Assembly (NCBI RefSeq): GCF_003416765.1
Contig: NZ_QSNG01000001.1
Coordinates: forward strand, 1 to 64,000
DNA from: Paratractidigestivibacter faecalis
GTDB lineage: Bacteria; Actinomycetota; Coriobacteriia; Coriobacteriales; Atopobiaceae
Direction: 5' to 3'
DNA: 64,000 nt
The notes beneath the pieces are model-generated. The model did not search any database and had not been told where the DNA came from. It saw only the letters and a program-made list of their open reading frames with translations. Of this stretch, positions 1 through 64,000 are shown piece after piece (position 1 is the stretch's first letter; each line of letters opens with the position of its first letter). Both the position numbers and the translations under genes were made by a program.

Positions 1-1635
<1,635 letters not shown>

Positions 1636-1727
1636 ACCTTCTGGGGGATCCTTCGGGCGCGGTCACGCTGTGCGGCCCTGAGGGCACGGCCACGCGGCCC
1701 GCCCGTAAATCGCAGAACGCCCCTTGG

Positions 1728-1846
1728 CGGCCGGCGGCCATGGCAGGGGAGGCACACCCGGACCCATCCCGAACCCGGAAGTTAAGCCCCCGAGCGCCGA
1801 TGGTACTGCGGAGTAAGTCCGTGGGAGAGCAGGACGCCGCCGGCCA
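1728..1846 (+). rRNA. 5S ribosomal RNA (copy A)
   Basis: About 120 nt with the typical 5S core (cccatcccgaacccggaagttaag, near 1766-1789) and complementary GC-rich ends (ggcggccggc.. with ..gccgccggcc). It follows 23S copy A by about 90 nt and is identical to copy B. The ends are approximate to a few bases. Confidence 0.93.
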
Positions 1847-1868
1847 CCAAGGGGCATTTTGCCAGGGG

Positions 1869-1905
1869 AGGCCCCCTCCGCGAGAGCGGAGGGGGCCTCT
1901 TCTTA
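1869..1905 (+). terminator. Rho-independent terminator of rrn copy A
   Basis: A 12-13 bp GC-rich stem (aggccccctccgc / gcggagggggcct) with a GAGA tetraloop is followed by a T-rich run. It lies about 25 nt after the 5S and is repeated exactly at 7688-7724. Confidence 0.9.
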
Positions 1906-1935
1906 TATGTACAGGGGTTGTGCACTATATAGAAT

Positions 1936-1972
1936 GGGGGCCGAGGGGACCTCGCCGTCCCCTCGGCCCCCT
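1936..1972. terminator. Second hairpin in rrn tail (copy A), relic of the helD terminator
   Basis: A near-perfect 15 bp stem (gggggccgaggggac / gtcccctcggccccc). In copy B (7755-7791) the same hairpin sits just past the stop codon of the minus-strand HelD-like gene, where it would end that transcript. Here only a gene stump remains next to it. Confidence 0.7.
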
Positions 1973-1997
1973 ATCGGCATGCGGGGGATGGCTGCGG

Positions 1998-2107
1998 TCA
2001 GCCCCCGAGGCCCGGGAGGAGGGGCGTGACGGGACCCTGGGAGAGGGCCGTCACGCGGTGCGTGGCGCGGCTGACGGCGGTGTACATGCGGCGCCTGCAC
2101 AGGGGCG
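1998..2107 (-). pseudogene. 3' stump of a HelD-like helicase gene left after rrn duplication
   Basis: These 110 bases equal 7817-7926, which encode the last ~36 codons and stop of the HelD-like helicase (motif MYTAVSRATHR near the C-terminus). Upstream of 2107 (minus-strand sense) the match stops abruptly and the sequence becomes the 16S leader. No start codon or remainder of the gene is present, so this is a non-functional fragment carried along with the duplicated rrn tail. Confidence 0.85.
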
Positions 2108-2712
2108 TCCTTTGTGACGGGCCATTTATCTCTCTTGATCTGTCTGGGAACATTTCTGACACGATTTTTCAGCGCATAGCTGCGTGGTATGCAGCACTCC
2201 TATTTCGAGACTGCTTAATTTAGTATTGGCGAATTGCTTTGCCTCGTGTTCCTCAGAACACTGGGCTTGGCTTAGCTTGATGACTTAAGATCTCCAGGTA
2301 ACGGCCCTTCAATGCAAGCTAGTCCTCTGAGCTGGTATTTTCTCTGACTTGGACGGTCAGTGGCTGCTCCATCGCCCGCGGCGGCTTCTAGCCGCCCGCC
2401 CCCCGAGTTGTGTAGGAACCGTGAACCCGCCGATTCCCGCCCCGGCCCGGCGGGAGGCAGCGTATATTAACTCCTCGCGCGGCGGCGGGGCACAGAGCCC
2501 GGCACGAGCGCGGCGAACCTTGAAAACCGGATACCGCGGCCCGAGAGGGCCGACAACCAGGACAGACTATAGGACAGGTTCTTGATACATGAGTGGAGTG
2601 TCATATCACTCCCGTCGAGTTCCTTGTCCCAAGGGATCCGAGTTAAACGACATGGCGCTCACCGGCCGGGACGGCTCGAAGCGAAGACTTATCCAGGCCC
2701 AGGGCCTGGTTC
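2108..2712 (+). other. 16S leader region of rrn copy B, no gene seen
   Basis: 605 bases without a credible gene. The first ~240 bases are clearly more AT-rich than the surroundings, as expected of a promoter region, but I could not find a convincing -35/-10 pair. The second half holds short palindromes (near 2595-2615 and 2694-2709) and the sequence ccttgaaaaccgg near 2518, common in rRNA leaders and spacers. Function as rrn promoter and processing leader is inferred from position. Confidence 0.6.
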
Positions 2713-7455
<4,743 letters not shown>

Positions 7456-7546
7456 GACCTTCTGGAGAGGCTTCGATCCCGGTCACGCTGTGCGGCCCTG
7501 AGGGCACGGCCACCTGGCCCGCCCGGAACAGCAGAACGCCCCTTGG

Positions 7547-7665
7547 CGGCCGGCGGCCATGGCAGGGGAGGCACACCCGGACCCATCCCGAACCCGGAAG
7601 TTAAGCCCCCGAGCGCCGATGGTACTGCGGAGTAAGTCCGTGGGAGAGCAGGACGCCGCCGGCCA
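7547..7665 (+). rRNA. 5S ribosomal RNA (copy B)
   Basis: Identical to copy A (1728-1846), with the conserved cccatcccgaac and gtaagtccgtgggagagc segments. The 23S-5S spacer before it differs from copy A in two short patches, so the copies are not perfectly homogenised. Confidence 0.93.
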
Positions 7666-7687
7666 CCAAGGGGCATTTTGCCAGGGG

Positions 7688-7724
7688 AGGCCCCCTCCGC
7701 GAGAGCGGAGGGGGCCTCTTCTTA
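7688..7724 (+). terminator. Rho-independent terminator of rrn copy B
   Basis: Same stem, GAGA loop and T-rich tail as at 1869-1905, directly after the 5S gene. Confidence 0.9.
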
Positions 7725-7754
7725 TATGTACAGGGGTTGTGCACTATATAGAAT

Positions 7755-7791
7755 GGGGGCCGAGGGGACCTCGCCGTCCCCTCGGCCCCCT
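7755..7791. terminator. Hairpin terminator between rrn and helD
   Basis: A 15 bp GC-rich stem about 25 bases past the stop codon of the minus-strand helicase gene. It probably ends the helicase transcript and backs up the rrn terminator on the other strand. Confidence 0.7.
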
Positions 7792-7816
7792 ATCGGCATG
7801 CGGGGGATGGCTGCGG

Positions 7817-9955
7817 TCAGCCCCCGAGGCCCGGGAGGAGGGGCGTGACGGGACCCTGGGAGAGGGCCGTCACGCGGTGCGTGGCGCGGCTGACGGCGGT
7901 GTACATGCGGCGCCTGCACAGGGGCGAGTCCCGGTAGACCTCCGCCTGCGCGTCGGGAATAATCACGTGGTCAAACTCCAGACCCTTGGCAACGCGTAAC
8001 GGCAGCAGAACGATGCCCGTTGCGGGGAGCGTGGAGTTCTTTCCAAGTACCGTGACCGCGTCGCCCAGCTGCTTTGCCAGCCAACTTGTGCGCGAGTCGC
8101 TCTCGGTAATGATGGCCGTAAGGCCAGACTCCTCGCGAGCGGCCTCTGCAAGCTCTCTGAGGCGCGTCAAGAACCCCTCCCGGTCGTCTACTCCAAACTC
8201 CTCAACTTGGGGCTTCTCGCCGGCTCTGTGGACGCTGGAGATTTTGAGCTGCGTGTCGTGATCTATGAGGCTGCAGAAGAGCTCAGTGATCTCGGGAGAG
8301 GAGCGATAGCTGGTAAGCAGCCGGCACTCCTCCACGGAGTTGTGAGTATCCTCAAAGATTGACTTGATCTGGGGGAACGTTGCCGTTCCCTCCATGATTG
8401 CCTGGTTCTCGTCGCCCAAAAGGAGGAAGTGGGCGCGCGAGAAGTGCCTTGCCAGAACCATGAGCTGGCTCTCGGTATAGTCCTGGACCTCGTCGATCAT
8501 CACGTAGCGGGCGTTCTTGTCGCCGGCTCCGGTAATGAGGAGCTTGAGGTAGAGCCATTCGGTGGCAGAAAGGGCCTGCTGGCCAAGAAGCCTCATGCCA
8601 ATGCGGTCGAACCTGATCCAGGCAAGGGCATCAATCAGGTCGTGCGCCTCTGCGTAGCGGTGCTCGAGGTACTTCTGGGTAAGGTCCGCCGTCTCCTTCT
8701 CGTCGTCGGGGCTGATGGTCTCGCCAAAGATCTGGACCTGCTCGTCCACGTCGAGTCCGAGCATCTCCTCCTGGATCTCATCGTCCTTGGACATCTGCGA
8801 GAGACGACGAGAAAGTCGCTCGTGCAGCTCGTCCTTCACCAGGGCGCAGAACCGCGAGCCGATGCCAAAGCGCTCGAACTTCTCGACGGCGCTCTGTACC
8901 TGGACGGCCTTGAGAAGCACGGTGTCGCCGAGGCGGATTTCCTTGAGGTCCTCGGGCTCAAGCGCGAGGCTTGGGATGGCCTGCTCAAGGCGGCGGAGCT
9001 GTTGGGGGCTGGTCTTCTCGCCAGAATCTCGCTGACCGGCACCTTGGGCCGTAACAAAGTCCTTCCAGGTGAAGACCTGCGGGTTAGACTCGCCCATGGA
9101 GGGCAGCACGGTGTCGATGTAGTTCTCAAAGACGCTGTTGGGAGTGAAGAGGTAAACCTGGTCCGGGTTGAGCGTCTTGCGCTCGCGATAGAGGAGGAAG
9201 GCGATGCGCTGAAGAAGGACGCTCGTCTTGCCCGACCCCGCAATGCCGTTGACCAGCATGACGGGCACGTCCTCGTGGCGGACGATGCGGTTCTGCTCCC
9301 TCTGGATGGTGGCCGTGATGGCCTGGAGCTTCTCTGAGTGATGCTTCTTGAGGGCGCTCAGCAGAAGGGAGTCCTCGATGGCCACCGTGGTGTCAAAGTA
9401 CATGTTGAGCTTGTCGCGCACGATGTCAAACTGGCGGCGCAGCTCGAGGTTGACCGTGCGCATCTTGCCGTCGACGGAGTAGCTGGTGGGGCCCATCTCG
9501 TGGTTGTAGTAGGTCTCGGCGACGGGGCTTCTCCAGTCAACCACCAGGGGAATGGAGTGCTCGTCGGTCATGCCGGCGGCGCCGATGTAGACGTCTCGCG
9601 CGGGGCGCCCGGGACGCATCTGGAGCTTGACCTTGGCAAAGTAGGGCTGCATGAGCAGCAGCATCACGCGGCGGAGCTTGTCGACGTTGAAGTCGTGGTA
9701 CTGGTTGTAGGCGTCGATGACGGAGTTGAGCGTCTCGATTGCCGCCAGGGTCTCCATGGTCTCGTCGGCGCCGCCAAAGTCTAGGCGCACCTCCTCGCTC
9801 ATGGTGATGAGGTCCTGGGCCGCGCCCGCGTGGCTGCTCTCCAAGTCTGCCGAGATGGCGTCGCGCATCTGCAGCAGCTTTTGGTAAAGGGAGGAGAGGT
9901 GCGCCTGCTCCTCCTTAAAGACGGGGTCGTTCTGCTGGTCTAGCTGGTCGGACAT
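7817..9955 (-). CDS. HelD-like superfamily I DNA helicase / RNA polymerase recycling factor
   Basis: 712 aa. HelD-type proteins are UvrD-like ATPases that bind RNA polymerase and release stalled complexes. Seen here: a helical N-terminal arm (about residues 1-100), the HelD-specific VVDWRSPVAETYY block near 138-150, Walker A GIAGSGKTS at 238-246, Walker B/Q motif VMIDEVQDYT, GDENQAI, and the C-terminal motifs AKGLEFDHVI and YTAVSRATHR. The length is slightly below the roughly 770 aa of the Bacillus protein. The ATG at 9955 has gtaggag upstream. The last ~36 codons lie in the segment duplicated behind rrn copy A, which left a stump there. HelD is my preferred name; a generic UvrD-family helicase is the alternative. 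Confidence 0.88.
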   Translation of the reverse strand: MSDQLDQQNDPVFKEEQAHLSSLYQKLLQMRDAISADLESSHAGAAQDLITMSEEVRLDFGGADETMETLAAIETLNSVIDAYNQYHDFNVDKLRRVMLLLMQPYFAKVKLQMRPGRPARDVYIGAAGMTDEHSIPLVVDWRSPVAETYYNHEMGPTSYSVDGKMRTVNLELRRQFDIVRDKLNMYFDTTVAIEDSLLLSALKKHHSEKLQAITATIQREQNRIVRHEDVPVMLVNGIAGSGKTSVLLQRIAFLLYRERKTLNPDQVYLFTPNSVFENYIDTVLPSMGESNPQVFTWKDFVTAQGAGQRDSGEKTSPQQLRRLEQAIPSLALEPEDLKEIRLGDTVLLKAVQVQSAVEKFERFGIGSRFCALVKDELHERLSRRLSQMSKDDEIQEEMLGLDVDEQVQIFGETISPDDEKETADLTQKYLEHRYAEAHDLIDALAWIRFDRIGMRLLGQQALSATEWLYLKLLITGAGDKNARYVMIDEVQDYTESQLMVLARHFSRAHFLLLGDENQAIMEGTATFPQIKSIFEDTHNSVEECRLLTSYRSSPEITELFCSLIDHDTQLKISSVHRAGEKPQVEEFGVDDREGFLTRLRELAEAAREESGLTAIITESDSRTSWLAKQLGDAVTVLGKNSTLPATGIVLLPLRVAKGLEFDHVIIPDAQAEVYRDSPLCRRRMYTAVSRATHRVTALSQGPVTPLLPGLGG

Positions 9956-10053
9956 GCTGACTGCTCCTACGGTTGCGAGAACAATGAGTTATTAATGCTA
10001 GCGCAAAATGGGGGCTAGACTTGATGGCTGGGAAATCGTCAGGGGAGAAGCGC

Positions 10054-10476
10054 ATGCGCAAGCTCATCGAGCAGTTTTTGAAGTTCGGCGTCGTCGGAAC
10101 CATTGCCTTCTGCATTGACTATGGCGTCCTGATGCTGCTCTCGCAGGCGTTTGGCGTGGACCCAGTGCTGTCGGCCGCGGTCTCGTTCTGCGTCTCGGTC
10201 GTCTTCAACTACATGGCGTCAATGCGCTACGTCTTCACGCACCGCGAGGACATGAGCCGCGGCCGCGAGTTCGTGATCTTCATCGTGCTCTCTGCGGTGG
10301 GGTTGGCTATCAACGAGATTTGCATGGCCGTGGGCGTGGCCGTCTTGGGCACCTCAGCCCTTATGGTGACCGTCACCAAGCTCTTTGCGACGGCGGTGGT
10401 CATGGTCTGGAACTTCTTCAGCCGCAAGAAGTGGCTGGACGGCGGAGAGGCCGCTAACGAGAGGGGCCAGCGCTAG
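10054..10476 (+). CDS. GtrA-family membrane protein
   Basis: 140 aa with four predicted membrane segments (roughly residues 12-32, 38-58, 74-96, 102-122) and the family ending WNFFSRKKWLD. GtrA-family proteins are thought to flip or hold polyprenyl-linked sugars for cell-envelope glycosylation. I chose the ATG at 10054 because aggggag stands 6-7 bases before it; the frame is open upstream to a TTG at 10021 without a good ribosome site. It converges on the glycosyltransferase gene, the two stop codons sharing a CTAG tetramer. The pair is typical of GtrA/GtrB-like modules although usually in one direction. Confidence 0.85.
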   Translation: MRKLIEQFLKFGVVGTIAFCIDYGVLMLLSQAFGVDPVLSAAVSFCVSVVFNYMASMRYVFTHREDMSRGREFVIFIVLSAVGLAINEICMAVGVAVLGTSALMVTVTKLFATAVVMVWNFFSRKKWLDGGEAANERGQR

Positions 10477-11450
10477 CTGCGCTCGAAGCCCGTCTGCGTG
10501 ACCTCGGCACCGTTTGCCGTAATGACGCGCTTGGCAATGTAGACGGGACGGCGCTTGCCCTCAAGGTAGATGCGTGCCACGTACTCGCCGATGATGCCAA
10601 GCGTCAGAAGGGTGAGGCCTCCCAAAAGCAGAATGAGGCAGACGATAGTGGGGTACCCACTGGGGACCCTGTCGGTCGCAAAGGCTTCCCAGACCACTAC
10701 GAAGAAGTAGATGACGGCGGCAAGGGAGGACAGCGCCCCAACCAGGGTGGCCAGCTTGAGCGGCGCCGTCGAGAACGCGAAGATGCCTTCGATGGCATAG
10801 GACATGAGCTTGCGAAGGGACCACTTGGTGGTGCCTGCCGCGCGCGGGGAGGGCTCGTAGGCAAACGGGATGGTCTCAAAGCCCACCCAGGCAAAGAGCC
10901 CCTTGGAGAAGCGGTGGTACTCGGGCATGGAGAGAAGGGCCTCTGCTACGCAACGGCGAAAGACGCGGAAGTCGGAGGCGCCGGCAATCATGCCGGAAGT
11001 GCCCTGTGTGATGCCCTTGAAGACCCGGTAGAAGGCACGCTTGAGCAGCGCCTTGAGTGCGCCCTCGTGACGGGTGCTCTGGTAGGCGGCGACACAGTCT
11101 GCCTCTGGGTGGCAAATGAGCTCCTGGTACATGGCAAGAAGCGTCTCGGGCTCCTGCTGCAGGTCCGCGTCCATGATGCCCAGGACCTCCCCCGAGGCGT
11201 GGGAGAGCCCGGCGAGAAGCGCTGCCTCCTTGCCAAAGTTTCGGGAGAAGTCCACTCCCACGACGCGCGGCGCGCGCCCAGAGCGAGCAAACTCGTCGAT
11301 GAGCTGCCAGGTTTGGTCACGACTTCCATCGTTGACGAAGACGAGCTCATAGGAGAGGCCGGTGGTGCCAAGGGCTTCGGTGATGCGGTCAAACAGCAGC
11401 GGGAGGCACTCGTGCTCCTCGTAGCAGGGTATGATCACCGAAAGGTCCAT
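10473..11450 (-). CDS. Family 2 glycosyltransferase, DPM1/GtrB-like
   Basis: 325 aa. The N-terminal GT-A domain shows VIIPCYEE (residues 5-12), FVNDGSRDQT, the metal-binding DADLQQEPE and the acceptor motif EYHRFSKGLFAWVGF. Two membrane helices at the C-terminus (about 230-252 and 267-292) match GtrB/ArnC-type enzymes that transfer a sugar from a nucleotide donor to polyprenyl phosphate. The start at 11450 is chosen for the aggagg just upstream; the frame is open 23 codons further without support. It is convergent with the GtrA-like gene, which probably acts on its product. Confidence 0.9.
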   Translation of the reverse strand: MDLSVIIPCYEEHECLPLLFDRITEALGTTGLSYELVFVNDGSRDQTWQLIDEFARSGRAPRVVGVDFSRNFGKEAALLAGLSHASGEVLGIMDADLQQEPETLLAMYQELICHPEADCVAAYQSTRHEGALKALLKRAFYRVFKGITQGTSGMIAGASDFRVFRRCVAEALLSMPEYHRFSKGLFAWVGFETIPFAYEPSPRAAGTTKWSLRKLMSYAIEGIFAFSTAPLKLATLVGALSSLAAVIYFFVVVWEAFATDRVPSGYPTIVCLILLLGGLTLLTLGIIGEYVARIYLEGKRRPVYIAKRVITANGAEVTQTGFERS

Positions 11451-11584
11451 GCGCTCCTCCTGTTGTCCTTGCGCGTCCACAACCCGACAGATGTCAGGGG
11501 AGAGACAAACGCACCTCACCTATACTAGCCGCTGCGAGACAAAAACACCCAAGGCACATGCCTTTTGCAAGGAAAGCGGTTCAG

Positions 11585-12511
11585 ATGGATTTCATCTTTC
11601 ATGCAGATGACTTTGGAATAACGCCGGAGCAGTCGCGAAGGATTCTGGAGTGCTGCGACGGCTGTCCGGGTGGTCGCGGGCTGCTCAACTCGCTGAGTGT
11701 GCTGGCTGGCTCTCCCCGCTTCGAGGAGTGTGCGAGCCTGCTTGACGGACGTCCTGAGGGGCTGCGCGTGGGCGTGCACCTCAACTTCGTGGAGGGACCC
11801 TGCTGCGCCGACCCGGTCGACGTTCCCCTCCTAGTCGATGAGAAGGGCATGTTCAAGCTGGGTTACGGTGGGCTTCTCGCCGGGTCCTGGGGCGCGGGCG
11901 CGGCTGAGCTGCGCCGTCAGCTGACGATTGAGGCGGCGGCGCAGATTGCGCGGGTGGTGGGGCGCTTTCCGGAGCTCGCCACCCACCTGCGCGTGGACGG
12001 CCACCAGCACACCCAGCTCATCCCAGCCGTCTTTGACGCTACGCTGGAGGCCGTGAGGCAGAGTGGCTGCACCCTTGAGTACCTGCGCGTTCCCGCTGAG
12101 CCGACCGCACCCCTCCTGCGCTCGGGCGTCGCTGGTACCATCAAGCCGATCAACTGGGTGAAGCACGCGCTTCTCAATGTCCTGTGGCGGCGGGACCGGC
12201 GTGCCCTCGCCGCATCCGGCCTGCCGTCCTACGAGAGGGTCTCGGCGGTCTTCTGCGGCGTGCTCTTCTCGGGGCACATGGACCAGGGGCGCGTGTCTTG
12301 CGTGCTGCCGGCACTCACGGATGAGGCGCGGAGGCGGGAAATGCCTCTTGAGCTGCTGTTTCATCCGGGTCGCGTGGCCAGCGCGACAGAGTGCCTGAAC
12401 CCGGCGCTGCCTGGCTTTGTGGAGTTCTCCTGCGGGGAGGGGCGCGACGTGGAGCACGACGCCCTGAGGTCCGAGGAACTCAGGGCGTCGTTTGAGGCGG
12501 TCTGCGGCTAG
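11585..12511 (+). CDS. ChbG/HpnK (YdjC)-family carbohydrate deacetylase
   Basis: 308 aa. The N-terminus FIFHADDFGIT carries the metal-binding Asp pair of the YdjC/ChbG fold, and VDGHQHTQ near residue 140 supplies further metal ligands. Family members remove N-acetyl groups from chito-oligosaccharides or from lipid-linked sugars (HpnK). Beside two genes of polyprenyl-linked sugar transfer, an envelope glycan or glycolipid substrate is plausible, but this is inference. The ATG at 11585 is preferred over 11558 because aaggaaag lies 8-9 bases upstream. A perfect 12 bp hairpin is embedded in the last codons (12457-12490). Confidence 0.82.
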   Translation: MDFIFHADDFGITPEQSRRILECCDGCPGGRGLLNSLSVLAGSPRFEECASLLDGRPEGLRVGVHLNFVEGPCCADPVDVPLLVDEKGMFKLGYGGLLAGSWGAGAAELRRQLTIEAAAQIARVVGRFPELATHLRVDGHQHTQLIPAVFDATLEAVRQSGCTLEYLRVPAEPTAPLLRSGVAGTIKPINWVKHALLNVLWRRDRRALAASGLPSYERVSAVFCGVLFSGHMDQGRVSCVLPALTDEARRREMPLELLFHPGRVASATECLNPALPGFVEFSCGEGRDVEHDALRSEELRASFEAVCG

Positions 12512-12523
12512 TGAGCTGTGGGG

Positions 12524-15139
12524 CTAGTCGTCGACGAAGCCCACGCGGTAGTGCGTGAAGACGACGGCGCCCTCCTCCTGGGTGGCGTCGAGGTCGACGT
12601 CTGCCCAGATGCCAAAGTCGCGGTCGTCGTCGCTGTCGCGGAAGACCTGGTGGACGTGCCAAGCGTGGCCGCCCTCCTCGCGCGGGGTGCGCTCGTCCTT
12701 CTCGTCAATGGAGTAGTAGGCGGTGCTGCGGGCGTCTGCGTCCAGGAGGATGTCCTCGTGCTCCTCGTGGAAGCGGTCGAGGGCCTGGCGCCAGACGGGC
12801 GCCCTCCAGCCCCAGTCCGCGTCTAGGCTGCCCAGGGTGTCCGTGTCGCCGAAGGCGGCCAGGCGCACGCGGGCAAAGAGCGCGTTTCTGACCAGGAGCG
12901 TGAGGGCGCGGCGGTCGTGGACCACCTCGCCTGCGGCCTCGGGAGGTGCCACGTCCACGCTCTCGGCGCTTCCGGCGGCGCTCCACTCGTCCACGAGGCT
13001 GGAGTCCACGGAGCGCACGACCAGGCCGAGCCAGGAGATGATGTCCTCGAGGCGCTCGTCTCGCTTGTCCTGGGGGACGGTGCGGTCGAGCGCGCGGTAC
13101 GCCTCGGAGAGGTAGCGTAGCAGCAGGCCCTCCGAGCGGGCTATGCCGTAGCGGCCGATGTACTCCTTGAAGTCGCTGGCGGTCTCGACCATGTCGCGCA
13201 GGACGGACTTGGGCGAGAGGGCAAAGTCGCGCGCCCAGGGCACGGCCTCGCAGTACTGGGCAAATGCCGGCTCGAGGACGTCCTCCAGGGGCTTGGGCCA
13301 GGTGACGTCCTGGAGGCGCTCGATGCGCTCGTCGTACTCCACGCCGTCGGCCTTCATCTCGGCCATGGCGCGGTCTCGTGCGGCGCGCTGCTGGGCCCTC
13401 AGGATCTGCGGCGGGTCCTCGAGCGTGGCCTCGGCCATGGATATGACATCAAGCGCGTAGGTCTCGCTCTCCGGGTCCAGGAGCTCCAGCGCGGCAAGCA
13501 GGAAGGGCGAGAGGGGCTGGTCGAGCGCGAAGTCGTCGGGCAGGTCGACGGTGGTCTGGTAGCTGACGGAGCCGTCCTCGGCCTCCTCGCGCGTGACCAC
13601 GCCGGCGTCCAGCAGCGTGGCGATGATCTCGTCGGCGCGCTGGTGCAGGGCGACCTTCTCGGCGTCCGGCTGGGCGGAGTCATCGACGAGTCGGTGGACG
13701 CGGACCATGGCGTCCCCGCCCTGCTCGACCTCGGCGAGGACCATGGAGTGGCTGACCTTCATGCGCGGGCGAAGCGGCTCGGGCACCGCGGTCTCAAGCC
13801 GCTCGAAGGTCTGCTTGTTCCAGCCGACGAAGCCCTCGGGCGGCCTCTTTGCCTTGCTCTTCTGGCGGGCCTTCTTGGGGTCTCCGCCGGCCTTGCGCAG
13901 GGCGCGGGCGTTCTCGATGTCGTACTCGGTTGCCTCCGCGATGACCATTCCCTCGGTGTCAAAGCCTGAGCGCCCGGCACGGCCCACGATCTGGTGGAAC
14001 TCGCGGGCGTTGAGGTGGCGCATGCGGCGGCCGTCGAACTTGGAGAGGGCCGTCAGGACCACGGTGTGGATGGGCACGTTGATGCCCACACCCAGCGTGT
14101 CCGTTCCGCAGATGACGGGGAGAAGCCCCTGCTGGGCGAGCTTCTCGACGAGCAGGCGGTAGCGGGGGAGCATACCGGCGTGGTGGACGCCGACGCCGCA
14201 GCCCAGGAGGCGCTGGAGGGTCTTGCCGAAGGTGGTGGTGAAGCGAGTGCCCTTGATGGCCTCCTTCACGGCTTCGCGCTGCTCCTTGGTGGAGACGCCG
14301 TAGCTGGCCAGGGACTGCGCGCTCTTGAGCGCCGCGTCCTGCGAGAAGTGCACGATGTAGAGGGGCGCCTCGCCCTTGCGCAGGGCCAGCTCGACGGCGC
14401 CCTCGAGCGCGGTGTCCACGAACTCGTAGGAGAGGGGGACGGGGCGCGGGGCGTCGGCCAGCACGTCGACAGCACGGCCGGTGTGCTCCTCGAGCGAGGC
14501 CGCGATGGCCGTGGTGTCTCCCAGCGTGGCGCTCATGAGGAGGAACTGCGTGTGGGGCAGGGTGAGCAGCGGGACCTGCCAGGCCCAGCCGCGGTCCGGG
14601 TCCGCGTAGAAGTGGAACTCGTCCATGGCGACGCAGCCCACGTCGCACTTCTCGCCCTCGCGGAGCGCCTGGTTGGCCAGGATCTCGGCCGTGCAGCAGA
14701 TGATGGGCGCCTCGGCGTTGATGGAGGCGTCGCCGGTGATCATGCCGACGTTCTCCTTGCCAAAGAGCTCGACGAAGTCAAAGAACTTCTCGCTGACCAG
14801 GGCCTTGATGGGGGCGGTGTAGTAGGAGCGGCGGTCTGTGCAGACGCTCATGAAGGCAAGACCCAGGGCAACCATGGACTTGCCGGAGCCGGTGGGCGTG
14901 CCCAGGATGAGGTTGTCTCCGGCCGCGAGGTCGAGGAGGGCCTCCTCCTGGTGGGGCCACAGCTCTATGCCGCGAGACTCGACCCAGCCCAGGAAGAGCT
15001 CGAGGGCCTCGTCGGCGGGGATGTTGGGGTAGGTGGACTCGTCGGGCCAGGGGATGAGGCGCCCGAGCGAGCCGTGGCCGTTGGGGCCTTCGTCGACGGC
15101 GTTGGCGTCGAGCGCGGCCTCGGTGGTGCTGTCTGACAT
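12524..15139 (-). CDS. Ski2-like DEAD/DEAH-box helicase with DUF3516-type C-terminus
   Basis: 871 aa. An SF2 helicase core is visible: Walker A GTPTGSGKS at 80-88, DEFH box at 173-176, SAT at 203-205, and the second RecA lobe with ICGTDTLGVGINVPIHTV and HQIVGRAGRSG. The long C-terminal half has no catalytic motif that I recognise and matches my memory of the actinobacterial DUF3516 region. Such proteins probably unwind RNA or DNA, but the substrate is unknown. It converges with the deacetylase gene at a 12-base gap. The ATG at 15139 has only a weak ribosome site (aaagg). Confidence 0.88.
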   Translation of the reverse strand: MSDSTTEAALDANAVDEGPNGHGSLGRLIPWPDESTYPNIPADEALELFLGWVESRGIELWPHQEEALLDLAAGDNLILGTPTGSGKSMVALGLAFMSVCTDRRSYYTAPIKALVSEKFFDFVELFGKENVGMITGDASINAEAPIICCTAEILANQALREGEKCDVGCVAMDEFHFYADPDRGWAWQVPLLTLPHTQFLLMSATLGDTTAIAASLEEHTGRAVDVLADAPRPVPLSYEFVDTALEGAVELALRKGEAPLYIVHFSQDAALKSAQSLASYGVSTKEQREAVKEAIKGTRFTTTFGKTLQRLLGCGVGVHHAGMLPRYRLLVEKLAQQGLLPVICGTDTLGVGINVPIHTVVLTALSKFDGRRMRHLNAREFHQIVGRAGRSGFDTEGMVIAEATEYDIENARALRKAGGDPKKARQKSKAKRPPEGFVGWNKQTFERLETAVPEPLRPRMKVSHSMVLAEVEQGGDAMVRVHRLVDDSAQPDAEKVALHQRADEIIATLLDAGVVTREEAEDGSVSYQTTVDLPDDFALDQPLSPFLLAALELLDPESETYALDVISMAEATLEDPPQILRAQQRAARDRAMAEMKADGVEYDERIERLQDVTWPKPLEDVLEPAFAQYCEAVPWARDFALSPKSVLRDMVETASDFKEYIGRYGIARSEGLLLRYLSEAYRALDRTVPQDKRDERLEDIISWLGLVVRSVDSSLVDEWSAAGSAESVDVAPPEAAGEVVHDRRALTLLVRNALFARVRLAAFGDTDTLGSLDADWGWRAPVWRQALDRFHEEHEDILLDADARSTAYYSIDEKDERTPREEGGHAWHVHQVFRDSDDDRDFGIWADVDLDATQEEGAVVFTHYRVGFVDD

Positions 15140-15469
15140 GCGGTGGGGCCTTTCTGCGAAGTTGACCCTCTCATTATGGCGTCCGCCGGTCGCTTGGCGG
15201 ACGGCGCGTGCCGAATGTGCCGCAAATCGGGCAGGTTGCGACAGGATGGCCCCCGCGTCCGACCCCGTGGTCTATCTTTCAAGCTGCGAGCGGAAGCGGT
15301 CCGGCCCAATCGGCGTGATGCGCCCTGAGCCACTCCTCCCCCTCCTTCCCCGGCTCTGTCCGGCCAGGACCTCCCTCGCCTTGCCTCGGACGGGCCGGAC
15401 GTCGCAGATGACGACATCCGGCCCATCTGCTTTTTCTGGGGCTGTGACGCGGGATGGCGACGAGAGGCC
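15140..15469. other. Intergenic region with one strong hairpin, no gene seen
   Basis: 330 bases between two minus-strand genes. Short ORFs exist on both strands, but none has a ribosome site or a family I recognise. The notable element is the hairpin at 15392-15436. Confidence 0.5.
15392..15436. terminator. GC-rich hairpin with T-run on the plus side, possible rpiR terminator
   Basis: A stem gggccggacgtcg / cgacatccggccc (one mismatch) is followed on the plus strand by atctgcttttt. It lies downstream of the minus-strand rpiR gene and could end that transcript, but the T-run is on the opposite side. No plus-strand gene feeds into it. Confidence 0.45.
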
Positions 15470-16297
15470 CTAGAGCTTCCAGTGCGAGATGACCTCCTCG
15501 CTGCGGTGGCCGCTGTTGATGGACGTGCCACGGTCGGTGAGGAAGTAGAGGATGAGGTCGTTTATGACGAGCTCGTGCAGGTGGGACGTTATGCCGAAGT
15601 CGCCGAGAAGCTCGTCCTGGTCGCCCGTGCACAGGATGCAGTCGGCAAGCGAGCCCGCCTCGCTCGTGGGGTCGTTGGTGATGAGAACGACTTTGATGCC
15701 CTGCTCGCGAGCGACGCGCATGGTCTCGAGGGAGACCGTCGACTGCCCCGTGTGGGTGAACACTATGAGGATGTCTCTGGGGTCGGCGATGACGAGGCTC
15801 CTGAGAACGTACTCGGTGCTCTCGGTCGTGAAGGTGTTGACGCCGCAGCGCGCCAGCCTGTGGGCGAGGTCGGCGGCGACCACGGAGCTGTTGCCCCAGC
15901 CGAAGACGAAGACGGTGCGGGCGTCGCGCAGCATGCCTATGGCCTGATGGACGGCATCGGAGTCGAGCGTCTTCGATATGGAGAGAATCCCCTCGTCCGT
16001 CCTGCGCAGGAACTCGACGATGTCGTTGGGCTCCTCGTCGGGGCCCTCGCTGGCTCGAGGTGCCTCCGGCTCGGCGCTCAGCTCCATGGCGAGGCTGATC
16101 TTGAGCTGGTGGAAGCCCGTCTCGCCAACGAGCTTGCACATCCTCATGACGGTGGCATCGGAGGTTTCGCTCGCCTCGGAGAGGCGGTTCATGCTCATGC
16201 GAACCACGCTTGAGGGCGAGGAGAGAATGTAGTCGGCGACGCGCTTCTCGGCGTCGGTCATGTCTTTGTAGCAGGTGCGTATGTTGTCGAGGACCAT
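15470..16297 (-). CDS. RpiR-family transcriptional regulator of the divergent sugar operon
   Basis: 275 aa. The N-terminal HTH_6 domain begins with the family pattern (YKDMTDAEKRVADYIL) followed by a helix-turn-helix near residues 30-60. A SIS sugar-phosphate-binding domain occupies about 110-245 (FVFGWGNSSVVAADLAHRL, ILIVFTHTGQS). RpiR proteins sense phosphorylated sugars. I chose the ATG at 16297 because gggagag precedes it by six bases; the frame is open back to 16447 but that part reads like promoter DNA. It is divergent from the PTS operon, and a palindrome 38 bases before its start has a near copy in the PTS promoter, so it very likely represses both. Confidence 0.9.
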   Translation of the reverse strand: MVLDNIRTCYKDMTDAEKRVADYILSSPSSVVRMSMNRLSEASETSDATVMRMCKLVGETGFHQLKISLAMELSAEPEAPRASEGPDEEPNDIVEFLRRTDEGILSISKTLDSDAVHQAIGMLRDARTVFVFGWGNSSVVAADLAHRLARCGVNTFTTESTEYVLRSLVIADPRDILIVFTHTGQSTVSLETMRVAREQGIKVVLITNDPTSEAGSLADCILCTGDQDELLGDFGITSHLHELVINDLILYFLTDRGTSINSGHRSEEVISHWKL

Positions 16298-16334
16298 GGC
16301 TCTCCCAAGTGCTTCGGCCTGTGGCGGATTGCTC

Positions 16335-16351
16335 TGAAGTATAACTTCAGC
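16335..16351. promoter_or_regulatory. Palindromic operator O1 upstream of rpiR
   Basis: CTGAAG-TATAA-CTTCAG, six-base arms around five bases, lies 38 bases upstream of the chosen rpiR start. On the minus strand it contains TATACT, a good -10 box, so binding would block rpiR transcription. A 14/17 match occurs at 16509-16525. Confidence 0.7.
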
Positions 16352-16491
16352 CAGTGAAGCAAAGATATCATGCAATGGGGGAGAGACGGACGCCTCGCCA
16401 TGGGACGGGAGAGCTGCGAGCAGGGTGTTTACCTGTGAGTGGAGCAAAAATCCACGTGAACGGAAAAGCAGAAGTCTTTCTCCACCAATGG

Positions 16492-16525
16492 TTGACTACG
16501 GATGTTGGCTGAAGTAAAACTGCAC
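16492..16525 (+). promoter_or_regulatory. Promoter of the PTS operon with overlapping operator O2
   Basis: TTGACT (16492-16497), 17 bases, TAAAAC (16515-16520) form a sigma-70-type promoter about 50 bases before EIIA. The O2 sequence at 16509-16525 (ctgaagtaaaactgcac) matches O1 at 14 of 17 positions and covers the -10 box. Confidence 0.65.
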
Positions 16526-16571
16526 TCGGAAAGAGAAACGAAGTTTTCCTTCTAAAGCGAAAGGGGACGGC

Positions 16572-17012
16572 ATGGGGGAGAGAAGGGTGCTCCTGGCATC
16601 CCACGGTCATCTGGCGAGCGGCCTGAAGAGCTCGCTGCAGATCCTTACGGGAGACGCCTCGGCGGTCACCGCGATTGACGCATACGTTGACGAGACAGAC
16701 TTCGTGCCGACCATCGAGGAGTTTCTCGCCGCGTCCGAGGAGGGCGACGAGACCATCGTCTTCACCGACCTGCTCGGCGGCAGCGTGTTCCAGAAGGTGA
16801 GCGTACTTCTGGCGAGCCACCCGGGCGTCATCCACGTCACCGGCATGAACCTGGCCGTGGTCATCGGCTGCTTGCTCTCTGACGAGCCCCTGACCCCCGA
16901 GGTGGTGGACGGGGTCGTGGCGATGGCCTCCGATGCTCTTGAGCGCGTCGAGATTCCCGGTGCCGACCCCGCGAACGAGGGCGATGCCGCGGACGACGAC
17001 TTCTTTGCTTAG
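16572..17012 (+). CDS. PTS mannose-family EIIA component
   Basis: 146 aa, cytoplasmic. The N-terminal VLLASHGHLASGL places the phosphorylatable His at residue 11, as in ManX-type EIIA. The motif FTDLLGGSVFQKV and the family length (about 140 aa) agree. It takes the phosphate from HPr and passes it to EIIB. First gene of the operon, behind a good promoter; the ATG at 16572 follows aaaggggacggc. The C-terminus is acidic and lacks the EIIB domain found fused in Escherichia coli ManX. Confidence 0.93.
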   Translation: MGERRVLLASHGHLASGLKSSLQILTGDASAVTAIDAYVDETDFVPTIEEFLAASEEGDETIVFTDLLGGSVFQKVSVLLASHPGVIHVTGMNLAVVIGCLLSDEPLTPEVVDGVVAMASDALERVEIPGADPANEGDAADDDFFA

Positions 17013-17086
17013 CCGACTGCGTTTGGGCCGCACTGGCGGCCTTGGGAAGAAGCGATGCCGCGAGGGCGGCAGAAGGGAAACCAGCC

Positions 17087-17584
17087 ATGATCATCCAGAT
17101 TCGCGTTGACGACAGGCTCATTCACGGCCAGGTGGCCATCCTCTGGTCCAAGGAGCTCAACAGCAAGGGCCTTTTGGTTGCCAACGACAGGGCCGCATCC
17201 AACCCCACCATCTCCGCGACGCTCAAGATGGCTTGCCCCAGCTCCCAGAAGCTGCTCATCAAGTCCGTCGACGACGCCATCAGGATTGCCAAGGACCCGC
17301 GTGGCGGCTCCATGCGCATCTTCGCGCTTGTCGACTGCGTCGCCGATGCGCTGAAGATCGTCGAGGCGTGCCCGGAGGCCGTCGGCGAGGTCAACGTTGC
17401 CAACGTCGGCCGCTTTGACAACTCCGATCCCGCCCAGCAGGTCAACCTCATCAAGTCCGTGATGCTCAACCCTGACGAGCTCGAGGCCTGCCGCAAGCTC
17501 GTTGCAACCGGCGTCACGGTCATCCACCAGGTCACCCCGACTGACCGCAAAGTGTCCGTCGAGGACCTTCTCAAGACGCTCTAG
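17087..17584 (+). CDS. PTS mannose/fructose/sorbose-family EIIB component
   Basis: 165 aa. The signature VDDRLIHGQVAILW carries the phosphorylated His at residue 13 in the usual place. It transfers phosphate to the incoming sugar at EIIC/EIID. The start at 17087 (aagggaaaccagcc upstream) gives the normal family N-terminus; the frame continues 15 codons further upstream without resemblance to the family. It lies 74 bases after EIIA in the same operon. Confidence 0.93.
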   Translation: MIIQIRVDDRLIHGQVAILWSKELNSKGLLVANDRAASNPTISATLKMACPSSQKLLIKSVDDAIRIAKDPRGGSMRIFALVDCVADALKIVEACPEAVGEVNVANVGRFDNSDPAQQVNLIKSVMLNPDELEACRKLVATGVTVIHQVTPTDRKVSVEDLLKTL

Positions 17585-17645
17585 GGAGATCCGGAGCTCC
17601 CTGGCACGTATCAAGAACGCAACAAGGAACGGAGGGTATCAAGAA

Positions 17646-18446
17646 ATGCTGTACACAGCGACAATGGCTCTTCTCGCCGCATTCGTGGCCAAGTGGAGCA
17701 ACAACCTGCTGGGCCAGGCGCTGACCGAGCGCCCGCTCGTTGCAGGCCTCATCGCCGGCCTCTTCCTGGGCGACGTCCAGACGGGCGTGCTCGTCGGCGC
17801 CGCGCTGGAGGCCGTCTTCCTCGGAATGGTGGACGTGGGCGGATCCGTTACCGCCGAGCCCGTTACCGCAACGGTCCTGGCGGTGGCCTTTGTCTCCACC
17901 ATGGGCATGGAGCAGGGCACCGCGGTCGCCCTGGCCGTCCCCATCGGCCTGCTCGGCGGCCTGGTCTACTCGGTCATCCACCTCTCTATCTCTTCCCTGG
18001 CCGCCCCCCTCATCGAGAAGGCCGCTGCCACGGGTGATCCGAAGAAGGTCAACCTCGTCTGGTTTGTCGGCGGCGGCATCAAGCACTTCATCGTTGCCGT
18101 TCCGACCTTCCTGGGCGTCCTGCTTGGCGCCGAGCCCATGAGCGTCGTCATGAACCAGATTCCCGACCAGGTCATCGCCGGCCTTACCGCAAGCGGAAGC
18201 CTGCTTCCCGCTGTTGGCATGGCAATGCTCATGAAGATGCTCTGGAACAACAAGATTGCCATCTACTGGTTCCTGGGCTTCATCCTGGTTGCCTACATGG
18301 GCCTTGGCACCGTCGGCGTTGCCGCGTTTGGCGCCGTCATCGTGACCCTGGTGGTCATGAACGACCTGGATGCCATGAAGAAGGAGAAGGCCTCGATCGC
18401 CGCTGGCACCGTGGCCGCTGACGAGGAGGAGGACTTCTTCGCATGA
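17646..18446 (+). CDS. PTS mannose-family EIIC permease
   Basis: 266 aa, strongly hydrophobic with about seven or eight membrane segments. The segment AGLIAGLFLGDVQTGVLVGA is characteristic of the EIIC-Man/Sor family. Together with EIID it forms the sugar channel. The ATG at 17646 has GGAGGG at 17631-17636; the long upstream extension of the frame overlaps EIIB and is not used. The stop overlaps the EIID start (ATGA). Confidence 0.93.
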   Translation: MLYTATMALLAAFVAKWSNNLLGQALTERPLVAGLIAGLFLGDVQTGVLVGAALEAVFLGMVDVGGSVTAEPVTATVLAVAFVSTMGMEQGTAVALAVPIGLLGGLVYSVIHLSISSLAAPLIEKAAATGDPKKVNLVWFVGGGIKHFIVAVPTFLGVLLGAEPMSVVMNQIPDQVIAGLTASGSLLPAVGMAMLMKMLWNNKIAIYWFLGFILVAYMGLGTVGVAAFGAVIVTLVVMNDLDAMKKEKASIAAGTVAADEEEDFFA

Positions 18447-19321
18447 GTGACGAGAAGACCCTGGCCACCAAGCCGGAAAGCGACGTGAAGATCAACCTCA
18501 GCACCAAGGACCTGCCCGCTGAGGACCGCAAGATGCTCAAGAGCATGTTCCTGCGCACCAACTGTCTCTATGCCCTGTGGGCGGGCCAGGCCCAGGCGGC
18601 GGCCGGCGGCATGCTCTTCACCATGGAGCCCGCGCTCAACCGCTATTACGCCGACCAGAAGAAGCGCGCCGAGGCCATGAGCCGCTACACCTCCTGGTAC
18701 AACATCACCCTGAACGTGCACCCCGTCGTCTCCGGCATCTGCGCCGCCATGGAGCGCGACGCCGCCGAGGACGAGAACTTCGACGTGAGCAACATCCAGG
18801 CCGTCAAGGCGTCCCTCATGGGACCCCTGTCCGGCGTCGGCGACGCCTTCTTCTGGGGCGTCTTGCGCATCATCGCCGCCGGCATCGGCATTGGCCTGGC
18901 CGCCACCGGCAGCCCCTTGGGCGCCATTGCCTTCCTGCTGATCTACAACATTCCCTCTTGGATCGTGCGCTGGGGCTGCCAGGTCCTGGGCTTCAAGCTC
19001 GGTACCTCCTTCATCTCGAAGGTCTCTGAGTCCGGTCTGATGGGCGTGGTCACCAAGGCCGCCGGCATCCTCGGCCTGCTCATGATCGGAGCCATGACGG
19101 CGTCGAACGTGGCCTTCAACGTGGCCCTGACCATTCCGGTCGCGGGCTCTGACCCCATCATGGTCCAGACCTACCTCGACGCGATGTTCAAGGGGCTCAT
19201 CCCCATGCTCATCACGCTCGGCTGCTTCAAGCTCCTGAAGAAGAACGTCAATGTCCTGTGGATCATCCTGGGCATCATGGCGCTTGGCCTGGTCTGCGGC
19301 CTGTTTGGCATCGTCGCCTAG
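18443..19321 (+). CDS. PTS mannose-family EIID component
   Basis: 292 aa. The N-terminal LKSMFLRTNCLYALWAGQ block, the FTMEPALNRYY motif, the central MGPLSGVGDAFFWG signature and C-terminal membrane helices are those of the EIID-Man family. It acts in the membrane with EIIC. It overlaps EIIC by four bases, so translational coupling is likely. After it comes a 131-base gap with a large hairpin before the enzyme genes. Confidence 0.94.
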   Translation: MSDEKTLATKPESDVKINLSTKDLPAEDRKMLKSMFLRTNCLYALWAGQAQAAAGGMLFTMEPALNRYYADQKKRAEAMSRYTSWYNITLNVHPVVSGICAAMERDAAEDENFDVSNIQAVKASLMGPLSGVGDAFFWGVLRIIAAGIGIGLAATGSPLGAIAFLLIYNIPSWIVRWGCQVLGFKLGTSFISKVSESGLMGVVTKAAGILGLLMIGAMTASNVAFNVALTIPVAGSDPIMVQTYLDAMFKGLIPMLITLGCFKLLKKNVNVLWIILGIMALGLVCGLFGIVA

Positions 19322-19362
19322 CAAACGTTCAGACGCCTTTTTCCAATCGGTTCAAAAGCAAC

Positions 19363-19429
19363 GGACGGCATGGCCATGCGCTCGGCGCGATGGCTGGCGA
19401 AAGCCTTGGCAAAAACGGCCGTGCCGTCC
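19363..19429 (+). promoter_or_regulatory. Large stem-loop between the PTS genes and the enzyme genes
   Basis: A 13 bp stem (ggacggcatggcc with ggccgtgccgtcc, one G-U pair) closes a 41-base loop. It could be a processing or attenuation element that sets different mRNA levels for transporter and enzymes. No T-run follows, so it is not a clear terminator. Confidence 0.45.
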
Positions 19430-19452
19430 GCTGCGCGCAAAAGGAGGAGAGC

Positions 19453-20100
19453 ATGGCAGACAAGAAGTTCCAGGTCGCCCTGGACCTCTTTACCATCGAG
19501 GACGCAATGAGGATCCTCGAGCAGGTTGGCGAGTACGTCGACATCATCGAGGTGGGCACCCCGCTCATGGTTGCCGAGGGCGCCCGCGCCGTCCGCACCA
19601 TCAAGGACGCCTATCCCACCAAGACCGTCTTTGCCGACATCAAGGTCATGGACGGCGGCGGCGAGGTTCCCAAGTCGTGCATCCAGGCCGGCTGCGACAT
19701 GTTCAGCGTCCTGTGCGCCTCCGATGACGCCACCCTTCGCGCCGCCATCGAGCTTGCCCACGCGAACGACGTCATGGTCCTTGCGGACATGTGCAACGTC
19801 AAGAACATGGAGGAGCGCGCCGCTCAGGTTGCCCCCATGGGTCCGGACTACCTCTGCTGCCACGTTGGCTTTGACCGCCAGGCCACCGGCGCCGACCCCG
19901 TCGAGGAGCTGAAGCGCCTCTCTGGCGTCTCCACCCCCAAGGCCATTGCCGGCGGCATCAAGCTCTCCACCTTCAAGGCTGCCGTCGAGAGCGAGGCACA
20001 GGACATCATCTCCGGCGGCGCCATCTTCAACGCCGAGAAGCCCGGCGAGGTCGCGCGCCAGATGCGCGAGATTCTCGACGCCTACAACGCAAGCCACTAG
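19453..20100 (+). CDS. 3-hexulose-6-phosphate synthase-like aldolase (OMPDC superfamily)
   Basis: 215 aa. FQVALDL, EYVDIIEVGTPL, FADIKVMDGG and CCHVGFDRQA align with HPS of the ribulose monophosphate pathway, and Asp11, Glu33, Asp62, Lys64 and Asp67 sit at the catalytic positions of the superfamily. HPS condenses formaldehyde with ribulose 5-phosphate to 3-hexulose 6-phosphate, reversibly. The related keto-gulonate-phosphate decarboxylases (UlaD) are the alternative, but the motif wording fits HPS better. The ATG at 19453 follows AAGGAGGA. The isomerase partner gene is next, as in hxlAB. In a PTS operon the cleavage direction seems more likely than formaldehyde fixation. Confidence 0.85.
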   Translation: MADKKFQVALDLFTIEDAMRILEQVGEYVDIIEVGTPLMVAEGARAVRTIKDAYPTKTVFADIKVMDGGGEVPKSCIQAGCDMFSVLCASDDATLRAAIELAHANDVMVLADMCNVKNMEERAAQVAPMGPDYLCCHVGFDRQATGADPVEELKRLSGVSTPKAIAGGIKLSTFKAAVESEAQDIISGGAIFNAEKPGEVARQMREILDAYNASH

Positions 20101-20110
20101 GAGGTCGAAC

Positions 20111-20689
20111 ATGAGCGAGTCAACGGAGATGGCGGTCAACCAGATCGCCGCGCTGGGAGCGCGTCAGCTGGCCGGCATCCTCGAGGGCGTGAGCGGGGAG
20201 AGGCTCCAGGAGCTCATCGCCCTCATCGATGAGGCGCCGCACGTGTACTGCTGCGCCGCGGGAAGGTCGCTGCTCATGATGAGGTGCATGGCCATGAGGC
20301 TCATGCACATGGGGTACGCGAGCTACGTGGTGGGGGACACCACGACGCCGGCGTTCCACGAGGGCGACCTGCTGATTTGCGCCTCTGGCTCCGGTACCAC
20401 CTCCTGTGTCCTCAACGTGGCGAGAAAGGCCCGCGACCTCGGCGGCCGCGTCGCCTGCATCACCATCTCCGAGGACTCGCCCCTGGCCGAGCTCAGCGAC
20501 GTCGTCGTCAGCGTCCCCACCTTCACGGACAAGGGCGACTTCGACGCCAGCGAGCGCACGGTCATGGCCGGCGGCTCCAGCTTCGAGCACGCCGTCCTTC
20601 TCCTCTCTGACGCCATGGTCGTTCCTATGGCCGCCGCAAGGGGCTTTGACATCAACAAGGGCTTCCCGCTTCACGCGAATCTTGAGTAA
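20111..20689 (+). CDS. 6-phospho-3-hexuloisomerase-like SIS-domain protein
   Basis: 192 aa, one SIS domain. VYCCAAGRSLLMMRCMAMRLMHMG matches the PHI signature (xGxGRS...AMRLMHLG), with LLICASGSGTTSCV as the second sugar-phosphate-binding loop. PHI interconverts 3-hexulose 6-phosphate and fructose 6-phosphate. It follows the HPS-like gene by 10 bases with gaggtc as ribosome site, the usual hxlA-hxlB order. The terminal FPLHANLE also resembles PHI C-termini. Confidence 0.86.
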   Translation: MSESTEMAVNQIAALGARQLAGILEGVSGERLQELIALIDEAPHVYCCAAGRSLLMMRCMAMRLMHMGYASYVVGDTTTPAFHEGDLLICASGSGTTSCVLNVARKARDLGGRVACITISEDSPLAELSDVVVSVPTFTDKGDFDASERTVMAGGSSFEHAVLLLSDAMVVPMAAARGFDINKGFPLHANLE

Positions 20690-20700
20690 AGGGGCGTTTG

Positions 20701-21702
20701 ATGAGCAAGATCATGAACGAGGCTTCCGGCTTCGTCGACCAGAGCCTCGCCGGCATCGTGGCCGCCAACCCGAACGACCTCGCACTTTGCGAGACCTCCC
20801 GACGCAGCGTGGTGCGCGCCGGCCAGGCCAAGGGCGACGGCAAGGTCGCCATCGTGACCGGTGGCGGCTACGGGCACCTTCCGGTGTTTCTGGGCTACGT
20901 GGGCCAGGGCATGTGCGATGGCTGCGCCGTGGGCAACGTCTTCACCTCCCCGAGTGCCGAGGCCATCGTCGAGTGTGCCAGGCAGGCCGACCGCGGCGCG
21001 GGCGTCCTGTTCCTCTTTGGCAACTACATGGGCGACTCCATGAACTTCGACATGGCCTCCGAGCTGCTTGAGTTTGACGACATCCAGACGCGCGTGGTCA
21101 AGTGCTCCGACGACGTCGCCTCCCTCCCGCGCGAGCGCTGGCAGGAGCGCCGCGGCGTGAGCGGCATCTTCTTCGCCTACAAGCTCGTGGGCGCCTACGT
21201 GGAGCAGGGCCACTCCCTGGACGAGGTCGCCGACTTCGCCCGTCGCGTGACCGAGAACGTCTCCACCTTCGGCTTTGCGACGAGCTCCTGCCAGATTCCC
21301 GGCGAGAAGACCACGGTCTTCCAGATCGGCGAGGACGAGACCGAGCTCGGCATGGGCATCCACGGCGAGCCCGGCGTCGAGCGCGCCGGCAAGATGACCT
21401 CCGCCGAGCTTGCCGCCTACCTTGTTCCGAGGCTCGTCGCTGACCAGGGGCTTGCCGCTGGCGACAAGATTGCCGTGCTCGTCAACTCACTCGGAGCCAC
21501 GTGCGAGGAGGAGCTCTACGTCCTCTATGCCGACGTAAAGCAGCTGCTTGACCAGGCCGGCATTGACGTGAGCCGCGTCTTCGTGGGGCGCTACGGCACC
21601 TCGATGGAGATGGCCGGCGCATCGCTCTCCTTCCTCAAGATGGAGGACGACTTCTCCGAGTATCTGAACGCGCCCGCCTCCACGCCCTTCATGCGGTTCT
21701 AG
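20701..21702 (+). CDS. DhaK-like kinase subunit with altered active-site motifs
   Basis: 333 aa, the DhaK fold. His221 in MGIHGEPG is the residue that binds dihydroxyacetone covalently in known DhaK. The other signatures are unusual: canonical GGGSGHEP reads GGGYGHLP (54-61) and canonical KNYTGD reads GNYMGD (107-112), so the catalytic His is kept but Glu and the substrate-contacting Lys are replaced. This suggests a related triose or tetrose substrate rather than dihydroxyacetone itself. The DhaL-like subunit follows; no DhaM is present, so ATP is the likely donor. Start ATG 20701, 11 bases after the isomerase. Confidence 0.85.
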   Translation: MSKIMNEASGFVDQSLAGIVAANPNDLALCETSRRSVVRAGQAKGDGKVAIVTGGGYGHLPVFLGYVGQGMCDGCAVGNVFTSPSAEAIVECARQADRGAGVLFLFGNYMGDSMNFDMASELLEFDDIQTRVVKCSDDVASLPRERWQERRGVSGIFFAYKLVGAYVEQGHSLDEVADFARRVTENVSTFGFATSSCQIPGEKTTVFQIGEDETELGMGIHGEPGVERAGKMTSAELAAYLVPRLVADQGLAAGDKIAVLVNSLGATCEEELYVLYADVKQLLDQAGIDVSRVFVGRYGTSMEMAGASLSFLKMEDDFSEYLNAPASTPFMRF

Positions 21703-21748
21703 GAAGCTGCGGGCTCTGGGGAACACCTGGTGATAAGGAGATAACAGC

Positions 21749-22366
21749 ATGTCCTATGGCATCAATGACGCAAAGGCCCTCATCGCCCGCGTCAGCGACA
21801 TCATCGAGGCTCACAAGGACGAGCTCAACGAGCTGGACGGCCGTTCCGGCGACGGCGATCTGGGAATGAGCGTCGCGCTTGGCCTGGCGGCGACCAAGGC
21901 CTCCGCAGAGGCCTTCGAGGGCGACGACATGGGCAAGATGCTTGCCATGGCCGCCATGGCTTGCAACCGCGAGGCTCCCTCCACGATGGGAACCCTCGTC
22001 TCCAGCGGCATCATGGCCGTGGGCAAGGCGTTCAAGGGCAAGAACGAGGTCGAGAAGGCCGACGTCGTCGCCATCCCCAGGACCTTCGCTGACGCCATCG
22101 CCGCCCGCGGCGGCGCCAAGCTGGGCGACAAGACCATCCTGGACGCCCTCTATCCCATGGCGGACGTCCTCGAGGAGCGCGTCGCCGCAGGTGACGAGCT
22201 TGGCGTTGCGATGGGTGCCGCCGCTGCCAAGGCCCGCGAGGCCGCCGAGGCCACCTCTGGCATCCAGGCCTCGGTCGGCCGCGCCAAGTGGCTTGGCGAG
22301 CGCGCCGCGGCAAATCCTGACGGCGGGGCCATCCTGTGCGCCGTCGTGGCCGAGGGGCTGGCCTAG
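21749..22366 (+). CDS. DhaL-like ATP/ADP-binding kinase subunit
   Basis: 205 aa. The Mg-nucleotide site LDGRSGDGDLGMSVALG (Asp30, Asp35, Asp37) corresponds to GDGDHG of DhaL, and GDKTILDALYPM matches the second DhaL signature. It is a helical-barrel subunit that supplies the phosphate to the substrate bound by the preceding DhaK-like protein. taaggag lies before the ATG at 21749. Its stop codon shares one base with the next start (TAGTG). Confidence 0.87.
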   Translation: MSYGINDAKALIARVSDIIEAHKDELNELDGRSGDGDLGMSVALGLAATKASAEAFEGDDMGKMLAMAAMACNREAPSTMGTLVSSGIMAVGKAFKGKNEVEKADVVAIPRTFADAIAARGGAKLGDKTILDALYPMADVLEERVAAGDELGVAMGAAAAKAREAAEATSGIQASVGRAKWLGERAAANPDGGAILCAVVAEGLA

Positions 22367-23274
22367 TGGCCGCTTCGGCCAAGTCGAGCCAGCTCTACGC
22401 CAAGGAGCTGGGGCCTGATTGCATCGCCTGCCTGTGCAGGCAGTATCTGAGCGCAGCGCCTGGGGACGCCCCCTGGGAGCTGCGCTCCGCGTATATGCGC
22501 CGGGCGCTCTCGGCCATATCCGAGGGCTCTCGCGAGCTGACTGCGCCGGAAATCGGCCACAAGCTAGACGGCCTCCTGAGGGAGCAATTTGGGGTCGAGG
22601 AGGACCGAACAGAGGAGAAGCTCCGGCTGAACGAGCTCGTCATGGGCTGGGAGGACGACCTTTGGCGCAAGGTGGTGGCCGCGAAAGACCCCGTAGCCCT
22701 GGCTGCCCGTCTTGCCGCCTGCGGCAATTACGTCGACTTCAGCGTCCAAGAGAGCGTCGAGGAGGACGTGCTGGCCCGCTTTCTCGAGAGGGCTGGCGCC
22801 GACGAGGGGCAAGGCGACCCCTTCTCGGCGCTCTCGGAGGCTCTTCTCGAGGCCAGAAGCGCGGTGCTTCTTGCCGACAACTGCGGCGAGGTCGTGCTGG
22901 ACAAGATGCTGCTGAGGGCGGTCAAGAGGTCGAACCCAGTGTGTGAGGCCACGGTCATCGTGCGAGACGGGCGGGTCTCCGGCGACGTCACCCTTGCGGA
23001 CGCCGCGCAGGTGGGGTTGGGCGAGGTGGCTCGCGTGGTCTCAAACGGCAATGACGTGGCGGGGACGTGCGAGAGGCTTCTCTCGGGCGAGGCTCGCCAG
23101 GTGCTGGTCGCGACGGACGTCGTGGTCTCGAAGGGACTCGCCAACTTCGAGACGCTTCGTGGCCGGCGGGTGGGCAACGCGAGGACCTTCTTCCTTTTCA
23201 TGGTCAAGTGCGAGCTCTACGCGCGAGAGTTCGGTGCGAGCCTGGGTGACGTCATGGCCGTACGGGGAGTGTGA
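22366..23274 (+). CDS. DUF89-family protein, probable metal-dependent sugar-phosphate phosphatase
   Basis: 302 aa. The N-terminal CIACLCRQ (CxxCxxQ type), ADNCGEVVLDKMLL, KGLANFETL and FFLFMVKCELYAREFG blocks are those of DUF89 subfamily I. Some DUF89 proteins dephosphorylate harmful sugar phosphates such as fructose 1-phosphate ('damage control'). As last gene of a sugar operon it may remove a side product of the kinase or aldolase. The start is GTG 22366, overlapping the DhaL stop by one base with gagggg upstream; the frame extends 10 codons further with no family resemblance. Confidence 0.82.
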   Translation: MAASAKSSQLYAKELGPDCIACLCRQYLSAAPGDAPWELRSAYMRRALSAISEGSRELTAPEIGHKLDGLLREQFGVEEDRTEEKLRLNELVMGWEDDLWRKVVAAKDPVALAARLAACGNYVDFSVQESVEEDVLARFLERAGADEGQGDPFSALSEALLEARSAVLLADNCGEVVLDKMLLRAVKRSNPVCEATVIVRDGRVSGDVTLADAAQVGLGEVARVVSNGNDVAGTCERLLSGEARQVLVATDVVVSKGLANFETLRGRRVGNARTFFLFMVKCELYAREFGASLGDVMAVRGV

Positions 23275-23396
23275 TTCCCAGGCGCTTGGCCGGCGCGGCG
23301 GCAGGTCGGGCTCGGCCTGGTGCACCTCGTGCCGGGCACGCGACCGAGGCCATTCTTGCCCCCATCATGGAACCAACCGTTACAAGGAGGGGTTTC

Positions 23397-26159
23397 ATGG
23401 GAAGAAGCGTCACCAGGCGAGAAGCGCTCGCGCTTGCGGGGCTCGGTGCCATTGCGGGAGCGGCCGGCTGCAGCGCCGGCGAGCCCGCCACAGACGAGAA
23501 GGACGGGGCCACCGAGGTGGCCTCCATCGAGGAGATTGGCGACACCTCCGGGTGGGACGCCTCCTTCTACCAGCCTGCGTACGCGAGCGTGGAGGAGGCG
23601 CGCGTCGCTGCCGAGGCCGTTGCCGAGGAGGTCGAGGCGGGCGGCATCGTGCTGCTGCGCAACGAGGGCGGCACGCTGCCACTGGCCTCGGGGGCGCGCG
23701 TCTCGCTTCTGGGGCGCGGCGCGGCGGACCCCGTCTACGACGGCACGGGTGCGGCGTTCATTGACCTCACGCACGCCGTCGACCTGCGCAGCGCATGCGT
23801 GGCGGCCGGGCTTTCCGTCAACGATGCGGCCTTTGACTTCCTGGCGGCGGAGGCGCCCAACCGCCCGCGCGCGGCCATCGGCACGCTCGACGCGCCGGAG
23901 ACCGTCTCGTACTACCTCGGCGAGATTCCCTGGTCGGCATACCCGCAGGACGTGCGCCAGAGCATGGAGGGCACCGTCGGCGTGGTGGTGATCGGCCGTC
24001 CCTCGGGCGAGGGCGCCGACCTCAGCCAGGACCTGCTGGGCAGCCTTGAGTCGGGGGTCTCGCAGACCTTCCTGCCCAACGACGAGACGACAAACTACGT
24101 GCCGGGCCAGCACCAGCTCGAGCTCTGCGCGGAGGAGCTGGAGCTTCTGGCCGAGGTCAAGGCCCGCTGCCAGAAGCTCGTGGTGCTGCTCAACGTGGCC
24201 ACCACCATGGAGGTGGGGCCCCTCGTGGAGCCGGGCGGCCCGTGCGAGGCGGACGCCATCCTGGAGATTGGCTTTCCGGGCGAGAGTGGCCTCTGTGCCG
24301 TGGCGCGCGCCCTTGCTGGCGAGGTCAACCCCTCTGGGCGCACGTGCGACCTGTGGGCGGCCGACCTCTCGGCCACGCCGAGCTTCAACAACTTTGGCGA
24401 CAACACCTACACGGACGTGACCGACTACTACACCTCAATTGGCTCGGGCGCCCACTTTGTGGAGTACGCCGAGGGCATCTACGTTGGCTACCGCTACTAC
24501 GAGACCGCGGCGGCAGAGGCCGCGGCGGGCAACTACCCGGGCTTTGACTACGACGCGGCGGTGACCTTCCCGTTTGGCTTCGGCCTCTCGTACACGAGCT
24601 TCAAGAGGGAGCTCCTGGACGTGACGCACGAGGGGGAGGACCTTCTCGCCAAGGTGCGCGTGACCAACGAGGGCCAGGTCGCGGGCCGTGACGTGGCCGA
24701 GCTCTATGCCACGGCGCCCGCGAGGCAGGGCGTGGAGAAGAGCGCGGCCGTCCTGGTGGCGTTTGCCAAGACCGACGAGCTGGAGCCCGGCGAGGCGGCC
24801 GAGCTGGAGCTGCGCTGCTGCGAGCGCGACCTTGCCAGCTGGGACGTGTCTGCCGGCTGCTGGGTGCTTGACGCGGGAAGCTACGCCATCAGCCTGAGGA
24901 GCGACTCCCACACCGTCATCGACCAGCGCGAGCTCTCCCTTGGCGAGAAGCGCTTCCAGACGGACTCCGCCACGGGCAATCCCGTCAAGAACCGCTTTGA
25001 CGACGTGACGGACTACATGGACGCCTACGTCACGCAGCTGAGTCGCGCCGACTTTGCGGGCACCTTCCCGGCGCCGGCGCGGGACAAGACGGCTGCCTCG
25101 GTGGGCCTTGTGCTCAAGGAGTACGACGTCGCGGAGCACGTAGACCCCTCCGACGAGATGCCCCTCACGCGCGAGAAGAACGGCATCAGCCTCTCTGACC
25201 TGCGCGGACGTCCCATGGACGACCCGCTGTGGGAGAAGCTGCTGGACCAGCTCGGCACCAACGTGATGACCATCATCCTGAACAACCATAACCACGGCAC
25301 CGACTCCGTTGACTCGGTGGGCAAGCCCAGGACCTTTGAGGGCGATGGCCCGGCGGGCATTGGCATCTTCGTCGACGATGGCGGGCACTGCGGGTTCCCG
25401 AGCGAGTATGCCGTGGCGCAGAGCTGGGACCGCGACCTCGTGCGCAGGATGGGCGAGGCCATGGCCGACGAGATGCTGGTCACGGGCATGAACGGCTGGC
25501 ACGCGCCGGCCATGAACACGCACCGCAGCCCCTTTGGCGGACGCGACTTCGAGTACTACTCGGAGGACCCGCTGCTTGCCGGCGCGCTGGGCACGGCCAT
25601 GGTAGAGGCGGTCTTCTCGCGCGGGATCTACGCGCAGATGAAGCACTTCTGCCTGAACGACCAGGACACCAACCGCAGCGCGCACCTGCTGACGTGGGCA
25701 AGCGAGCAGGCCATCAGGGAGATTTACGCCAGGCCCTTTGAGATCGTGGTCAAGAACGCCCGGGGCAGCATCGACTACCTGGACGACCAGACGGGCGAGC
25801 GCAAGACCCGTGGCATGAGCGCCGCCATCGCGGTGATGAGCTCCTACAACTACGTTGGCTCCACGTGGGCCGGCGGCAGCAAGGCGCTCTGCACGGAGTT
25901 GCTGCGCGACGAGTGGGGCTTTGAGGGGCACGTGGTGTCCGACTGGTCGCTCTACGACTACACCAACAAGAACCAGGCGTTCTACGCGGGGACCGACGTC
26001 AACCTCACTACCACGCTGACGACGGGCCAGATGCAGGATGCGGAGAGCGCCACGGCGGTCAAGGCCATGAGGCGCTGCATGCACCACTACCTGTACTCCA
26101 TTGCCAACTCCAACGCCATGAACGGCAAGCCGCCCACCGTCCGCGTGACGTACAGGTAG
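23397..26159 (+). CDS. Glycoside hydrolase family 3 with swapped domain order, Tat lipoprotein
   Basis: 920 aa. The N-terminus has a twin-arginine signal (SVTRREALALAGL) and a lipobox (GAAGC), so it is an exported lipoprotein. The usual GH3 order is reversed: the GH3_C-like domain (GGIVLLRNEGGTLPL, about 75-340) comes first, then a fibronectin-III-like domain (FPFGFGLSYTSF, about 390-510), then the catalytic barrel. The barrel shows the KHF motif (MKHFCLNDQ) and the nucleophile Asp in HVVSDWS. Likely a beta-glucosidase or related exo-enzyme. ATG 23397 follows aaggagg. It lies 122 bases after the sugar operon and may feed it. Confidence 0.9.
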   Translation: MGRSVTRREALALAGLGAIAGAAGCSAGEPATDEKDGATEVASIEEIGDTSGWDASFYQPAYASVEEARVAAEAVAEEVEAGGIVLLRNEGGTLPLASGARVSLLGRGAADPVYDGTGAAFIDLTHAVDLRSACVAAGLSVNDAAFDFLAAEAPNRPRAAIGTLDAPETVSYYLGEIPWSAYPQDVRQSMEGTVGVVVIGRPSGEGADLSQDLLGSLESGVSQTFLPNDETTNYVPGQHQLELCAEELELLAEVKARCQKLVVLLNVATTMEVGPLVEPGGPCEADAILEIGFPGESGLCAVARALAGEVNPSGRTCDLWAADLSATPSFNNFGDNTYTDVTDYYTSIGSGAHFVEYAEGIYVGYRYYETAAAEAAAGNYPGFDYDAAVTFPFGFGLSYTSFKRELLDVTHEGEDLLAKVRVTNEGQVAGRDVAELYATAPARQGVEKSAAVLVAFAKTDELEPGEAAELELRCCERDLASWDVSAGCWVLDAGSYAISLRSDSHTVIDQRELSLGEKRFQTDSATGNPVKNRFDDVTDYMDAYVTQLSRADFAGTFPAPARDKTAASVGLVLKEYDVAEHVDPSDEMPLTREKNGISLSDLRGRPMDDPLWEKLLDQLGTNVMTIILNNHNHGTDSVDSVGKPRTFEGDGPAGIGIFVDDGGHCGFPSEYAVAQSWDRDLVRRMGEAMADEMLVTGMNGWHAPAMNTHRSPFGGRDFEYYSEDPLLAGALGTAMVEAVFSRGIYAQMKHFCLNDQDTNRSAHLLTWASEQAIREIYARPFEIVVKNARGSIDYLDDQTGERKTRGMSAAIAVMSSYNYVGSTWAGGSKALCTELLRDEWGFEGHVVSDWSLYDYTNKNQAFYAGTDVNLTTTLTTGQMQDAESATAVKAMRRCMHHYLYSIANSNAMNGKPPTVRVTYR

Positions 26160-26166
26160 CAACGCC

Positions 26167-26205
26167 GCCCGGCGAGAAGCACGCACTTCTCGCCGGGCGC
26201 TTTTT
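26167..26205 (+). terminator. Rho-independent terminator after the GH3 gene
   Basis: A perfect 13 bp stem (gcccggcgagaag / cttctcgccgggc) with loop cacgca, then gcttttt. The stem contains the recurrent 9-mer GGCGAGAAG on both arms. Confidence 0.92.
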
Positions 26206-26219
26206 GACGTCACGTCAAA
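26203..26219. promoter_or_regulatory. Perfect 17 bp palindrome upstream of the DUF5692-like gene
   Basis: TTTGACGT-C-ACGTCAAA, eight-base arms, ends eight bases before the -35 box at 26227. It reads as an operator for a dimeric regulator. No candidate regulator gene is adjacent. Confidence 0.6.
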
Positions 26220-26226
26220 TTCATGC

Positions 26227-26255
26227 TTGCATCACATTCTCTTCACAAATATGAT
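26227..26255 (+). promoter_or_regulatory. Promoter of the DUF5692-like gene
   Basis: TTGCAT (26227-26232), exactly 17 bases, TATGAT (26250-26255), 66 bases before the ATG. Confidence 0.65.
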
Positions 26256-26320
26256 GGTACGGGTTCATTGGTGCTGGTGGGGGAGCCAGCAGTCGCAAGC
26301 AAGGAGAGAGGGTACGAAGC

Positions 26321-27331
26321 ATGCTGTTTGACGTCTGGGGTTCCAACACCCTCACGCACTGGCTCGGCTGGGCCATGGTCTTTGTGGGGCTCATCGTCCT
26401 CAACGAGGTCGGCCGCAGGACCAAGGTCGGCGCGGCCATCATCTTTGGCGTGGCCCCGCTTGCCATGACCATCTACTGCGCCGCCATTGCCTTTGGCGTG
26501 GCCAACGGCCAGGAGTGGGCGCTCACCAACCCCACCCACATCTACCAGAACAGCTGGTTCCACTACGCCAAGGTGTACGCGGCGCTGGCCGGCTGCTGGG
26601 GCTTCATCGCCATCAAGTACCAGTGGGGCAAGATCGGCAAGGCCCGCTGGTTCCGCGCCTACCCGTTCCTCATCGTGGCCATCAACATCATGATCGCCGT
26701 CGTCTCCGACTTTGAGAGCGCCTACCACTTCTTTGCCCTGGGCGAGACCACGTGGGTGACCTCCGAGGGCGCCATTCAGCTCGCTGGCTGGAACAACGTG
26801 TTCAACGGCATTGCCGGCATCATCAACATCTTCTGCATGACCGGCTGGTGGAGCGTCTACGCCTCCGAGGACCAGAGCGACATGCTGTGGCCCGACATGA
26901 CCTGGGTCTACATCATTGCCTATGACATCTGGAACTTCTGCTACACCTACAACTGCCTGCCCACCCACTCCTGGTTCTGCGGCTTTGCCCTGCTGCTGGC
27001 CCCGACCGTGGCGGCCTTCTGCTGGAACAAGGGCGGCTGGATTCAGAACCGCGCCTTCACGCTGGCCATCTGGTGCATGTTTGCCCAGGTCTTCCCGTAC
27101 TTCCAGGAGGAGAGCATCTTTGTGACGCACTCCACCCTCAACCCCACGTCCGCTCTCGTGGTCTCCATCCTGGCCCTGGTGGCAAACGTGGCCGCGATCG
27201 TCTTCATTGCCTACCGCGCCAAGAAGCTCGGCCGCAACCCCTACAAGCAGGACGTCTTCGAGGGAACCAGCGACTGGGAGAAGGCAACCGCCCGCCGCTC
27301 CAAGATCGACTACGCCACCCAGGAGCAGTAA
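26321..27331 (+). CDS. Polytopic membrane protein of unknown function (DUF5692-like)
   Basis: 336 aa with about nine or ten membrane segments rich in Trp, Tyr and Phe and a cytoplasmic basic tail. I recall this as a DUF5692-type family of anaerobic gut bacteria but have no function for it. The abundance of aromatic residues in helices (for example WVYIIAYDIWNFCYTYNCLP) is striking. The ATG at 26321 follows aaggagagag. It has its own promoter, an operator-like palindrome and its own terminator, so it is a single-gene unit. Confidence 0.75.
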   Translation: MLFDVWGSNTLTHWLGWAMVFVGLIVLNEVGRRTKVGAAIIFGVAPLAMTIYCAAIAFGVANGQEWALTNPTHIYQNSWFHYAKVYAALAGCWGFIAIKYQWGKIGKARWFRAYPFLIVAINIMIAVVSDFESAYHFFALGETTWVTSEGAIQLAGWNNVFNGIAGIINIFCMTGWWSVYASEDQSDMLWPDMTWVYIIAYDIWNFCYTYNCLPTHSWFCGFALLLAPTVAAFCWNKGGWIQNRAFTLAIWCMFAQVFPYFQEESIFVTHSTLNPTSALVVSILALVANVAAIVFIAYRAKKLGRNPYKQDVFEGTSDWEKATARRSKIDYATQEQ

Positions 27332-27368
27332 GCCCTCTTGCCCTGGTTCTTTAGCCACTAAAGAAATG

Positions 27369-27410
27369 GCCCCGCTGGCTGCTCGCAGCCAGCGGGGCCT
27401 AACTACTTTT
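27369..27410 (+). terminator. Rho-independent terminator after the DUF5692-like gene
   Basis: A 13 bp stem (ggccccgctggct / agccagcggggcc) with a six-base loop, then taactactttt. Confidence 0.9.
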
Positions 27411-27471
27411 GTAGGCAGAACAGGTTCGTTGGGACGCTTGACCTGGAGGAACGTGCCCCTCCAACCTGAAA

Positions 27472-27553
27472 GGCCCCGCGGGTTTCTCATCGGCGACTTC
27501 CGCAGCCGCGCCCTTTGCGGCGAGGACTGAGCCGAGGAGAAACCCGCGGGGCC
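27472..27553. repeat. Long inverted repeat between convergent genes
   Basis: Perfect 17 bp arms (ggccccgcgggtttctc and its complement at 27537-27553) enclose 48 bases that contain further small hairpins. It lies between the DUF5692-like terminator and the pyrE stop. It may end the pyrE transcript or be a small mobile palindrome. Confidence 0.6.
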
Positions 27554-27591
27554 GTGCCTTACAGGCTGAACGAGAAGAACGCCCTTCTCGC

Positions 27592-28254
27592 CTACTTCAC
27601 GCCGTACTGCGCGTAGTACTCGTCGATGGCGGCGTGCAGCTCGGGCGTGATGAGGCTTCCGTCAAGCGCCTCGACGACCTCCTCCATGGAGACGATGGAG
27701 GCCACCGGGAAGCCGTACTTCTCCTGGATCTCCTGCTGGGCGGTCACCTTGCCGCCCTTGCCGACCTCCATGCGGTTGAGGCTGACGATGAGGCCCTTGA
27801 CCTCGACGTCTGCCGCCGCCATGACCTTGGGGTAGGTCTCGTCGATGGACTTGCCGGAGGTGGTGACGTCCTCGACCATGACCACGCGGTCGCCATCGGT
27901 CAGCTGGTAGCCCAGCAGGTTGCCCTTGTCGGCGCCGTGGTCCTTGGCCTCCTTGCGGTCGGAGCAGTACTTGACCTCCTTGTCGTAGAGGTCGTGGAAG
28001 GCGACGGCGGTGACCACGGACAGGGGGATGCCCTTGTAGGCGGGCCCGAAGAGGACGTCAAAGTCCGTGCCAAAGTTGTCGTGGATGGCGCGGGCGTAGA
28101 ACTCGCCGAGCTTCTTGAGCTGGTAGCCGGTGACGTAGGCGCCAGCGTTCATGAAGAACGGGGACTTACGGCCGCTCTTGAGCGTAAACTCGCCAAACTT
28201 GAGGACGTTGCTCTCGACCATGAAGTCAATGAACTCGCGCTTGTAGTCTTCCAT
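27592..28254 (-). CDS. pyrE: Orotate phosphoribosyltransferase
   Basis: 220 aa. The PRPP-binding motif VVMVEDVTTSGKS, the flexible loop DRKEAKDHG and FGPAYKGIPL are those of PyrE, which joins orotate and PRPP in pyrimidine synthesis. Length is normal. The ATG at 28254 has aaaggag upstream. It stands alone and is divergent from asnS; a hairpin region follows its stop. Confidence 0.95.
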   Translation of the reverse strand: MEDYKREFIDFMVESNVLKFGEFTLKSGRKSPFFMNAGAYVTGYQLKKLGEFYARAIHDNFGTDFDVLFGPAYKGIPLSVVTAVAFHDLYDKEVKYCSDRKEAKDHGADKGNLLGYQLTDGDRVVMVEDVTTSGKSIDETYPKVMAAADVEVKGLIVSLNRMEVGKGGKVTAQQEIQEKYGFPVASIVSMEEVVEALDGSLITPELHAAIDEYYAQYGVK

Positions 28255-28393
28255 GGGGCTCCTTTCGAGGCGCGGGGGCGCGTGGTTGCCACCGCACGAT
28301 CTGTCGCGTGCCTGTGTCGAGGCAATTCTAGCGGGTTGGCTGGGGCTTCCGCGGTACGATGCCCGACCGTTTGCCAGTTGGTCACGACCGGGT

Positions 28394-28423
28394 TTGGCCG
28401 CGTGTTGCCGCTTGCGGTACAGT
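28394..28423 (+). promoter_or_regulatory. Possible promoter of asnS
   Basis: TTGGCC (28394-28399), 18 bases, TACAGT (28418-28423), about 85 bases before the asnS ATG. Each box matches the consensus at four of six positions. The 13-mer gggtttggccgcg is repeated at 28390 and 28440. Confidence 0.4.
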
Positions 28424-28506
28424 TAACAGGTTGAACAGTGGGTTTGGCCGCGCGGGCGCGCGCTTTGCGCGGGCGGGCGGCCGTTTGTCTGCAAGGGAGA
28501 AGTCCC

Positions 28507-29916
28507 ATGGACCGCAAGACCATCGCCAGCCTGTACGCCGACGCCACCGAGCTCGGCGGCCAGACCGTCACCGTCGCCGGATGGGTCCGTTCCATCCGCG
28601 ACATGAAGAACTTCGGCTTCGTCACGCTCAACGACGGCAGCTGCTTCAAGGACCTGCAGGTAGTCGTCAATCGCGAGAACCTCGGCGACGCCGTCTACGA
28701 CGACGTCATCGCGCAGTCCGTGGGAGCGGCGCTCTCCTTCGAGGGCGTGCTCGAGCTCACGCCCGACCGTCCGCAGCCGTTTGAGCTGCAGGCCAAGTCC
28801 TACGTGGTGGAGGGTGCCTCCGCCCCCGACTACCCCATGCAGAAGAAGCGTCAGACCCGCGAGTTCCTGCGCACCCAGCAGCACCTGCGCAGCCGTACCA
28901 ACCTCTTCCGCGCCGTCTTTCGCGTGCGCAGCGTGGCCGCCTTCGCCATCCACCAGTTCTTCCAGGAGCGCGGCTTTGTGTACGTCAACACGCCGATCAT
29001 CACGGCCTCCGACGCCGAGGGCGCTGGCGAGATGTTCCGCGTGACCACGCTCGACCTGGACAACCTGCCCAAGACCAAGGACGGGCGCGTCGACTACAGC
29101 CAGGACTTCTTTGGCAAGCCCACCAACCTCACCGTCTCCGGCCAGCTCCAGGCCGAGAACTTTGCCCTCTCCTTTGGCGACGTCTACACCTTCGGCCCCA
29201 CCTTCCGCGCCGAGAACTCCAACACGCGCCGTCACGCCGCGGAGTTCTGGATGGTCGAGCCGGAGCTTGCCTTCTGCGACCTCGAGGGCGACATGGAGTG
29301 CGCCGAGGACATGCTCAAGTACGCCATCAACTACGTCATGGACAAGTGCCCCGACGAGATGGAGTTCTTCAACAAGTTCGTGGACAAGGGTCTCATCGAG
29401 CGCCTGCATCACGTGGCGAGCAGCGACTTTGCGCGCGTGACCTACACCGAGGCCGTGAAGATCCTCGAGGAGGCCCAGACCGCGGGCAAGGAGTTTGAGT
29501 ACCCGGTGAGCTGGGGCTGCGACCTGCAGACCGAGCACGAGCGTTTCCTCACCGAGGAGCACTTCAAGCGCCCGACCTTTGTGACCGACTACCCGGCGGC
29601 CATCAAGGCCTTCTACATGCGCCTGAACGACGACGGCAAGACCGTCGCCGCGGCCGACTGCCTGGTGCCCGGCATCGGAGAGATCATTGGCGGCTCCCAG
29701 CGCGAGGAGCGCCTGGACGTGCTGGAGGGGCGCATCAAGGAGCTGGGCATGGACCCGGAGCAGTACAAGTACTACCTTGACCTGCGCCGTTATGGCGGCT
29801 GCAAGCACGCCGGCTTTGGCCTGGGCTTCGAGCGCCTGGTCATGTACCTCACGGGCGTGGACAACATCCGCGACGTCCTGCCGCATCCGCGCACCGTGGG
29901 CAACGCGGACTTCTAA
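28507..29916 (+). CDS. asnS: Asparaginyl-tRNA synthetase
   Basis: 469 aa. The OB-fold N-terminus ([23 protein letters not shown]) and the class II core follow: motif 2 [21 protein letters not shown] and motif 3 [22 protein letters not shown]. The pattern RRHAAEFWM favours asparaginyl over aspartyl enzymes. ATG 28507 follows aagggag. Length is normal for AsnRS. The leader is too short for a T-box element. Confidence 0.96.
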
Positions 29917-29950
29917 GAGGCGGGGCTTGTGACCCTGATCTGACTGACTT

Positions 29951-29988
29951 GGGCGGCGAGAAGAGAGGTCTTCTCGCCGCCCTTTTTA
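29951..29988 (+). terminator. Rho-independent terminator of asnS
   Basis: A perfect 13 bp stem (gggcggcgagaag / cttctcgccgccc), loop agaggt, then tttttag. Both arms contain the GGCGAGAAG 9-mer. Confidence 0.93.
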
Positions 29989-30041
29989 GTGCGGAACGGG
30001 GTGCGTGGGGCCTGAGCTGGATCCGGCCTGGCTGGGCCGGC

Positions 30042-30863
30042 CTAGGCCAGGAGGTCCTCGATGAACTGAGCCACGGCGTCCTCCTCGCAGGGCCCAATGT
30101 GTTGACGGGCGGCACCCCTTGCCTCGGGCGATGCGTTGGCCACGGCGTAGGAGTTGGGGATGGCCTCGAGCATGGTGAGGTCGTTCTCGGAGTCCCCGAA
30201 GTAGGCGACCTCCTCCGGCGTGATGCCCATGGCGTCGAGGAGGGCCGGCAACGCGCTTGCCTTGGTCCAGCCGCGCTCGATGACGTCCAGGAAGAAGGGC
30301 GCCGGCTGGGGGAAGGCCAGGTCAGGACATGTGCTTTCTGCAATGCGCCGCAGGTCATCGATGGCGTTGAAGCGCGTGTCCACAAAGATGCCGGCGGAGA
30401 TGACGGCCCCGTCTGAGGGGAGCTCCCCTGCGGGGGTGATGGCCTGCCGGGCGCCGGCGATGTTGGCGCGGGCGGTCTCGTCACCTGCGGCGACGCCCAG
30501 CGCATAGCTGGTGGCGGACGAGAAGGGGTCCTCCGAGATCACGCTTGCCAGGGCAAAGCTGCCCTCAAAGGGAAGAAGCGCCTCGCCCAGGCGCATCACG
30601 GCGTCCTGGGGAAGCGACCTGCGCAAGATGAGCTCGCCGTTGAGAAACACCTGCTTGCCGTTGGCCATAATTCCCGTGGAGACGCACCTCTGGTCTCCGT
30701 AAAAGGCGGGGAGAAGCGCGGCGCGGTCTCGGCCGCTTGCGGGCCCAAAGTGGATGCCTGCCTGTTGAGCGGCGAGGACGGCCTCATGCGTGCGCTGACT
30801 GACGGTGACGGCGCCAAAGGGGAGCAGCGTGCCGTCCATGTCCGAGAGTATGAGCTTGATCAT
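30042..30863 (-). CDS. Cof-type HAD-IIB family phosphatase
   Basis: 273 aa. HAD motif I ILSDMDGTLLPF carries the nucleophile Asp8 and acid Asp10, motif II is ASGRD, and motif IV YFGDSENDLTMLEAIP is the IIB pattern. These cytoplasmic enzymes hydrolyse sugar phosphates or flavin mononucleotide; the substrate cannot be told. The ATG at 30863 is followed normally. It is divergent from the toxin-antitoxin pair and convergent with asnS. Confidence 0.9.
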   Translation of the reverse strand: MIKLILSDMDGTLLPFGAVTVSQRTHEAVLAAQQAGIHFGPASGRDRAALLPAFYGDQRCVSTGIMANGKQVFLNGELILRRSLPQDAVMRLGEALLPFEGSFALASVISEDPFSSATSYALGVAAGDETARANIAGARQAITPAGELPSDGAVISAGIFVDTRFNAIDDLRRIAESTCPDLAFPQPAPFFLDVIERGWTKASALPALLDAMGITPEEVAYFGDSENDLTMLEAIPNSYAVANASPEARGAARQHIGPCEEDAVAQFIEDLLA

Positions 30864-30910
30864 GGGCGGGGCCCGTTTCTGTTGGGGCGGTTTGGAGGCG
30901 CAAGTTCCAT

Positions 30911-30943
30911 TGTAGACGGGTATACTCAGTATACGCGTCTACA
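30911..30943. promoter_or_regulatory. 33 bp near-perfect palindromic operator of the toxin-antitoxin pair
   Basis: Arms TGTAGACG...GTATACT and their complement are centred on 30927; 15 of 16 base pairs match. The left half contains TATACT (30921-30926), a strong -10 box. It ends 13 bases before the antitoxin ATG, the usual position for autoregulation by a RelB-type antitoxin. Confidence 0.8.
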
Positions 30944-30956
30944 AGAGAGGGGAACC

Positions 30957-31241
30957 ATGGCAACTGCGGTGATTTCTGGTCGGGTCGACGAGCAGGTGAG
31001 GGAGTCGGCCGAGCGTTACATCCAGGCCGCCGGCCTGACCGTTGCGGACGTCATCAGGACGGTGTGGGAGAGAATTGCCAGGACGGGCGAGGTGCCCCGC
31101 GAAGAGGCGGTGGGGGAGCCGGCCGACGCCGCCTGGAACGACTTCATGGCCTTCCGAGATGAGATTTCTGGCGAGGCGTCTTGGCTCGACGCGCTCACTG
31201 AGCGCGAGGTAAGAGACCTGGTGGCGGCTCGCTATGAGTAG
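30957..31241 (+). CDS. RelB/DinJ-family antitoxin
   Basis: 94 aa. The N-terminus (ATAVISGRVDEQVRESAERYIQAAGLTVADVIR) has the ribbon-helix-helix pattern of RelB/DinJ antitoxins, and the acidic C-terminus should wrap the toxin. The ATG at 30957 follows agagagggg; the frame upstream is not used. It overlaps the toxin gene by eight bases, giving the typical coupled antitoxin-first order. The palindrome before it is the likely operator. Confidence 0.85.
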   Translation: MATAVISGRVDEQVRESAERYIQAAGLTVADVIRTVWERIARTGEVPREEAVGEPADAAWNDFMAFRDEISGEASWLDALTEREVRDLVAARYE

Positions 31242-31707
31242 GTACTCTGGGCAGAGGGTCCTTATGGACACAAACGTGCTGCTAGATGCCTTGGACTCGC
31301 GAAGGCCGCAGTCCGAGGAGGCGTGCCGGGTCCTGAGGCATTGCAATGGCGGAGGAGCAACGGCGTACGTCTGCCCGATGTCCCTGAAGGACGTGTACTA
31401 CGTGCTCGCCAAGGCGCACGGCGCCGAGGCCGCGCGGAGAGGGGTCGGCTACCTTATGGGCCTCGTCGTGATTGCGCCGATGGGACCCGAGGACTGCGAC
31501 GTCTCGCTGCGCTCCGACGAGCCGGACTTTGAGGACGGGCTCGTACGTGCCTGCGCGGAGCTGAACGGGATTGACTTCATCTTAACAAGAGACGCCAAGG
31601 CGTTTGACCACTCCACCGTCAGGGCCGTCAACTGCGCCAAGTATCTCGAGATCTTTGCGGCGCGGGACGAGGCCGCAAGAGGGGCGGCCTTCGGAGTGAG
31701 ACCCTAG
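31234..31707 (+). CDS. PIN-domain toxin (probable ribonuclease)
   Basis: 157 aa. The PIN fold acidic residues are visible: Asp12 in LMDTNVLLDAL, Asp/Glu in SLKDVYYVLAK, DFEDGLVRACAE and TRDAKAF near the C-terminus. PIN toxins cleave RNA, often tRNA. The start overlaps the antitoxin stop. The gene converges on the helicase gene with a four-base overlap (31704-31707). It may protect or mark the adjacent TerB/helicase module, but could be independent. Confidence 0.87.
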   Translation: MSRYSGQRVLMDTNVLLDALDSRRPQSEEACRVLRHCNGGGATAYVCPMSLKDVYYVLAKAHGAEAARRGVGYLMGLVVIAPMGPEDCDVSLRSDEPDFEDGLVRACAELNGIDFILTRDAKAFDHSTVRAVNCAKYLEIFAARDEAARGAAFGVRP

Positions 31708-34187
31708 TCCGCGGGGACAACCTGCGCGGGCTCGGCCCAGATGATGCCGCGCTCGTTGGCCCACTGGCGGACGCGTTCCTTCATGCCCGCTACGTCAAGG
31801 GTGCCCAGGGCAAAGCCCTTGCGGACAAGCTCCTCCGGCACGAGCTCGTCGTACTTCTCGAAGTAGGGGACCTCGGCGGGGTAGACCAGGTCCATGGGGT
31901 CTCCAAGCTCCGCGGCGGCGCCGGTCAGGATCTCAAAGAAGGCCTGCTCGGTCATGTCCTCGCGCATGACGAAGGCCATGAAGTAGGGGCGCGAGGAGTC
32001 CAGGCCCTTGAGACCGAGGTCCTTGGCACACCTGATCTTGAGGAGACGCTCCAGCGCGAGGAAGGCGTAGCTTCCCAGCCAGGGGAAGAGGCACCACATG
32101 TTGCCCCCAAGGCTCACGAGCGGCGACTTGGTGAGTCCGCCGTTCTTGGCGACGTGCCGGGCCTGGGCAAGGCGGGCCCGCGCCTGCGGCCGCAGGTAGG
32201 CGTAGGGGGTGGACTCCTCCAGCGCCTGGCGCATGCGCACGAGGACGCGCGTGTTGATGTCTCCGGCGCACTCGCCAAAGTAGGCGGGCACGCGCCCCTT
32301 TACCTGTGTGACGTAGAGCAGGCGCCGCTTGTGGTCGACCTCCTCCACAAGCCAGACGTGTCCCGCGATGGCGACCTTCTCGCCTGGTGGGGGAGGGGCG
32401 CAGAGGGTGCCGATCTCCTGCGAGTCGCAGCGGACGGTGTACTCCACGCTCTCCTGGAAGACGGCATAGAACTTGTAATTGTTTGTGACGCGCTCCCCGG
32501 CAAGCCCCACGATGAGGCCGCCGGTCTCCGTGGTCTCAACGTAGTCGTGCGCCAGAAGGTGGCGCAGCAGGATGCGAAAGTCGTCCGCGCTGATGCGGTG
32601 GAAGGGCGTGAGTGTGAGCACCCGCGTTGCCAGCTGCGGGGGCGTGAGCTCCCCCTCGGAGGCGAGAATGGCCAGGGTCTGGTGGCAGAGCAGGCTGTAG
32701 GGCAGGCGGTCCAGGCGCGCGGGCTCAACCCAGTGCTCCTCGCGGTAGAGCTGGACGAGGGCGATGCCCTGCAGGAGCTCCCAGGGGAGGGTCTCTGGCG
32801 TGAGGGCCCGCGGCTCGGGCTGTTCTTCTCGCATGACGAACCACATCTCAGGCGGGGCCTCGCGCCGGCCGGTGCGGCCCATGCGCTGAAGGAAGCCAGA
32901 GACGGTGAAGGGGGCGTTTATCTGGAAGGCACGTTCCAGGCGCCCCACGTCAATGCCGAGCTCGAGGGTTGCGGTGGCCACGATGCTGAGGTCCGCGGAG
33001 TCATCCCGCATGAGCTCCTCGGCGCTCTCCCTGATGCTGGCGGAGAGGTTGCCGTGGTGGATGAGGAAGCGGTCAGGCTCGTGGTTGACCTCGCAGTAGC
33101 GCCTGAGGGTGGTGGTGACCTCCTCGGCCTCCTCGCGCGAATTGGTGAAGACGAGGCACTTGCGACCGCGCGTGTGCTCAAAGACGTACCCGATGGCGGG
33201 GTCGGCGCCGTCGGGGGCGGTGTCGTCAAGTAGGTCATCGGGCTCGGGCATGTCTATCCCCGTGCTCAAACATTCTCGGCCTTCGGCCTGCGAAACTGCG
33301 CGCGGGAATAGACATGCCCGAGCCGTTGAGGCGGCATTTGACTCCCGGTCCTTGACTGCCGACCCCGCCGTCGGGTGCGGCTTCGGGCCGTCGATGGCAG
33401 GGGCGGGGCTCGGGGCCGCCTGGGTGGAGAGTACCTCTACCTCGGTTGGGGAGGTGCTGGCGAACGAGAGCTCGGTGGCTTGGGGGCCGGTTTGGAAGAA
33501 GTGCTCCATGGAGAGGCGCCAGGTGCGGGGCGGCTCCTCGACCTTGGGGATGACGGTGTTTCTGCCGGTGCCAGCCGCCAGGAAGCGGCCTACGGATTCC
33601 GGGTCTCCCATGGTGGCGGAGAGGCCTATGCGGCGCGGGTCGACGCCTGCCATGCGGGAGAGGCGCTCTATGAGGCAGATGGTCTGGCCGCCGCGGTCTC
33701 CGCGCAGCAGGGAGTGAACCTCGTCGATGACCACGTAGCGCAGGTTGCAGAAGAGGCTCGATATTGCGGCATGCCTGTGCATGAGCAGCGCCTCGAGGGA
33801 CTCCGGCGTAATCTGCAGGATGCCCGAGGGATGCTTCATGAGCTTGGCCTTGTGACTGGCAGAGACGTCTCCGTGCCAGTGCCATACGGGAATGTCCGCG
33901 CGTGCGCAGAGGCCAGTCAGGCGATAGAACTGGTCGTTGATAAGGGCCTTGGTGGGGCCAACGTAGATGGCGCCCACGGATGCCGGTGGGTTCTCCCAGA
34001 ACTCCGTCAGGATGGGAAAGAACGCGGCCTCCGTCTTGCCCGATGCGGTGGACGCACAGAGAAGGACGTGGTCGTCGCTGTTGAAGATGGCGTCTCCTGC
34101 GGCCACCTGGATGCCACGCAGCGAGTCCCAGCCGTTCTCGTAGATGAAGTCCTGAACAAAGGGTGCGTATCGGTCAAAGACGGACAT
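31704..34187 (-). CDS. Lhr/BrxHI-like superfamily II helicase
   Basis: 827 aa. Walker A ASTASGKT at 45-52, DEVH at 155-158, SAT at 190-192, and in lobe 2 [13 protein letters not shown] and [12 protein letters not shown], as in Lhr-like helicases. A low-complexity insertion (about 250-330) separates the lobes; residues 288-316 are encoded by an 84 bp palindrome (33241-33324). The ATG at 34187 has ataggag upstream; the frame runs 26 codons further but overlaps the small gene before it. Helicases of this type are accessory genes in some BREX systems and occur beside TerB_N/TerB_C proteins. Last gene of the minus-strand module. Confidence 0.88.
33241..33324. repeat. Palindromic element inside the helicase coding region
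   Basis: A 21-base arm beginning ggctcgggcatgtctat (33241-33261) is repeated inverted at 33304-33324 with one mismatch, around 42 bases that hold a smaller hairpin (cggccttcggcc). It stays in frame and encodes about 28 residues between the two helicase lobes. Confidence 0.75.
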
Positions 34188-34371
34188 GAGTGCTCCTATA
34201 GCCCCATGCCGCCGAGAAGCCCGCAAACTCGCCAAAGCCCTCGTTGGCATAGACGTAGATGCCACCCTTGAGCTCGGGGCGCACGGGTCCGAGTCCGTTG
34301 GAATCAGCGATGGAGTCCTCCGCGGCCTGGGCCGGAAGGTCCTTATCGCCGGAGCGAGGGGTTTGGTTCAT
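34174..34371 (-). CDS. Small hypothetical protein between ATPase and helicase
   Basis: 65 aa, no family recognised. The codon use has the strong G/C third-position bias of real genes here, unlike most shadows. It starts 16 bases after the ATPase stop (ATG at 34371, aaggcgg upstream) and overlaps the helicase start by 14 bases, which suggests translational coupling. The second half ([17 protein letters not shown]) is rich in Gly and aromatics. It may be a small subunit of the module. A chance ORF is possible. Confidence 0.5.
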
Positions 34372-34386
34372 GGATGACCGCCTTGG

Positions 34387-35718
34387 CTAGATGGTGAACT
34401 CTGCGAAGGACGGGTCAACGTCAGAGGAGCCCGGCTTTGAGCCATTGGCGTTGGAACCCGTCTCAACGGTAGCCGCAAGCTGCGCAAAGGCGTTAGGCTG
34501 TAGCAGTTCCGCAACGTCTGTGTCTGGGTTCTGATACATGATGTCCAGAAGCTCGATGAAGTCCCTGATGACCTCTCGCGGGGTGAGGTGGCTGTCGGCG
34601 CCCACGCGCCCGAACTCGACCTGCAGAAACCTCACCAGGTCATCGGTGGTGACCTTGCGCTCGTAACCAAAGTAGCCGGCGTGGATGTCTGCCAGCTTCT
34701 CTGCCAGGACGAGGAGCTCCTCGTAGGTGAGCGACTGTAGGTGGATGATGGGAGCGAGCATGTCCGTCATGTCCTCGCGGGCAAAGCGACCCTGGGTCAG
34801 GCGGCTGCGCAGGGCCTCGTAGCTAAAGACGCCGCGACGGCGGTCCTCTATGGACTGGGGCGTTCCTCCCATGATGATGCCCAAGTACTGCGCCTTGCCC
34901 TGGAGCGTGTCGTTGTACATGGTGAGAATCTTCTCGTAGTTGTTCTGGCGAGTGATGGAGTTGGGGATCTTGTACAGGTTGACCAGCTCGTCGATCATGA
35001 CGAGCATGCCCTTGTAACCCGCACCCACCAGGAAGCGCGCCAGCAGCTTGACGTAGTCGTACCAGTCATCGTCAGTGATGATGGTGCCATTGCCCAGCTC
35101 CGACTTTGCCTCGGTCTTGGTGCGGTACTCTCCGCGCAGCCACTTGACCACGTGGGCAAGCTCCTCCTCGTCCTGCTCCAGGTAGGCCATGCGGTAGCGC
35201 CTGAGCATGCGGGTGAAGTCAAAGCCGTGGACCATCTCATCCAGCGGGGCGAGCTGCTCCCTCAGCAGGGAGGCCCCGTCCGCGCCAGCCTCCACCTGCT
35301 GCTGGACCGAGCTGACCCAGCGGTCGAGGATGAGGTTGAGCGCACCGCCCTCCGGACGGGTCTTGGTCGAGATGTTGCGGATGAGCTCGCGATAGGTGGC
35401 AAGCCCCTGGCCCTGGTTGCCCTGCAGGCGGCGCTCCGGGGAGAGATCCGCGTCTGCCACCACAAAGCCCTCGCCCATGGCGTGGGTGCGAATGGTCTGG
35501 AGCAGGAAGCTCTTGCCGGCGCCATAGCGGCCCACGAGGAAACGGAAGGACGCGCCGCCGCTCTCTATGAGGCCAAGGTCCGTGAGGAAGGCCTGTATCT
35601 CCTTCTCTCTGCCGACGGTGATGTAGGGCAGGCCGATGCGTGGCACGACGCCGCCCTTGAGCGAGTTGATGATGACGGCGGCGATGCGCTTGGGAACCCT
35701 GGGCTTCTGCTCTGCCAT
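34387..35718 (-). CDS. BrxD-like DUF2791-family ATPase
   Basis: 443 aa. The N-terminal block AAVIINSLKGGVVPRIGLPYITVGREKEI is the DUF2791 hallmark. Walker A GRYGAGKS lies at 63-70 and Walker B LVMIDEL near 239-245, with LGIIMGGTPQSIEDRRRGVFSYEALRSRL as sensor region. DUF2791 proteins are AAA-like ATPases found as BrxD in some BREX systems. The ATG at 35718 follows aaggagagc; the frame open to 35781 would cross the promoter. Operon with the small ORF and helicase. Confidence 0.87.
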   Translation of the reverse strand: MAEQKPRVPKRIAAVIINSLKGGVVPRIGLPYITVGREKEIQAFLTDLGLIESGGASFRFLVGRYGAGKSFLLQTIRTHAMGEGFVVADADLSPERRLQGNQGQGLATYRELIRNISTKTRPEGGALNLILDRWVSSVQQQVEAGADGASLLREQLAPLDEMVHGFDFTRMLRRYRMAYLEQDEEELAHVVKWLRGEYRTKTEAKSELGNGTIITDDDWYDYVKLLARFLVGAGYKGMLVMIDELVNLYKIPNSITRQNNYEKILTMYNDTLQGKAQYLGIIMGGTPQSIEDRRRGVFSYEALRSRLTQGRFAREDMTDMLAPIIHLQSLTYEELLVLAEKLADIHAGYFGYERKVTTDDLVRFLQVEFGRVGADSHLTPREVIRDFIELLDIMYQNPDTDVAELLQPNAFAQLAATVETGSNANGSKPGSSDVDPSFAEFTI

Positions 35719-35752
35719 CTGACTGCTCTCCTTCCCGTCTGCGTGAAAGGCA

Positions 35753-35781
35753 ATCCTAGCACAGCTGCGGGTCAATAACAA
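35753..35781 (-). promoter_or_regulatory. Promoter of the ATPase-helicase operon
   Basis: On the minus strand TTGTTA, 17 bases, TAGGAT, ending 35 bases before the ATPase ATG. Each box has four of six consensus bases. It fits the terminator placed just after the TerB gene. Confidence 0.5.
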
Positions 35782-35842
35782 ACAGACGTTCTATTTTTCT
35801 GCCGAATAGGGCCCGCATGGCGAGTGGGTCGCGGAGCGAGAA

Positions 35843-35980
35843 ATCCAGTGCAGGCTTTGACCCTGCACTGGATGGGGCCTGCCAGAGCTGACCAGGGGTT
35901 TCTCGCCAGATGGGCAATCCAGTGCGGGGAGAAAAACGGCCCGAGGCCCGCACTGGATGCCCGGGCAAATCCAGTGCAGG
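35843..35980. repeat. Five alternating copies of ATCCAGTGC between TerB gene and ATPase gene
   Basis: ATCCAGTGC(A/G)GG occurs at 35843, 35917 and 35969 on the plus strand and inverted at 35862 and 35947. Copies 1 and 2 form a perfect 12 bp hairpin; copies 4 and 5 form the stem of the TerB terminator. No gene is visible in 35719-35990. Confidence 0.8.
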
Positions 35981-35990
35981 CCTCGGGGCC
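35931..35990 (-). terminator. Terminator of the DUF554-TerB operon
   Basis: Directly after the TerB stop, a stem of about 21 bp (ggccccgaggcctgcactggat with its near complement, one mismatch and one bulge) is followed on the minus strand by gtttttctc. Confidence 0.78.
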
Positions 35991-37610
35991 CTACAGCGCG
36001 GCCCGGACGTCTTCGGCGTAGTCCTCCACCAGCTGCGGCTCGCCATCTGCCCCAAACTCGATGGCGGTGTCTCCCAGCAGGTGAAAGAGGGCCTCGTTGA
36101 TTGCATCCACCATGAGGCCCACGTTGCCCGGACCGGCGTACTTCCTGCCGTCGAGAAGCGCCCGCAGCAGTGCGGTTTCATCCTCGGAGAGCCCCAGGTT
36201 GCTGACGTCATCGGCTTGCGCGGGAGCCTCCTGCTGAGCTTCCTCCGCTGCTGCCATGGACACCGCCTCCTGAGCCCCCTCGGCAGCGGAGTCCTCGCGC
36301 TCCTCGTCCACCAGAAGGGCCTCGCGCGTGACGGCCGCGGCGGAGCGGATGCCCGCCAGCTTGGAGAGGTCGATCTCAACGCGCCGGGGCGCCGCCGCCT
36401 GCTTCCAGCCCAGATAGGCCGCAATCTCGTCATCTATGATCTTGACCAGGTACTTTGCCTCGGCGTGGTCCTTGAGCGGGTGCGCGTAGCCAAGGGCCTG
36501 GCGCAGCTGTCGGTCCACGGCGCGCACGATCTGGCCCAGCTTGGCGCTGCGGGCGCCCCCGTCGTGGTAGGAGTCGCAGCTCCACAGGCCGTTCTTGCAG
36601 ACGTAGCGCCTGGTGGGAGAGAGCTCGTAGACGCAGTCCTCGTGAAAGCCCGGCTCGTAGCGGACGGCGCTCGCGTACATGACGTGGCGCACGGCAAAGC
36701 GCAGGCCAAAGAGGGTCTCGGTGAGCCCCTGCGTGCGGCTGCCGCGGTAGTGGAGCGCCAGGCGAGAATAGACCGCCAGCAGCACGCGCGAGACGTCCTC
36801 CGGCCGCTCCTTGTAGAGGCGGCTCTCGTCCAGGCGGTAGCTTGAGAGCTGGCAGACGGACTGCGCGAACTCGCCGGCGTGGTCACCCATCGCGGCAAAG
36901 TCCGTGGGCTGGCGCCTGCGGCCCTTGGGAGGGGCTGCGGCCAGCGCGTCCTTCTCGGCGCGCTCCAGCACGGCTATGGCGGCGTCGTGCTCCAGGTGGG
37001 CGTAGGGGACGGCGAGCTCCGCCGGGAGGTCGTGCTCCACGACGTAGTCCACCAGCCACTCGGGCACGTAGCGGTCCATGCCGGGGTCAAACTGGCGGTA
37101 CGTCTTCCAGAACGCCTCGATGGCGTCGAAGGCCTTGCGGCCGGGCTCCACGCCAATGCCCATGAGCAACTCGTAGAGGTAGACGTAGGCAAACGAGGCC
37201 GCCGTCTGCTCAACCTGCCCCGCGCGCACGCGTGCCCGCCACGTGAAGTAGCCGCGCAGCTGCCGGTCGGTCATGGTGCGGTACGTGGGGTAGTAGCTCT
37301 GGAACTGCCCGTGGTAGGGGCAGTTGTCCTCAAAGTCCTCCATGAGGCGGGCCTGCTCGTAGAAGAGGCGCGTCTCGGACCAGGTGCGGCCGCGCGGCGT
37401 GCGCTGCAGCTCGCGCATCTGGCCGATCTTTTGGGGCAGGTAGCTGTCCATCTGCGACCCGCGGCGGATGATGGGCTCGTCGGCGTACGTCTTGGTGGTG
37501 GAGAAGGCCTTTGAGCTGCGCAACCTTGGGTCGGAGAGAATCTGCTCAAGGAGCCGGTCTATGTCCATGCCGTTGGCGTAGATGTCGCCCTCGTCGCGCC
37601 AGCTGCTCAT
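35991..37610 (-). CDS. TerB_N / TerB_C domain protein
   Basis: 539 aa. The TerB_N block is clear: TWSETRLFYEQARLMEDFEDN near residue 75 and FQSYYPTYRTMTDRQLRGYFTWRARVRAG near 102-131. A long helical middle follows, and the acidic C-terminal part (LSEDETALLRALLDG onward) fits TerB_C. Such proteins are predicted scaffolds of stress or DNA-processing systems near helicases and ATPases, which is the arrangement here. The start ATG 37610 overlaps the DUF554 stop (ATGA), so it is translationally coupled. There is no clear Shine-Dalgarno. Confidence 0.85.
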   Translation of the reverse strand: MSSWRDEGDIYANGMDIDRLLEQILSDPRLRSSKAFSTTKTYADEPIIRRGSQMDSYLPQKIGQMRELQRTPRGRTWSETRLFYEQARLMEDFEDNCPYHGQFQSYYPTYRTMTDRQLRGYFTWRARVRAGQVEQTAASFAYVYLYELLMGIGVEPGRKAFDAIEAFWKTYRQFDPGMDRYVPEWLVDYVVEHDLPAELAVPYAHLEHDAAIAVLERAEKDALAAAPPKGRRRQPTDFAAMGDHAGEFAQSVCQLSSYRLDESRLYKERPEDVSRVLLAVYSRLALHYRGSRTQGLTETLFGLRFAVRHVMYASAVRYEPGFHEDCVYELSPTRRYVCKNGLWSCDSYHDGGARSAKLGQIVRAVDRQLRQALGYAHPLKDHAEAKYLVKIIDDEIAAYLGWKQAAAPRRVEIDLSKLAGIRSAAAVTREALLVDEEREDSAAEGAQEAVSMAAAEEAQQEAPAQADDVSNLGLSEDETALLRALLDGRKYAGPGNVGLMVDAINEALFHLLGDTAIEFGADGEPQLVEDYAEDVRAAL

Positions 37611-38350
37611 GCCACGGCCTGCGCTATCAGGGCGTAGACGACGGCGATAACCACGGAGGGCAGCATGTTGGCGGGCTTGAAGGTGCGCGGCCAGATGAGG
37701 TTCACGCCCACGCAGAAGACCAGCATGGAGCCGACGAGGCTCAGGTTTGCCAGCGCCGCATCGGTCATGATGGGGTGCAGAAGCGTCGCCAGCGCGGTCA
37801 TGCTGCCCTGCAGCACGCCGACGGGCAGGGCGGAGAAGAGGCAGCCGCGGCCCATGGACGCCGCCATGGCGCAGACGATGATGGCGTCGAGCGCCCCCTT
37901 GAGCATGAGGGTGGAGTAGTCGCCCGCGAGGCCGTCCTGGATGGACCCCACTATGGCCATGGCGCCGATGCTCACGGTGAGGGAGGCCGTCACAAAGCCG
38001 TCCACAAAGCGCGCGTCCCCGGAGCTGCCGGTCTTCTCGCGCAGCCAGACGCCAAGGCCCTCAAAGCGGACGTCCAGGTCAAGGGCCTCTCCCACGACGG
38101 TGCCCACGGCCAGGCAGACCACCATCATCATGGTCCCGCCGCTGGTCAGGGCAATGGTGCCGTCCGCGGCCAGGCTTGCGGAGAGCATCTTCTCCAACGT
38201 GCCGGCAATGCCCACGAACATGACGGCCACGCCGCACGAGCGCAGGAGCGCCTGCTGGAGCCTCTGGGTGATGGCGCCGCGGCACAGAAGCCCCACCAGG
38301 CCTCCCGCCACGATGCATGCCACGTTGATGAGCGTTCCGAGTCCGACCAC
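37607..38350 (-). CDS. DUF554 membrane protein
   Basis: 247 aa with about six or seven membrane segments. LGTLINVACIVAGGLVGLL at the N-terminus, MMMVVCLAVGTVVGEALDLD and GFVTASLTVSIGAMAIVGSIQDGL are family hallmarks. Function is unknown. The GTG at 38350 follows aaaggggg; the long upstream frame is on the opposite strand of a real gene and is ignored. It is divergent from the methyltransferase gene and overlaps the TerB gene by four bases. Confidence 0.86.
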   Translation of the reverse strand: MVGLGTLINVACIVAGGLVGLLCRGAITQRLQQALLRSCGVAVMFVGIAGTLEKMLSASLAADGTIALTSGGTMMMVVCLAVGTVVGEALDLDVRFEGLGVWLREKTGSSGDARFVDGFVTASLTVSIGAMAIVGSIQDGLAGDYSTLMLKGALDAIIVCAMAASMGRGCLFSALPVGVLQGSMTALATLLHPIMTDAALANLSLVGSMLVFCVGVNLIWPRTFKPANMLPSVVIAVVYALIAQAVA

Positions 38351-38418
38351 GCCGTTGCCCCCTTTGTTTTCGCAGGCTATGGTAACAAAGGGCCTGCGGG
38401 CAGCGTCGGGGGAGGGCC

Positions 38419-39195
38419 ATGGCTGGTAAGAAGAACATGCGGGTTGCGGCGCTTGCTGCCGGTGCGGTCGCCGCCGGCGCGGCTGCGGCCGCCACATGCG
38501 CCCTGCGTCGCCTTGACCCGCACCCGCTGCGTGGCGGCGGCCTCGTCTACACCACCCGCGGCCCGCAGGGCGAGCCCGTGCGCGTGCTGCGCCGTGGCGG
38601 TGTCTTCCAGTCCGCCACCTACCTTGGCGAGAAGTGCCTGGAGCCCGTGTTTGAGTACTACCGCGCCTTTGGCGACGTGCTGGGGCGCGCTCCTGGGGCT
38701 CGCCGCGTCCTGGTGGTGGGCGGCGGTGGGTGCTCCTTTCCCAAGCTCGTGGCCCTGGAGCGTCCGTCTGCCTGCGTAGACGTGGTGGAGATAGACCCGT
38801 GCGTGGTCGACGCGGCCGGGCGCTGGTTCTATGTGGGCGAGGCGGCTCGACGCATGCGTGACAATGGCGGTGACCTGCGGCTTGTTTGCGCCGACGGCCG
38901 CGCGTTCCTGGACGCGGCGCCAACCGCCTCCTACGACATGATCGCGCTCGACGCGTTTGCCGGGGCCGCTCCCGTGGCCGCGCTCGCCGACGAGGGCTGC
39001 GCCCGCGCCTGCTGGCGCGCCCTGACGCCCGGCGGCGTCGTGGCCGCGAACGTGGTGACCCCAGCGGGCGACGCCGCCTTCCTCCGGGACCTCTGCTGCG
39101 TCTTCGAGGCCGTCTTCGGGCAGGTGGAACTTCTTCCCTGCGAGGACGACGCCTGGGGTGCCGACGACAACTACCTCGTGGTGGCCTGGCGGTAG
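38419..39195 (+). CDS. Spermidine synthase-like methyltransferase-fold protein, membrane-anchored
   Basis: 258 aa. An N-terminal hydrophobic Ala-rich helix (about residues 8-28) precedes a Rossmann domain with VLVVGGGGCSFPKLVA (SAM/decarboxy-SAM loop), VDVVEIDP and YDMIALDAFAG as in spermidine-synthase-like proteins. The polyamine-synthase catalytic set is not complete, so a methyltransferase or aminopropyltransferase role is uncertain. The ATG at 38419 follows ggggaggg. It faces the lipoprotein gene across six bases. Confidence 0.78.
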   Translation: MAGKKNMRVAALAAGAVAAGAAAAATCALRRLDPHPLRGGGLVYTTRGPQGEPVRVLRRGGVFQSATYLGEKCLEPVFEYYRAFGDVLGRAPGARRVLVVGGGGCSFPKLVALERPSACVDVVEIDPCVVDAAGRWFYVGEAARRMRDNGGDLRLVCADGRAFLDAAPTASYDMIALDAFAGAAPVAALADEGCARACWRALTPGGVVAANVVTPAGDAAFLRDLCCVFEAVFGQVELLPCEDDAWGADDNYLVVAWR

Positions 39196-39201
39196 GGCCG
39201 C

Positions 39202-40275
39202 CTAGACTGCAATGAATGAACTGATGTGGCTGTCGTCGAGGGAGGGTGTGAAAGCGAGCGAAAGACGCTCGCTCCATTGCCCATCAAGGGAGACAAGGTG
39301 CAGTCTGTCGCTGCTGTCTAGGACGCAGAGTTCGTTATTAATGATCTCGGCCTGCACTGCGTGATAGGGAAGCGTGCTCTCCGATTTGACTGACCATGTC
39401 TCATAGTCAAGGAGGGCGGCTTCCGTTCTGGTGGATGAGGTCTGGTGGATGTCGCCGTGAATGATGATCAAGCCATTGTCTATTGGGATTGTTTCGAGAA
39501 TAGGCTTCTTAAGCTCGACAGTTTCAAGCGCTCTTGATGAGATGTCGTAGACTCCTAAGGTGCTTGACCTGTTGTTTTGGTTTGTTATGCTCGTCCAGCT
39601 CGGAATGAAGATTCTATCGTCGAAAATCCGTGGCCGAAATGCACAGTAGCCACAGGCATCAAGAGAAACGCATGAGATGGCGTTGAGGTCAAGGTCGTAT
39701 ATGTGAAGGCTTGACTGCACTGCTCCGTCGATGTCTTCCCATGCAAAAGCATACAGATTCGACGTATCTGAGATAATTGAATCAAGTATCAACTTGGAGA
39801 GGGTCAAGGACTGAACGTCTCCATTGGCAAGATTGACCTTGCTGATATGGGAGCTCAGATTTAGGTTCCCCCCAATGAAGGCATGGCCCTCTGCTGCGGC
39901 GATGCAATAGTTGTTGACAGCGTCAAGCGTATATTCCGTTACGCGGAAATCGTCAAGCTCAATCGAAAGGACGGTCTTGTCGTCGTTTCGTCCCGTTGGA
40001 CCCGTTGGAGCAAGGAGCAGCTTTCCATCCATTACGGCGGGGCGAGAATAGTCTCCAACGGCTGCATGGTTGATTTCGGTAGACCCGAGGGCCTCCAGGT
40101 CGCTGTCTAGCCAGTGAATGAGGCTCGGGGCAACGTGGGGGCGCGTTTCAATCACTGCAAGCGCGGGCAATCGACTAGATGTTGCGTCTTGATCAGATTG
40201 CGAATCCCCGGAGCACCCAACCAACAGGCTCAAGGCAGCCAACCCAGCTCCGCAAATGAAATCCCGTCTTTTCAT
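39202..40275 (-). CDS. AT-rich lipoprotein of unknown function
   Basis: 357 aa. The N-terminus MKRRDFICGAGLAALSLL then VGCSGD is a signal with lipobox and possibly a Tat motif. The mature part has repeated short strands (for example LHIYDLDL, LGVYDISS) like a beta-propeller, but no family is recognised. The gene is visibly richer in A/T and uses codons such as ata and tta that neighbours avoid, suggesting recent acquisition. The ATG at 40275 follows gaggag. Confidence 0.75.
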   Translation of the reverse strand: MKRRDFICGAGLAALSLLVGCSGDSQSDQDATSSRLPALAVIETRPHVAPSLIHWLDSDLEALGSTEINHAAVGDYSRPAVMDGKLLLAPTGPTGRNDDKTVLSIELDDFRVTEYTLDAVNNYCIAAAEGHAFIGGNLNLSSHISKVNLANGDVQSLTLSKLILDSIISDTSNLYAFAWEDIDGAVQSSLHIYDLDLNAISCVSLDACGYCAFRPRIFDDRIFIPSWTSITNQNNRSSTLGVYDISSRALETVELKKPILETIPIDNGLIIIHGDIHQTSSTRTEAALLDYETWSVKSESTLPYHAVQAEIINNELCVLDSSDRLHLVSLDGQWSERLSLAFTPSLDDSHISSFIAV

Positions 40276-40465
40276 GGCTCCTCGCACTTGGGTCGAGGCG
40301 GGTCTTTGACCGTAGTGTACCCAGGAGCGAGTGGCGTCCCCACGCCCTTCTCGGCAAGAAATCTAAGCGCTTTCAACTGAGGTTTTCTTAGTGCCCAGAA
40401 TAACGACCACATGAGTCGGGTACAGTCATGTCTGTTGAACATCGTTCGTCGAAGGGATGCGTGAC

Positions 40466-42496
40466 ATGCGCAAGTTCAAGACAGAGAGCAAGAAGCTCCT
40501 GGACCTCATGATCAACTCCATCTACACCAACAGGGAGATCTTCCTGCGCGAGCTGGTCTCCAACGCGTCCGATGCCATCGACAAGCTCTACCTCAAGAGC
40601 CTGACGGACGCCTCCGCCCAGATTGACCAGGCAAACCTTGCCATCACCGTCACGCCCAACAAGGACGCCCGCACGCTCACCATCTCCGACAACGGCATCG
40701 GCATGACGGCCGAGGAGCTCGAGAAGAACCTGGGCACCATCGCCCATTCCGGCTCCGAGGAGTTCAAGGCCGCCAACGCCGACAAGCAGGGCGACGCCGT
40801 GGACATCATCGGCCGCTTTGGCGTGGGCTTCTATTCCGCCTTCATGGTGGCCAAGGAGGTCAGCGTGGTCACGCGCGCCTTTGGCTCCGAGGAGTGCAAC
40901 CGCTGGACGTCCGACGGCATTGAGGGCTACACCATCGAGGCCGTGCCCGCCGACGACCCCGCCTACCGCCAGACGGCCGGCTCCGACGTCATCCTCACGC
41001 TCAAGGACAACGCCGAGGAGGCCAGCTACGACGAGTACCTCGAGGAGTACACCCTCAAGGACCTCATCCGCCGCTACAGCAACTACGTGCGCTACCCGGT
41101 CCAGATGATGGTCACCAAGAGCCGCCAGAAGGAGAAGCCGGAGGACGCCGGCGACGACTACAAGCCCGAGTGGGAGGACTACCAGGAGCTCGAGACCATC
41201 AACTCCATGACCCCCATCTGGAAGAAGCGCGGCTCCGACGTCACCCCCGAGGAGTACAACGAGTTCTACAAGTCCACCTTCCACGACTGGGAGGACCCGG
41301 CCCGCACCTTCAGCCTGCACGCCGAGGGCACCCTGGAGTACGACGCGCTGCTGTTCATCCCGGGCAAGGCCCCGTTTGATCTCTACAGCCGCGACTACGA
41401 GAAGGGCCTCGAGCTCTACAGCTCCAACGTCCTGATCATGGAGAAGTGCGCGGACCTGCTGCCCGACTACTACAACTTCGTGCGCGGCGTCGTGGACTCC
41501 GCCGACGTGACGCTCAACATCTCCCGCGAGACCCTCCAGCAGACCCGCCAGCTGCAGGCTATGGAGCGCCGCATCGAGAAGAAGGTCACCTCCGAGCTGG
41601 AGTCCATGCGCGACAACGACCGCGATGACTACGTCAAGTTCTTCGAGAACTTTGGCCGCGGCCTCAAGTACGGCATCTATCAGAGCTACGGCATGAAGAA
41701 GGACGAGCTCGGCGGCCTGCTGCTCTTCTGGAGCGCCCGCGAGCAGAAGTACGTCACGCTGCAGGAGTACGCCGAGGCCATGCCTGAGGGCCAGAAGGCC
41801 GTCTACTACGCCGCCGGCGACGACCGCGAGCGCCTGGCCAAGATGCCCGTGGTCAAGGCCGTCCTGGCCAAGGGCTATGACGTGCTGCTCTGCACCGAGG
41901 ACGTGGACGAGTTCTGCTTCCAGGCCATGCGCGACTTTGAGGCCAAGGGCCTGCCCAAGACCTACGAGGACGACGCCGCCCGCGAGGCCGCCCAGAAGGC
42001 TCAGGCCGACGGCGCCGAGCCCGAGACCGAGGACCGCACCCTGGAGCTGAAGAACGTCTCCTCCGGCGACCTGGACCTTGCCACCGAGGAGGAGAAGAAG
42101 TCGGCCGAGGAGGCCGCCAAGGCCAACGAGGACCTGTTCGGCGCCATGAAGGAGGCCCTGGGCGAGGACGTGGTCACCAAGGTCACCGTCTCTGCTCGCC
42201 TGACCGCCGCAGACGACGCCCCGTCCTGCGTCTCTGCCGAGGGCCCCGTCTCGCTCGAGATGGAGAAGGTCCTCTCCACCGGTCCCGCACCTGAGGACGT
42301 CAAGAGCCAGCGCGTCCTTGAGGTCAACGCCGCCCACCCGGTCTTTGCCAAGCTCCAGGCCGCCCAGGCCGCCGGCGACAAGGAGAAGCTCGCCCTCTAC
42401 ACCTCGCTTCTCTACGACCAGGCGCTGCTGACCGAGGGCCTGCCCGTGGCCGACCCGGTGGCCTTTGCCCAGAACGTCTGCAAGCTCATGGCCTAG
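40466..42496 (+). CDS. htpG: Molecular chaperone HtpG (Hsp90)
   Basis: 676 aa. The GHKL ATP-binding motifs ELVSNASDAIDKL, ISDNGIGM and GRFGVGFYSAFMVA are intact, and the middle-domain loop with YSRDYEKGLELYSSNVLIMEKC and NISRETLQQTRQL is present. The length is slightly over the bacterial norm because of an acidic linker near residue 515-550. I prefer the ATG at 40466 (nine bases after gaaggg) over 40457, which would touch the ribosome site. Confidence 0.95.
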   Translation: MRKFKTESKKLLDLMINSIYTNREIFLRELVSNASDAIDKLYLKSLTDASAQIDQANLAITVTPNKDARTLTISDNGIGMTAEELEKNLGTIAHSGSEEFKAANADKQGDAVDIIGRFGVGFYSAFMVAKEVSVVTRAFGSEECNRWTSDGIEGYTIEAVPADDPAYRQTAGSDVILTLKDNAEEASYDEYLEEYTLKDLIRRYSNYVRYPVQMMVTKSRQKEKPEDAGDDYKPEWEDYQELETINSMTPIWKKRGSDVTPEEYNEFYKSTFHDWEDPARTFSLHAEGTLEYDALLFIPGKAPFDLYSRDYEKGLELYSSNVLIMEKCADLLPDYYNFVRGVVDSADVTLNISRETLQQTRQLQAMERRIEKKVTSELESMRDNDRDDYVKFFENFGRGLKYGIYQSYGMKKDELGGLLLFWSAREQKYVTLQEYAEAMPEGQKAVYYAAGDDRERLAKMPVVKAVLAKGYDVLLCTEDVDEFCFQAMRDFEAKGLPKTYEDDAAREAAQKAQADGAEPETEDRTLELKNVSSGDLDLATEEEKKSAEEAAKANEDLFGAMKEALGEDVVTKVTVSARLTAADDAPSCVSAEGPVSLEMEKVLSTGPAPEDVKSQRVLEVNAAHPVFAKLQAAQAAGDKEKLALYTSLLYDQALLTEGLPVADPVAFAQNVCKLMA

Positions 42497-42521
42497 CCGC
42501 CTGACTGACATGGCACTGCCG

Positions 42522-42576
42522 CGCGCCCTTCTCGCCTGCCGCTTGACCGCTTGGCGAGAAGGGCGCGTTCTTGTAA
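42522..42576 (+). terminator. Terminator of htpG
   Basis: A 15 bp stem (cgcgcccttctcgcc / ggcgagaagggcgcg) with a 16-base loop and ttcttg after it. The GGCGAGAAG 9-mer is on both arms, here in the reverse order. Confidence 0.85.
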
Positions 42577-42645
42577 CAATGCCTTGCTATGCTAAAAGGT
42601 CCCGCGCGGGCGAGGCCCGCCGGCAACCGATGGTCAGGGGGAAGC

Positions 42646-43962
42646 ATGGTCAAGACGCTGGTGCTCGTTCGTCATGGAAGCCCCGAGGATGTGGCCGCGT
42701 CCGGCCTGGACGAAGACCGCAGGCTCACGTCCGCGGGCGTCCGAGCCCTTGCTGCGGCGTATCCGCGCACGTTTGCCCTGCTGGGGGAGGACCCGGAGCT
42801 GGAGGTCTGGAGCAGCCCGGCGGTGCGCGCGCTGGAGACCGCGCAGGCCGTCTGCGACGCCACAGGTTCCCAGGACGTGGCCGTGCATCAAAGCCTGTAC
42901 CGTCAGGACCTGGCGGCGTTTCTGGCCGAGCTGGCCGATGCCCAGGCTCCCGTTGTTGTTGCTGTGGGGCACGTGCCCTTCATGGACATGGCGGCGGCCC
43001 AGCTCACGGGCTGCGGCCTGACGTTTGGCAAGGGCGCTGCGATGGCCATCGACCTGCCTGACGGCCCTGCCGGCCGCGGGCACGTGAAGTGGTTCGTCGC
43101 CGGGCCCGACCCCATTGCGTGGGACGCCCCCGCCGTGGCGGAGGGCGAGGTGGCCCAGATGACGGCCGAGCTCAAGGGCCTCTTCGCGCAGTTGCGCGAG
43201 CGCCCGGACGACCCCGTTGCCCTGCGCGCCTTCCGCGTGGGGCTGCGTCGCCTGCGCTCCCTGCTGGAGTTCTTGGCGTCCTGGCAGGCAAAGAAGCAGA
43301 ACCGCCGCTCCGTGCGCCTCATGAAGGAGCTCCAGGAGGCCACGGGGTCTCTTCGCGGCCTGGACATCCTTTGCGAGTGCGTGGATGGCCTGGTGGAGTC
43401 CGGCGAGCTCGCGGCGGGCAGCCTGCTGCCGATGGCGTGCGCCAAGGAGCGTGCGCTCGCCCGCGAGGGCGTGGCCGAGCTGCTGCGCAAGGAGCACGCC
43501 GCGCGCCGCCTGGACGAGCTGGAGGCCGACCTCGCCAACTTTGCGTGGAAGGGCCGCGTGCTTGAGGCAGGCCTCTCCGCGTCCGACTTCAAGACCCACT
43601 TTGACCAAGAGCTCGCGCAGGTGGACGAGGCCCTCTTTGGCCTTGACCTCTCTGACCAGGACGCGGTCTTCCAGGCCCGCCGGGACGCCAAGGAGGTCCA
43701 CTTTGTCTCCGAGCGCCTGGCCGAGGTGCTTGGAGACGAGCGCGCCCAGGCGAGCGAGTACATGGACAGCATCCAGGCCGAGCTGGGAGCCCTCTCCGAC
43801 GCCCGCGTGAACGAGCATCTGGCCAAGGACCTCTCCAAGAGCCCGCGCTTTCGCGGCGTCCGCGCCGACCTGGGCGTCGTTGCCCGCGACCAGTCCGAGG
43901 TGGTCTCCGCCATCCTCTCGGGCCTGCAGAGGCTCGAGCAGGGCGGCCGCGCGTCCGAGTAG
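42646..43962 (+). CDS. SixA-like histidine phosphatase fused to a CHAD domain
   Basis: 438 aa. Residues 1-160 are a histidine-phosphatase domain with [11 protein letters not shown] (His9), [12 protein letters not shown] and VGHVPFM. Residues about 185-435 are a CHAD domain with the basic [14 protein letters not shown] and the later [12 protein letters not shown] repeats. CHAD binds polyphosphate; SixA removes phosphate from His. The fusion suggests a role in polyphosphate or phosphohistidine signalling. The ATG at 42646 follows caggggg. It is followed nine bases later by fumC. Confidence 0.88.
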
Positions 43963-43970
43963 GAGAGAAC

Positions 43971-45368
<1,398 letters not shown>

Positions 45369-45399
45369 GCGCGCAGGCAGCCAAAGACAATCGGAGCGA

Positions 45400-45438
45400 A
45401 AAAAGAAGCCGCAAGCCAATGGCCTGCGGCTTCTTTTT
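45400..45438. terminator. Bidirectional terminator between fumC and the FKBP gene
   Basis: The stem gaagccgcaagcc / ggcctgcggcttc (one mismatch) is flanked by A-run and T-run, so it works for both convergent genes. Confidence 0.93.
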
Positions 45439-45459
45439 CGTGTGCAATCTGCGCGGAGC

Positions 45460-45888
45460 CTACTCGGCGACCTCGAGGAGCTCGATGTTGAAGTTGAGGT
45501 CCTTGCCGGCCATCTCGTGGTTCATGTCAAAGGTGATGTTGCCGTCCTCGATCTTGGCCACGAGCGCGGGGATGGGGTAGCCGGCGGGGCTGCCCAGGGT
45601 GACCTTCTGGCCCGCGACCAGGTTCTCCGCGCCGGGGAGCTGGGCGATGGGCAGGGTCTGGACGAGGTCCTCGCGCCTCTCGCCGTAGGCCTCGGCGGCG
45701 GGGATGTGCACGTCGATGACCTGGCCGACCTCCATGTCCTTGACGGCGGCGTCAAAGCCCTTGATCATCTGGCCGGCCATGCAGGTGAACTCCAGCGGCT
45801 CGTTGCGGTCGCGGGAGGAGTCGAACTTGGTGCCGTCGTCCAGGGTGCCCACGTAGTGGACCTTGACCTTCTTGCCCTCATTGCTCAT
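45460..45888 (-). CDS. FKBP-type peptidyl-prolyl isomerase (SlyD-like)
   Basis: 142 aa. VKVHYVGTLDDGTKFDSSRDRNEPLEF and AAEAYGERREDL are typical of the SlyD-type FKBP with an insert-in-flap domain (about 70-120). It has no signal, so it acts in the cytoplasm. It lacks the His-rich metal-binding tail of E. coli SlyD. The ATG at 45888 follows ggagag. Confidence 0.9.
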   Translation of the reverse strand: MSNEGKKVKVHYVGTLDDGTKFDSSRDRNEPLEFTCMAGQMIKGFDAAVKDMEVGQVIDVHIPAAEAYGERREDLVQTLPIAQLPGAENLVAGQKVTLGSPAGYPIPALVAKIEDGNITFDMNHEMAGKDLNFNIELLEVAE

Positions 45889-45951
45889 GCGTCTCTCCAG
45901 ACTGTTGGGTCCATCGGGTAAGATGGACAAGTTAACCTACGCTGTCGTTTG

Positions 45952-45971
45952 GGCGAGAAGCACTTCTCGCC
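45952..45971. repeat. Inverted pair of the GGCGAGAAG 9-mer
   Basis: GGCGAGAAG and its exact complement separated by two bases lie in the divergent region between the FKBP gene and the ABC exporter. No T-run follows, so it is not an obvious terminator. Confidence 0.7.
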
Positions 45972-45997
45972 GCATGCAGAATCGGAGTATACCCAAC

Positions 45998-47761
45998 ATG
46001 ATGGACAAACGGCTTCTGGCGCTGGTGCCCGAGGCCCTGCGACACGTGCTGGCCACGGTGGCCTGGCAGTGGGTGGGCCTGGTGGGCAACGTGGCGCTGG
46101 TCTGGGTCATTGCACGGGTGGCGTCCTCGCTGGTTACGGACGTGGCGGTGCCGCAGGTGGCGTGGCCCCTGCTGGCCGCGGGCGTCGTTCTGCGCGTGGT
46201 GGCCGCGCGCCTTGCCGCCCACGAGAGCTTTGCCGCCTCCCAGGACGTCAAGCGCGTGCTGCGCCGCCGCATCTACGAGAAGCTCCTGGCCATGGGTCCC
46301 GGCTACACGGACCAGGTGCCCACGGCCGAGGTGGTGCAGCTCTCCGTGGAGGGCTGCGAGCAGCTTGAGACCTACTTTGGCCAGTACCTCCCGCAGCTCT
46401 TCTACGCCGTGCTGGCGCCGGTGACGCTGTTTGCGGTGGTGGCGCCCGTGAGCCTGCCCGCGGCGGCCGTGCTGCTGCTCTGCGTGCCGCTCATCCCCGC
46501 GACCATCGTGGCGGTGCAGAAGGTGGCAAAGCGCATCCTGGGCAAGTACTGGGACCAGTACGCCGAGCTGGGCGACAGCTTCCTCGAGAACCTCCAGGGC
46601 CTCACCACCCTCAAGATCTACCGGGCGGACGCCGCGCGCCACGAGGCCATGAACCAGGAGGCGGAGCGCTTCCGCACCATCACCATGAAGGTGCTCTCTA
46701 TGCAGCTCAACTCCATCATCGTGATGGACATCGTGGCCTTGGGAGGTGCCGTGGCGGGCATCGCGGTGGCGCTCTTTGCCACGGCCGCGGGCGCCATCGA
46801 CCTCTTTGGGTGCCTCTTCGTCGTCCTCATCTCCGCGGACTTCTTCCTGCCCATGCGCCAGCTGGGCTCCTACTTCCACGTGGCCATGAACGGCATGGCC
46901 GCAAGCGAGAAGATCTTCCACCTGCTTGAGCTGCCGGAGCCGCCGGTCCGCACCCTCGCGCCGAAGGCGGGCGACGCATTCTGCCTGCGCGACGTGACGT
47001 TTGGCTATGTGCCCGAACGCGAGGTCCTGCATGGCGTGGGCCTTGAGGTGCCGGCCCGTGGCATGACCGCCATTGTGGGCGAGTCCGGCAGCGGCAAGTC
47101 CACCATTGCCGCGCTCCTGTGCGGTCGCTTGCCCGGATATGACGGCGAGGCCCTGCTGGGCGAAGCGCAGGTGCGCGACCTTGACCCCGCGGCGCTCGCC
47201 CGGTATGTGACCTACGTGGGCCTGGGCGCCCGGCTCTTTGCGGGCACGGTGCGCGACAACCTCCTCATGGCCGCGCCGGGCGCCTCCGAGGAGGAGCTCT
47301 GGACGGCGCTCAAGACGGCTAACCTGGCCGACTTCCTGCAGGGCCAGGATGGGCTGGACACGCGCCTTACCGAGGGCGCGGCCAACCTCTCCGGCGGCCA
47401 GCGCCAGCGCCTTGCGCTTGCCCGCGCCGTCCTGCATAAGACCCCGGTCTATGTCTTTGACGAGGCCACGAGCAACGTGGACGTGGAGAGCGAGGAGGCC
47501 ATCATGGCCGCGGTTCGCTCGCTTGCGGCCACGCGCGCGGTGCTGCTCATCAGTCACCGCCTGGCAAACGTGACGGACGCCCAGCGCATCTACGTGATGG
47601 AGCGGGGTCGCCTGGTGGGGGAGGGCACCCACGAGGAGCTCCTTGGCGGCTGCCCCGAGTACGCCTCCCTCTGGCGCACCCAGTCCGAGCTCGAGAACGT
47701 GACAAAGGGACAGTCCCTTTGCCAGCCCCAGGAGGTGACGGCCGATGCCGGCCAGGAGTAA
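45998..47761 (+). CDS. CydD-like ABC exporter half-transporter
   Basis: 587 aa. Six membrane helices (about residues 15-320) are followed by an ATPase with Walker A GESGSGKST, signature LSGGQRQ and Walker B VYVFDEATSNVD. The layout and overlap with the next half-transporter resemble CydDC, which exports cysteine and glutathione. No cydAB is nearby, so a different substrate is possible. The ATG at 45998 follows cggag. A 19 bp palindrome (47703-47721) is built into the C-terminal codons. Confidence 0.83.
   Translation: MMDKRLLALVPEALRHVLATVAWQWVGLVGNVALVWVIARVASSLVTDVAVPQVAWPLLAAGVVLRVVAARLAAHESFAASQDVKRVLRRRIYEKLLAMGPGYTDQVPTAEVVQLSVEGCEQLETYFGQYLPQLFYAVLAPVTLFAVVAPVSLPAAAVLLLCVPLIPATIVAVQKVAKRILGKYWDQYAELGDSFLENLQGLTTLKIYRADAARHEAMNQEAERFRTITMKVLSMQLNSIIVMDIVALGGAVAGIAVALFATAAGAIDLFGCLFVVLISADFFLPMRQLGSYFHVAMNGMAASEKIFHLLELPEPPVRTLAPKAGDAFCLRDVTFGYVPEREVLHGVGLEVPARGMTAIVGESGSGKSTIAALLCGRLPGYDGEALLGEAQVRDLDPAALARYVTYVGLGARLFAGTVRDNLLMAAPGASEEELWTALKTANLADFLQGQDGLDTRLTEGAANLSGGQRQRLALARAVLHKTPVYVFDEATSNVDVESEEAIMAAVRSLAATRAVLLISHRLANVTDAQRIYVMERGRLVGEGTHEELLGGCPEYASLWRTQSELENVTKGQSLCQPQEVTADAGQE
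47703..47721. repeat. Palindrome CAAAGGGAC-A-GTCCCTTTG inside the CydD-like gene
   Basis: A perfect 19 bp palindrome in the last 20 codons of the gene. A close relative (aaaggggactgtccctttt) forms the terminator at 51442-51477. Confidence 0.7.
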
Positions 47762-49445
47762 CGCGCGCGTCATGTGGCGCATGCTGGGGCTGGCAAGGCC
47801 CCTTGCCGGATGGATGGTCCTGGCCGTGGCCTGCGGCGTGGCCGGCTTCTGCTGCGCGACGGGCGTACCCGTGCTGGCGGCCGAGGCGGCCCTTGCCGCG
47901 GTGGGCGCGGGCTCTCTGCCGTGGGCGTTTGGCGTTACGGTGGCGGTGCTGGCCGTCATGGCCGTGGCCCGCGGTGTGCTGCACTACGTGGAGCAGCGCT
48001 GCAACCACTACATTGCCTTCAAGCTGCTGGCCCACGTGCGCGACCTGGTGTTTGGGGCGCTGCGCCGCCTGACCCCGGCCAAGCTGGCCGGCTCCGACAG
48101 CGGCGCCCTCATCTCCACGGTTACGGCTGACGTGGAGCTGCTGGAGGTCTTCTACGCCCACACCATCAGCCCCATCTGCATAGCCGTGCTGATGGCGGTG
48201 GTCATGGGTGCCTTCCTGGGCGGCATCCACCCTGCGCTGGCGGCGATGGCTCTGGCCCCCTACGCGTTGGTGGGCATTGCCGTGCCGGTCGCAGTCTCCC
48301 GCGCCTCGGGCGGGGAGGGGCGGCGCAGCCGAGACCTCGCCGCCGGGCTGTCTGGTTTCGTCCTTGATGGCCTGCGCGGCCTGGGCGAGGTGCTGCAGTA
48401 TGGCGCGGGCGCTTCTCGCCTGGAGGAGCTTGATGGCAGGAGCGAGGAGCTGGTGGCGTCCCAGCGCAAGCTGCGTGCCCGTGGAGCCGCAGGCCAGGCG
48501 GCCACCACGGGAGCCATCATGGTGCTCTCCTGCGCGCAGATGCTGATGGCCGCAAGCCTTGCCGGCGCGGGCCTTGTGACGGCGGAGGGCGCCGTGCTTG
48601 CCACGGTGGCCACGTTCAGCTCCTTCGGGCCCTTTGTGGCGCTGGCCAACCTGGGCTCCACGCTGCAGGGCACGCTTGCCGCCGGCAACCGCGTGCTGGA
48701 CATCCTGGACGAGGAGCCGCTGGTGGCCGAGGTCCCCGACTCCGAGGGTGCCTGCCTCGGCTTTGACGGCATTGCCGCCGAGGACGTGAGCTTCTCGTAT
48801 GCTGGCGGCTCATCGGCGGATGGCGCCCCTGCGTCTGGCGAGAAGATCTTGGACCACGTGAGCGTCAGCGTGGAGCCTGGGCAGATTGTGGGCGTCCAGG
48901 GCAAGAGCGGCTCCGGCAAGTCCACGCTTTGCCGCCTGCTCATGCGCTTCTGGGACGTTGACCAGGGGCGCGTTGCCCTCTCGGGCACTGACGTGCGCGA
49001 GGTTGCCACGAGCGCCCTGCGCGACGCCGAGGCCTTCGTGGAGCAGGACACCCACCTCTTCCACGACAGCATTCGCGACAACCTGCTCATTGCGCGTCCG
49101 GACGCCACGGACGCCGAGCTTGAGACCGCGTGCCGCGCCGCCAGCGTCCACGACTTCATCTGCAGCCTGCCCAACGGCTACGACACCATGGTCGGCGAGC
49201 TGGGCGACACTCTCTCTGGCGGCGAGCCCCAGCGCCTGGGTCTGGCGAGGGCCTTCCTGCACGACGCGCCATTGCTCCTGCTGGACGAGCCCACGAGCAA
49301 CCTGGACTCCCTCAACGAGGCTCAGATCCTGAAGTCCCTCTCCGACCAGCGCGGGCGCCGGGCCGTGGTCCTCATCAGCCACCGCCCCTCCACCATGGCA
49401 ATAGCCGACAAGACCTACTCCATGGACCAAGGCCGCGTGAGCTAG
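47745..49445 (+). CDS. CydC-like ABC exporter half-transporter
   Basis: 566 aa. A membrane domain (about 15-300) precedes an ATPase with Walker A GKSGSGKST, signature LSGGEPQR and Walker B LLLLDEPTSNLD. Overlaps the preceding half by 17 bases, so the two are probably made together as a heterodimer. The last codons are followed by a terminator. Substrate unknown; CydC is the closest match I can recognise. Confidence 0.83.
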   Translation: MPARSNARVMWRMLGLARPLAGWMVLAVACGVAGFCCATGVPVLAAEAALAAVGAGSLPWAFGVTVAVLAVMAVARGVLHYVEQRCNHYIAFKLLAHVRDLVFGALRRLTPAKLAGSDSGALISTVTADVELLEVFYAHTISPICIAVLMAVVMGAFLGGIHPALAAMALAPYALVGIAVPVAVSRASGGEGRRSRDLAAGLSGFVLDGLRGLGEVLQYGAGASRLEELDGRSEELVASQRKLRARGAAGQAATTGAIMVLSCAQMLMAASLAGAGLVTAEGAVLATVATFSSFGPFVALANLGSTLQGTLAAGNRVLDILDEEPLVAEVPDSEGACLGFDGIAAEDVSFSYAGGSSADGAPASGEKILDHVSVSVEPGQIVGVQGKSGSGKSTLCRLLMRFWDVDQGRVALSGTDVREVATSALRDAEAFVEQDTHLFHDSIRDNLLIARPDATDAELETACRAASVHDFICSLPNGYDTMVGELGDTLSGGEPQRLGLARAFLHDAPLLLLDEPTSNLDSLNEAQILKSLSDQRGRRAVVLISHRPSTMAIADKTYSMDQGRVS

Positions 49446-49451
49446 ACCACG

Positions 49452-49487
49452 CCCCCGACGAGAAGCCCTTCTCGCCGGGGCTTTTTG
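49452..49487 (+). terminator. Terminator after the ABC exporter genes
   Basis: A stem ccccgacgagaa / ttctcgccgggg with one mismatch is followed by ctttttgg. One arm again holds CTTCTCGCC. Confidence 0.88.
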
Positions 49488-49532
49488 GCGGACAACGGGC
49501 GAGTCAAAAAAGTCTGCATTTTGCAATAATCC

Positions 49533-50971
49533 GGGGGTGCGGACGAAAAGTTGGACGCCGACAGGCGTCCGGATTGGAGCCCGCAATGTACTCGAGCGAC
49601 GAGAGGGACGCCATCCTGGGGCTCTGGCGCGAGTCCGGCCGGCCGGCCCACAGGTTCGCCAGGGAGTCGGGGCTCGCCTCCGCCGAGTCGATCAGGCGCT
49701 GGGCGTCCGGCGACCTGGGCGTCGGCTGGCACGCCCCCTATACTCTTGCCCAGAGGGCCGACGCCGCGCGCAGGGCGCTCGCCGGGGAGGACCCCGCCGA
49801 GGTCGCCGCGTCGATCGGCTGCCACCCGGAGACCGTGCGCGGCTGGGCCCGCGCCGCGGGGAGGGAGGGCGAGGTGTCGCTCGCGAACGGACGGGGCGCC
49901 CCGCGCGTGCCGCCGCCGGCCGACCCCGGGGACCTGGAGGCCCTCAGGGCCGAGAACCGGGCCCTGAGGCTGGAGCTCGCCAGGGCCGAGGCGGTGTTGG
50001 ACGTCCTAAAAGGAGGCGGCCCGGGGCGGGGCCCGGACTCGCTGACGGCGGCGGAGAGGGCGCTGGTCGCCGACGCCCTTAGGCCCGGGTTCGGCCTGGA
50101 GGACGCCCTGCGCGCGGCCGGCGTGGCGCGCAGCACCTACTACTACCACCGCGCCCGCAGGGGCGCCCCCGACCGCCTGGCCGCCCTGAGGGCGCGGGTG
50201 CGCGCCCTGTTCGAGGCCGGGGGCGGGGCCTGGGGCTACCGCACGATATGGGCGAGGCTGCGCCTGGACCCCGACGAGCCCCTGGCGGTCTCCGAGAAGG
50301 TCGTGAGGCGCGTCATGCGCGAGGAGGGGCTCGAGGTGCGCTACCTGAGGCGCCGCAGGCGCTGGAGCAGCTATGCCGGCGAGGTCTCCGAGGCCCCTCC
50401 CAACCTGCCGCTGCGCCCCGACGGCACCCACGACTTCTCCGCCTCGCGCCCCAACGAGCTGTGGGTCACCGACGTCACCATGTTCACGATAGGGTCGGGG
50501 CGCTGCTGGCTGTCGCCGGTGGTCGACTGCTTCGACGGGGCGGTCGTGGCGTGGACCCTGTCGGAGTCCCCCGACGCCCGCATGGCCGACTCGATGCTGG
50601 AGGCGGCGGCCTCGACGCTCGCGGCCGGCGAGCGGCCCGTGGTCCACACCGACCGCGGCTGCCACTACAGGTGGCCGGGCTGGGCGGCGATATGCGAGCG
50701 CCACGGCCTGGTGCGCAGCATGTCGAGGAAGGGCCGCAGCCCCGACAACGCCGCGGCCGAGGGCTTCTTCGGCCGGCTCAAGCAGGAGTTCTACCACGGC
50801 AGGGACTGGTCCGGGGTGGGCTTCGAGGAGTTCCGGCGGCGCCTGGCGGGCTACCTCGCCTACTACAACTCGGGCAGGATCAAGCGGAGCCTGGGGTGGA
50901 GGAGCCCGGAGCAGTACCGCAGGGACCTGGGGTACTCTCTCCGTAGTGTCTAAGAAATTGTCCGCACCCCC
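49533..50971 (+). mobile_element. IS3-family insertion sequence
   Basis: About 1.44 kb. The ends are inverted: GGGGGTGCGGAC at 49533-49544 with GTCCGCACCCCC at 50960-50971, with partial matching beyond. A 3 bp direct repeat TCC (49530-49532, 50972-50974) flanks it, consistent with IS3-type duplication. It encodes one full-length transposase. Its third-position G/C is even higher than the neighbours'. Confidence 0.85.
49586..50953 (+). CDS. IS3-family transposase, single continuous frame
   Basis: 455 aa. The N-terminal part has two helix-turn-helix segments (about 10-35 and 55-85, AASIGCHPETVRGWAR) and a Leu-rich coiled stretch near 120-140. The C-terminal integrase core shows the DDE residues: WVTDVTMF, HTDRGCHY and DNAAAEGFFGRLK, and ends YYNSGRIKRSLGWRSPEQYR. 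IS3 elements usually use two overlapping frames with -1 shifting; here both are fused, with a remnant taaaagg near 50008. The start ATG at 49586 follows ttggag. The gene looks intact. Confidence 0.92.
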   Translation: MYSSDERDAILGLWRESGRPAHRFARESGLASAESIRRWASGDLGVGWHAPYTLAQRADAARRALAGEDPAEVAASIGCHPETVRGWARAAGREGEVSLANGRGAPRVPPPADPGDLEALRAENRALRLELARAEAVLDVLKGGGPGRGPDSLTAAERALVADALRPGFGLEDALRAAGVARSTYYYHRARRGAPDRLAALRARVRALFEAGGGAWGYRTIWARLRLDPDEPLAVSEKVVRRVMREEGLEVRYLRRRRRWSSYAGEVSEAPPNLPLRPDGTHDFSASRPNELWVTDVTMFTIGSGRCWLSPVVDCFDGAVVAWTLSESPDARMADSMLEAAASTLAAGERPVVHTDRGCHYRWPGWAAICERHGLVRSMSRKGRSPDNAAAEGFFGRLKQEFYHGRDWSGVGFEEFRRRLAGYLAYYNSGRIKRSLGWRSPEQYRRDLGYSLRSV

Positions 50972-51084
50972 TCCCGCCTTCTCAAACCTGCATTTTGTGA
51001 TTTTGCCTGGTAGATAAGGCAACGATGTGAAACTAAGTTAGACTAGACTGACTTGTTACTTCACCCTACCTGATTGGTTCTTTG

Positions 51085-51438
51085 ATGTCCAAGCCCCTTA
51101 CCCCCGAGGCCGTCGAGGCAAAGCGCGAGCGAGAGCGCCTGGTGGTCACGCAGATGATCGGCGTCTACTGCCGCGGAAACCACGGGACCCCTCGCGGTCG
51201 GCTCTGCCCGGAGTGCGCCGCGCTGACGGAGTACGCCTCCGCGCGCATCGGCCGCTGCCCCTTCATGGCAACCAAGACCTTCTGCTCGCAGTGCCGCGTG
51301 CACTGCTACGCGCCCGCCCAGCGGCAGGCCATCAAGGACGTCATGCGCTATGCTGGTCCCAGGATGCTGCTTAGCCACCCGGTCATGACCGTCCGCCACG
51401 GCATAGACACGCTGCGCGCCAGGCAGTCACATCAATGA
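51085..51438 (+). CDS. YgbA-like 'nitrous oxide-stimulated promoter' family protein
   Basis: 117 aa, cytoplasmic. The cysteine pattern YCRGNHG, LCPECAAL, RCPFMATKTFCSQCRVHCYAP matches the YgbA family, linked to recovery from nitric oxide; Cys clusters suggest metal binding. The ATG at 51085 has no convincing ribosome site. The region before it is AT-rich and was split from its former neighbour by the insertion sequence. A terminator follows the stop. Confidence 0.82.
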   Translation: MSKPLTPEAVEAKRERERLVVTQMIGVYCRGNHGTPRGRLCPECAALTEYASARIGRCPFMATKTFCSQCRVHCYAPAQRQAIKDVMRYAGPRMLLSHPVMTVRHGIDTLRARQSHQ

Positions 51439-51441
51439 CGC

Positions 51442-51477
51442 AATGAGAAAAGGGGACTGTCCCTTTTTCTCATTTTT
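51442..51477 (+). terminator. Rho-independent terminator after the YgbA-like gene
   Basis: A stem aatgagaaaagggga / tccctttttctcatt with a three-base loop and T-run. It contains the same aaagggac/gtcccttt palindrome as 47703-47721. Confidence 0.85.
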
Positions 51478-51492
51478 GGGAGATGAGCGAGC

Positions 51493-52260
51493 GTGAGTGG
51501 GTTTGTCGGCGTGTTTGACTCGGGGGTCGGCGGCATCAGCGTGCTGCGGTCCCTGGTTGCGGAGCTCCCGCACGAGGACTTCCACTACTTTGGGGACTCC
51601 GCTAACGCCCCGTACGGCGAGAAGACCGAGGCACGCGTGCTCGAGCTCTCCCAGGACATCGTGGAGCGGTTTGTGGCGGACGGCGCCAAGGCCATTGTCA
51701 TAGCGTGCAACACGGCTACCTCGGCTGCCGCCCCCACGCTGCGCCGCATATACCCTGACCTGCCCATCATTGGCATCGAGCCGGCGCTCAAGCCCGCGAC
51801 GGAGGCTCCCGGCCACGGCCGCATCCTCGTCATGGCGACAGACATCACCCTGCGCCTTGACAAGTACCAGGAGCTTGCCGCCACCTACGGGCGCGACTGC
51901 GAGATCATCTCGGTCCCGTGCCCAGGCCTTGCCGGACGCATCGAGCGGGGCGACCTTGCCGCGGCGGACCTGCGCGAGATGATCCGCGGCTACGTGGGCT
52001 CCTTCGCGGGCACCGTCGGCTCCGTGGTCCTTGGCTGCACGCACTACCCCTTCGTGCGCACGCAGATTGCCGAGGTCCTGGGTGGTGACGTGCACTTCTA
52101 TGACGGCGGTGCCGGAACGGCCCGCCAGCTGCGCCATCGCCTGGGGGAGTGCGGCCTTCTGGCCGACGAGGCCCACGCGGGCTCCGTGAGTTTTGCCTCC
52201 AGCGAGGACACCCCCGACGAGCTGGCCCTCTATCGCGAGTTCTTTGAGATGGAACTGTAG
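51493..52260 (+). CDS. murI: Glutamate racemase
   Basis: 255 aa. VFDSGVGGISVLR, the catalytic Cys pair in ACNTATS and LGCTHYP, and PIIGIEPALKPA identify MurI, which makes D-glutamate for the cell wall. The start is GTG 51493 behind gggag at 51478-51482. Length is normal. Confidence 0.95.
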   Translation: MSGFVGVFDSGVGGISVLRSLVAELPHEDFHYFGDSANAPYGEKTEARVLELSQDIVERFVADGAKAIVIACNTATSAAAPTLRRIYPDLPIIGIEPALKPATEAPGHGRILVMATDITLRLDKYQELAATYGRDCEIISVPCPGLAGRIERGDLAAADLREMIRGYVGSFAGTVGSVVLGCTHYPFVRTQIAEVLGGDVHFYDGGAGTARQLRHRLGECGLLADEAHAGSVSFASSEDTPDELALYREFFEMEL

Positions 52261-52266
52261 GAGAAA

Positions 52267-52308
52267 CAACAGAGGGCCCGGACGACGTCGTCCGGGCCCT
52301 CTGTTGTC
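52267..52308. terminator. Bidirectional hairpin between murI and degV
   Basis: A perfect 21 bp palindromic stem (acaacagagggcccggacgac and its complement) without loop separation, placed between the convergent genes. Confidence 0.88.
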
Positions 52309-52328
52309 ATTTGCGTGCGCAGCCCTGT

Positions 52329-53213
52329 CTACTCCCTGGGCTTGCCCCAGAAGAAGAGGGCAACGGTGCCCGGGCCGGTGTGGCAGCCGATGGTGGCGCC
52401 AATGGGATAGATACGAACGGGGCCATCGATGTGCGGGAACGTGGTCTCAACGCGGTGGGCCAGCTCCTCGGCGTCAACCAGGCACTCGGACTGGCTGATG
52501 AAGACCTTGCCCGTGTAGTTGCGCCCGCCCTGGGCCAGCTCCTCCATCTTCTGCAGGTCGCGTGCGATGGCTCGGCCCTTACTGCGAATTTTCTCCTTCA
52601 CGGCAAGGCTGCCGTCGGGCTCCACGTCCATGACGGGGCAGATCTTGAGCAGGCCGCCCACCAGGCCCGCGGCCTTGGAGATGCGCCCACCGCGGATGAA
52701 GAACGTGAGGTCGCTGGAGAAGAACCAGTGCTGCACCTCGAGGCGGTGCTCCTCGGCCCAGGCGGCAAGCTCGTCGATGCCCATGCCGGTGTCGCGCAGG
52801 TCCGCAAGCCTGTCCATGAGCAGGCCGTAGCCGGCGCTTGCGCACAGGGAGTCAACGATGACGATCTTGCGGTCCGGGTACTTCTCGGCAAGCTGGTCGC
52901 GTGCGGCGCAGGCGGAGCCGTAGGTTCCGGAGATGCCGGACGAGAGGGTCACGTGGAGGACGTCCTTGCCCTGCGTGAGGAACTTCTCGAAGTGAGTGAC
53001 GTACTCGCCGACGTTGACCTGGGAGGTCTTGGCGTCCGCGCCGGCAAGCATCTTTGAGTAGAGCTGGGCGGGGGAGTTGGTCTGGCCAAAGTCGTCCTTG
53101 AGCATCTGGCCGTCCAGCTGGTAGCTGAAGTAGGCGTAGGCAATGCTGCGCTCCTCCAGGAGCTCGCGCGTGACGTCTGCCGTGGAGCAGCAGCTAAGGA
53201 CGTAGTCGGACAT
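52329..53213 (-). CDS. DegV-family fatty-acid-binding protein
   Basis: 294 aa. CSTADVTRELLEER at the N-terminus, VLHVTLSSGISGTYGSA, VDSLCASAGYGLLM and FFIRGGRISKAAGLVG are DegV hallmarks. These cytoplasmic proteins bind a fatty acid and hand it to the FakA kinase; fakA is not in this window. The ATG at 53213 follows aggag. Confidence 0.92.
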   Translation of the reverse strand: MSDYVLSCCSTADVTRELLEERSIAYAYFSYQLDGQMLKDDFGQTNSPAQLYSKMLAGADAKTSQVNVGEYVTHFEKFLTQGKDVLHVTLSSGISGTYGSACAARDQLAEKYPDRKIVIVDSLCASAGYGLLMDRLADLRDTGMGIDELAAWAEEHRLEVQHWFFSSDLTFFIRGGRISKAAGLVGGLLKICPVMDVEPDGSLAVKEKIRSKGRAIARDLQKMEELAQGGRNYTGKVFISQSECLVDAEELAHRVETTFPHIDGPVRIYPIGATIGCHTGPGTVALFFWGKPRE

Positions 53214-53539
53214 GGGGTCTCCTCTCGTTCTCCTGTGTCTAGAATACCGCGCGTGGGCGGCCGCGTGCCTTGGGAGCGCGGCGAGTGAGACTCGCAACGA
53301 CTGTTGTTGTACCCTTCACATAACCATCACATGCCCGGAAGAAGGCGCTCCCGGTCTCCGGCCTCCTCCCATTTGCCGACGTTCCCACACCAAGCCGCAA
53401 ACAGGTTCCAAGCTTTATGAACACCCCGACGGGTGCCGCCGACCGGTAGAAAAACGTCGGCAAACGGTAGCAAATGAGCGGCGTATGGTTTCCCGTACAA
53501 CCGTGACCGGAGCGGTTAAGACCGAAAGTGAGACGGAAG
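53214..53539. other. Upstream region of larA with paired inverted repeats, no gene seen
   Basis: 326 bases. TTTGCCGACGTT at 53372-53383 is repeated inverted at 53453-53464, and smaller hairpins (caccc-cgac-gggtg; gccgac...gtcggc) lie between 53422 and 53461. This could be a structured leader or a set of regulator sites for larA. I see no clear promoter and no known riboswitch. Confidence 0.5.
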
Positions 53540-54817
53540 ATGTTTGAGGCAGACCTGCCGTTTGACCACAAAACCATGCATCTCAAGCTGGAGGACAAGA
53601 ACTTCGCCGGCCTGATGGAAGGCCACCAGAACGAGTTCAAGCCCGAGGCGAGCCAGGAGGAGCTCGTCGAGAAGTCCCTGGACAACCCCTATGGCTCTCC
53701 CAAGCTCGAGGAGCTCTGCCGCGGCAAGCGCGACATCGTCATCATCAGCTCCGACCACACGCGCCCCGTTCCCTCCCGTGTGACCATGCCCATCCTGCTC
53801 CGCCGCATCCACGCCGCCGCGCCCGAGGCTCGCGTGCGCATCCTCGTGGCAACCGGCATGCACCGTCCCTCCACCCACGAGGAGCTCGTCAACAAGTACG
53901 GCGAGAAGATCGTGGCCGAGGAAGAGATCGTCATGCACGTGGCCACCGACGACTCCATGATGGAGAAGGTCGGGACCCTGCCCTCCGGCGGCGAGTGCAT
54001 CATCAACAAGGTGGCCGCCGATGCGGACCTGCTGCTTGCCGAGGGCTTCATCGAGCCGCACTTCTTTGCCGGCTTCTCTGGCAGCCGCAAGTCCGTCCTG
54101 CCTGGCATCGCCAGCTACAAGACGATCATGTACAACCACAACGGCCAGTTCGTGAACGACTCCCACTCCCGTGCCGGCAACCTCTGCCACAACCACGTCA
54201 ACGAGGACATGTTCGCCGCCGCCGAGATGGCGCATCTCGCCTTCGTGCTCAACGTGGTCCTGAACGGCAAGCACGAGGTCATTGGCTCCTTTGCCGGTGA
54301 CATCCACAAGGCCCACGAGGCCGGCTGCGACTTCGTGCGCAAGCTCGCCGGCGTCGAGCCCGTGGAGTGCGACGTGGCCATCACCACCAACGGTGGCTAC
54401 CCGCTCGACCAGAACATCTACCAGGCCGTCAAGGGCATGTGCGCGGCCGAGGCCACGCTGCCCGAGGGTGGCGTGATCATCGACGTCGCCGGCTGCGCTG
54501 ACGGCCATGGCGGCGAGGGCTTCTACAAGAACATCGCCGAGAACGACCCGGCCGAGTTCGAGCGCGCCTGCATCGAGCGCCCGAAGGACGAGACCCTGCC
54601 CGACCAGTGGACGAGCCAGATCCTCGCTCGCATCCTGGCCCACCACCCGGTGATCATGGTCACGGACCTCTGCGATCACCAGATGCTGCGTGACATGCAC
54701 ATGACGCCGGTCAACACCATTGACGAGGCCCTCGAGCTGGCCTTCAAGATGAAGGGTGCCGACGCCAAGGTGGCCGTCATCCCCGACGGCCTGGGCGTCG
54801 TCGTGGCCCAGCACTAG
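53540..54817 (+). CDS. larA: Nickel-dependent lactate racemase LarA
   Basis: 425 aa. Interconverts D- and L-lactate using the nickel-pincer nucleotide. Arg75 (DHTRP), His108 (GMHRP), His174 (EPHFFAG), Lys184 (GSRKS) and His200 (YNH) fall at the same numbers as in the Lactobacillus plantarum enzyme, where Lys184 holds the cofactor and His200 the nickel; this also supports the ATG at 53540 over GTG 53528. The channel gene follows, and larE-larB-larC for cofactor synthesis lie downstream on the other strand. Alternative family members act on other 2-hydroxy acids, so the substrate is likely but not certain. Confidence 0.92.
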   Translation: MFEADLPFDHKTMHLKLEDKNFAGLMEGHQNEFKPEASQEELVEKSLDNPYGSPKLEELCRGKRDIVIISSDHTRPVPSRVTMPILLRRIHAAAPEARVRILVATGMHRPSTHEELVNKYGEKIVAEEEIVMHVATDDSMMEKVGTLPSGGECIINKVAADADLLLAEGFIEPHFFAGFSGSRKSVLPGIASYKTIMYNHNGQFVNDSHSRAGNLCHNHVNEDMFAAAEMAHLAFVLNVVLNGKHEVIGSFAGDIHKAHEAGCDFVRKLAGVEPVECDVAITTNGGYPLDQNIYQAVKGMCAAEATLPEGGVIIDVAGCADGHGGEGFYKNIAENDPAEFERACIERPKDETLPDQWTSQILARILAHHPVIMVTDLCDHQMLRDMHMTPVNTIDEALELAFKMKGADAKVAVIPDGLGVVVAQH

Positions 54818-54915
54818 GGCTCTCTGGCGCGTCGGCATGTGGTGTGCGGCCGCGCACCTGTGCCGGCGCGCCTTGCCGTTAAATAATCGTTGCAACTACC
54901 TAAGGAGTTTTACGC

Positions 54916-55662
54916 GTGGCTAGCTTTGACCTTCTCTACCACATGCTGTGCGAGTTTGGCAGCACGGCGCTCATGATCATCTTCGGCGTGGGCGTTCACT
55001 GCGACACCGTCCTCAAGGGTGCCAAGTACCAGGGCTCCGGCCACATGTTCGCAATCACCACCTGGTCCTTTGGCATCTCGGTGGCCCTGTTCATCTTTGG
55101 CGGTGCCGTCTGCATGAACCCGGCCATGGTCCTGGCCCAGTGCATCGTGGGCCTGGTGCCCTGGTCCTCCTGCATCCCGTACATGGTCGCTGACATGCTC
55201 GGCGGCTTTGCGGGAGCTGTCGTTGCGTGGTTCATGTACGCCGACGAGTTCCGCGCGTCCGAGGGCGTGGTCGACCCCATCGCTCAGCGCAACATCTTCT
55301 CGACCAACCCCACCGAGGGCTTGCAGAACCTCCCGCGCGACTTCTTCTGCGAGGCCATCTGCACCTTCGTCTTCATCAGCGCGATTCTGGCCGCGGCCAG
55401 CCGCGCGGGTGAGAACGTCCTCATGCTGGCCATCTGCGTGGGCCTCATCGTCTGGGCCGTCGGCATGGGCATGGGCGGCATCACCGGCTTTGCCATGAAC
55501 CAGGCCCGTGACCTCGGCCCGCGCTTTGCCTACCAGGTGCTTCCCATCAAGGACAAGGCCGACAACAACTGGAAGTACGGCCTGCTGGTTCCTGGTCTGG
55601 CCCCGTTTGTGGGCGCCGTCCTGGCCGCGCTCTTCGTTCACGGCTTCCTGGGCCTGTTCTAG
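54916..55662 (+). CDS. LarD-like aquaporin-family channel
   Basis: 248 aa with six membrane helices and two half-helix motifs of the MIP family: CMNPAM in the first loop and FAMNQARDLGPR in the second, where canonical NPA has become NQA. Beside larA it is probably the lactate channel LarD; glycerol facilitator is the alternative. The start is GTG 54916 behind TAAGGAG at 54901-54907. A terminator follows. Confidence 0.86.
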   Translation: MASFDLLYHMLCEFGSTALMIIFGVGVHCDTVLKGAKYQGSGHMFAITTWSFGISVALFIFGGAVCMNPAMVLAQCIVGLVPWSSCIPYMVADMLGGFAGAVVAWFMYADEFRASEGVVDPIAQRNIFSTNPTEGLQNLPRDFFCEAICTFVFISAILAAASRAGENVLMLAICVGLIVWAVGMGMGGITGFAMNQARDLGPRFAYQVLPIKDKADNNWKYGLLVPGLAPFVGAVLAALFVHGFLGLF

Positions 55663-55700
55663 GCCACAGCCCAACCATCCGCTGTTCAGAGAGCTGGCAA

Positions 55701-55740
55701 GGGCCGGGCGGCGAGTCTTTTGAGGCTCGCCGCCCGGCCC
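55701..55740. terminator. Bidirectional terminator between larD-like and tetR genes
   Basis: A perfect 15 bp stem (gggccgggcggcgag / ctcgccgcccggccc) with a 10-base loop, followed by ttcttg. Confidence 0.88.
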
Positions 55741-55761
55741 TTCTTGCGTTTCTCCGCGCAC

Positions 55762-56301
55762 CTACTCAAACAGCGGCTTGGTGGCGCGCAGAAAGTCCTC
55801 CGCCAGCTCCTGGGGCATGGAGGCAAAGTCGCTCCAGGCCCACCACTGGACCATGCCCACGAAGGTGGCTGCGATGTGGTGCAGAAGGAAGCTTCGGTTC
55901 ATCTGGCCCGCCTGCCCCGTGGGTTCCTCGGGCACCGTCCGCGCGGCGCGAGAGACTATGGCGTGGCGCAGGCAGTCGGCAAACCGCCTTGACCCGGCGC
56001 CCTTGACCAGGGCCTTTACTCCCTCGCGACGGTCCCAGAGGTTCTGGAGGACCTGCTCGAGCTGCTGCTCCGGGCCAAGGTCGGAGCCGTCGTCCACCCT
56101 GAGGGCGCAGGTGCAAAGTCCGCTCACCAGCTCGGCGAGAAGGTCGTCCTTGCCCTTGAACTGGGCATAGAAGGTGGCGCGACCCACTCCGGACCGGGCG
56201 AGGATGTCCGCCACGGTGATCTTGGCGTAGTCCCGCTCAAGAAGCAGCTCGGAGAAGGCCTGTTCTACGGCAAGGCGGCTGCGGCGCTTGCGGGCGTCCA
56301 T
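55762..56301 (-). CDS. TetR-family regulator, last gene of the larEBC operon
   Basis: 179 aa. The N-terminal helix-turn-helix (ITVADILARSGVGRATFYAQFKGKDDLLAEL) is a textbook TetR pattern; the ligand domain is divergent, with a C-terminal helix rich in Trp (VQWWAWSDF). Its ATG shares one base with the larC stop (TGATG), so it is co-made with the cofactor genes and may regulate lar or nickel uptake. Confidence 0.9.
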   Translation of the reverse strand: MDARKRRSRLAVEQAFSELLLERDYAKITVADILARSGVGRATFYAQFKGKDDLLAELVSGLCTCALRVDDGSDLGPEQQLEQVLQNLWDRREGVKALVKGAGSRRFADCLRHAIVSRAARTVPEEPTGQAGQMNRSFLLHHIAATFVGMVQWWAWSDFASMPQELAEDFLRATKPLFE

Positions 56302-57701
56302 CAGGCGTCGGCCTCCACCGCGGCTGCCTCGACGGCGCGGAAGACCTCCTGGAACGAGGCTCCCGTGCGCTCGCATGCCGCAACCACGGAGCCGTACTCC
56401 GGGTAGGAGCGCACGCTCCCATTGGGCAGGACCACGCGCTTAGTGGCGATGGAGCCAAAGCGCGTCTGCACTTCGTCGGGCTGGCGACGCAGCGGGTGGC
56501 GCAGCATGGTCATGGACCGAATGCCAATGGTGGTGGTGTTCTCAAAGATAAGGTCCATGAGCTGCTGCTGGTTTGACTCGTCGCAGATGACCTCGAGCTG
56601 GTAGCCGGGACGCCCCTTCTTCATGACCACGGGGACGGCGTGTGCGTCGCGGGCGCCGGCCGCCATGAGGAGCTCGATGGTGCGCCCGAGGGCCTCGCCC
56701 GTGCAGTCGTCGAGGTCGCACTCAAGCTTGGTGACGGGGTGCTCGGCACCGGGGTCGTCATCGGCCGCCTCCTCGTCGCGGGCGCCCGCGACCTCGGCCA
56801 GCGTCACGCGCAGCACGCCGGCGGTGTTCTCGTAGGCGCGCTTGCCGGCCCCGTAGCCGCAGGCCAGGATGCGATAGGAGTCCGGAAGCTCGGCGGAGGT
56901 GCGCAGGGCCGCCACGATTGCGGCGCCCGTCGGCGTCACCAGCTCGCCGTGGACGGGGGCGGGCACGAGCTCGATCCCCGCGGCGGAGCACAGGTTGGCC
57001 ACAGCGGGGACGGGGATGGGCATCATGCCATGGGCGCAGCGGATGGTTCCGTGGCCCTCGCTGAGGCAGGGCACGACGACCTGGTCCACGCCCAGGTCGT
57101 CAAGGCAGGCAGCGACGGCGCAGATGTCCACGATGGAGTCCACGGCACCCACCTCGTGGAGCATGACGGTGTCCGGCGTGGCGCCGTGCGCCTTGGCCTC
57201 CGCCTCGGCAAGCTTGCCAAAGACGGCCAGGGCCAGCTCCTTGGCGCGGGCGGTCAGCCCCGAGGCCTCGATGACGGCGCGCACGTCCGCGAGCGAGCGG
57301 TGCGCGTGGTGGTGCCCATGCCCGTGATCGTGGCCGTGAGCGTGCTCGTGGCAGTGCTCGGCCTCGTGCTCGTGGCAATGCTCGTGCTCGTGCCCCTCGT
57401 CGTGGTGGTGATGGTGCTCGTGCCCGTCCGCGCCATTCTCGCCAAAGAGCCAGGCCATGTCGTGGTCGTGGTTCTGGTGCTCGTCGTCCAGGACGACGTC
57501 AAAGTCGCAGGCAGAGAGGCCGCTCTTGGCCACCCGGCTCACGCGGGCCTCAAACCCGTGGACGGGCAGGGTCGCGAGGGCCGCCATGAGGCGCTCCTCG
57601 CTGGCACCCAGGTCAAGGAGGGCCGCCACGGTCATGTCTCCGCTGATGCCCGACGTTCCGTCAAAGATGAGGGCCCTCTGCCGGCCCTGCTCGTTGCTCA
57701 T
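56301..57701 (-). CDS. larC: LarC nickel-insertion protein, unbroken, His-rich
   Basis: 466 aa. FDGTSGISGDMTVAALLDLGA (N-terminal LarC1 part), HEVGAVDSIVDI, and the C-terminal LarC2 part (ECDLDDCTGEALG, MKKGRPGYQLEVI) are present in one frame; in L. plantarum they are joined by a frameshift. CTP-dependent LarC inserts nickel into the cofactor. A stretch of about 62 residues (about 74-135) contains 25 His and probably stores or delivers nickel. It lies nine bases after larB. Confidence 0.93.
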   Translation of the reverse strand: MSNEQGRQRALIFDGTSGISGDMTVAALLDLGASEERLMAALATLPVHGFEARVSRVAKSGLSACDFDVVLDDEHQNHDHDMAWLFGENGADGHEHHHHHDEGHEHEHCHEHEAEHCHEHAHGHDHGHGHHHAHRSLADVRAVIEASGLTARAKELALAVFGKLAEAEAKAHGATPDTVMLHEVGAVDSIVDICAVAACLDDLGVDQVVVPCLSEGHGTIRCAHGMMPIPVPAVANLCSAAGIELVPAPVHGELVTPTGAAIVAALRTSAELPDSYRILACGYGAGKRAYENTAGVLRVTLAEVAGARDEEAADDDPGAEHPVTKLECDLDDCTGEALGRTIELLMAAGARDAHAVPVVMKKGRPGYQLEVICDESNQQQLMDLIFENTTTIGIRSMTMLRHPLRRQPDEVQTRFGSIATKRVVLPNGSVRSYPEYGSVVAACERTGASFQEVFRAVEAAAVEADA

Positions 57702-57710
57702 ATGGTCTCC

Positions 57711-58481
57711 CTAGTCCCTGTCGCTCAGATGGTTGATGAGGCTTGCCTGGTAGCCGGCCCCAAACCCGTTGTCTATGTTCACGACGCTCACGCCGCTTGC
57801 GCAGGAGTTGAGCATGCTCAGCAGCGCGGCCACGCCGCCGAGGCTGGCCCCGTACCCCACGCTCGTGGGAACGGCGATGACGGGGCAGCTCACCAGGCCG
57901 CCGATGACGCTGGCAAGCGCCCCCTCCATGCCTGCGACGGCAATGACGACCTGCGCCCGCGCCAGGTCCTCGGCATGGGCCAGCAGGCGGTGGAGGCCCG
58001 CCACGCCCACGTCCCAGACGCGCTCGACGCGGTTGCCCAGGAACTCCGCCGTGAGGGCGGCCTCCTCGGCCACGGGCAGGTCGCTCGTCCCGGCGCAGGC
58101 CACCACAATGCGGCCGTTGCCCGAGGGCTCGGGCATGCCACCCGCAATGGCAAGGCGGGCGTCCTCGCGGTAGTCCCAGCCGGCGTCGCAGGTCATGAGC
58201 GCACGGGCCTCGGCGGCCTTCTGCGGGTCAAGGCGCGTGACCAGCACGTGCCGCTGCCCTGCGGCCACCAGGGCGTCGACGATGCCCGCCACCTGCGCGG
58301 CCGTCTTGCCCTGGCCAAAGACCACCTCACCCGCGCCCTGACGTACGCCCCGCGCCAGGTCCAGCTGGGCATAGCCGATGTCTGCCACCGGCGCGGATTG
58401 AATCTGTGCCAGCGCCTCCGCGACGCCGGTCCTGCCGTTCGCGACCTTGTCGAGAAGTGCCTTGAGCTCGCTCTTGTCCAT
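57711..58481 (-). CDS. larB: LarB pyridinium-3,5-biscarboxylic acid mononucleotide synthase
   Basis: 256 aa. The C-terminal PurE-like part shows VVACAGTSDLPVAEEA, VAGMEGALASVIGGLVSCPVIAVPTSVGYGA and NSCASGVSVVNIDNGFGAG, which define LarB. It carboxylates nicotinic acid adenine dinucleotide, the first step of the nickel-pincer cofactor. It begins three bases after larE. Confidence 0.94.
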   Translation of the reverse strand: MDKSELKALLDKVANGRTGVAEALAQIQSAPVADIGYAQLDLARGVRQGAGEVVFGQGKTAAQVAGIVDALVAAGQRHVLVTRLDPQKAAEARALMTCDAGWDYREDARLAIAGGMPEPSGNGRIVVACAGTSDLPVAEEAALTAEFLGNRVERVWDVGVAGLHRLLAHAEDLARAQVVIAVAGMEGALASVIGGLVSCPVIAVPTSVGYGASLGGVAALLSMLNSCASGVSVVNIDNGFGAGYQASLINHLSDRD

Positions 58482-58484
58482 GGC

Positions 58485-59222
58485 CTACGCCTCGGTGGGC
58501 ATGGTCGCTGCGTCAGTGCCGGCCTCTGCCGCCTCGCGCTCGCGAGCCGCCTTGGCCGCGGCGTTCTCGCGGGCAAGGGCGGCCGCCTCGGCGACGCTGG
58601 GTTCGATGTTGCCGTCGGTGCGCACGCGGTCGGCAGCGTCGGGGTGGGAAGCCATGAAGCGGTCCACCGTGGCGGCAAGGGACTCGGGCGTGATGGCCTC
58701 GTTCTTGCCAAAGTAGGCGCCGTAGCAGGCGTAGCTCGGCTTGTTGGCCGTGGGTAGCCCCAGCTTGGCGGACTCCTCGCGCACCATGTCCTTGGTCATG
58801 CCCGCCGCGCGCAGCGGAGAGACAATGCCAAGCTCGTGGATGGCGCGGAAGCCCGGCCTGCGGTCCTCGCGGTCGCTCGCGTTGGTGCCGTCCAGCAGCA
58901 CGGTGCGGCCGTCGGCGCGCATGTGCTCGAGGATGGTGCCAAACACCATGGACTTGCAGTGGTAGCAGCGGTCCCACGGGTTGGCGCGCAGGTCGTCGTG
59001 GCCGCTCCAGATGTTGATGGGAATTATCTCCTGCTCGGCGCCCAGCATCTTGGCGATGGTCACGGAGTCGTCCGTGTCGCGCGTGATCTGGAGGTCGTCA
59101 AGGATGGTGTAGGCCTTCACGTCGTAGCCCTGACGCAGGAGCTCTGCCAACAGGTAGCACGAGTCCACGCCACCGGAGTAGGCAAGTCCGTAGCGGACGT
59201 TCTTGTCGAGGTCAAACTGCAT
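58485..59222 (-). CDS. larE: LarE ATP-dependent sacrificial sulfur transferase
   Basis: 245 aa. The PP-loop SGGVDS is at 16-21, NPWDRCYHCKSMVFG at 81-95 and KPSYACYGAYF holds the single Cys166, which matches the sacrificial Cys of LarE; no additional Cys cluster for an iron-sulfur cluster is seen. The C-terminal 30 residues are Ala/Glu-rich and probably flexible. I chose ATG 59222 (aggagaaggg upstream). First gene of larE-larB-larC-tetR. Confidence 0.93.
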   Translation of the reverse strand: MQFDLDKNVRYGLAYSGGVDSCYLLAELLRQGYDVKAYTILDDLQITRDTDDSVTIAKMLGAEQEIIPINIWSGHDDLRANPWDRCYHCKSMVFGTILEHMRADGRTVLLDGTNASDREDRRPGFRAIHELGIVSPLRAAGMTKDMVREESAKLGLPTANKPSYACYGAYFGKNEAITPESLAATVDRFMASHPDAADRVRTDGNIEPSVAEAAALARENAAAKAAREREAAEAGTDAATMPTEA

Positions 59223-59273
59223 GGATGGCGTCCCTTCTCCTGGGTTAAGACGCATCCATGGTAGCCTCAGATT

Positions 59274-59299
59274 CCGAACATATCGTCCAATATGTTCGG
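59274..59299. promoter_or_regulatory. Palindromic operator between larE and the nickel importer
   Basis: CCGAACATAT and its exact complement ATATGTTCGG stand six bases apart in the 150-base divergent region. It lies five bases upstream of the importer -35 box and could control both directions. Confidence 0.72.
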
Positions 59300-59303
59300 T
59301 TTC

Positions 59304-59334
59304 TTAACAACGCCATAGCGGGCTCCCCTATAAT
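59304..59334 (+). promoter_or_regulatory. Promoter of the nickel/peptide importer operon
   Basis: TTAACA (59304-59309), 19 bases, perfect TATAAT (59329-59334), 37 bases before the ATG at 59372. Confidence 0.6.
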
Positions 59335-59371
59335 CTGCCCCACTGACACTAATGACATATGGAGGGGTTTC

Positions 59372-61027
59372 ATGGGCGAGAAGCACGTTGCGTCGCTTGG
59401 CGGTATGACCAGAAGGGCGTTCTTTGGCGGCACGGCTGTCGTTGCGTGCGGCGCTGCGCTTGCAGGCTGCGGCACCGGCGGCTCCCAGAGCGACGCGTCC
59501 GGCTCTGCCGCTCAAGCCGGCGACACCCGCACCGTCACCATTGCAATGAGCCCCACCAACGAGCCCGACGCCGGCTTTGACCCGTGCGTGGCCTGGGGCT
59601 GCGGTGAGCACGTGCACGAGCCGCTCATCCAGTCAACGCTGATCACCACCAAGGAGGACATGTCCTTCGAGTGCGACCTTGCCACGGGCTATGAGTGCTC
59701 CGAGGACGGCCTCACCTGGACCTTCGCCCTGCGCGACGACGCCAAGTTCAGCGACGGCAAGCCCGTGCTGGCCGGCGACGCCGCCTTCACGATCAACACC
59801 ATCCGCGAGTCCAAGAACGCCCAGGCCGACCTCTCCATGGTCGAGGAGGCCACGGCTCCCGATGACGCCACGCTGGTCCTGCGCCTCTCCAAGCCCTACA
59901 ACGCGCTTCTCTACACCCTGGCCGTGGTGGGCATCGTCCCCGAGCACGCCTACGGGGCGGACTACGGCAGCGCCCCCATCGGCTCCGGCCGCTACGTGCT
60001 TGCGCAGTGGGATCACGGCCAGCAGGTCATCCTCGAGGCCAACCCGTCCTACTACGGCGAGGCCCCGCAGATGGAGCGCGTGGTTGTGGTCTTCATGGAG
60101 GAGGACGCGGCGCTGGCTGCCGTGCGCTCCGGCCAGGTGGACATGGCCTACACCTCCGCGACCCTGGCCGACCAGCAGGTGAGCGGCTACACGCTCGAGT
60201 CCTATGACACCGTGGACTCCCGTGGCTTCCAGATGCCCGTCATCCCCTCGGGCTCCACGCGCGAGGACGGTCCCAACACCTATCCCGCCGGCAACGACGT
60301 CACGTGCAACCTTGAGGTCCGTCGCGCCGTCAACCTGGTCATCGATCGCCAGGCCATTGTGAACGACGTGCTCGGCGGCCACGGCAGCGTTGCCTACAGC
60401 ATCGGTGACGGCATGCCCTGGGCAAGCGAGGACATGCGCTGCGAGCAGGATGTCAGCGCCGCGCAGGCGCTCCTCGAGGAGGCCGGCTGGACAAAGGGCG
60501 CCGACGGCATCTATGCCCGAGACGGCCTTTCTTGCGCCTTCGACCTCTACTACCCCACGGGTGACTCCGTCCGCCAGGCCATGGCGAACGCCCTGGCGGA
60601 CCAGCTGGGCAAGGCGGGCATCTCCGTCACGCCGCATGGTGGCAGCTGGGACGACCTCTATCCCCACGAGTTCAGCGACCCCATCATGTGGGGCTGGGGC
60701 TCCAACTCCCCGTCTGACGTCTACGAGCTCAACTACTCCGCGGGAACCATGAACTTCTCGTGCTACGAGAACCCCGCGACCGACGCCTACCTGGACGAGG
60801 CGCTTGCCACCAAGACCGTCGAAGAGTCCTTCCCGCTGTGGCAGCGTGCCGAGTGGGACGGCACCACGGGCATCGCTCCGCAGGGTGACGCCACGTGGGC
60901 CTGGATTGCCAACGTGAGCCACCTCTACTTCAAGCGTGAGGGCCTGAAGGTCGCTCGTCAGAAGCTGCAGCCCCACGGTCACGGCTGGTCCGTCCTCAAC
61001 AACGTGGACCTCTGGAGCTGGGAGTAG
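59372..61027 (+). CDS. Substrate-binding lipoprotein of a nickel/peptide ABC importer (SBP_bac_5)
   Basis: 551 aa. A Tat-type signal (GMTRRAFFGG) leads to lipobox LAGC near residue 35. The mature part has family-5 blocks such as FECDLATGYECSEDGLTWTFALRDDAKFSDGKPVLAGD and NLEVRRAVNLVIDRQAIV. Family 5 binds peptides, nickel-His complexes or sugars; nickel is inferred from the lar genes next to it and the His-rich ATPase. The ATG at 59372 follows ggagggg. Confidence 0.86.
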   Translation: MGEKHVASLGGMTRRAFFGGTAVVACGAALAGCGTGGSQSDASGSAAQAGDTRTVTIAMSPTNEPDAGFDPCVAWGCGEHVHEPLIQSTLITTKEDMSFECDLATGYECSEDGLTWTFALRDDAKFSDGKPVLAGDAAFTINTIRESKNAQADLSMVEEATAPDDATLVLRLSKPYNALLYTLAVVGIVPEHAYGADYGSAPIGSGRYVLAQWDHGQQVILEANPSYYGEAPQMERVVVVFMEEDAALAAVRSGQVDMAYTSATLADQQVSGYTLESYDTVDSRGFQMPVIPSGSTREDGPNTYPAGNDVTCNLEVRRAVNLVIDRQAIVNDVLGGHGSVAYSIGDGMPWASEDMRCEQDVSAAQALLEEAGWTKGADGIYARDGLSCAFDLYYPTGDSVRQAMANALADQLGKAGISVTPHGGSWDDLYPHEFSDPIMWGWGSNSPSDVYELNYSAGTMNFSCYENPATDAYLDEALATKTVEESFPLWQRAEWDGTTGIAPQGDATWAWIANVSHLYFKREGLKVARQKLQPHGHGWSVLNNVDLWSWE

Positions 61028-61028
61028 C

Positions 61029-62093
61029 GTGGACGAGCCTGGCGAGAAAAGCGCGGCCGCGAGTCGCTTCGGGGCGCCCCGGGCGACCGGGGCGTTTTGG
61101 CTGCCCCGTCCCGTGTCCGCGCTGCTCAGGCTTCTGCTGCTGCTTGCGGCCACGAGCGTGGTGACGTTTGCCCTGGTGGCGGCTTCGCCCGTCGACCCGG
61201 TGAAAGCAAACCTCGGCCAGGCGGCCTACGCCCAGATGAGCGAGGGTCAGCGCGCCCAGCTCGCCGAGTACTGGGGCGCGGACACGCCCCTTCCGGAGCG
61301 CTACGCCCACTGGCTCTCCGGCGCCCTGCGCGGAGACTTGGGCCAGAGCCTGCGCTTCGGGCGGCCCGTGACCGAGGTGGTGGGGGAGCGCTTTGCCAAC
61401 TCCGCCGCCCTCATGGCCTGCGCCTGGCTTCTTGCCGGCGTTGTGGGCCTGGGCCTGGGCGTCCTCGCGGGGAGCTGCCGCGGGAGCCTGGTGGATCGCG
61501 TCGTGAGCGGCATCTGCCTCGCACTCTCGTCGACGCCGTCCTTCTGGCTGGGCCTTTTGGCCGTCATGGTCTTCTCTGTGGCGCTTGGGTGGTTCCCGCT
61601 GGGCTTCTCCGTTCCCATCGGCGTCGACGCAGCGCAGGTCTCCTGGGCCGACAAGCTCCACCACATGGTGCTTCCCGCGCTGGTACTGGGCGTTGCCAAT
61701 GCGCCCTCAATTGCGCTCCACACCAGGCAGAAGACCGTCGAGGTCCTGGAGAGTGACTACGTGCGCTTTGCCCTGGGGCGGGGAGAGACGCCGCGTCAGG
61801 TGCTTCTGCGCCACGGCATGAGGAACCTCGTGCTGCCCGCGGTGACGCTGGAGTGCGCGTCCGTGGGAGAGATATTTGGCGGCTCGGTGCTGGTGGAGCA
61901 GGTCTTCTCGTACCCAGGCCTGGGACAGGCCGCGGTGACGGCGGGCCTTGGCGGAGACGCGCCGCTGCTCGTGGCCATAGCGCTGGCGTCTGCCCTGGTG
62001 GTCTTTGCGGGCAACGCCGCAGGAGACGCCATCTGTGCCCTCATTGACCCCAGAGTCCGCGATAGGAGGCGAGAGGCCAATGGCGCAAGGTGA
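61029..62093 (+). CDS. NikB/DppB-like permease
   Basis: 354 aa with six membrane helices. ALVAASPVDPVKANLG after the first helix, RYAHWLSGALRGDLGQSLRFGRPVTEVV and VARGE-like loop VRFALGRGETPRQVLLRHGMRNLVLPAVTL are those of DppB/NikB. The GTG at 61029 begins one base after the preceding stop. The first 30 residues are a polar extension. Confidence 0.88.
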   Translation: MDEPGEKSAAASRFGAPRATGAFWLPRPVSALLRLLLLLAATSVVTFALVAASPVDPVKANLGQAAYAQMSEGQRAQLAEYWGADTPLPERYAHWLSGALRGDLGQSLRFGRPVTEVVGERFANSAALMACAWLLAGVVGLGLGVLAGSCRGSLVDRVVSGICLALSSTPSFWLGLLAVMVFSVALGWFPLGFSVPIGVDAAQVSWADKLHHMVLPALVLGVANAPSIALHTRQKTVEVLESDYVRFALGRGETPRQVLLRHGMRNLVLPAVTLECASVGEIFGGSVLVEQVFSYPGLGQAAVTAGLGGDAPLLVAIALASALVVFAGNAAGDAICALIDPRVRDRRREANGAR

Positions 62094-62973
62094 CGTTCTG
62101 ACGGGGGCGGCTGCCAACCCCGCGGCTCCGCTGCTGCACGCCTCCGAGGTCAGGGGCGCCGGAAACCGCAGGCGCATGCTCGTGGGCGTGGTCTGCGCCT
62201 GCGCATTGTTGCTGGCCGCCGTTGTGGCTGGACGTCTGCTTTGGGACACCGCCGGCACCACGGACTTCTCCTCAAAGTGGCTGGCTCCCTGCCTTGAGCA
62301 CCCCTTCGGCACCGACTGGATGGGCCGAGACATGCTCGCCCGCACGCTGGCAGGCCTTTCTACCTCGGTCTTTGTGGGCCTTCTGGCCTCGGCAATCTCT
62401 GGCGTGGTGGCGCTGGCGCTGGCGCTTCTCGCCGCGCTGGGTGGACGGGCGGCGGACGCTACCGTTGCCTGGCTCGTCGACCTCGTCATGGGCGTTCCCC
62501 ACATGATCTTGCTCATCCTGGTGAGCTACGCGCTCGGGCGTGGCTTCTGGGGCGTGACGCTGGCAGTCGCGCTCACGCACTGGGGCAGCCTCGCCCGCGT
62601 GCTGCGCGCCGAGGCCGTGCAGGTTCGCGACCAGCCGTTCATGGCCCTGGCACGCGCCATGGGCGTCGGCCGAGCCCGCCTGGCACTCACCCACCTGTTG
62701 CCTGCGCTTCTGCCGCAGTTGCTCGTGGGCATGGTGCTGGCCTTTCCGCACGCCATCCTGCACGAGGCCTCCATCACGTTCTTGGGCTTCGGCCTCTCGG
62801 CAGACGAGCCTGCCATCGGAGTCATCCTCTCCGAGGCCATGCAGTACCTATCGACGGGTAGCTGGTGGCTGGCGGTGCTTCCGGGTGCGGCGCTCGTCGC
62901 GGTCGTGCTGGCCTTCGACAGGCTAGGGTCGCTTCTGCGCGACCTGGCTTCCGCCCGCGCGGCGCAGGCCTAG
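62080..62973 (+). CDS. NikC/DppC-like permease
   Basis: 297 aa. HPFGTDWMGRDMLARTLAG and the EAA loop LARAMGVGRARLALTHLLPALLP identify the second permease of peptide/nickel importers. The ATG at 62080 lies in gataggaggcgagaggcca and overlaps the NikB-like gene by 14 bases. Confidence 0.89.
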   Translation: MAQGDVLTGAAANPAAPLLHASEVRGAGNRRRMLVGVVCACALLLAAVVAGRLLWDTAGTTDFSSKWLAPCLEHPFGTDWMGRDMLARTLAGLSTSVFVGLLASAISGVVALALALLAALGGRAADATVAWLVDLVMGVPHMILLILVSYALGRGFWGVTLAVALTHWGSLARVLRAEAVQVRDQPFMALARAMGVGRARLALTHLLPALLPQLLVGMVLAFPHAILHEASITFLGFGLSADEPAIGVILSEAMQYLSTGSWWLAVLPGAALVAVVLAFDRLGSLLRDLASARAAQA

Positions 62974-62982
62974 GGAGGTGCC

Positions 62983-63966
62983 ATGGAGAAGGACGAGCAG
63001 GTGAAGGCTCAGACGTCTGGGGCGGCGGTCGCGCTGCCACACGCCGACGGCGAGCTGCACCATCATCACAGCCATGCTGGTGGCTCGCATCACGTGGGTG
63101 GCCACCACCTCCTGAGCGTGGAGCACCTGAGCGTTGGGTTTGACATGTACGACCCCCAGGCTCCGTTCTGGCGCGCGGGCCGCGTCCGCAGCGAGGTGCT
63201 GCACGACCTCACGCTGAGCGTGCATGCGGGAGAGATCCTTGCCGTCGTGGGAGCCAGCGGCTCTGGAAAGACCGTCCTGACCGATGCGCTCATGGGTCGC
63301 TGGGAGAACAACGCCGAGGTCAGAGGTTGCGTCTGGTTTGACGGAGAGCTCATGGACGCGGCTGGCCTGCGCGCCCTTGCGGGCCACGGCGTCTCGCTCG
63401 TGCCCCAGGGCGTGGGAAGCCTCGACCCGCTCATGCGCGTGGGCGAGCAGGTTCGCGGCGTTGCCCGGGGCGCCACCCGAGCAGAGCGCGCGGCCGACGC
63501 CGAGCGCCGCGTCGCCCGGCAGCGCGAGCTCTTTTGCTCCTATGGCCTTGCGCCTGAAGTGGAGCGCATGTACCCGCACGAGCTCTCCGGCGGCATGGCC
63601 CGACGCGCGCTGCTCATGTGTGCCCTCATGGACGATCCGCGCCTCATCATCGCCGACGAGCCCACGCCGGGCCTCGACCTTGATCTGGCCGTTCATGCCC
63701 TCGATGACCTGCGCTCCTTTGCTGACGGCGGCGGCGGGGTCCTGCTCGTGACCCACGACATCGAGCTGGCGTTGCTGGTTGCCGACCGCGTTGCCGTCTT
63801 CAAGGACGGAACCATCGTGGAGGAGACGAGCGTGCAGAGCTTCTCGTCTCCCGAGCTGCTGAGGCATCCCTTCTCGCGAGCGCTCTGGCACGCGCTGCCA
63901 GGGCATGACTTTGCGAGCACCGGCGGCGTGGCTGCCAATGCTGGCAATCCGGAGGTGGACGCATGA
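62983..63966 (+). CDS. NikD/DppD-like ATPase with His-rich N-terminus
   Basis: 327 aa. Walker A GASGSGKT near residue 90, Q-loop VPQGVGSLDPLMRV, signature LSGGMARR and Walker B LIIADEPTPGLD are present. The first 45 residues contain about 12 His (LHHHHSHAGGSHHVGGHH), unusual in this family and suggestive of nickel. It overlaps the last gene by four bases (ATGA). Confidence 0.9.
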   Translation: MEKDEQVKAQTSGAAVALPHADGELHHHHSHAGGSHHVGGHHLLSVEHLSVGFDMYDPQAPFWRAGRVRSEVLHDLTLSVHAGEILAVVGASGSGKTVLTDALMGRWENNAEVRGCVWFDGELMDAAGLRALAGHGVSLVPQGVGSLDPLMRVGEQVRGVARGATRAERAADAERRVARQRELFCSYGLAPEVERMYPHELSGGMARRALLMCALMDDPRLIIADEPTPGLDLDLAVHALDDLRSFADGGGGVLLVTHDIELALLVADRVAVFKDGTIVEETSVQSFSSPELLRHPFSRALWHALPGHDFASTGGVAANAGNPEVDA

Positions 63967-64000
63967 GTCTCGTGGCACAAGGCCTTTGCTTCTCGTATCC
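63963..64000 (+). CDS. NikE/DppF-like ATPase, 5' end only
   Basis: Only 12 codons are inside the window. The ATG overlaps the previous stop, and the readable start MSLVAQGLCFSY is the usual beginning of an ABC ATPase (a beta strand ending in the Tyr that stacks on ATP). A second ATPase is expected in this transporter type. Confidence 0.7.
   Translation, partial: MSLVAQGLCFSY

Follow-up and report, generated by a model that had tools for sequence, protein, structure and literature searches.

The 64,000-nucleotide stretch of Paratractidigestivibacter faecalis DNA analysed here (the window) contains an operon that joins a mannose-family PTS to 3-hexulose-6-phosphate synthase (HPS), 6-phospho-3-hexuloisomerase (PHI), a DhaK/DhaL-like pair and a DUF89 protein. 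Its RpiR regulator, HPS and PHI are orthologous to those of sugar-transport clusters in other genomes, with which the operon also has an operator-like motif in common (Table 1). A sequence-only reading had named the genes between 16572 and 23274; all were found, in order and on the plus strand, and agreed with families assigned by Pfam/NCBIfam profile scores against curated cut-offs, gene starts being chosen by Shine-Dalgarno fit. Full-text literature searches returned no match to this gene combination, in line with that reading, which knew of no described pathway containing it. The operon is bigger than first noted. The divergent RpiR regulator is part of the unit, and a secreted GH3 glycosidase is probably its final gene because a strong terminator comes after it. 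The GH3 ATG is preceded by AAGGAGG, and the 122-bp gap separating it from DUF89 contains no terminator-like site.

Table 1. Features of the operon and its flanks, in window coordinates.
Feature	Position	Strand	Basis
RpiR-family regulator (HTH_6 + SIS), divergent	15470..16297	-	Pfam/NCBIfam, tree
Operator-like palindrome TGAAGTATAACTTCA, 0 mismatches	16335..16349	.	motif match
Second operator-like site TGAAGTAAAACTGCA, 1 mismatch, at likely promoter	16510..16524	.	motif match
PTS EIIA, mannose family, SHGH histidine	16572..17012	+	PF03610 EIIA-man
PTS EIIB, sorbose type, RLIHGQ histidine	17087..17584	+	PF03830 PTSIIB_sorb
PTS EIIC	17646..18446	+	PF03609 EII-Sor
PTS EIID	18443..19321	+	PF03613 EIID-AGA
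HPS (HxlA), transporter-linked clade	19453..20100	+	TIGR03128
PHI (HxlB)	20111..20689	+	TIGR03127
DhaK-like subunit of a variant subfamily, substitutions Lys104Gly and Glu57Leu	20701..21702	+	PF02733 Dak1, 361 bits
DhaL-like subunit, Asp triad retained, PSTMG for GGASG	21749..22366	+	PF02734 Dak2
DUF89/ARMT1-like metal-dependent phosphatase (GTG start; alternative start 22336)	22366..23274	+	PF01937
GH3-family glycosidase, secreted lipoprotein, probable final operon gene	23397..26159	+	
Terminator-like hairpin, 14-bp stem + T run	26166..26199	+	

The same three proteins, RpiR, HPS and PHI, again form a sugar-transport regulon in genomes of Olsenella, Lachnospiraceae and Chloroflexota, and their linkage in many other genomes argues that the clustering is not due to chance. 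The common operator of these clusters is TGAAGTWWWACTTCA, found at 17 sites against 0.05 expected. The present operon has an orthologous RpiR, sister in the tree to the RpiR of HPS/PHI clusters in two genomes of the same family (100/99), together with the operator-like motif and a linked transporter. When the 2.1-Mb genome was scanned for the operator, the best two matches both lay upstream of the operon; a third, at C1:1801964 near an ArsR-like gene, was judged to be chance because a reversed control pattern likewise yields two sites. The transporter-linked HPS proteins form a monophyletic clade (100/99) whose gene neighbours are sugar ABC or PTS transporters, cupin phosphoglucose isomerase (PGI), sugar kinases and RpiR, not methanol genes. 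Cupin PGI usually adjoins the related RpiR-HPS-PHI clusters and was not found in the source genome. In Olsenella (L073), TktN/TktC and a second PHI adjoin HPS/PHI. A transketolase near HPS in Fusibacillus (L079) was set aside as weak support, being 68% identical to the housekeeping Tkt of the source genome; a long pyruvate:ferredoxin-oxidoreductase-like gene lies between it and HPS. Of the cluster that the sequence-only reading had proposed to look for elsewhere, HPS and PHI are thus conserved, together with RpiR, whereas DhaKL and DUF89 were found with them only here (0 of about 10 related clusters). The tie of these proteins to HPS/PHI is therefore based on one operon, and the kinase and DUF89 may serve a side branch.

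HPS passes the HxlA model TIGR03128 narrowly (206 bits, cut-off 200) and PHI passes the HxlB model TIGR03127 (183.6, cut-off 160); in alignments, PHI ends in HANLE as HxlB does and HPS retains catalytic Asp11, Glu33, Asp62, Lys64, Asp67 and His. Relative to E. coli UlaD, HPS has Asp for Glu112 and Ala for Thr169 and lacks Arg137, Arg139 and Arg192. Identity as a 3-keto-L-gulonate-6-phosphate decarboxylase (KGPDC) was rejected, Glu112/Arg139/Thr169 being replaced by Asp/Phe/Ala. The top fold matches were HPS and a KGPDC triple mutant crystallised with ribulose or xylulose 5-phosphate. An aromatic residue at UlaD position 139 is no sign of altered chemistry, as Priestia (Bacillus-type) HPS also has Tyr there. 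The discriminating residues are hence those of ordinary HPS. This does not support one option of the earlier reading, namely that the aldolase needs a non-textbook substrate, and leaves formaldehyde as the likeliest small product as judged from these residues. Formaldehyde itself cannot be phosphorylated and would therefore not be the DhaKL substrate.

The kinase retains DhaK His56, Asp109 and His218 and the DhaL Asp30/35/37 triad in alignments. DhaK position 104 is Gly in the operon copy and in all seven aligned relatives, and position 57 is Leu instead of Glu. In E. coli DhaK, the lost Lys104 contacts dihydroxyacetone (DHA). Both subunits score below every DHA-kinase equivalog cut-off (dhaK1, 330 versus 406; dha_L, 108 versus 138). 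To judge from these substitutions and scores, the pair is not a textbook DHA kinase, a doubt already raised from the sequence, and the absence of these two DhaK residues speaks against plain DHA as its substrate. The operon thereby brings to notice a DhaK/DhaL subfamily lacking Lys104. Relatives of the pair repeatedly adjoin aldolases or TPP enzymes, with aldolases of the FucA, HpaI and DHDPS types beside DhaK relatives, which fits a kinase that activates a cleaved-off carbonyl. The earlier idea that DhaKL activates the product of the aldolase in this operon survives to that extent; against it stand the chemistry of formaldehyde and the absence of DhaKL from the conserved module.

All four Pfam domains of the mannose-family PTS, IIA to IID, score above cut-off, and no equivalog cut-off among the PTS substrate models was reached by these proteins. 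EIIA matches AgaF/EIIA-man, ruling out DhaM. Close PTS relatives adjoin class II ketose-bisphosphate-type aldolases, not HPS, an observation that runs against our main reading. A plasmid search with the PTS matched only operons of the Mpt/sigma-54 type. The DUF89 protein scores 120 bits against PF01937 (cut-off 25), and only distant homologues were recovered in the plasmid search, the closest full-length plasmid-borne ones at about 30% identity. Known DUF89 members (yeast Ymr027w, human ARMT1) prefer fructose 1-phosphate (PMC8669784).

We tentatively favour, as a plausible reading still short of probable, an inducible sugar route from a hexose phosphate to ribulose 5-phosphate and formaldehyde, in which DhaKL would recover a small hydroxycarbonyl. 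The GH3 lipoprotein would release a sugar outside the cell, and the PTS would take it up and phosphorylate it. PHI would convert a ketohexose 6-phosphate (fructose 6-phosphate (F6P) or a C3 epimer) to 3-hexulose 6-phosphate, which HPS would cleave to ribulose 5-phosphate and formaldehyde. The pentose phosphate would feed transketolase and phosphoketolase, the latter also present, in a genome in which glucose-6-phosphate dehydrogenase (G6PDH) was not found. Dihydroxyacetone synthase is a transketolase (PMC8879981), and formaldehyde could most simply be taken up by transketolase acting in that way, xylulose 5-phosphate and formaldehyde yielding glyceraldehyde 3-phosphate (GAP) and DHA. The operon itself has no dedicated synthase. 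One split transketolase is encoded in the genome, and the sole N-domain match is housekeeping-like and away from the operon. The DhaK/DhaL variant would phosphorylate DHA, glyceraldehyde or a similar compound, DUF89 might clear dead-end sugar phosphates, and RpiR would sense one of the pathway's phosphates. In a stricter form that we consider unlikely, the whole would amount to glycolysis by formaldehyde shuttle, from PTS hexose through F6P, ribulose 5-phosphate and formaldehyde to GAP and DHA, the latter phosphorylated by the DhaKL variant. If true, a fermenting bacterium without sign of methylotrophy would reach the same net result as by phosphofructokinase and aldolase, but would have to pass through free formaldehyde. 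Phosphofructokinase is present, so the HPS/PHI route is not needed for glycolysis.

Other arrangements of the same enzymes were weighed against this route. The PTS relatives (EIIC up to 59% and EIIB up to 61% identity) occur alongside class II aldolases and aldo/keto reductases. Together with the aldolase-coupled DhaK relatives, they lend some weight to a two-branch scheme, which has a lesser but real chance of being right. Here a chromosomal class II aldolase would partly cleave the PTS product to a phosphate and a hydroxyaldehyde such as glyceraldehyde, DhaKL would be the triose kinase acting on the latter, and HPS/PHI would only withdraw pentose phosphate; the operon, however, has no aldolase of the class II kind. 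HPS/PHI might instead take a rare ketose phosphate epimeric at C3, allulose 6-phosphate formed from allose or allulose, to F6P via the common 3-ketose, formaldehyde being a side reaction. Related clusters do include a D-psicose 3-epimerase (365 bits, cut-off 300) and an allose kinase (258 bits, cut-off 253), and some carry two PHI homologues, but the window has one PHI and no allose gene, and HPS would be left without a clear role, making this distinctly unlikely.

Removal of metabolic formaldehyde, with HPS/PHI running forward to fix it into F6P, is the usual role of HxlAB in bacteria (PMC8879981) and agrees with the ordinary HPS residues. We regard it as improbable here, given that sugar transporters are linked to the genes and a sugar-type RpiR controls them, that the operator is restricted in the genome to this operon, and that no formaldehyde-producing or formaldehyde-sensing gene is present. 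Highly doubtful, too, is an anabolic reverse ribulose monophosphate (RuMP) route in which HPS/PHI make pentose phosphate for want of the oxidative branch and their operon neighbours are incidental. The missing G6PDH, and family members with HPS/PHI beside cupin PGI and no transporter, would suit it. Against it, only 39 of 398 genomes of the class have an HPS-like match, and the PTS-linked, RpiR-controlled setting would be odd for a biosynthetic need. The favoured sugar route agrees with the sequence-only reading in being catabolic, and the PTS, RpiR and transporter-linked relatives bear out a sugar-linked setting outside methylotrophy. These data indicate that anaerobes of the gut and the environment have sugar-linked HPS/PHI regulons of a family not described so far, for which the annotation "formaldehyde assimilation" is therefore probably misleading; the operon supplies a concrete gene set, an operator and candidate sugars.

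Compared with RuMP formaldehyde assimilation by HxlA/HxlB of Bacillus and methylotrophs, the operon has the same two enzyme families and HPS-type residues, but a sugar PTS and RpiR in place of methanol or formaldehyde genes, and an HPS in its own clade with Cys114 and Val138. With the archaeal reverse RuMP pentose route the system has in common a genome without G6PDH and an HPS/PHI pair that could run toward ribulose 5-phosphate; it differs in its regulator- and transporter-linked rather than housekeeping setting. Transketolase and a DhaKL-type kinase recall the XuMP pathway of dihydroxyacetone synthase and DHA kinase, from which the operon differs in lacking a dedicated synthase and the kinase Lys104 and in having HPS/PHI in addition. 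The catalytic residues in common with PTS DhaKLM and ATP-dependent DHA kinases contrast with the two DhaK substitutions, the sub-cut-off scores and the PTS-type EIIA, no DhaM being encoded in the operon. Its DUF89 protein belongs to the same family as the damage-control phosphatases Ymr027w and ARMT1, but is bacterial and operon-linked. The E. coli L-ascorbate operon ulaABCDEF has the same layout, a PTS followed by an OMPDC-superfamily enzyme, whereas the present operon has HPS rather than KGPDC residues, another PTS family, and PHI and a kinase in place of epimerases.

The sequence-only reading had described a phosphotransferase (PTS) operon joining 3-hexulose-6-phosphate synthase (HPS) and 6-phospho-3-hexuloisomerase (PHI) to a dihydroxyacetone-kinase-like pair (DhaKL) and a DUF89 protein. 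Pfam and NCBIfam family assignments for the window proteins confirmed all nine named genes in the order claimed, recognising a complete mannose-family PTS, HxlA, HxlB, Dak1, Dak2 and an ARMT1-like/DUF89 protein. The transcription unit probably runs beyond DUF89 into a gene for a secreted GH3 lipoprotein, because this gene begins only 122 bp further on with a strong Shine-Dalgarno sequence in front and is followed immediately 3' by a 14-bp terminator-like stem. Coordinates of these and of neighbouring or related features are collected in the table.

Coordinates of the operon, its flanking features and further loci (window positions unless a locus is named)
Feature	Coordinates	Strand	Remark
RpiR regulator gene	15470-16297	-	Divergent from operon
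Operon (EIIA, EIIB, EIIC, EIID, HPS, PHI, DhaK, DhaL, DUF89)	16572-23274	+	
HPS	start 19453	+	Ribosome-binding site
PHI	start 20111	+	Ribosome-binding site
End of transcription unit	26159		Probable; GH3 lipoprotein gene included
DUF5692 membrane protein	26321-27331		Directly downstream of operon terminator
Transposase-like gene	49586-50953		
Second copy of transposase-like gene	L156:4587-5954		Same genome; identical over 1368 bp
Apparent lactate racemase (lar) group	53540-59222		LarA-, aquaporin-, LarC-, LarB- and LarE-like proteins, by eye
Second GH3 glycosidase, C-terminal part	L086:1-657		Resembles operon GH3 protein; membrane anchor present

Alignment of the window HPS revealed that all catalytic residues are intact and that the positions separating HPS from 3-keto-L-gulonate-6-phosphate decarboxylase (KGPDC) carry HPS-type residues. 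Its AlphaFold model is confident (pLDDT 88), with HPS and KGPDC as the nearest structures. The closest relatives, at 53-65%, come from Fusibacillus kribbianus, from Lachnospiraceae, Clostridiales, Streptococcaceae and Anaerolineaceae assemblies, and from two genomes of the same family (loci L072 and L073). In a tree that left out the two same-family sequences, the closest relatives formed a single clade apart from other HPS (support 100/99). In nearly every close-relative locus HPS-PHI are preceded by a cupin phosphoglucose isomerase (PF06560), which the host genome lacks, and most of these loci also encode a sugar transporter (ABC or PTS) and an RpiR regulator. Other neighbours differ from locus to locus: L076 has a D-psicose 3-epimerase along with genes of tagatose type, L077 an allose kinase plus an epimerase resembling Rpe/AlsE, L081 a PFK/glucokinase of the ADP-dependent kind, and L073 a split transketolase with a second PHI. 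Judged by this gene company of transporters, RpiR and sugar enzymes, the HPS/PHI clusters of the close relatives are predicted sugar-use clusters.

The window RpiR is sister to those of L072 and L073 (support 100/99) and is distant in the tree from the RpiR proteins that accompany PTS operons elsewhere in the class. An operator-like palindrome, TGAAGTATAACTTCA, lies upstream of the operon and was the source of the search pattern TGAAGTWWWACTTCA. With up to 2 mismatches, this pattern occurs at 17 sites in ten upstream regions, where 0.05 would be expected. Fifteen of these sites lie in loci other than the window, and the control loci (367 kb) contain one. The two best sites of the entire host genome are both upstream of the window operon, and weaker sites with three mismatches precede the PHI2-transketolase genes of L073.

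The transporter points to other relatives. Its nearest homologues (EIIC up to 59%) adjoin class II aldolases of the ketose-bisphosphate type and, at times, aldo/keto reductases as well. A widespread Coriobacteriia operon (L137-L145) likewise places a class II aldolase beside a mannose-family PTS, in some cases with an aldo/keto reductase, an arrangement that suggests a kinase-free ketose phosphate route.

Both kinase subunits score under the dihydroxyacetone-kinase equivalog cut-offs. In E. coli DhaK, His218 binds the substrate covalently and His56 and Asp109 are catalytic; all three are conserved in the window protein. Lys104 is replaced by Gly and Glu57 by Leu, both in the window DhaK and in its relatives from Coriobacteriia and Proteobacteria, one of which has Tyr at 57. 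DhaL retains the Asp triad and carries PSTMG in place of GGASG. Within the class, the DhaK relatives belong to galactitol-type PTS operons with FucA-type aldolases. Among the 12 annotated plasmid neighbourhoods, from a set biased to plasmids, five contain an aldolase of the HpaI or DHDPS type, and in two there is a TPP enzyme that carries the annotation acetolactate synthase. This company suits a DhaKL pair that would phosphorylate a small hydroxycarbonyl released by carbon-carbon cleavage. Separately, Olsenella-family genomes (L062, L065, L147 and related loci) share a conserved operon of galactitol-type PTS, FucA-type aldolase and DhaK-DhaL-DhaKL, and both kinases of the L062 operon are without Lys104.

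Since the relatives of its parts occur in such differing contexts, the window operon looks like a composite of three sources: one for the PTS, of a kind that belongs to aldolase operons, one for the RpiR-HPS-PHI module, and one for DUF89 plus the aldolase-linked kinase. The best reading, a tentative one with genomics as its sole basis, is that hexose phosphate may be cleaved by PHI and HPS to ribulose 5-phosphate and formaldehyde, with DhaKL salvaging a small hydroxycarbonyl. The host genome (2.1 Mb, 6 contigs) has no match to G6PDH; it encodes one split transketolase, two PFK matches and one phosphoketolase. HPS, DhaK and DUF89 are all absent from the other same-genus genome examined. The main weakness of this cleavage-and-salvage reading is that DhaKL and DUF89 were seen beside HPS/PHI in a single genome. 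No such pathway was found in the open-access literature searched, and a negative of that scope is weak evidence.

The gene set that the sequence-only reading singled out is thus real, and the operon is worth testing, but it is less exotic than first thought because its HPS looks ordinary. The operon is partly explained, and its novelty is a new arrangement of known parts.
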